NCBI GenBank assembly: GCA_003194525.1
Contig: NBIV01000626.1
Location: 1-22,589 of the forward strand
Origin: Gracilariopsis chorda
Taxonomy: Eukaryota; Rhodophyta; Florideophyceae; Gracilariales; Gracilariaceae
Direction of reading: 5' to 3'
DNA: 22,589 nt
Part shown: one piece after another, positions 1-22,589 of the stretch
Position numbering within the stretch: position 1 is the stretch's first letter
Layout: every line of letters begins with the position of its first letter
Position numbers and translations under genes: made by a program
Notes under the pieces: generated by a model
What the model saw: only the letters and a program-made list of their open reading frames with translations
Databases searched by the model: none
What the model was told of the DNA's origin: nothing

Positions 1-492
1 CCGCCTCCGCGTGTTCTCAACTCCTCCTTGGAGGGAAGCACCGTAGTGTACGGAAGTTCACCCCCCTTGCACATCTAAAGGAGACCCATCATTGGGAGTA
101 CTAATTGTTCCAATCATATTGGTGTTTCGCCCTGTATAGGGAGTCCTGTCCACCGGCATCGCCGTATCTACTCGTCGCTCTCGCGACCCACTCGTCCTTC
201 CTCTTTCCCCTTTTTAGGGTAGCACCTCCCGCTATCCGCGGCCCTCGTGTGCGCATCCGCTCACACACCCCCACTTACGTGGAAACATACCTCTACTGAG
301 GATCACGCCCCGCTCACGCGGATACCGATTCTTCGCCTTCACCTCCCTGCGAGTCGCGACAGGTGTCCCTGGTCTTACAAACCGGCTTCGCCGTGACAAC
401 CTCTGGGAGGGCTCTACCCAACTGGGTTCACCTCGTGAGAGGAGATCCCGGACGTCTTTGGGTGTTTTTCCCCTTTGGGGCATTGCACCACA
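1..492 (+). repeat. 5' LTR, 3' part only
   Basis: This segment repeats 10791-11283 nearly base for base and ends at the same ...GCACCACA terminus. Visible differences from the 3' LTR are two substitutions (near 157 and near 460) and small indels near 350, 397 and 452. The first 314 bp, including most of U3, are off the left edge. It contains small palindromes such as CCGTA-GTG-TACGG (41-53) and CCAAT-CAT-ATTGG (110-122). Open frames of 60-80 codons here are short and duplicated in both LTRs; I do not regard them as genes. Confidence 0.95.
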
Positions 493-495
493 AAG

Positions 496-508
496 TGGTC
501 TCCCGACC
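496..508 (+). other. Primer-binding site and start of leader
   Basis: Three bases after the LTR end, TGGTCTCCCGACC begins with the TGG expected opposite a tRNA 3'-CCA. The matching tRNA would end in GGTCGGGAGACCA. I could not assign it to a particular tRNA. The rest of the leader, to the gag start at 594, holds no gene that I can see. Confidence 0.6.
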
Positions 509-593
509 TAGATCGGTTTTTGTTTTCCCTCTTACGAGTTGTTTTCATTCACCGGAAGTTCCGTGATCGTTCCCGTCGTAACGGTATTTTCTC

Positions 594-2769
594 ATGTCGA
601 GAAATCCCTCCGACGCGGAGCCAGTGGTTACGCGTAGTCGCTCCCGCGACAACGCGGACACTTCCGAAGTTCGGTTTCGTACCCCGTATCCCTATACGGA
701 CAAGTTCCAGCCGTGCTGGCGCCGCTTCATCGCGGAATGATACCCCCGACCGGGAACCCCGGAACCTCCTTTTGCCCTCGTTATCACCCCCGCAGGGGAA
801 TGCAGCATCGACTCCGGCTGTTGCCGCAGTGCCCCAGGCACCCCGGCCTGCTCCCGCTGTCGCGGCTTCAAGCCCCCGTGGAACGGGCGATAACACCCCC
901 CAGGGAACTTCCCTGGAATCCCAGGTCCGCGCTCTGTGGACCGCCCATGACACCCTTGTAGGGGAACTAAAATCCCTCCAAGAGGTGGTCTCGGCAACCC
1001 CCGTAGAGGAGGTCGCCGAGGAACTCCGTATATTTTACGGTCTGACGTCAACTCCGTGTTGGAGAGTTTGGGACAACCCGCCGCCTTCATCGAAGGAGTT
1101 GAAGCCCGATTTGATCGGATTGGTGCCCGCCTGGAGACGCTGGAGCAGTTCGTCCTCATGGACAAAACCATCCCCGGGTGATCCGGTAAACGAGGCATCG
1201 CACAACGACCAGGTTGCTGGGAAGAAGAAACGCCGTCACCGACGGAAACATCACCGAAACTATTCGGACTCCGATTCTTCGACATCGTCGCACTCACCCC
1301 GAAAACCATTCGGTTAGCTCGAGCTCCTCGGACTCCGACTCGGAGGACGAGAAGCGAGGCTACTCCTCCCGCTCGAAGCGGTCATCGGCCACTGAAGCTG
1401 TGGTCCGAACCCGCCAGAAGGGAGAAGACACCCCGGTCTCCGGGAATTGAAACCGACAAACCCGGATTATCGGAAGCTTTTATCATACCGGTACTACCGG
1501 CTTGAAGATTCGTCACTTGGACGTACGCCCGTGGTACGGGAAAGGTGCGAGAATGCATTAAGCGAATGCAGCTCTCGCTCCGCAACCAGTATTTTACTGG
1601 AGAGGACCCAGTCCTAGTACTAGATTTCCTATCCCGCTTTGTAGCGGAGGCCGATATCCTCGGTATGAATGAGGGACAAGCCTATTTGGCTTTACCGTAT
1701 TTCTTACGGGGAGTGGCCGAGGACCAATACACCTCTGTCCGAGGATCTTCTCGCGCCTCCGAGGAGGAGTTACTTGCTGGCCGGAGGCTGTGCAGTATCT
1801 TCTGCGCTCCTACGCCACCAACACCGCTATTCAGCAGGCTATCCTCGCTTTGCGAGATACACGCCAGCGTGCTGGAGAGACCGAGACGATTACTCGGTGC
1901 GCCTTAACAAGGCTTTCCACAGATGTGGTAACGTATACCCCACTGGGGAGCGCAGTACCATGTTCATTGATGGTCTTGACCCGGCAATCCGGAGTTTAGT
2001 TACCCGTTATCGGGAGGACAAGCGAAGGATCACCTACCTCGAGCTGGTCCAACACGCTCGAGCGGAAGGGGATGCACTTCGTGCAAGAACTCCGAACAAT
2101 CGGTCTAAATCCGCCAAGGCGTTGTTGCTGGAAAGCGAAGCTTCCTCTCTCCCGCTCACCGCGGATGGGAACCCTGGACAGGGATTTGATACCGTGCATT
2201 TAGCGCAGGGGGATGGTGTGTCGATACCCACCAGTGAGTTACCGTCAACGACGGAGATGACCCATGATACGGGAACAGAAGATCCCGTTCTATACGGTGG
2301 TAACAGTCGGGTTCAACCCCAACGACTCCCGTTTTCAAACGGTCAATCCCGTTATCAACGGCCTGGATGGACTGACACCCGCCCTGCGGTTCGCTTCTCC
2401 GATACTCGGAATAATAATCCGCGTGTCGCGGTGCTGGCTCTCATTTGCCACCTGTGCTACGCCCATGGCCATACCTCTCCTCAGTGTATTTGTTCACTGA
2501 AGGATATGGCCAAGGTGGTGGCAAATTATGAGGCCCTCACTCCAGAGGAGAAACGTTCCGTCCCGACGGCTTCCTACCTCCGTGCTAAAACGGACTTTTC
2601 TCACGCCCTGCCACAGACCCCGCGTGCGCGGCAAGCTTCATACACCCCGATTCGGGAGATCACGCAACCATCCGTTGCAACCCCCGCTTATGCGGATAGA
2701 AACCCCCGTCAACGGGATGAAGCACTCGTTGTCGAGGAAACCAACCCACCGCCGAAGGTGGAAAACTAA
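594..2769 (+). pseudogene. gag: gag region, multiply frameshifted, with CCHC zinc knuckle
   Basis: Gag would form the particle and bind the RNA. The first plausible start is ATG 594 (MSRNPSDAEPVV...). Gag-like reading then moves between frames: about 709-1036 (coiled-coil-like), 1044-1179, 1180-1317 (basic, then Ser/Asp-rich), about 1310-1447, about 1450-1530, about 1540-1770, about 1775-1890, and finally about 1890-2769. The 1540-2090 part looks like a retrotransposon gag core, with hydrophobic helices and the motif GERSTMFIDGLDPAIRSL. A perfect C-X2-C-X4-H-X4-C knuckle (CHLCYAHGHTSPQC) lies near 2450-2490. The last frame ends with TAA 2767-2769 and overlaps the pol frame. Seven or so frame changes in 2.2 kb are hard to reconcile with an active gag, yet pol is clean. 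Sequencing indels, true decay with gag supplied in trans, or unusual recoding are the options. Confidence 0.75.
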
Positions 2770-2800
2770 CTGAGGGAGTCTCCCCTTTGGGAGAGGCGTC
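2721..2800 (+). promoter_or_regulatory. Candidate gag-pol -1 frameshift region with downstream hairpins
   Basis: The pol frame opens after TGA 2718-2720 and overlaps the end of gag (TAA 2767-2769) by about 49 nt, in the -1 frame relative to the last gag frame. Pol has no ATG for its first 77 codons, so expression as a gag-pol fusion is likely. Just after the gag stop lie two overlapping hairpins, GGGAG-T-CTCCC and CTCCC-CTTT-GGGAG (about 2774-2794). The last gag codons read GTG GAA AAC TAA. GGAAAAC resembles, but does not fit, the X XXY YYZ slippery rule, so the slip site is not settled. Confidence 0.4.
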
Positions 2801-5800
2801 CTCAAAAACGAGGCTGTTGGCGCCCGAGGCGTCCTCGCCTCGCTCCCCGGTGAAAGTCCTCTCGAGGAAAGACACCGCTGACGCGGACTCTGCGCACCTC
2901 GGTGTGTTGCGTCGCCCGTGGATACGGAGTAAAAATCCCCGGATTCCCGGTAGAGTCTTGGTCTTGGCCAAGCGCAATTATAAGGTCTATGCCGACCTTG
3001 GCCTTGACCCCCAGTTTATGGTGAGGTTTCTCACCGTCCTGGATACAGGTGCAGGCCCCAACTTCGTTGTGGAATCATTGTTACCCCCGCTTGTGCGGTC
3101 TCGTATCCGCTCTGACGCGGTCCCCGACATTTCGGATGCGAATAACAACCCGTTACAAACGGTGGGCACGGTGGACCTCGTCGTGAGACTTGGTACCTCT
3201 GTGGTGAAGTTGGACTTCATCGTTTGCCGTTCACTGGCAGCACCAGTCATACTGGGATGTGATTACTGCGACAGATTTGTCGACGCAATCAGGCCCCGCC
3301 TCAGGCGTGTAGAACTTGACGACGGATCGTCGGTTCCGATTGTTCGCCGCCCGCTAAAGCGGTCCTCTCGGAAACAAGTTCCGCTCCCTGCTGCGCAGGA
3401 ACCACCGCCCGCGTCCCGCGAGTCCACCAAGCTCCGCGTCGCTGCCTCGGTTTCTATACCGGCTGAGTCCCAAGTCTGGGTACAGGTAAATTCCCGTCAA
3501 CACGGTCTTCGGGTTATACAACCCCTCGCCTCGTTGTACGAGAAATCCCAGCTGGCGCTGGCTAATGGAATTGTCTCCATTTCCCCGGATGTTCCTTTCC
3601 GGATATTGGTTGCCAATCTTGGCAAACACCCCCAGTATCTGGTCAAACACCAAGTAATTGGGAGTGTAACCCCCCATCCTATGGGAATGCTGCCAACGAA
3701 GATGACAGCCGCCGATGTACTCGGAGTTACCACCTCTTCTGAGGAGTTCACCCCGCCGTCCGAAGACGTCAAGTCTAAGGAGGGGGAGGAAACCGCTACT
3801 TCAGCGTCGAACATACCGAGTAACTCGGAATTGCGAACCACACCTGTTCCACAGGACAATGCTCCATCGAGCAATGACCGGATTGATCCGGAAAAAGCAC
3901 TTGAAGCGCTGGACTTCAGCCACGTGCCAGAGTCGCACCGCGACAAACTCCGTACTATGTTACGGGAATTCACCACAATGTGGGATGGCTCGCTTGGCGA
4001 GATTGATGCAACGGAACACCGGATCGATTTAATCCCCGGTGCGCGACCGGTTGCACAACCCCCTTACAGGGCAGGTCCGAAAGCTCGGGAAGAGGAGCAG
4101 TCCCAGGTGGACAAGATGCTCCGCGCAGGTGTGATTGAGCCCGCTCAATCGCCCTGGGCATCCCCAGTTGTACTGGCTTTAAAGGCTGACGGAACCTGGA
4201 GGTTCTGTGTCGACTACCGCCGGCTCAATGCCGTGACTGTTAGGGACACGTACCCCATCCCTCGTATGGACGAGTGCATTGACTCCCTTGGAGACGCCAC
4301 CGTGTTCACGGCCCTTGATGCCAATTGGGGATATTGGCAAGTACCTGTCAGACAGGAGGATCGCGACAAAACCGCATTCACCTGCCATGCAGGAACGTAC
4401 CGCTTCAAGCGGATGCCATTTGGGTTAACCAACGCCCCCGCCACCTTTCAGCGTGCAGTAGATATTCTACTCAACCGCTTTAAGTGGCGGAGTTGTCTGG
4501 TCTACCTTGATGATATTATCATCTTCTCCAACTCGTTGGACGACCATCTCACTCACGTCCGAGACGTGCTGACCGTACTCCGCGATGCGGGAATTACCCT
4601 CAAGTTGAGGAAATGCGAGTTTTTCACAGATACTGTGAAGTATCTGGGTCACATTATCCGTCCTGGACGGTTAGCGATCGAGAAAGCTCGAGTCAAATCC
4701 CTCGTTGAGGCGAAAGAACCCCGTACTCAAACGGAACTGCGCTCCTTTCTGGGGCTGGTCAACGTCTATCGACGGTTTATCCCGAACTTTTCGGATACTG
4801 CAGCGCCCCTGAACGCGTTGTTGCGAAAGGGGAACCCCCCAAAACTGGGAACATTTACGCCCGAGCAATCGGAAGCCTTTAACTCCTTGAAGGAGGCTGT
4901 CACATCAGCACCAATCCTACATCTCCCAAAACTTGGGTTGCCATACTCCGTAGATACGGACTCGAGCGACTACCAAGTCGGGTGTGCTCTTTTTCAAACC
5001 ACCCCCGAGGGGGAACGACACCCAATTGGTTATTGGTCGCGCTCGCTCAATGTCCATGAGCGGAACTACTCCGTATCGGAGAAAGAGTGCCTCGCCGTCG
5101 TATGGGCGATGACCACTCTGCGCCCCTACCTTATGGGAGTCCATTTCACCGTGTACACGGATCATTCCTCACTGAGGTGGTTAATGAATATCTCCGACCC
5201 GTCGGGACGCCTCATGCGTTGGAGACTCCGCCTCGCGGAATATGACTTCCAAGTCATTTATAAAAAGGGCGCGCAGAACACCCAAGCCGACGCTCTGTCG
5301 CGTTTACCCACAAGTGGGGAGGCACTCCCAACGGAGGATGATGAAGTCCCATGTTTCATGGCAATGGACCCGGATGATCCGGAATGTGTCGTCGAGGCTG
5401 AGCCAGAAAACTGGGACGAAGATGCTGACTTCGACTACCTACTCGCATCGCGAGATGATTCTGAGAAACCCATACCGGGAAATTATGTACCGGTTGAGAC
5501 CGAGGAAATGATCCGAGAACAATTCGGGGACCCCTTCTGTACAAGGATACGTGCACGCCTCAACGGCGGAGAGAACCTCCCCTTCGGGGTGAACGACATT
5601 GGTTACCTCGTGAGGACCGTCGAGGCTACCCCACAAGTTGTGGTACCGCACACGCTACAGAAGCGGATATTGCACCTTTCGCATTACCCGAAACTCGGGG
5701 GACACTCCGGTGGGAGGAAGCTTTATCTAACCCTTCGCAGGGATTTCTACTGGCCCGCCATGGCGGTTGATTGCTACGCTACGGTGCGGTTTTGCACGCA

Positions 5801-8378
5801 ATGCGCGAAGAACCGGGTCAAACTCCGGAAGCACTCCAAACGGATGAAGCTATTCCCCGCCAGGGCGCCGCTCGAGTTTGTCGCAATTGACATTCTCGGA
5901 CCATTGCTCTCTACCAGGAGAGGCAACAAGTTCCTACTCGTTATTACGGACAGGTTCTCGAAATTAGTTCGGACAGTCCCTCTAAAGAGGATTACCGCCT
6001 ACACGGTCGCTCACGCCTTTGTGCGGCATTGGGTGTTTGCCTACGGACCTCCTTTGGAGCTACTTTCCGACAACGGGAAACAGTTCGCATCGCGATTTTT
6101 CCAGGACGTCTGTCGGATACTGGACGTGAAGAATCTCTTCACGACCACGTATCATCCCCAGTCTAATGGGCAGGTCGAGCGTTTCAACCGGACAATGCTC
6201 GCAGCTCTCCGTGCTTACACGGCTGACCACCCCAAGACTTGGGATATCTACACGGATGCCGTGACCTTTGCGTACAATACGCAGGTACACCGGACTACCG
6301 GAATATCCCCTTTCGAGTTGGTCCTTTCACGGACACCCCCGCCAATGGCGTTGGAATCCCAACCTACGTTGGACGCGTTCCCTTCTGTGAAGGATTACCG
6401 CCAGAAGTGGAAAGCATGGCTGACCAAGCTGGTACCCGCAGCGCGGAAGGCGATGGACCACGCCCAAGCCGCCTACAAACGGAATTTCGATGCTCGCTTG
6501 CGAGGAGGCAAACCGGAACAGATCAACTCCGGGGACTTCGTATTCGTCCGCAAGGAGTACTACAACCCTGAAAGGGAGAAGCACCATAAGCTCTCGCCTG
6601 TGGCGGATGGTCCTTTCAAGGTTATCTCCGTCACGACGGACACAGTGGTTGTGGAAATGGGTGACGCGCATGAGCGGTTATCTCGCGATCGCATCGTGCT
6701 AGCTCCGCCACCCTCGACTGAGGCTGCACCAGCTACGCTGGACCCTACGCTGGAATATGGCTCTGCATCCGATACATCGGTGGTGAGACGGCCTACCGTG
6801 CTACCACACCCCTCCCGGGGACTCTCAGACCTACCGACCCTGTCGGACTCACCGGCTCAGCCGGGTAATTCGGGCCTCTCTGTGCCCGCCCCTATGGCGC
6901 GAATCTACACCCGCCAGGCGGGGCATGTTATCCCTTATCCCGCCGCTCCGTCTCAGGAGGGGGAGGAGAACACTCGTTTTCGAGGAATGAGATCGCCGTC
7001 GCAACGGGAAACACGCCGTACCATACGGACAACTGACCGCGGAGCACGGAGTATCTCACGCGACACTAATCCCCCGTCCTCGGGCAGCGCTGTGCAACAG
7101 GAACCAGACGCGCAGGTCCCGCAAAGGCGGCAAATACACCGTGTTACACGGGAAGCTGAAACGCAGCTACCGCACACCCCTGTCAGGGAAGGATCCCCGA
7201 TACGGGAGTACGGCGACAATCGCCCTCAACCCCCTGAGCAGGGAGATGCCTCAAAGCCGCCATTGGCGGAAGTCCCCGCGGAAGCGGTTCAATCAGGTCG
7301 CTCAGACCCGCGCCCCGCGGAGAAGAGGCGCCCAGATACACCAGCGCCGCTGGGAAATACCCACACCCCTATCGGGGAAAAGGGTAGCCAAGCCGCATCC
7401 GAAGCTTCAGGCCCTGGCGCGCAGCGCTCGGAAACGCTCCCCGTCGCAGACGGAATCGAAGCCCCCGTTCCGGGGAATAATTTGCGCCAACTACCGCAAC
7501 GCTGCAGCGAAGAACCGAGGAACTCGGGAAAAACGCGCGCCATCGCACGCTCGAAACCGGTCGTACCGGACGCTGCTCCTCCTCATGGAGACGGTGCACC
7601 GCACTTAGCGGCCAGGCCCCTGAAAAGGGTGTCATCGGCACCTGCCCGGCACCCCCCAAAGGGGAATTTTGACCAAAATACCGGTGTACCGGAGTTAGCC
7701 TTAGGCAACCCCCCAGTAGCCGGGGATACCACGGCGCCGCCGGAACGTACGGTGCAGAGCTCCCGTGCGCCTGGCAGGGAGGCGGTTTGCCATCCAACCA
7801 CCGTGCCGCACGGGACCCCCCAGGGGATCGTGGAAACGCCGATTCCGCAGGAGCGGTCATCTTCCCGCAAACTCGCGGTTCGTGAGTTCAACCGCGAATG
7901 CGGAGTTCAAGTCCCCCGCCGGTTGGCGGTTCGCCTGGCCTACCGTGAAGACGGGAACAACGACACCCCAATGGGGAATGACTTGCCGGGGAAAACCGTG
8001 ACACCACATACCCTCTTGAGGGATATTTTCCCGCATGAGCAGCGGCCACTAGGACAGCGCACGGCAACGTCGGAGTTATCGCCGAACACCCTGCTAAGGG
8101 ACATTATACCGCACCGCGGACAACCCTCGCAAGGGAGTAAAACCACCACCCGGCACGGCCGGCAGGTCTACGAACGAGAGTTCGTAGTAGACCGACTTGT
8201 CGGACACACCTGGGACCAGGATGGTATTCTACAATACCGCGTCCGCTGGTACGGGTACGACCCCAGTGGGGATACGTGGGAGCCAATTGAACACCTCCCA
8301 CGGTCGCAGATCGTGCGATACCACCGTCAAACGGGAACTGCAGCCCCAGCCACGCTGGTTAATGCCCAAGTTGGGTAA
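2721..8378 (+). CDS. pol: Pol polyprotein: protease, RT, RNase H, integrase, chromodomain
   Basis: The frame is open without interruption for over 5.6 kb. Residues are counted from the TTG at 2787. The aspartic protease has DTGAG at 86-90 and ILGCD at 155-159. RT begins near 410, with LDANWGYWQ (Asp511) and YLDD at 573-576. RNase H covers about 718-841, starting with VDTDSSDYQVG and ending with ADALSRLP. Integrase has an HHCC zinc finger (H966, second His six residues on, C1003, C1006) and a DD35E core: D1035, D1095, E1131. A GPY/F-type module (KLSPVADGPFKV) lies near 1270-1280. A proline-rich linker of about 490 residues follows, then a chromodomain at about 1795-1845 (YEREFVVDRLVGHTW...YRVRWYGY...DTWEP). 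All catalytic residues checked are present, so the enzyme set appears functional. Chromodomains of this family guide integration to modified histones. The first in-frame ATG lies well inside the protease, which supports translation by frameshift from gag. Confidence 0.97.
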   Translation, partial: STRCRGNQPTAEGGKLTEGVSPLGEASSKTRLLAPEASSPRSPVKVLSRKDTADADSAHLGVLRRPWIRSKNPRIPGRVLVLAKRNYKVYADLGLDPQFMVRFLTVLDTGAGPNFVVESLLPPLVRSRIRSDAVPDISDANNNPLQTVGTVDLVVRLGTSVVKLDFIVCRSLAAPVILGCDYCDRFVDAIRPRLRRVELDDGSSVPIVRRPLKRSSRKQVPLPAAQEPPPASRESTKLRVAASVSIPAESQVWVQVNSRQHGLRVIQPLASLYEKSQLALANGIVSISPDVPFRILVANLGKHPQYLVKHQVIGSVTPHPMGMLPTKMTAADVLGVTTSSEEFTPPSEDVKSKEGEETATSASNIPSNSELRTTPVPQDNAPSSNDRIDPEKALEALDFSHVPESHRDKLRTMLREFTTMWDGSLGEIDATEHRIDLIPGARPVAQPPYRAGPKAREEEQSQVDKMLRAGVIEPAQSPWASPVVLALKADGTWRFCVDYRRLNAVTVRDTYPIPRMDECIDSLGDATVFTALDANWGYWQVPVRQEDRDKTAFTCHAGTYRFKRMPFGLTNAPATFQRAVDILLNRFKWRSCLVYLDDIIIFSNSLDDHLTHVRDVLTVLRDAGITLKLRKCEFFTDTVKYLGHIIRPGRLAIEKARVKSLVEAKEPRTQTELRSFLGLVNVYRRFIPNFSDTAAPLNALLRKGNPPKLGTFTPEQSEAFNSLKEAVTSAPILHLPKLGLPYSVDTDSSDYQVGCALFQTTPEGERHPIGYWSRSLNVHERNYSVSEKECLAVVWAMTTLRPYLMGVHFTVYTDHSSLRWLMNISDPSGRLMRWRLRLAEYDFQVIYKKGAQNTQADALSRLPTSGEALPTEDDEVPCFMAMDPDDPECVVEAEPENWDEDADFDYLLASRDDSEKPIPGNYVPVETEEMIREQFGDPFCTRIRARLNGGENLPFGVNDIGYLVRTVEATPQVVVPHTLQKRILHLSHYPKLGGHSGGRKLYLTLRRDFYWPAMAVDCYATVRFCTQCAKNRVKLRKHSKRMKLFPARAPLEFVAIDILGPLLSTRRGNKFLLVITDRFSKLVRTVPLKRITAYTVAHAFVRHWVFAYGPPLELLSDNGKQFASRFFQDVCRILDVKNLFTTTYHPQSNGQVERFNRTMLAALRAYTADHPKTWDIYTDAVTFAYNTQVHRTTGISPFELVLSRTPPPMALESQPTLDAFPSVKDYRQKWKAWLTKLVPAARKAMDHAQAAYKRNFDARLRGGKPEQINSGDFVFVRKEYYNPEREKHHKLSPVADGPFKVISVTTDTVVVEMGDAHERLSRDRIVLAPPPSTEAAPATLDPTLEYGSASDTSVVRRPTVLPHPSRGLSDLPTLSDSPAQPGNSGLSVPAPMARIYTRQAGHVIPYPAAPSQEGEENTRFRGMRSPSQRETRRTIRTTDRGARSISRDTNPPSSGSAVQQEPDAQVPQRRQIHRVTREAETQLPHTPVREGSPIREYGDNRPQPPEQGDASKPPLAEVPAEAVQSGRSDPRPAEKRRPDTPAPLGNTHTPIGEKGSQAASEASGPGAQRSETLPVADGIEAPVPGNNLRQLPQRCSEEPRNSGKTRAIARSKPVVPDAAPPHGDGAPHLAARPLKRVSSAPARHPPKGNFDQNTGVPELALGNPPVAGDTTAPPERTVQSSRAPGREAVCHPTTVPHGTPQGIVETPIPQERSSSRKLAVREFNRECGVQVPRRLAVRLAYREDGNNDTPMGNDLPGKTVTPHTLLRDIFPHEQRPLGQRTATSELSPNTLLRDIIPHRGQPSQGSKTTTRHGRQVYEREFVVDRLVGHTWDQDGILQYRVRWYGYDPSGDTWEPIEHLPRSQIVRYHRQTGTAAPATLVNAQVG
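6699..8165 (+). other. Pol linker between integrase and chromodomain, low-complexity and palindrome-rich
   Basis: About 490 codons rich in Pro, Arg, Ser, Gly and Thr separate the integrase C-terminus from the chromodomain. No domain is recognised. The DNA is full of units such as CCCC-AAT-GGGG (7966-7976), CCCC-AAA-GGGG (7654-7664), CCGGT-GT-ACCGG (7681-7692), CCCTC-TT-GAGGG (8011-8022) and CCGC-GAAT-GCGG (7892-7903). The peptide motif TLLRDI-PH occurs twice near 8005-8037 and 8085-8115. The DNA pattern may dictate the protein composition here rather than the reverse. Confidence 0.7.
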
Positions 8379-8761
8379 CGTTGCCGCGCGAGCGGAGGGC
8401 AATGAGAAAGGATAGCAAGGGAAAGTCCGTCTAAGACGGGGAATGCTAATTGGAAATCACCGTTCTAAACGGGAAAGTTTATTCAGGGGAGCAGCTAGCT
8501 CCTCACGATACTACACTACACTAACTGGCATAGCCAGGGAAAGAATACCAGGAAAACTGGACAAAAGGAGCTCACTCTTCGCCGTTGCCCGGGGCGTAAC
8601 CCCCAGCAAGGCGGTAGGCCAACGCGTCCGCCATGGTGGTGACATCCCCCGATACCTCGGCAGCGCTAAGACCGGCACCCCGGAGAAAACGCGCGATGAT
8701 CTCGTTTTCATTCGCCGTTACCCCGCTGGGGATAGAAGGTCCGGCACTCGCCGCCGAAGGG
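8379..8761. other. Spacer between pol and the antisense ORF
   Basis: This convergent spacer separates the pol stop (TAA) from the stop of the antisense ORF. I see no convincing gene. It is dense in mini-hairpins: CCGTC-TAA-GACGG (8427-8439), CCGTT-CTA-AACGG (8460-8472), GGAGC-AGCTA-GCTCC (8488-8502), CTGGC-ATA-GCCAG (8525-8537) and CCAG-GAAAA-CTGG (8548-8560). The pattern persists here without any coding role. A plus-strand open frame over 8443-8814 has no recognisable features and is probably incidental. Confidence 0.6.
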
Positions 8762-10420
8762 TCAGCAGCCGGCTCGGCGCGGAGGTACCCCCTCTGGGGA
8801 AGCTTCCGCGCTAGCGCCGGTGTCCTCTACGTCCATCTCCCCGGGCTCTTCCGGATCGTTATCGACCATTGGGTCATCCCCGCCGTATGCGCGGTAGTAA
8901 TCGTCAGAATCGACGTACCCCACCGGGTGGTCTTCCGGCACATGCCGGGGCGCATCGCGAAGTTCGCGCGCCTCCTCGGAGGAAATTTCCCGGAACTCCC
9001 AGGGGTCGAAGTAGATAAAATCACCCGCAAGGGCGGTGTTTCTACCCAGTCCCGGGCCACCGGTGTTACCGCTGCCGCCATCCAGACGACCGCTTTGCTC
9101 CAGCGGGACCTCACTCCAGCTAACGCTGTCGATGTACCCAAGTAATTGGAGGACCTCTTCATTGTTGGCCTGGCCCCCAAGGGGGATGCGAAGATCCAGG
9201 TTTCGGATCGCTGCCCGCACGCGCGGTTGAAGGAACCAGAGACGATACTGGTCGTACGCCTCGTTGAGGATATAAGCCGCATTGCGGGCCGCCCACTCCG
9301 TAACCACTACGGACCACAACCCCGACCGGGGATCCTGCATGAGCAGTGAACCGAGGTACGTAAGTACCGGCGGAAGTTCTACGTAGCACCCCCGGCAGGC
9401 TTCATGGAAGCGCCACCACTCGGGGAGTGCTACATACCGACCTAGTCGGTGAGGCGGCGCAATCCGCTCTATCTCCACGTTCTGATACGGGATAAAGTAC
9501 CCGAATCGGGATCGCCAACGCCGCTCGTAGCGGATGAAGTTTTGGAGAAAGTTGGACCGGTATTGCCGGGGAAGGTACCTGAACTCCGCCCGAATAATCG
9601 GTCGCTCCCAGCAAAGGGCCTCTTGCCGCGCTGCGGGGAAATTCCTCCAAGCGAGGGTCTCGAGGCGGAACAGGTTCTCGCCGTACCCAATCTCCCCGCG
9701 AGTGCGGAAGTAGCTAATGTCGAAGCCAAACTCCGGTGGGACCGGTACATCGAACGGAGCCCGGCTCTGCCGTTGGTACGCCATGCGCGTCAGCGCGGTC
9801 TGCGCCGCAGCGACGGTCTCGCCCGAATTCCTTCGGAGGTGGTGACGCGGAATCGCGATCCGGTGACGCCAATCCCACGATGTGGTAACTGCTCTGGGCA
9901 GATCCCCCGGAAGGGTGTCTGAGCCATCCGCATAAGCGGTGACCAATCCCTCATTGAGGACGGCGACCGGGTGAAACCACGGGGCAAGGCGCAGGCGCGA
10001 CGCGTGATTCCGATTCATCGGGTTGAGCCCCACCAGGATGTTGTAGGTTGGCCAGTTGGACACCGGAGCGGTTCCGGAGGATCCCACCGAAGGTGGTAAT
10101 GCGAAGGGATGGTTGGCTTCAGCAGCCATATTTCCCGGTTGTACCGGAGGTTGATCGCCCTGAGGCAGGGGAGCTGACCGGAAACCGGTGGTGTATCGCC
10201 CGAGAGACCTCGGAGGTTGGCTGTTGTTGGTGATGTTGTTGTCGTTGTTCAATTCTCCCTCTTCGAGGGTGGTCATTGTTGTTTGTCGGAGTGCGCTCGG
10301 TGACGAGGAAGTGCTGATGCGAGGTGAGGAAATGACAGCTGCAGTAGCAGGAAGTGTTGACTCTGGTGCAGAGGGATTTACCGGAGAACCGGAGACGGCG
10401 CACGCGCTTTTATCACCCAT
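8762..10420 (-). CDS. Antisense ORF of the retrotransposon, unknown function (552 aa)
   Basis: This intact ORF runs from ATG 10420 to TGA 8762-8764, opposite to gag-pol. Its start lies only about 45 bp inside the polypurine tract, so its promoter may be antisense activity of the 3' LTR. I do not recognise the protein. Residues 1-115 are Ser/Pro/Asn-rich and probably disordered. Residues 120-450 look folded, rich in Trp, Tyr and Arg (for example WDWRHRIAIPRHH, RYVALPEWWRFHEACRGCY, WSVVVTEWAARNAAYIL). Residues 480-552 are strongly acidic (Asp/Glu). No signal peptide or membrane helix is evident, so it is not a normal envelope protein. Antisense ORFs downstream of pol are known in some plant Ty3/gypsy lineages (Tat-type such as Grande and RIRE2); whether this one is related cannot be judged by eye. 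An open frame this long in a recently inserted element argues for a real gene. Confidence 0.75.
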   Translation of the reverse strand: MGDKSACAVSGSPVNPSAPESTLPATAAVISSPRISTSSSPSALRQTTMTTLEEGELNNDNNITNNSQPPRSLGRYTTGFRSAPLPQGDQPPVQPGNMAAEANHPFALPPSVGSSGTAPVSNWPTYNILVGLNPMNRNHASRLRLAPWFHPVAVLNEGLVTAYADGSDTLPGDLPRAVTTSWDWRHRIAIPRHHLRRNSGETVAAAQTALTRMAYQRQSRAPFDVPVPPEFGFDISYFRTRGEIGYGENLFRLETLAWRNFPAARQEALCWERPIIRAEFRYLPRQYRSNFLQNFIRYERRWRSRFGYFIPYQNVEIERIAPPHRLGRYVALPEWWRFHEACRGCYVELPPVLTYLGSLLMQDPRSGLWSVVVTEWAARNAAYILNEAYDQYRLWFLQPRVRAAIRNLDLRIPLGGQANNEEVLQLLGYIDSVSWSEVPLEQSGRLDGGSGNTGGPGLGRNTALAGDFIYFDPWEFREISSEEARELRDAPRHVPEDHPVGYVDSDDYYRAYGGDDPMVDNDPEEPGEMDVEDTGASAEASPEGVPPRRAGC

Positions 10421-10464
10421 TTTCGTCTGGGAATCCTCCGCGTCCGCGGTCGTTTTCCCGTCTT

Positions 10465-10476
10465 AGGGGGGGGATA
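10465..10476 (+). other. Polypurine tract
   Basis: AGGGGGGGGATA, with eight consecutive G, lies directly before the TGAAGTG start of the 3' LTR. This is the expected position for the plus-strand primer of reverse transcription and helps to fix the LTR boundary. Confidence 0.85.
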
Positions 10477-11283
10477 TGAAGTGCAACGCCCTCAGGGAGG
10501 GATTCTTGGTACTTGATTGTTTTCCCGATATTATCGGTTGTGTAGTGTGTATATGAACTACGCCCCACAATGGTGGGTATGGACACGTGGGACACGGTTT
10601 TGGGTCAATTGGCGGTTGGCCACAGTAGTGGATGTTGCCACGGAATGTGGAGTATTTTAGTTAATTTTATTTATTATTTTCACACCCATTTCTGGGAAGC
10701 TAGTACTTAGTGCGACGGCGCACTGCCGTCGCACCAGTAAACCTTCCCCAACAAGGGACCCCAACCTGGGGAATTGGCTCTGAGCTTTACCGCCTCCGCG
10801 TGTTCTCAACTCCTCCTTGGAGGGAAGCACCGTAGTGTACGGAAGTTCACCCCCCTTGCACATCTAAAGGAGACCCATCATTGGGAGTACTAATTGTTCC
10901 AATCATATTGGTGTTTCGCCCTGTATAGGGAGTCCTGTCCACCGGCATTGCCGTATCTACTCGTCGCTCTCGCGACCCACTCGTCCTTCCTCTTTCCCCT
11001 TTTTAGGGTAGCACCTCCCGCTATCCGCGGCCCTCGTGTGCGCATCCGCTCACACACCCCCACTTACGTGGAAACATACCTCTACTGAGGATCACGCCCC
11101 GCTCACGCGGATACCGATTCTTCGCCTTCACCTCCCTGCGCGAGTCGCGACAGGTGTCCCTGGTCTTACAAACCGGCTTCGCCGTGACACCTCTGGGAGG
11201 GCTCTACCCAACTGGGTTCACCTCGTGAGAGGAAGATCCCGGACGTCTTTCGGTGTTTTTCCCCTTTGGGGCATTGCACCACA
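10477..11283 (+). repeat. 3' LTR, complete (807 bp)
   Basis: The LTR starts TGAAGTGC just after the polypurine tract and ends GCACCACA, where similarity with the 5' LTR stops. The ends form the usual TG...CA with an imperfect 8-bp inverted repeat (six of eight match). The left edge is confirmed independently, because the inverted partial copy at 11284-11620 ends at exactly this point. U3 contains TATATGAA near 10550, a possible but unproven TATA element, and an AT-rich patch near 10660-10680. It carries palindromes CCGATA-T-TATCGG (10525-10537) and CCCAC-AATG-GTGGG (10564-10577). Confidence 0.95.
10710..10734. repeat. Long perfect hairpin in the LTR
   Basis: The arm GTGCGACGGC (10710-10719) is exactly complementary to 10725-10734 around a 5-nt loop. 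It is the longest perfect stem I found in the element. The inverted LTR copy repeats it at 11363-11387. It could be an RNA structure of the LTR transcript or a protein-binding palindrome. Confidence 0.8.
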
Positions 11284-11620
11284 GGAGTTGAGAACACGCG
11301 GAGGCGGTAAAGCTCAGAGCCAATTCCCCAGGTTGGGGTCCCTTGTTGGGGAAGGTTTACTGGTGCGACGGCAGTGCGCCGTCGCACTAAGTACTAGCTT
11401 CCCAGAAATGGGTGTGAAAATAATAAATAAAATTAACTAAAATACTCCACATTCCGTGGCAACATCCACTACTGTGGCCAACCGCCAATTGACCCAAAAC
11501 CGTGTCCCACGTGTCCATACCCACCATTGTGGGGCGTAGTTCATATACACACTACACAACCGATAATATCGGGAAAACAATCAAGTACCAAGAATCCCTC
11601 CCTGAGGGCGTTGCACTTCA
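11284..11620 (-). repeat. Inverted partial LTR abutting the 3' LTR
   Basis: This is the reverse complement of 10477-10813, equal in length (337 bp) and with no difference that I could find. It starts at the base after the 3' LTR and ends with ...GCACTTCA, the complement of the LTR 5' end, after which AT-rich DNA begins. The simplest reading is that the full element inserted in opposite orientation into an LTR of the same family; self-integration or a fold-back artefact are alternatives. With the 3' LTR it forms a 337-bp inverted repeat around a 470-bp spacer. Confidence 0.93.
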
Positions 11621-11991
11621 GAATTTCTACTGAAAAATATTTCAAGTATTTAGATTAGTTACATTTGCTAGTAATGTTTTGAAATCATTGGAGAATCAAT
11701 ACCATTGTGAGATAAATCTATTTTGCTATATATGCTGTCAAACATTGTTCTATTTTTATTGATATTTAAACATACCCAACCTTGGTTTTCTAATCGATGT
11801 TAACAGCATCTGCGCTTTACAAAACCTTCTGATAACAGGGCTCGTAACAGTCACATTACATATATTACGATTCATATACGATTGTTTCTTAGTAACATTC
11901 AAATATATCTGTAGATTGCACATGGTACAATAGAGGTGTTTTGAAAGCAAGCACCATCAGGTACTAATTTGATTTAGTTTTTGGTTGTTGT
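11621..11991. other. AT-rich DNA without recognisable gene
   Basis: Base composition changes abruptly at the inverted LTR end. I see no coding region, no RNA gene and no dense mini-hairpins here. It is probably older host DNA or a decayed repeat. Confidence 0.6.
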
Positions 11992-12077
11992 CTGACCTCA
12001 TACGAGGTCAGCAAGCCGGTCGGATAGACACTAGTGTCTATCGGACCGGTGCGCTGACCTCATATGAGGTCAGCGCA
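11992..12077. repeat. Cluster of three long palindromes
   Basis: Three palindromes lie side by side. At 11992-12011 arms of CTGACCTC flank a 4-nt centre. At 12016-12049 a 34-bp palindrome has a single internal mismatch pair. At 12050-12077 a 28-bp palindrome is perfect and centres on TGACCTCATATGAGGTCA. The outer two share the same core. Related half-sites (TGACCTCATATGAG at 14827-14840 and TGACCTCATA at 14851-14860) lie on the far side of the piggyBac gene, so the motif may mark the ends of that element. Confidence 0.85.
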
Positions 12078-12192
12078 ACGGCCCGCAAAATTAAAAAAAA
12101 ATTGAAATCTGATCCGCATGGTCCCACATTTCAAATTTCGAACTTGAAACATGGCTAACCAGGTGGTCTTTGAACTATAAGTACTTGTAGAA

Positions 12193-12270
12193 GACGATCA
12201 CTGAGCCATAACAGCAGCTCAGTGGTCGTCAGGTCACATGCGAGCAAATAAACATGAGTTCGAACCTCGC
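12193..12270 (+). ncRNA. tRNA-like / SINE-head-like sequence
   Basis: AGCTCAGTGG (12216-12225) resembles the polymerase III A box, and AGTTCGAACCT (12257-12267) the B box, at a tRNA-like distance. The A box lies in the 3' arm of a 14-bp stem, GACGATCACTGAGC (12193-12206) with 12217-12230, with one T-G wobble and a 10-nt loop. A proper acceptor and anticodon arm are not apparent, so this is not a functional tRNA. The remaining sequence at 12078-12552 shows nothing else that I recognise. Confidence 0.35.
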
Positions 12271-12552
12271 TGAGTTTACATAAACTCCAAACCTCCTTCG
12301 GGAGCTCGACTAATTCTAAATATATTTAAATTCTCAGAACGTTTTTAACACCCACTTGAACAGCAGAAGAGTACGGTGACATCTGTTAAAGGGGCAGTTT
12401 CGTCATAGAGTTTAAATAATCTAGGAAGTCTAAATAACGCGGATTGAATTAGCACATTGCTAAAGGTAAAATGAACTTATTGTTAACTTTTGCATTCAAA
12501 CATACATTTTTAATATAAAAAACGAAGGTTGAAAAGGTTGTTGACATCTTCA

Positions 12553-14655
12553 TCAGCTTCTGAACTTCATTATAACGTGATACTCTTCAATGTGTTTCAT
12601 AAAACAATCTCTATTAGTACCAGTGTGACATAAAAGCACTTCTTTTTCCTTTCTGATATAGCACCCAGAACATAAAAACTGGGTATTTGTATTACGTTTG
12701 CAGAAATTGCATCGTCCTTGATATAAAGATTTTGTAATCTTGCCATGCTTGTTTTTTCTCATTCTATTCGTCTGCATTAAATGCAAGCCAGTGCATGCAA
12801 ACATTGGCTTCTCATGAACATTTTCACATTCTTTCCCATCTCTACTCATTAGACCTGTGGTATCCGATGTATTCTCAATTAGTTTATCAGCCAGTTGGAA
12901 ATAGAAGTGGTGCGGACTTTTCACGTTTCTGGTTCCCTTTGCGGCTTTGTACAACTTCCAGGCGTCCACAATACAAATCAATAAAAGAGAGCAATTCACT
13001 CGAAATGACCACTCTTTCACTTCAATTTTCTTCTCCAGATTCAGATCATCTTGTCTGCATCCGTTATGGCAATCGACCATTGAACAGTTTTTGTAATACT
13101 CTTCACACACTTCGGGAATTGTGATCTCCAATTTCACTTTTTCAGAAATATTTCCCTCCCGTCTCTACCTTTCTCGAATAATAGGAGAACCAGGAATAAC
13201 AGTGCTAGAGGTTGATACGAAATACCTTCTTTCTCTGTCCATCCACATTATAGCCATTACATCATTATTGATAATGCTTCCTTTTGATAGCATAGATACA
13301 GAATCTCCCCTGTCGGATAGAGTAGTTTCAGAGAGATGTGTCATAGGATATTCACGAGTAGAATTTTTGACAACTCCAGTAAACCTTAAACCTTTCTCCA
13401 GTAATGCTTTCGCGGTACTGACAGACGCAAAAAAGGATTCTGCACATGCCAACCTTTCTGATCCAAACCATGGTTGCACTCATCGAAGTAAGACTGCCGT
13501 TCTATGGGCGTTATCAGAATCAAAAACTTGTTCCGGAATATTTGCACCCATATTGAGCTCAATATTCAGCATTATGCCACTTCGTGCACAACATACGGCC
13601 TTCATTTTAAGACCATTTTCCGGCTTTCTATCTAATGCCGTGTAGTGTGGAGGCCCGACATCAATCCAATTACCGCCTAATCCGTACCATCTTGACATTC
13701 GTTCGTCAACACATAAGGCATGTGATGGCGTGACAAAAAACCGACGATGGTCATTGATTGCCCTCACAAAATCTGCTACAAAAGACCAACACGCGATTCC
13801 CTGCTCTTCAGTCACACCATTTCCGCTGAAGCATACTGCACTTCCAAGCATTTCAAATCTGTTCCGTGACATTGCAAGACCAATATTTGGCTGAGGAATA
13901 AACTTAGAAAAATGCTTGAGGCTCCAAAGATCCCTTCTGTTAGAGAACTCAATGCGACTCATGAGGATAAGCATTCCAAAGAATTTGAGCAATTCTCCCC
14001 CTGAAGTCCTCCGAACGTCTTTGCTTTCTAACCTAAAATTTGTTCTGTTCACTATGAACTGCAAATGCTGCATAGGGAGCATCCAAAGGAAGAAAGCTAA
14101 TGCACTCATGTTTGGATAAACGTGACGTGGTGAGATAAAATCTCAGGCTGGGCCAACCACTTTCCACTGATGCATTTGCATACAACCATTCAGAGGACTC
14201 AAAGTCGTACAGGTTTCCCAAACACGACCATTAATCACAGTTGATTGGACAGGTGCATTTTCGCTTAATGAAATGGTTTGCGGCTGCAAAACTTGCATCT
14301 GAGATGGTGTCACAAAAGCATCTTCCTCGACATTTTGCATATTAATGGGTTCAACCTCGGTAATAAGCTCTTCTGCAGCGTTCAAGGCTTCGTCAACACC
14401 GGTATCTAGTTTTACACTAGATAGAGGTAGAGTTACCTCTTTTTCTCGGTTCGGTAGACTAAACTTCACATTCAGAAAAGTGAGATTTCGATTGTTGACC
14501 TTTCGAATGTCAACATTGAGGACAGAACCTTGTACCGTTGTTGACTTTCATAGATATCGATAGTAAAGTTTGCATTCAGCGTCATTTGTAACCAGACGAC
14601 CACGGCTGTTGACAGTTTTTCCAACACTTCTGCGAAGATCTGTGGACGGGGCCAT
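12553..14655 (-). pseudogene. piggyBac-family transposase, full frame with four in-frame stops
   Basis: Starting at ATG 14655 (MAPSTDLRRSVGK...), one reading frame runs about 700 codons to TGA 12553-12555 without any frameshift. It is interrupted by TGA 14548-14550, TGA 14143-14145, TGA 13480-13482 and TAG 13165-13167. The N-terminal part is acidic. The DDE_Tnp_1_7 (piggyBac) core follows: first catalytic Asp in ALCVDERMSRWYG (codon 13705-13707), second site in ACAESFFASV, where the usual Asp is Glu (13438-13440), and third Asp in MWMDRERRYFVST (13237-13239). A Cys-rich C-terminal zinc-ribbon-like domain (CNFC, CSGC, then Cys/His) fits the family. TTAA sites occur at 12091, 14820 and 14844, but the element ends are not settled. 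The stops make it inactive. CGA to TGA and CAG to TAG changes would explain them, but that is inference. Confidence 0.88.
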
Positions 14656-14899
14656 TGTGTACGAATGTTGTTGACGATAGTGCTTGATGTGACAGCTACG
14701 ACTGTTGGTGATGTGTTGTGGACATGGTTCAGCGCTTACGACGGAGAAGACATGATGAGAAGATCAAAGTGAAAAGGTTTTTGGAAAAGTTTTAAGGTTT
14801 TGATAAAGTTCTAGAGTAATTAAAAATGACCTCATATGAGTAATTAAAATTGACCTCATAGTTTTTGCAAGAGCAGCTTCGAGTACTGCAATCGCCCTT
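14656..14899. other. Upstream region of piggyBac gene with half-palindromes
   Basis: Between the transposase start and the next gene the sequence holds TGACCTCATATGAG (14827-14840) and TGACCTCATA (14851-14860), which match the long palindromes left of the transposase. TTAA occurs at 14820-14823 and 14844-14847, compatible with piggyBac target sites. No coding region is seen. Confidence 0.45.
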
Positions 14900-16393
14900 T
14901 CAGTTGTAGCACTTGATAACGCTCTTTATGCAGTTCAATATCGTTTGCATATCCTTCTTTTCCTCAAGTACCACAGTTCCATCCTTCATATACCCCTCCC
15001 TCTCGGTAGCAGCACCCACCGTTGCATCTGACAGATCTATATCATCAGCTCTACCCCAATACTTCATCACAACGAAATCCGCCCTTCCGCAGTGTAACAT
15101 GATATGTACGTTGTGTGGCAGCAGTCTATTAGTCGTGTCAGCATTGTGGGCCACAAAGTTTCTTACATCAACCCACCAGGTGGCACTTTCCACGGCTTCC
15201 TCACTAACAAAGAACGACCTCCTCAGCGAAACAATCTCCCGCGTACTCAGTGTGCCTCGGCCAACCTCTTGCGTTATAAATCGGCGTCGATCACCCTCGG
15301 TGCAGAACTTGGACTTTCCATATCGCGCAAGATATAGAATGCAGAACAGAAAGTCCGCCTCTTCGCGCCTTGCGAGCATTGGGGGAGCAAGGCTTTTCCC
15401 GTATGTACGGAACATTTTTAAAGCACCCCAGAATGTGTCATGTTGCAACCCATATATGGATGGGGTAAAGTCGCATCCAGCCAAGCAGTACATTGCTGCA
15501 ACGCTGCGGCCACAGGTACGCATAGATTGCAACGCCGCGATGGCCAGATCCAAATTATGAAGTGTATCAATCAATACATGTAGAACACCCCTTCCATGCA
15601 TGTATGGGTTACTCATAAGAATTACGAACATGTCCGTGTCGTCAGATACTATCAGAGTTTGACATTCAGTATTCCATGCATTCCTCCCATCACCGCCAAC
15701 GCCGCCCCCTACACGTCCCGGGACCTGACCTCCGTTTCTCTGGCTGACTTCCGGCGAGACGTATTGTTTCGTCACCGCAACAAACCTCGTCTCTGACTCC
15801 CCGTGTCTAATATCAGCGCTGCCAACGGTGGCATTACCATTGGTGTCAAATATTACGCACCTTGATCTTGGAACTGCAAACATGTCTCCGTTTGTGTTCC
15901 TACCTTGCACCCTCCTCTTCAATGTAACTCGCCCTTTCATAACAGCTTCTCTCGTATCTCATGGCAATCTGAAAGACTTGAATTGCGAAGACATGCTCTT
16001 AGCAAAGGCTGCTACAGTGCCACAGAACAAATGCAGCGATGCCAGTTCGTCCTTTTACTCCCTGTCCGTCAATCGAGATATCCATGGAACATATAAATCT
16101 TCATCGAATACAATGCGTGGACAGCTTCCCGTTCTTCCTTGCTCAATCTCGTCTCCCGGTGCCTCCCTTCCCACTCTGCTTGGATCCCTTCTGTCCTGTT
16201 CTGCCCTCTTGTGTGCTGAAACAAAGTTAGGGTCATCAACATGTACATGGAGTTGTCTAAACAGCTGGGCCCGTGGGCCGGTCACCCAAGGTCGAAGGCC
16301 CTTTTTCATTTGGGTCATTCTGGCATCAGGCGAGCGACAGGGTCTTTTCTTGAATGCCCGCGCTAGTGACACCAGAAACGTTGTTTGAACAGG
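14900..16393 (-). pseudogene. XPG/FEN1-like PIN-nuclease domain gene, with in-frame stops
   Basis: The main open part runs from ATG 15940 to 14900 (346 codons). It contains TLIVSDDTDMFVILM (about residues 95-109) and YCLAGCDFTPSIYG (about 151-164). These resemble the acidic I-region and the helix-hairpin-helix start (G-C/S-D-Y/F-T-P-G-I) of XPG/FEN1-family nucleases, so a structure-specific DNA nuclease or a derivative is the best guess. The same frame continues upstream through TGA 15959-15961 and TAA 16055-16057 to about 16393. It includes RIVFDEDLYVPWISRL, which could correspond to the XPG N-region. Reading through without frameshift but with two stops suggests a gene lost by point mutation. 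It lies head-to-head with the J-domain gene, about 260 bp apart, so both could belong to one mobile element. The assignment is moderate because it rests on two motifs. Confidence 0.5.
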
Positions 16394-16651
16394 CTAATGA
16401 CTCTGCGCGTATGGTGCAGTTAGGAGGTGAACAGTCACCTTGTTTGTCAGATCGGCATAGTGACTTATTGCTTGTCACCCTCCGTTTTCGCAAGGCATGT
16501 AGATGTACCCTTTTGCAATTTCAAGTCACTTTTGCACACTGAATGTTCCACTTGTGTGCCTAGACTCACACCCCTGACCCACACTTTGTCTCGATCACAC
16601 CTCTAGCCGCACCATTTCCATCTCTCAATTTGTGCGCAATACACCCAGAAA

Positions 16652-17002
16652 ATGGCTTCAAGTGTTCTTCCATCAACAACATATACCGCCTTTTCCCACA
16701 TTGAAAACACAGATGACTGCACAACTCTTGCCGAGCTCTTTTGCCTACGAACACAATCGAGGCTGAGCATGTTTCGCAAGTCATTTCTCCGCCTATCGCT
16801 TCTCGTACACCCCGATCGCGGCGGTAACGATGACCCAGAACGAGCAAAAGAGTGCATGCAGATCATCTCTAGAGGCTTCGAACAAGCAGAAAACGAAGCA
16901 CTCATTACGGCCTGGGGAGAGAGTGAAGCAGTTTCTGGGGACTTTCTGTTGAAAAGGGACGTTTACTTTTGTTTGCGCACCAGCGAGCGTGAGAAAGAGT
17001 AA
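16652..17002 (+). CDS. Small J-domain (DnaJ-like) protein, possibly the N-terminus of a larger gene
   Basis: ATG 16652 lies in a good context (AAAATGG). The 116-residue product has a J-domain-like core: helix II FRKSFLRLSLLV, then HPDRGG with His53-Pro54-Asp55, then a third helix (ERAKECMQIISRGFEQAENEA). The HPD motif is what stimulates Hsp70 ATPase. The frame ends at TAA 17000-17002, but it continues directly beyond the stop as ERKMHILEEREHRR and then a proline-rich region. The stop may therefore be a recent mutation in a longer gene. The overall shape, a short J-domain followed by a disordered tail, could belong to a host co-chaperone or to a transposon protein. Confidence 0.6.
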   Translation: MASSVLPSTTYTAFSHIENTDDCTTLAELFCLRTQSRLSMFRKSFLRLSLLVHPDRGGNDDPERAKECMQIISRGFEQAENEALITAWGESEAVSGDFLLKRDVYFCLRTSEREKE

Positions 17003-17700
17003 GAGCGAAAAATGCACATTTTGGAAGAGCGCGAACATCGTCGAGCGGTCATGAAGCGGAAATCCACCCCTGCACCAGCTCAACAAACGCAATCACCACC
17101 GAGTAGATCTCCCTTGCCGCCACAGAGAGAGCCATTTACACCGCCTCGCACCCGGACCCTGCCACGTGACCACCCGAGAACACCGCCAAGCCAACAATCT
17201 CCGCCTGGGCCTTGTTCTCCACCTCGACCAAGTTCCGATGAGCCTGCGAATTCGGGCTTTTACAACCCACGCCCACCGTCCAGTGATGATACCGTCCCCC
17301 GTAACCAGCCGCCCGTGGGTGCAGATCCACCATGTCCGAAGGAACAGCCACATGCGCCACAGCCGCAACCTGCACAGGCGCGTCGAAGTCGCTCAGAGAA
17401 CATATCACAGGGAAGTGCAACAAGCCGCAGTCGCTGCCAAGCGTCTCGGTCCTGTTCAAGGCGTCAAGAACGGGAGGCTGGGACAGATGGGAATGCTTCG
17501 CCACCTGCGACTGGTCCTGTTCCTACTGCAAGTGAAAATGAGGTTTCTGGAGACCCGTGCTGGGAATCAAGAAAACACGGCATTCGTACTCCGCCAGTTG
17601 CCTCTCCGAATGATCGCAGTTCTGCCTCATCTGCTCCACGGCCCTCGATCACGACGAGGCGACGGCGAACTTTTCGTGGCAGCGCGCAGGCGGGGAGTCT
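17003..17700 (+). pseudogene. Proline/serine-rich region in frame with the J-domain ORF
   Basis: Directly after TAA 17000-17002 the same frame stays open to 17836. To about 17640 it is rich in Pro, Ser, Arg and Gln (for example TPPRTRTLPRDHPRTPPSQQ), as in a disordered linker. Around 17640-17700 the sensible reading moves to another frame, where an acidic stretch begins (FEFDEDVGEKEFAEWFEEDA) that leads into the transposase-like part. This suggests one original gene broken by a stop and a frameshift. Low-complexity sequence makes the reading frame choice uncertain. Confidence 0.4.
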
Positions 17701-19259
17701 TTTGAATTCGATGAAGATGTTGGAGAAAAGGAATTCGCAGAATGGTTCGAAGAGGATGCGCAGGAAAGCAGCGGTGATGAGGAAGAATGAGATAAGGAAC
17801 ACGAAGACATCGATGACGAAGACTTCGACCCTTTGAACTACATTGCTGAAGAAGGCCTGTCCAGCCTCGACCACGAGTTCAATGAAGCCAACCGCGCATC
17901 CGCACGAAGGTCTTGTGGCACATCCGGGATTCCTGGCACTGCTCAGGAGGAGAGGCGCAAAGAGCAAAAACCTCTCTCCAACCTGAAAGCCAGACAGCGG
18001 GCAAAAGATGCCCTCCGGGTCGAGCGCTGTGCCGCTTTGCGTTGGAAACCCCGTAGAGTCTGTGCCATACAGCCCGTTGTGGGCATGATGTTCGACGCCC
18101 GTTGGAAGTGCCAACAGGTCGTGAGAGCGTACACGGCATATATGGGTATCCAGCCCAGAATCAATATTCATCTGACGATTACCAAGGTCACGATGACATG
18201 TCGAGAGAAGGAGTGTTCCGCAAAGGTTGCTTTCGACTGGCAACCTAGGAACGGCATGTGGAAGCTGAATAAGTTTGCCAAGAGAAGTCAATTGACATTG
18301 CTTTTCAGCAGTGCTGCAAGAATGCGAAACTCTTTCTCGACCCTTGCATGTGAAGAAGAACATGATGAAAAAGGTTGGCGCGGAAAGAAACATGGCCGCT
18401 GGGCTGTACAACAAGGCGGTACACGCCCTACTAGGGAGATGGTGGGTGGAATTGTAGCGCTGTACGGGCCTAATCAGCTGGATTATCTGTCAAAGTTCCC
18501 CAAGAGCCAACTTTACCGAGCGTACTCGAGTCTCGAGGACCTGAAGACTACTACTCAAGGCGCGGAAAGCCAAATGGCAGCTGCACTGCGCAACCACATT
18601 AGAGCAGTTGAGCCACAGAAAATGCTCGAAAAAGTCTTGATGACGCAGCGCAAAACATTTCTATCAAGACAGACTGCGGCGCTGGCATGTCGGGGACCCG
18701 TGCCTCCCTTCTTGGAGAGACAGTTGGCTTCGATAATTAACCGCAGCCGTGGTTACTTGTCTTCAGTTACCTTTATCGATGGAACGAGACAAATGGAAGC
18801 TACCGTTCCGAGCCAGACCGATGCTTCGGTGTCACGACGAATAACGCTAAGAACGAAGCACCAGACTCCGCCAATGTGCTGCTCATTTTCGCTCTCTTCC
18901 TGTGGATACCCCCATGATATCATTCCGCTGCTGTTCTGTGTGAGAAGTATGGCTCGACCAATTTGCACCGCTTAATCGCTCTCCGACATCTCACAACTGC
19001 ATGGAAAGAGCAGTATAAGAATATTAACTTCGGCATCCCGCCGCAGTTTAAAGTCGACGAAGTCATGATCGGCGCCCGGCAATTAGTCGCTTTAGGGAAG
19101 AATTTGCAGGTACCGAAGGCCATACTCCCTCCAAAGGGGCGGCCGGTGAAAAAACGCTGGCAAAAGAAAGAAGGGATGGTTCGAAAGAGGTCCGGAGAGC
19201 AAAAGAAGAAGATCATACTCGTGCTTGTTATGTCATATGTCTGGTCACGATGCTGGTAG
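17701..19259 (+). pseudogene. Mutator-like (MULE) transposase remnant lacking the DDE core
   Basis: An acidic start with an in-frame TGA (about 17788-17790) leads into the open frame from 17833. Residues about 81-148 of that frame (PVVGMMFDARWKCQQVVRAY...CREKEC...GMWKLNKF) match the layout of the MuDR/FAR1-type zinc-binding N-domain. The expected His-Cys is found only after a one-base shift near 18284. Further on, a C-terminal MULE-like part has CSFSLSSCGYPHDIIP (about 18875-18930), which looks like a degenerate SWIM zinc finger. A frame change follows, then LHRLIALRHLTTAWKEQY and a basic GRPVKKR tail to 19259. The catalytic DDE domain, usually about 200 residues between these parts, is not visible, so an internal deletion is likely. 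The family call is moderately sure and the inactivity very sure. Confidence 0.5.
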
Positions 19260-19274
19260 TTGCCAGTATGGCAA
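19260..19274. repeat. Small perfect hairpin after the MULE remnant
   Basis: TTGCCA-GTA-TGGCAA forms a 6-bp stem with a 3-nt loop just past the stop of the last frame. It is a single hairpin and may be chance. Confidence 0.5.
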
Positions 19275-19581
19275 CTTTTTGATGAATGAGTAGATCAGAC
19301 TGTTTCTCAAAGAAGTACTTTGCAAGGACGATGAGTATACACGGTGAATATATTGCGGTGAAAGGCAGGCTGCTTTTATTCTATTGTATTTGCAGACTTG
19401 GGTGATCTGTCCTAATTCTAGCCGTATTCAATAGCGTAGCGTGCGACGGAGTTACCCTGCAGAAGCATGTTTTTTGATGGCGCGGAGCGCAGTGAAGTTG
19501 ACTTGCAGAGGCGCGTTATTGAGATTGTGCGGGTTTGTTTTTGGGGTCTATTTGACGGCTTGTAACTTACAAGTCTTGCAT

Positions 19582-19891
19582 AAAACACCTCAGTTGTCCA
19601 TCTTTGTAACGAAAAGTCACCTACAGATAGTGATTGTCATCTTTGGATATATCGGAGCACCCCCTCAAGTAAACACGGCATGTTCTTTTCGAACGTCTCG
19701 TAAAACACTTGTTTTATTTGATGGATTGTAATTTAGGAAATGGTTGAAAACGGTCTTGTATATAACACCTCAGTTGTCCATCTTTGTAAAGAAAAGTCAC
19801 CTTCAGATAGTGATTGTCATCTTTGGATATACCGGAGCACCCCCTCAACTGAACACGGCATGTTCGTTTCGGGCCCCTCATAAAACACTTG
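19582..19891. repeat. Two tandem copies of a 130-bp repeat
   Basis: The sequence at 19582-19711 recurs at 19762-19891, an offset of 180 bp, with a handful of substitutions. Both begin near ACACCTCAGTTGTCCATCTT and end near TAAAACACTTG. It is non-coding as far as I can see. It may be a piece of a dispersed repeat or a local tandem duplication. The rest of 19275-20001 shows no gene. Confidence 0.85.
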
Positions 19892-20001
19892 CTCCATGTC
19901 ACTATCCCATTTCCGCAGTGCGGCCGGTGTCGCTACCCTGTACTGTCATAAATGTAGAAGTCACAGGTCTTGGTATTCAAAAAGGAACCCTGTCACTACC
20001 C

Positions 20002-20043
20002 TAATGTCGTCTTTAACCCTTTTAATGTCGTCTTTAACCCTTT
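20002..20043. repeat. 21-bp unit repeated twice in tandem
   Basis: TAATGTCGTCTTTAACCCTT followed by T occurs twice without change at 20002-20022 and 20023-20043. It is a simple short duplication in non-coding DNA. Confidence 0.9.
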
Positions 20044-20205
20044 TTTCCCTGTGACAATATCTTCCAATTAAATCCCTCTCTGGCCTGTGTCGCCTCGAAA
20101 ATGAAGAGCATTTATTACGTCAATTTGTAAAGTGACGTAAGCAGAAATCCGGAGGTCGAAAATGTTGCGAGATAAGAGGATTAACGCCGTAGAAAATCTC
20201 GTATC

Positions 20206-20246
20206 AAATCTCGTAGCCACGACTCTACACGAACGCTACGAGATTT
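20206..20246. repeat. Inverted repeat with 12-bp arms
   Basis: AAATCTCGTAGC (20206-20217) is exactly complementary to GCTACGAGATTT (20235-20246) around a 17-nt loop. It lies within a 77-codon open frame (20162-20395) that has no recognisable features and that I do not call as a gene. Nothing else is seen in 20044-20549. Confidence 0.8.
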
Positions 20247-20549
20247 TGCAGAACAAAACATTGTGTTTGCACCTTACGCAAAATAACTTATGGTATGGTG
20301 CGCAAACTCTTGTGCACTATGTCCCGAGTCTCAAAAGCATTGGGTTAAAGAGTTACATATCCTACACCACAACTCAGCTTCTCTCCCAGTCCTAACCCCG
20401 TACCACGAAAATACATAGTGCTTTCAACTAGTTTACTTCCTACGTAATCTTCGTACCCGTGTCTGTTTACCACACGACAGATACCCATCTCGTCGCACAA
20501 ATCAGGCCCCTAAAAAATGTCTCACAAAACCATTAACCTCTCGGTACGA

Positions 20550-22248
20550 AAAACAGACGGCAAGTAGTTTTGGCGGTTCTTGAGGTCCCAACAGGTTCAG
20601 AACCGTAGCACCCAAGTTGGCAATACCAGAGCACTTGCATTCCTTGTCCTCTCCGCACTTCAGTGAAGTGTCAATCTCATACTTGTCGATTTCATTTCCA
20701 ATAATCATGCATGGAACGTGTTGCTTAGTGTTAGCACACCTTGGCCTTCCACCACTCAGGTTGCTTACCAGCCTCCGGCTTTCCTTCTTTTCCGACCTCA
20801 GCCATTATATCAAAATTGCTGTGATCCACAGTAAGCATTGCCACGCCTCTTGGCTTAAATGATCTCTGGAACAACGCGGGCAAAACACAGATCAAGGCAC
20901 TCCCATGGCGAAACGGGAGGCCACCATATGAACAGTATGTCCCACCAACTCATTTTTTCATAGTTAACAACCATCAAGTCAGGTTTTAAATTGTCCATTT
21001 CGTCAAGAATACTATCCAAGATTTGACCCACCTTCATCCATGGGTGAGTTTGTTCTCGTTGCCTATAAGCGGAGAGACAATGGTATTTCTGCACGTGCTC
21101 TTCAACCTTAGCGGTACGGTTACCGTTATAGAAGTAGGTAACGTGGCCGCAATTCGGTGTTTCAGACACTGAGAAGCACTTCATACCGTTCTTGACCACC
21201 TATTCGCCAACAGTTCTTTCAATGTGTAGGGGAGAGACCAAAAATCGCTTCGGAATACCTGCATCACCGCCATACTGCATCCAAACCCGCGTAGCGAACG
21301 TCCACGACGCGCTTTCGGTCAAAACAATGGACTTCGCCCTCCTCAGCCTCAGAAGCGGTTGAGATCGCAATCGAACGATCACCTCTAACGTTCCAGAACA
21401 GTACAGAGTCGCAATCACAGAGTCACCATCACTCATAGGTCCGAAAGCGTTAACATCGTCGTCCATGTACTGATCCACGATATCGTCGTCCTTATAAAAA
21501 TGTTGAACAGCACCAATACAGGACTTGGAAAGTGGAAAGGGATGTATCACCGCAATAACGTGCTCTCCAGCAATTTTTCGACCATGCCACAGTCGGCTTC
21601 GTAGCGATCCATAGTTGTAACCATTCGTTCTCCACTGCTAGCAACGCAAATGTGTCAATCCCTTTGTTGCGGAGTGTAGCTAGACGCTTTTCGAGCGACT
21701 CAAAGTAGTCCAGAGTGGATCTTTTCCAACACATTACGTCCACTAGCGAGTGGATGTATTCGAAATCTCTTGAAACCGTTGTCAATTGCACCATCAATAA
21801 GATGGAAGACATGGTTGACATGAGCGTGCACATTTCCGTCCGAGTAGAGACCAATCATGTGGAAGGTATTACCATCCTCTCCTCTACAGTTTTCAACGAG
21901 CCATTGCCAGACCTCGCTATTGAATTCTCCAGAGCGGAAAGCGTTGTTAACTGGCTTTACGCCCTGATCAAAGATGTGAAAAGCACCTAAAACGTTGTGT
22001 CCGACCTCAGAGTTTTCCATGTCGCCAATGGAGGGCAAACCGACCGATTTTCCAGGCGTATCGAGTTCGCAGAAGAGGGACGTGGAGCCATTGGGCCCTT
22101 CTCCTGCCATGAGTCTGTCTAAAAATGGGTTTGAGAAGTGGTGATGGCGTTTCACTCCGCATCGGGAGCCTGTCCCACGCTCTTCATAACAATGAGGGCA
22201 ACCTGGCCCGTCCGGCTTTGTGAAACCAGGCCTCGGCAGAAGTCCCAT
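20550..22248 (-). pseudogene. 2,3-bisphosphoglycerate-independent phosphoglycerate mutase pseudogene
   Basis: From ATG 22248 the minus strand shows iPGM pieces in family order but in changing frames. GLPSIGDMENSEVGHNVLG (with the catalytic-Ser motif NSEVGH) and IFDQGVKPVNNAF, HMIGLYSDGNVHAHVNH lie in 22248 to about 21750. SLEKRLATLRNKGID is near 21680 and TMDRYEAD near 21590. FGPMSDGDSV, FLVSPLHIERTVGE and, after an in-frame TAG (21200-21202), VKNGMKCFSVSETPN, CGHVTYFYNGNR and PWMKVGQIL follow. VDHSNFDIM is near 20830, and IANLGATVLNLLG near 20620. Key sites are altered: DGWG region to KSVG, DGRDV to SGRNV, the SETxK Lys is lost, and DHGNAEDM became DHSNFDIM. The enzyme interconverts 3- and 2-phosphoglycerate in glycolysis; this copy cannot. 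No introns are visible, which allows a processed (retrocopied) origin if the host parent gene has introns. Confidence 0.82.
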
Positions 22249-22589
22249 AGTTCTGACAAACGTTGACCAAGAATCGATTGCAAGAAAACAGCCGTGAGAC
22301 TTTATGTTTCTTCGCCGGCAGATGCTATGCCACGAGTTGCGGCTACAAGCATCTCAACAGAAACGTATCTGGACAATGAATCTGAGATATAAGCACTCCA
22401 TTGTTTAGGCAAACATATCTCACGGTGTCAGTGTGTACATCTTATCAATTGATGACGCAATGTTTTTGCATGAACATGTATCGAGATTCCGTGCTCCCCA
22501 AGATATTGAAATCGGTCTTGTCCAACGAGACTTTCCCTATCGGTTTGCTGCCCTTCGTTCTTGTAACAATGATGTAAAAACGACTTTCT
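22249..22589. other. Right-end sequence without recognisable feature
   Basis: I see no coding region, RNA gene or strong repeat in the last 341 bp. It would be the upstream flank of the mutase pseudogene. Confidence 0.5.

Follow-up and report, generated by a model that had tools for sequence, protein, structure and literature searches.

In RNA viruses, genome-scale ordered RNA structure (GORS) is an excess of folding energy without a fixed design. The retrotransposon described here resembles it in carrying structure across its whole genome beyond coding need, but its energy excess is partial and its design is fixed. Dispersed packaging signals have been described for MS2, picornaviruses and the HBV pregenome (PMC6281560). 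In that account they are many short stem-loops spread over the genome, variable around a common recognition feature and sensitive to spacing, and in these respects the present hairpins are alike. However, the MS2 motif is described there (PMC6281560) as lying in the loop and a bulge, whereas the fixed part of our hairpins is a CC/GG stem base with an unpaired flank. An MS2-type recognition motif in loop or bulge is absent from the element, as its loops are nearly free, while a common recognition feature is present over the genome in the form of 239 CC..GG units with clamp and flank preferences. The element further differs in having about 240 clamped units within a 10.8 kb retrotransposon, and any protein sites among them are putative. 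In Sireviruses (Ty1/copia), repeated CGG-CCG boxes cluster next to ENV and within the 3' LTR (PMC2829016). As described there, these boxes share with our hairpins a palindromic form with a fixed GC signature and a variable interior, but they are clustered and belong to Copia elements, whereas the present hairpins tile gag, pol, LTR and an antisense gene of Ty3 elements. A full-text search of open-licence literature yielded no earlier account of a retrotransposon with arrays of this kind.

The window, i.e., the whole stretch of 22,589 nt that was analyzed, contains a Ty3/gypsy chromovirus, family A, whose RT region has at least 91 matches in the 91-Mb genome, probably that of a red alga. Its Pfam domains follow the order RVT_1, RNase H, H2C2, rve and chromo, with the chromodomain C-terminal (E 4.6e-10). 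Family A thus resembles other Ty3/gypsy chromoviruses in the order of RT, RNase H, integrase and chromodomain and in its CCHC Gag, and differs from them by an antisense ORF and the hairpin array. The parts of the element are as follows, where a CC-unit is a hairpin of the common design 5'-CC, two to three base pairs, a loop mostly of 3-4 nt, and GG-3'.

1..11283, + strand: Ty3/gypsy chromovirus, family A, from Pfam domains and LTRs; the 5' LTR is truncated by the contig start
1..492, + strand: 5' LTR, 3' portion starting near LTR nt 314, a repeat of 10790-11283
496..513, + strand: putative primer-binding site, starting with TGG just inside the LTR end, assigned by position only
531..2769, + strand: leader and gag region, ORFs 475-1317, 1545-1907 and 1669-2769
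about 2446-2487, + strand: CCHC zinc knuckle in gag, CX2CX4HX4C pattern
2787..8378, + strand: pol ORF of 1863 aa, from the ORF list and Pfam
about 4182-4658, + strand: RVT_1 in pol (Pfam)
4509..5081, + strand: RT/RNase H sub-region of the sequence-only reading, 10 inverted repeats with arms of at least 6 and loops of 1-7
about 4854-5243, + strand: RNase H in pol (Pfam)
about 5643-6158, + strand: integrase in pol (Pfam)
about 8181-8324, + strand: chromodomain in pol (Pfam)
8762..10420, - strand: antisense ORF of 552 aa from the ORF list, with 36 CC-units
10465..10476, + strand: putative polypurine tract abutting the 3' LTR, from its sequence and the LTR start at 10477
10477..11283, + strand: 3' LTR of 807 bp with TG..CA ends, from LTR matches in the genome
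11283..11620, - strand: inverted LTR piece (LTR nt 1-338), 100% identical, from the inverted repeat 10477-10814 / 11283-11620

The gag frame in this copy is broken into several ORFs. The antisense ORF matched no Pfam family at E <= 0.01, and no known RNA families or tRNA genes were found in the window at the thresholds used. The sequence-only reading had ended the element at 10813, which is too short, as the 3' LTR extends to 11,283. LTR nt 1-807 are spanned at 99-100% by 40 of the 45 matches listed (40/1825 candidates scored), and same-strand LTR pairs spaced 10.7-10.8 kb occur elsewhere in the genome (e.g., C161, C290, C8, C23 and C46). The inverted LTR piece is best read as a sign that the element inserted into an LTR of its own family in opposite orientation.

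That small inverted repeats pave this element was first proposed in the sequence-only reading, and the pattern is real and stronger than stated there. All eight hairpins that had been hand-checked in 4509-5081 are present as described, and two further ones with arms of at least 6 had been overlooked (4627, arm 8; 4658, arm 6); dinucleotide shuffles of this sub-region give 0.76. Counting inverted repeats with arms of at least 5 and loops of 1-8 against expectation, we found 65 vs. 15.7 in the gag region, 95 vs. 28.4 in pol, 37 vs. 13.6 in the C-terminal part of pol, 5 vs. 1.4 in the spacer, 34 vs. 14.8 in the antisense ORF region, 6 vs. 3.1 in the 5' LTR and 7 vs. 3.0 in the 3' LTR. Non-overlapping CC-anchored stem-loops in 1-10,789 number 239 vs. 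24.4 ± 4.0 in dinucleotide shuffles, and LTR, gag, pol, spacer and antisense gene are alike in this, with 15-28 units per kb in each part. The pattern had not been evident by eye in the flanking piggyBac and J-domain genes. This holds for the CC-units in 11,801-22,589, which are near chance with a mild excess (13, or 1.2 per kb, vs. 7.8 ± 2.5 shuffled), and for inverted repeats from 14,501 on (10 vs. 9.3, 17 vs. 22.9 and 22 vs. 24.0), but the piggyBac stretch 12,501-14,500 is slightly high (24 vs. 14.4). The sampled host loci do not share the density of the element either; they are near chance in CC-units, although one of these loci has a moderately raised count (7 vs. 2.9).

Palindromes might also arise by chance or descent, from base composition, codon usage or tandem repeats in an ancestor, and the G+C content of the element (54-64% per kb) and the fact that some hairpins are common by descent would suit this. 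We give this explanation practically no weight. In pol, 118 CC-units compare with 18.3 ± 3.6 (max 29) in 100 codon-preserving shuffles and with 26.2 ± 3.9 (max 37) when codon context is also preserved, so that the shuffles suggested at the outset, dinucleotide- and codon-preserving alike, fall far short and yield between a tenth and roughly a quarter of the units observed. Chance and codon bias were rejected on these numbers. Tandem-repeat ancestry was rejected as Tandem Repeats Finder gives only three short arrays in the window, and many hairpin positions turn over between families.

There is good support for selection on a standardized hairpin. The shape had been said to be conserved and the sequence not, which is right for the interior of the hairpins but misses the fixed CC..GG clamp. 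Among hairpins with an arm of at least 5 and a loop of 1-5, 125 end in CC..GG vs. 6.3 expected, a 20-fold enrichment, while the reverse ends GG..CC are barely enriched (11 vs. 6.0 in this set; 30 vs. 23.0 in the unit count). The swapped ends fold at least as stably (mean -6.11 for GG..CC vs. -5.37 kcal/mol for CC..GG), and the preference therefore points to recognition, with stability alone being insufficient. The fixed bases sit at the stem base. Just outside the clamp, pairing of positions -1/+1 is avoided in three of the four families compared (A 23 vs. 53, C 10 vs. 34 and D 10 vs. 25 expected) and not in B. Of the 425 maximal stems in A, 400 have 4-5 bp; stems of at least 6 bp are fewer, yet these too exceed expectation (at 6 bp, 17 vs. 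5.6).

These features bear on the second of the two causes put forward in the sequence-only reading, template switching during reverse transcription (quasipalindrome correction), which would perfect imperfect palindromes with no need for selection. Such mutagenesis is an existing mechanism that makes imperfect inverted repeats (more) perfect, as reported in PMC7202029, and to this extent it resembles what we see. The excess of stems of at least 6 bp is also in its favor, as is the indifference of the pattern to coding sense. However, it predicts outward extension, one-arm rewrites and no fixed end. The arms should thus be extended, but A, C and D avoid pairing at the next position outward, and extension to full complementarity, the quasipalindrome signature, was not found in these three families; only in B is the -1/+1 avoidance absent. 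Neither does template switching need CC..GG, and GG..CC ends are hardly used. We consider it an unlikely cause of the array.

The pairing itself has the geometry of a fold-back. In family A, pair triplets that span the center are at chance level (ratio 1.03 odd, 0.90 even), and those that leave a 3-4-nt loop are in up to 2.1-fold excess, which matches a fold-back requirement. A double-stranded DNA site, with the arms as half-site pairs for a dimeric DNA-binding protein in chromatin, transcription or integration, would not demand that free inner arm bases be complementary, and the central 3-4 positions are without pairing excess in A. The repeated palindromic CGG-CCG boxes of Sireviruses could serve as a precedent for such sites (PMC2829016), and family C has an asymmetric flank that occurs in both orientations (GA 29, TC 23 of 123), as could be expected of a double-stranded site. 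In A, on the other hand, the flank follows one strand. The +1 base is A in 121/239 units, and in 16/36 of those within the antisense ORF, hence the flank polarity tracks the + strand of the element and ignores coding sense. As the arrays also fill coding regions end to end, a double-stranded site appears highly improbable.

The hairpins lie commonly some 20 to 40 bases apart. The regular spacing suspected earlier is confined to short-range order near 20 bp, with 43 vs. 23.4 pairs at distances of 20-23, 3 vs. 20.0 at 28-31 and a weak 30 vs. 21.2 at 40-43; the pair-distance analysis gave no long-range lattice. Coding status is ignored, as had been noticed, since units occur in every part of the element and those in pol show no preference of codon phase (41/40/37). 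A spacing of about 20 nt is near small-RNA length, which would suit an evasion of host defence in which small RNAs, deaminases or nucleases find the hairpin-bearing RNA or cDNA hard to target or to use as a template. We regard this as a rather doubtful explanation. A whole 4-bp stem-loop is contained in only 37% of 21-mers in the element (flank and one shuffle: 12%). Most windows would therefore remain open, and to block access neither a fixed CC/GG clamp nor unpaired bases outside it would be needed.

The other cause put forward was selection for a regularly folded genomic RNA. RNA folding of 18 windows of 300 nt gave a mean z of -2.1, with an excess of folding energy up to about 6.6 kb and values of -1.3 to 0.6 from there on, i.e., little or no excess stability beyond that point; the flank has a mean z of -1.4 (12 windows), driven by one window at -12.5. 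If the plus-strand RNA alone were important, G.U should exceed other mismatches in near-perfect units. G.U is not so favored, in four-family sums (G.U 63 vs. 42.6, A.C 105 vs. 45.8, other mismatches 262 vs. 184.8) or among near-perfect units that do not overlap perfect ones (37 vs. 34.3, 59 vs. 36.8 and 117 vs. 139, respectively). That G.U is so weakly tolerated argues against simple folding of the plus-strand RNA. An A.C mismatch on one strand is G.T on the minus strand, and the mild excess of A.C over G.U would suit hairpins in minus-strand cDNA, also under evasion of host defence.

Sequence variation supports selection on a folded genome. Within family A, 10 copies with a mosaic final 1.6 kb and a single divergent copy confounded the comparison, and the shared-variant test was run on the 19 of 30 copies left without them. 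These copies are nearly identical, and variants present in at least two of them avoid stems (stem 3/676, loop 8/290, spacer 47/3147; P=0.019), most clearly at third positions (0/225 in stems vs. 37/1146; P=0.0024), while singleton variants do not (P=1.0). The test alone is not significant in B (1/220 stem sites, P=0.52) or C (0/484, P=1.0). About half of the stems are unchanged in two comparisons, far above shifted controls: 15/27 between A and the 76.8%-identical segment A2 (16.5% in controls), and 17/30 of the D units in A (5.5%). In the reverse direction, 14/66 A stems are unchanged in D and 52/66 differ. Together with the avoided outside pair, these results favor selection on the folded genome, and quasipalindrome correction fits less well.

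Covariation of the two arms, which had been suggested as a check, is present and moderate. Double changes restore pairing in 106/235 cases (45%) vs. 19-37% at six slid registers, counted over ordered pairs of the four families, which are hence not independent; in single family pairs the covariation looked weak, and the moderate excess appeared after pooling. Template switching would yield compensated double changes too, and correction within the cycle would likewise deplete shared and not singleton stem variants. Rewriting of one arm is what it predicts, however, and 33/54 differing units between A and D were changed on both arms, against a high background divergence. Using families B and C to tell gains from losses gave a weak signal, owing to saturation of synonymous sites (identity at third positions about 0.4).

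What the hairpins are for can be proposed on these grounds. The reading to which we assign about even weight is that a single standardized stem-loop, present in hundreds of copies and maintained by selection, makes up the mini-palindromes, acts in the single-stranded genome and likely serves as a protein site. The unit has a two-pair CC/GG clamp, two to three unconstrained pairs, a loop of 3-4 in most cases and typically an outer mismatch, and during the transposition cycle it would act in genomic RNA or first-strand cDNA. Most likely the hairpins would be repeated, individually weak and interchangeable sites for an element-encoded protein, so that binding at many sites could let the genome be recognized or condensed at many places together, in the manner of the dispersed packaging signals of RNA viruses. 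The first candidate partner, as a guess, is Gag with its CCHC nucleocapsid, and dispersed Gag/nucleocapsid sites on genomic RNA or cDNA would be the likeliest use; the CX2CX4HX4C knuckle is found in gag of all four families (one copy examined per family). In yeast Ty3, nt 429-4979 are reported as dispensable for retrotransposition when proteins are supplied in trans, and packaging depended on UTR or POL sequences according to the same review (PMC4974528). Dispersed internal sites are thus, by that account, no general need of Ty3 elements. More tentatively, and with some doubt, the array may form a shape-based second code over the whole element, in which interchangeable hairpins of fixed geometry are read by an element protein in RNA or single-stranded cDNA and the end rule drifts as a family dialect. 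The folded shape seems to be maintained by selection, and this suggests a genome that is read or packed via repeated folds. If true, this would be an unusually clear case, at sequence level, of a retroelement genome selected over its full length for a repeated physical shape, with pol composed to suit protein and hairpin together.

The array is also found beyond family A, though not in all elements of the host. Three Copia stretches of the same genome are at chance (2, 0 and 0 units vs. 1.6, 2.2 and 1.8 expected), which argues against template switching since Copia is likewise reverse-transcribed. More distant loci at 34-39% identity (L062-L065) have no CC-unit excess (1 vs. 1.9, 7 vs. 6.2, 7 vs. 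7.3 and 11 vs. 9.4). No relatives were confirmed in viral contigs, and a plasmid collection gave three records with RT matches at 28-43% identity. Three further Ty3 families of the genome, B, C and D, do bear similar hairpins, at CC-unit densities per kb of 7-9 in B, 16 in C and 7-8 in D, compared to 19 in A. The end and flank rules vary from family to family, which counts against template switching, and families with unlike end rules in one nucleus amount to natural swaps. A 72%-identical relative from elsewhere has hairpins but lacks the CC preference.

The first 11.3 kb of the window, one copy of a Ty3/gypsy chromovirus (family A) with reverse transcriptase (RT), RNase H, integrase and chromodomain, shows the excess of hairpins claimed by the sequence-only reading, which was borne out together with its eight named sites by counts and shuffles. 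The palindromes recur as described there, but they are not of any sequence, as the outer dinucleotide is CC..GG in 125 cases against 6.3 expected. We refer to these stem-loops as CC-units (5'-CC, 2-3 bp, a loop of mostly 3-4 nt, GG-3'; the CC/GG base is the clamp), and 203 of 239 units have stems of 4-5 bp and loops of 3-4 nt (84+63+43+13). Gaps of at least 30 bp between CC-units hold further hairpins with other ends (arms of at least 5: 81 vs. 36.7), and the units show no preference for codon phase (41/40/37).

The units are fold-backs with a preferred end. In family A, the pairing excess starts at the would-be end of a 3- or 4-nt loop, and the centre of the palindromes shows no such excess. 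The first pair beyond the clamp is rarer than expected in A (23 vs. 53) and in two further Ty3 families of the genome, C (10 vs. 34) and D (10 vs. 25; P ≤ 0.0005 for A, C and D, 2000 permutations), and in A the second pair outward is also avoided (34 vs. 59). Family B shows no avoidance of the first outer pair (16 vs. 13), and its CC sits one pair further inward. Maximal stems in A are 4-5 bp long in 400 of 425 cases; 6-bp stems are fewer, yet above expectation (17 vs. 5.6). Ends of the type GG..CC are hardly enriched (30 vs. 23.0), although the predicted stability of this reversed clamp at least equals that of CC..GG, and stability alone therefore does not explain the clamp.

The units also have a polarity. 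On the plus strand, the base right after GG is A in 121/239 units, and within a long antisense ORF this still holds for 16/36.

8762-10420, minus strand: long antisense ORF between pol and the 3' LTR
10477-11283: 3' LTR (the 5' LTR is truncated by the contig start)

Since A after GG persists in the antisense ORF, the functional sense follows the element and not the gene. Of 7998 scored candidates, 7 are related to this ORF. A source name is given for three of them, all from Gracilariaceae (two Gracilariopsis chorda, one Gracilaria domingensis), suggesting a Gracilariales host; a search of Pfam assigned no family. Family C has two flank types, G..A and T..C, which are mutual reverse complements sorted by region. 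At 6507-8330 of the family C locus L075 there are 15 G..A and 1 T..C, while T..C is common elsewhere in this locus, which may be a regional dialect or an orientation switch inside one element.

Within the same genome, CC-unit density is about 16 per kb in C, 7-9 in B and 7-8 in D. These families share 69-74% protein identity with A, and third codon positions of A are about 40% identical with those of B and C. No array was found in three Copia stretches, a chaperonin gene or a putatively LINE-like Exo_endo_phos ORF. At three loci with other Exo_endo_phos genes, CC-units numbered 2, 4 and 7 (2.6, 3.8 and 2.9 expected), the count of the third locus being somewhat high; hairpins of any kind with arms of at least 5 were mildly raised (34-35 vs. 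26-27). The sequence-only reading found the pattern not evident in the flanking genes; CC-units across the flank show only a mild excess (13 vs. 7.8).

The outside comparison comprised eight loci from prokaryote MAGs resembling eukaryotic contaminants. Seven of these (L061-L067, GTDB contigs) are Ty3-like, lie in MAGs labelled cyanobacteria, proteobacteria, Gottesmanbacteria and an archaeon, and are probably contamination of reference genomes. Hairpins are present in L066 (72% identity over 134 residues; arms of at least 5: 71 vs. 28.8), where CC is not favoured (CC 13 vs. 5.5, GG 16 vs. 6.2) and spans are mainly odd, with loops of 4 also raised (32 vs. 16.6). The excess is weak in L061 (54%; 80 vs. 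61.2), mild and without a CC clamp in L063, L064 and L067 (67 vs. 47.6, 113 vs. 80.2, 40 vs. 31.0), and L062, L065 and L068 are near or under expectation (42 vs. 55.0, 40 vs. 42.0, 61 vs. 51.6). One recurring palindrome contributes part of the L061 count; in the 3' part of this locus (6293-7948), which was binned with a Moorena MAG, GCGCC, a 3-nt spacer and GGCGC occur nine times. With few outside sequences compared, the hairpin trait seems limited to one Ty3 clade, and the clamp to part of it.

Variants among 19 clean family A copies bear on how the hairpins are maintained. Singletons, mostly post-insertion, are even across stem (0.027), loop (0.021) and spacer (0.027), while variants in at least two copies avoid stems (3/676 vs. 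loop 8/290 and spacer 47/3147, P=0.019), also at third positions (stems 0/225 vs. 37/1146, P=0.0024). Pooling A with 23 family B copies gave P=0.012 for shared variants and P=0.78 for singletons; the shared-variant test was non-significant when B (1/220 stem sites) and C (0/484) were each taken separately. Some singletons may be assembly errors, which would make their evenness less telling, but the depletion of shared variants holds without them.

Over longer divergence, 10 of 30 family A copies are mosaic, with 97-100% identity in RT and 72-83% from about the RNase H end, a pattern suggestive of a single ancient recombination event that then spread.

Last about 1.6 kb (window about 5.25-6.9 kb) of L010, L016-L018, L023, L025, L026 and L028-L030: diverged segment (A2) of mosaic family A copies

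In A2 (76.8% identity), 21/27 hairpins lie within 1.6 nt of a counterpart (1.6 expected). Of the 27 stems, 15 show no change; when identical shapes are moved by 8-60 nt, the proportion is 16.5%. Between A and D, 17/30 D stems are unchanged (vs. 5.5%) but only 14/66 A stems (vs. 6.9%). Some hairpins are thus retained, with turnover of many others. In the comparison of A with C, 20/77 centres agree within 1.6 nt (3.5 expected). Covariation of the arms, proposed earlier as a check, was seen to a moderate degree: 106/235 double-changed stem pairs are Watson-Crick again, compared with 42-101 of 210-273 (19-37%) in six slid registers, counts that use ordered, related family pairs and hence carry no P value. 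Correction during reverse transcription, the second explanation offered by the sequence-only reading, could account for the hairpins and could likewise yield both the contrast between shared variants and singletons and the compensated double changes. However, the avoided outer pair beyond the clamp, the one-way clamp (CC..GG, hardly GG..CC), hairpin rules that differ from family to family and the Copia control without an array argue against it.

If plain folding of the plus RNA were the target, G.U would be commoner than other mismatches in near-perfect units. G.U was not favoured (63 vs. 42.6; A.C 105 vs. 45.8; others 262 vs. 184.8), also with overlaps of perfect units excluded (G.U 37 vs. 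34.3, A.C 59 vs. 36.8, others 117 vs. 139). A.C on the plus strand is G.T on the minus strand, whereas the plus strand flank polarity points the opposite way, and RNA folding energy is in excess over the initial 6 kb, with no clear excess further on. Taken together, these data leave RNA and first-strand cDNA both as candidate molecules. Folding as an end in itself is less likely than a protein partner that requires strict pairing.

On the best reading, such a partner would be an element protein with many weak, interchangeable putative binding places, which would encounter the entire genome in single-stranded form once in each cycle. The candidate for this role is Gag/NC, because the predicted binding would have to be genome-wide and act at transposition, and a CCHC knuckle is present in each of the four families looked at. 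According to the review PMC6281560, in which the MS2 motif sits in loop and bulge, dispersed packaging signals work similarly; Sirevirus boxes are local (PMC2829016). The internal region of yeast Ty3 is described in PMC4974528 as dispensable for retrotransposition when proteins are supplied in trans. Our literature search found nothing resembling the present arrays; the pattern appears new to the literature searched, and its likeliest use would be one already known in principle.

As to the element itself, a protein of Agarophyton chilense, a red alga, is the best named match (73%), and the RT region has at least 91 copies at 97-100% identity in the genome of 91.3 Mb and 1081 contigs (91 of 5101 candidates scored). 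The gag frame of this copy (531-2769) is broken into several ORFs; the gag position of L075 and two further loci, L076 and L077, holds single long ORFs of 715, 647 and 689 aa. Minus-strand ORFs occur by position also in L076 (8171-9901) and L077 (7934-9001). At 7001-8000, in pol between integrase and chromodomain, the plus strand has a strong skew of A over T (0.286), and hairpin density is among the highest. LTRs in some copies are directly adjoined by inverted LTR sequence.

Window 11283-11620: inverted LTR sequence beside the LTR
Genome contigs C290:67557-68360, C119:222930-223753 and C82:301867-302344: the same

At 11283-11620, the element seems to have inserted into an LTR that belongs to its own family and lies in the opposite orientation. 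In the flank, a palindrome of 45 nt (11992-12073, 89% complementary) is possibly a DNA transposon end near a piggyBac-like ORF.
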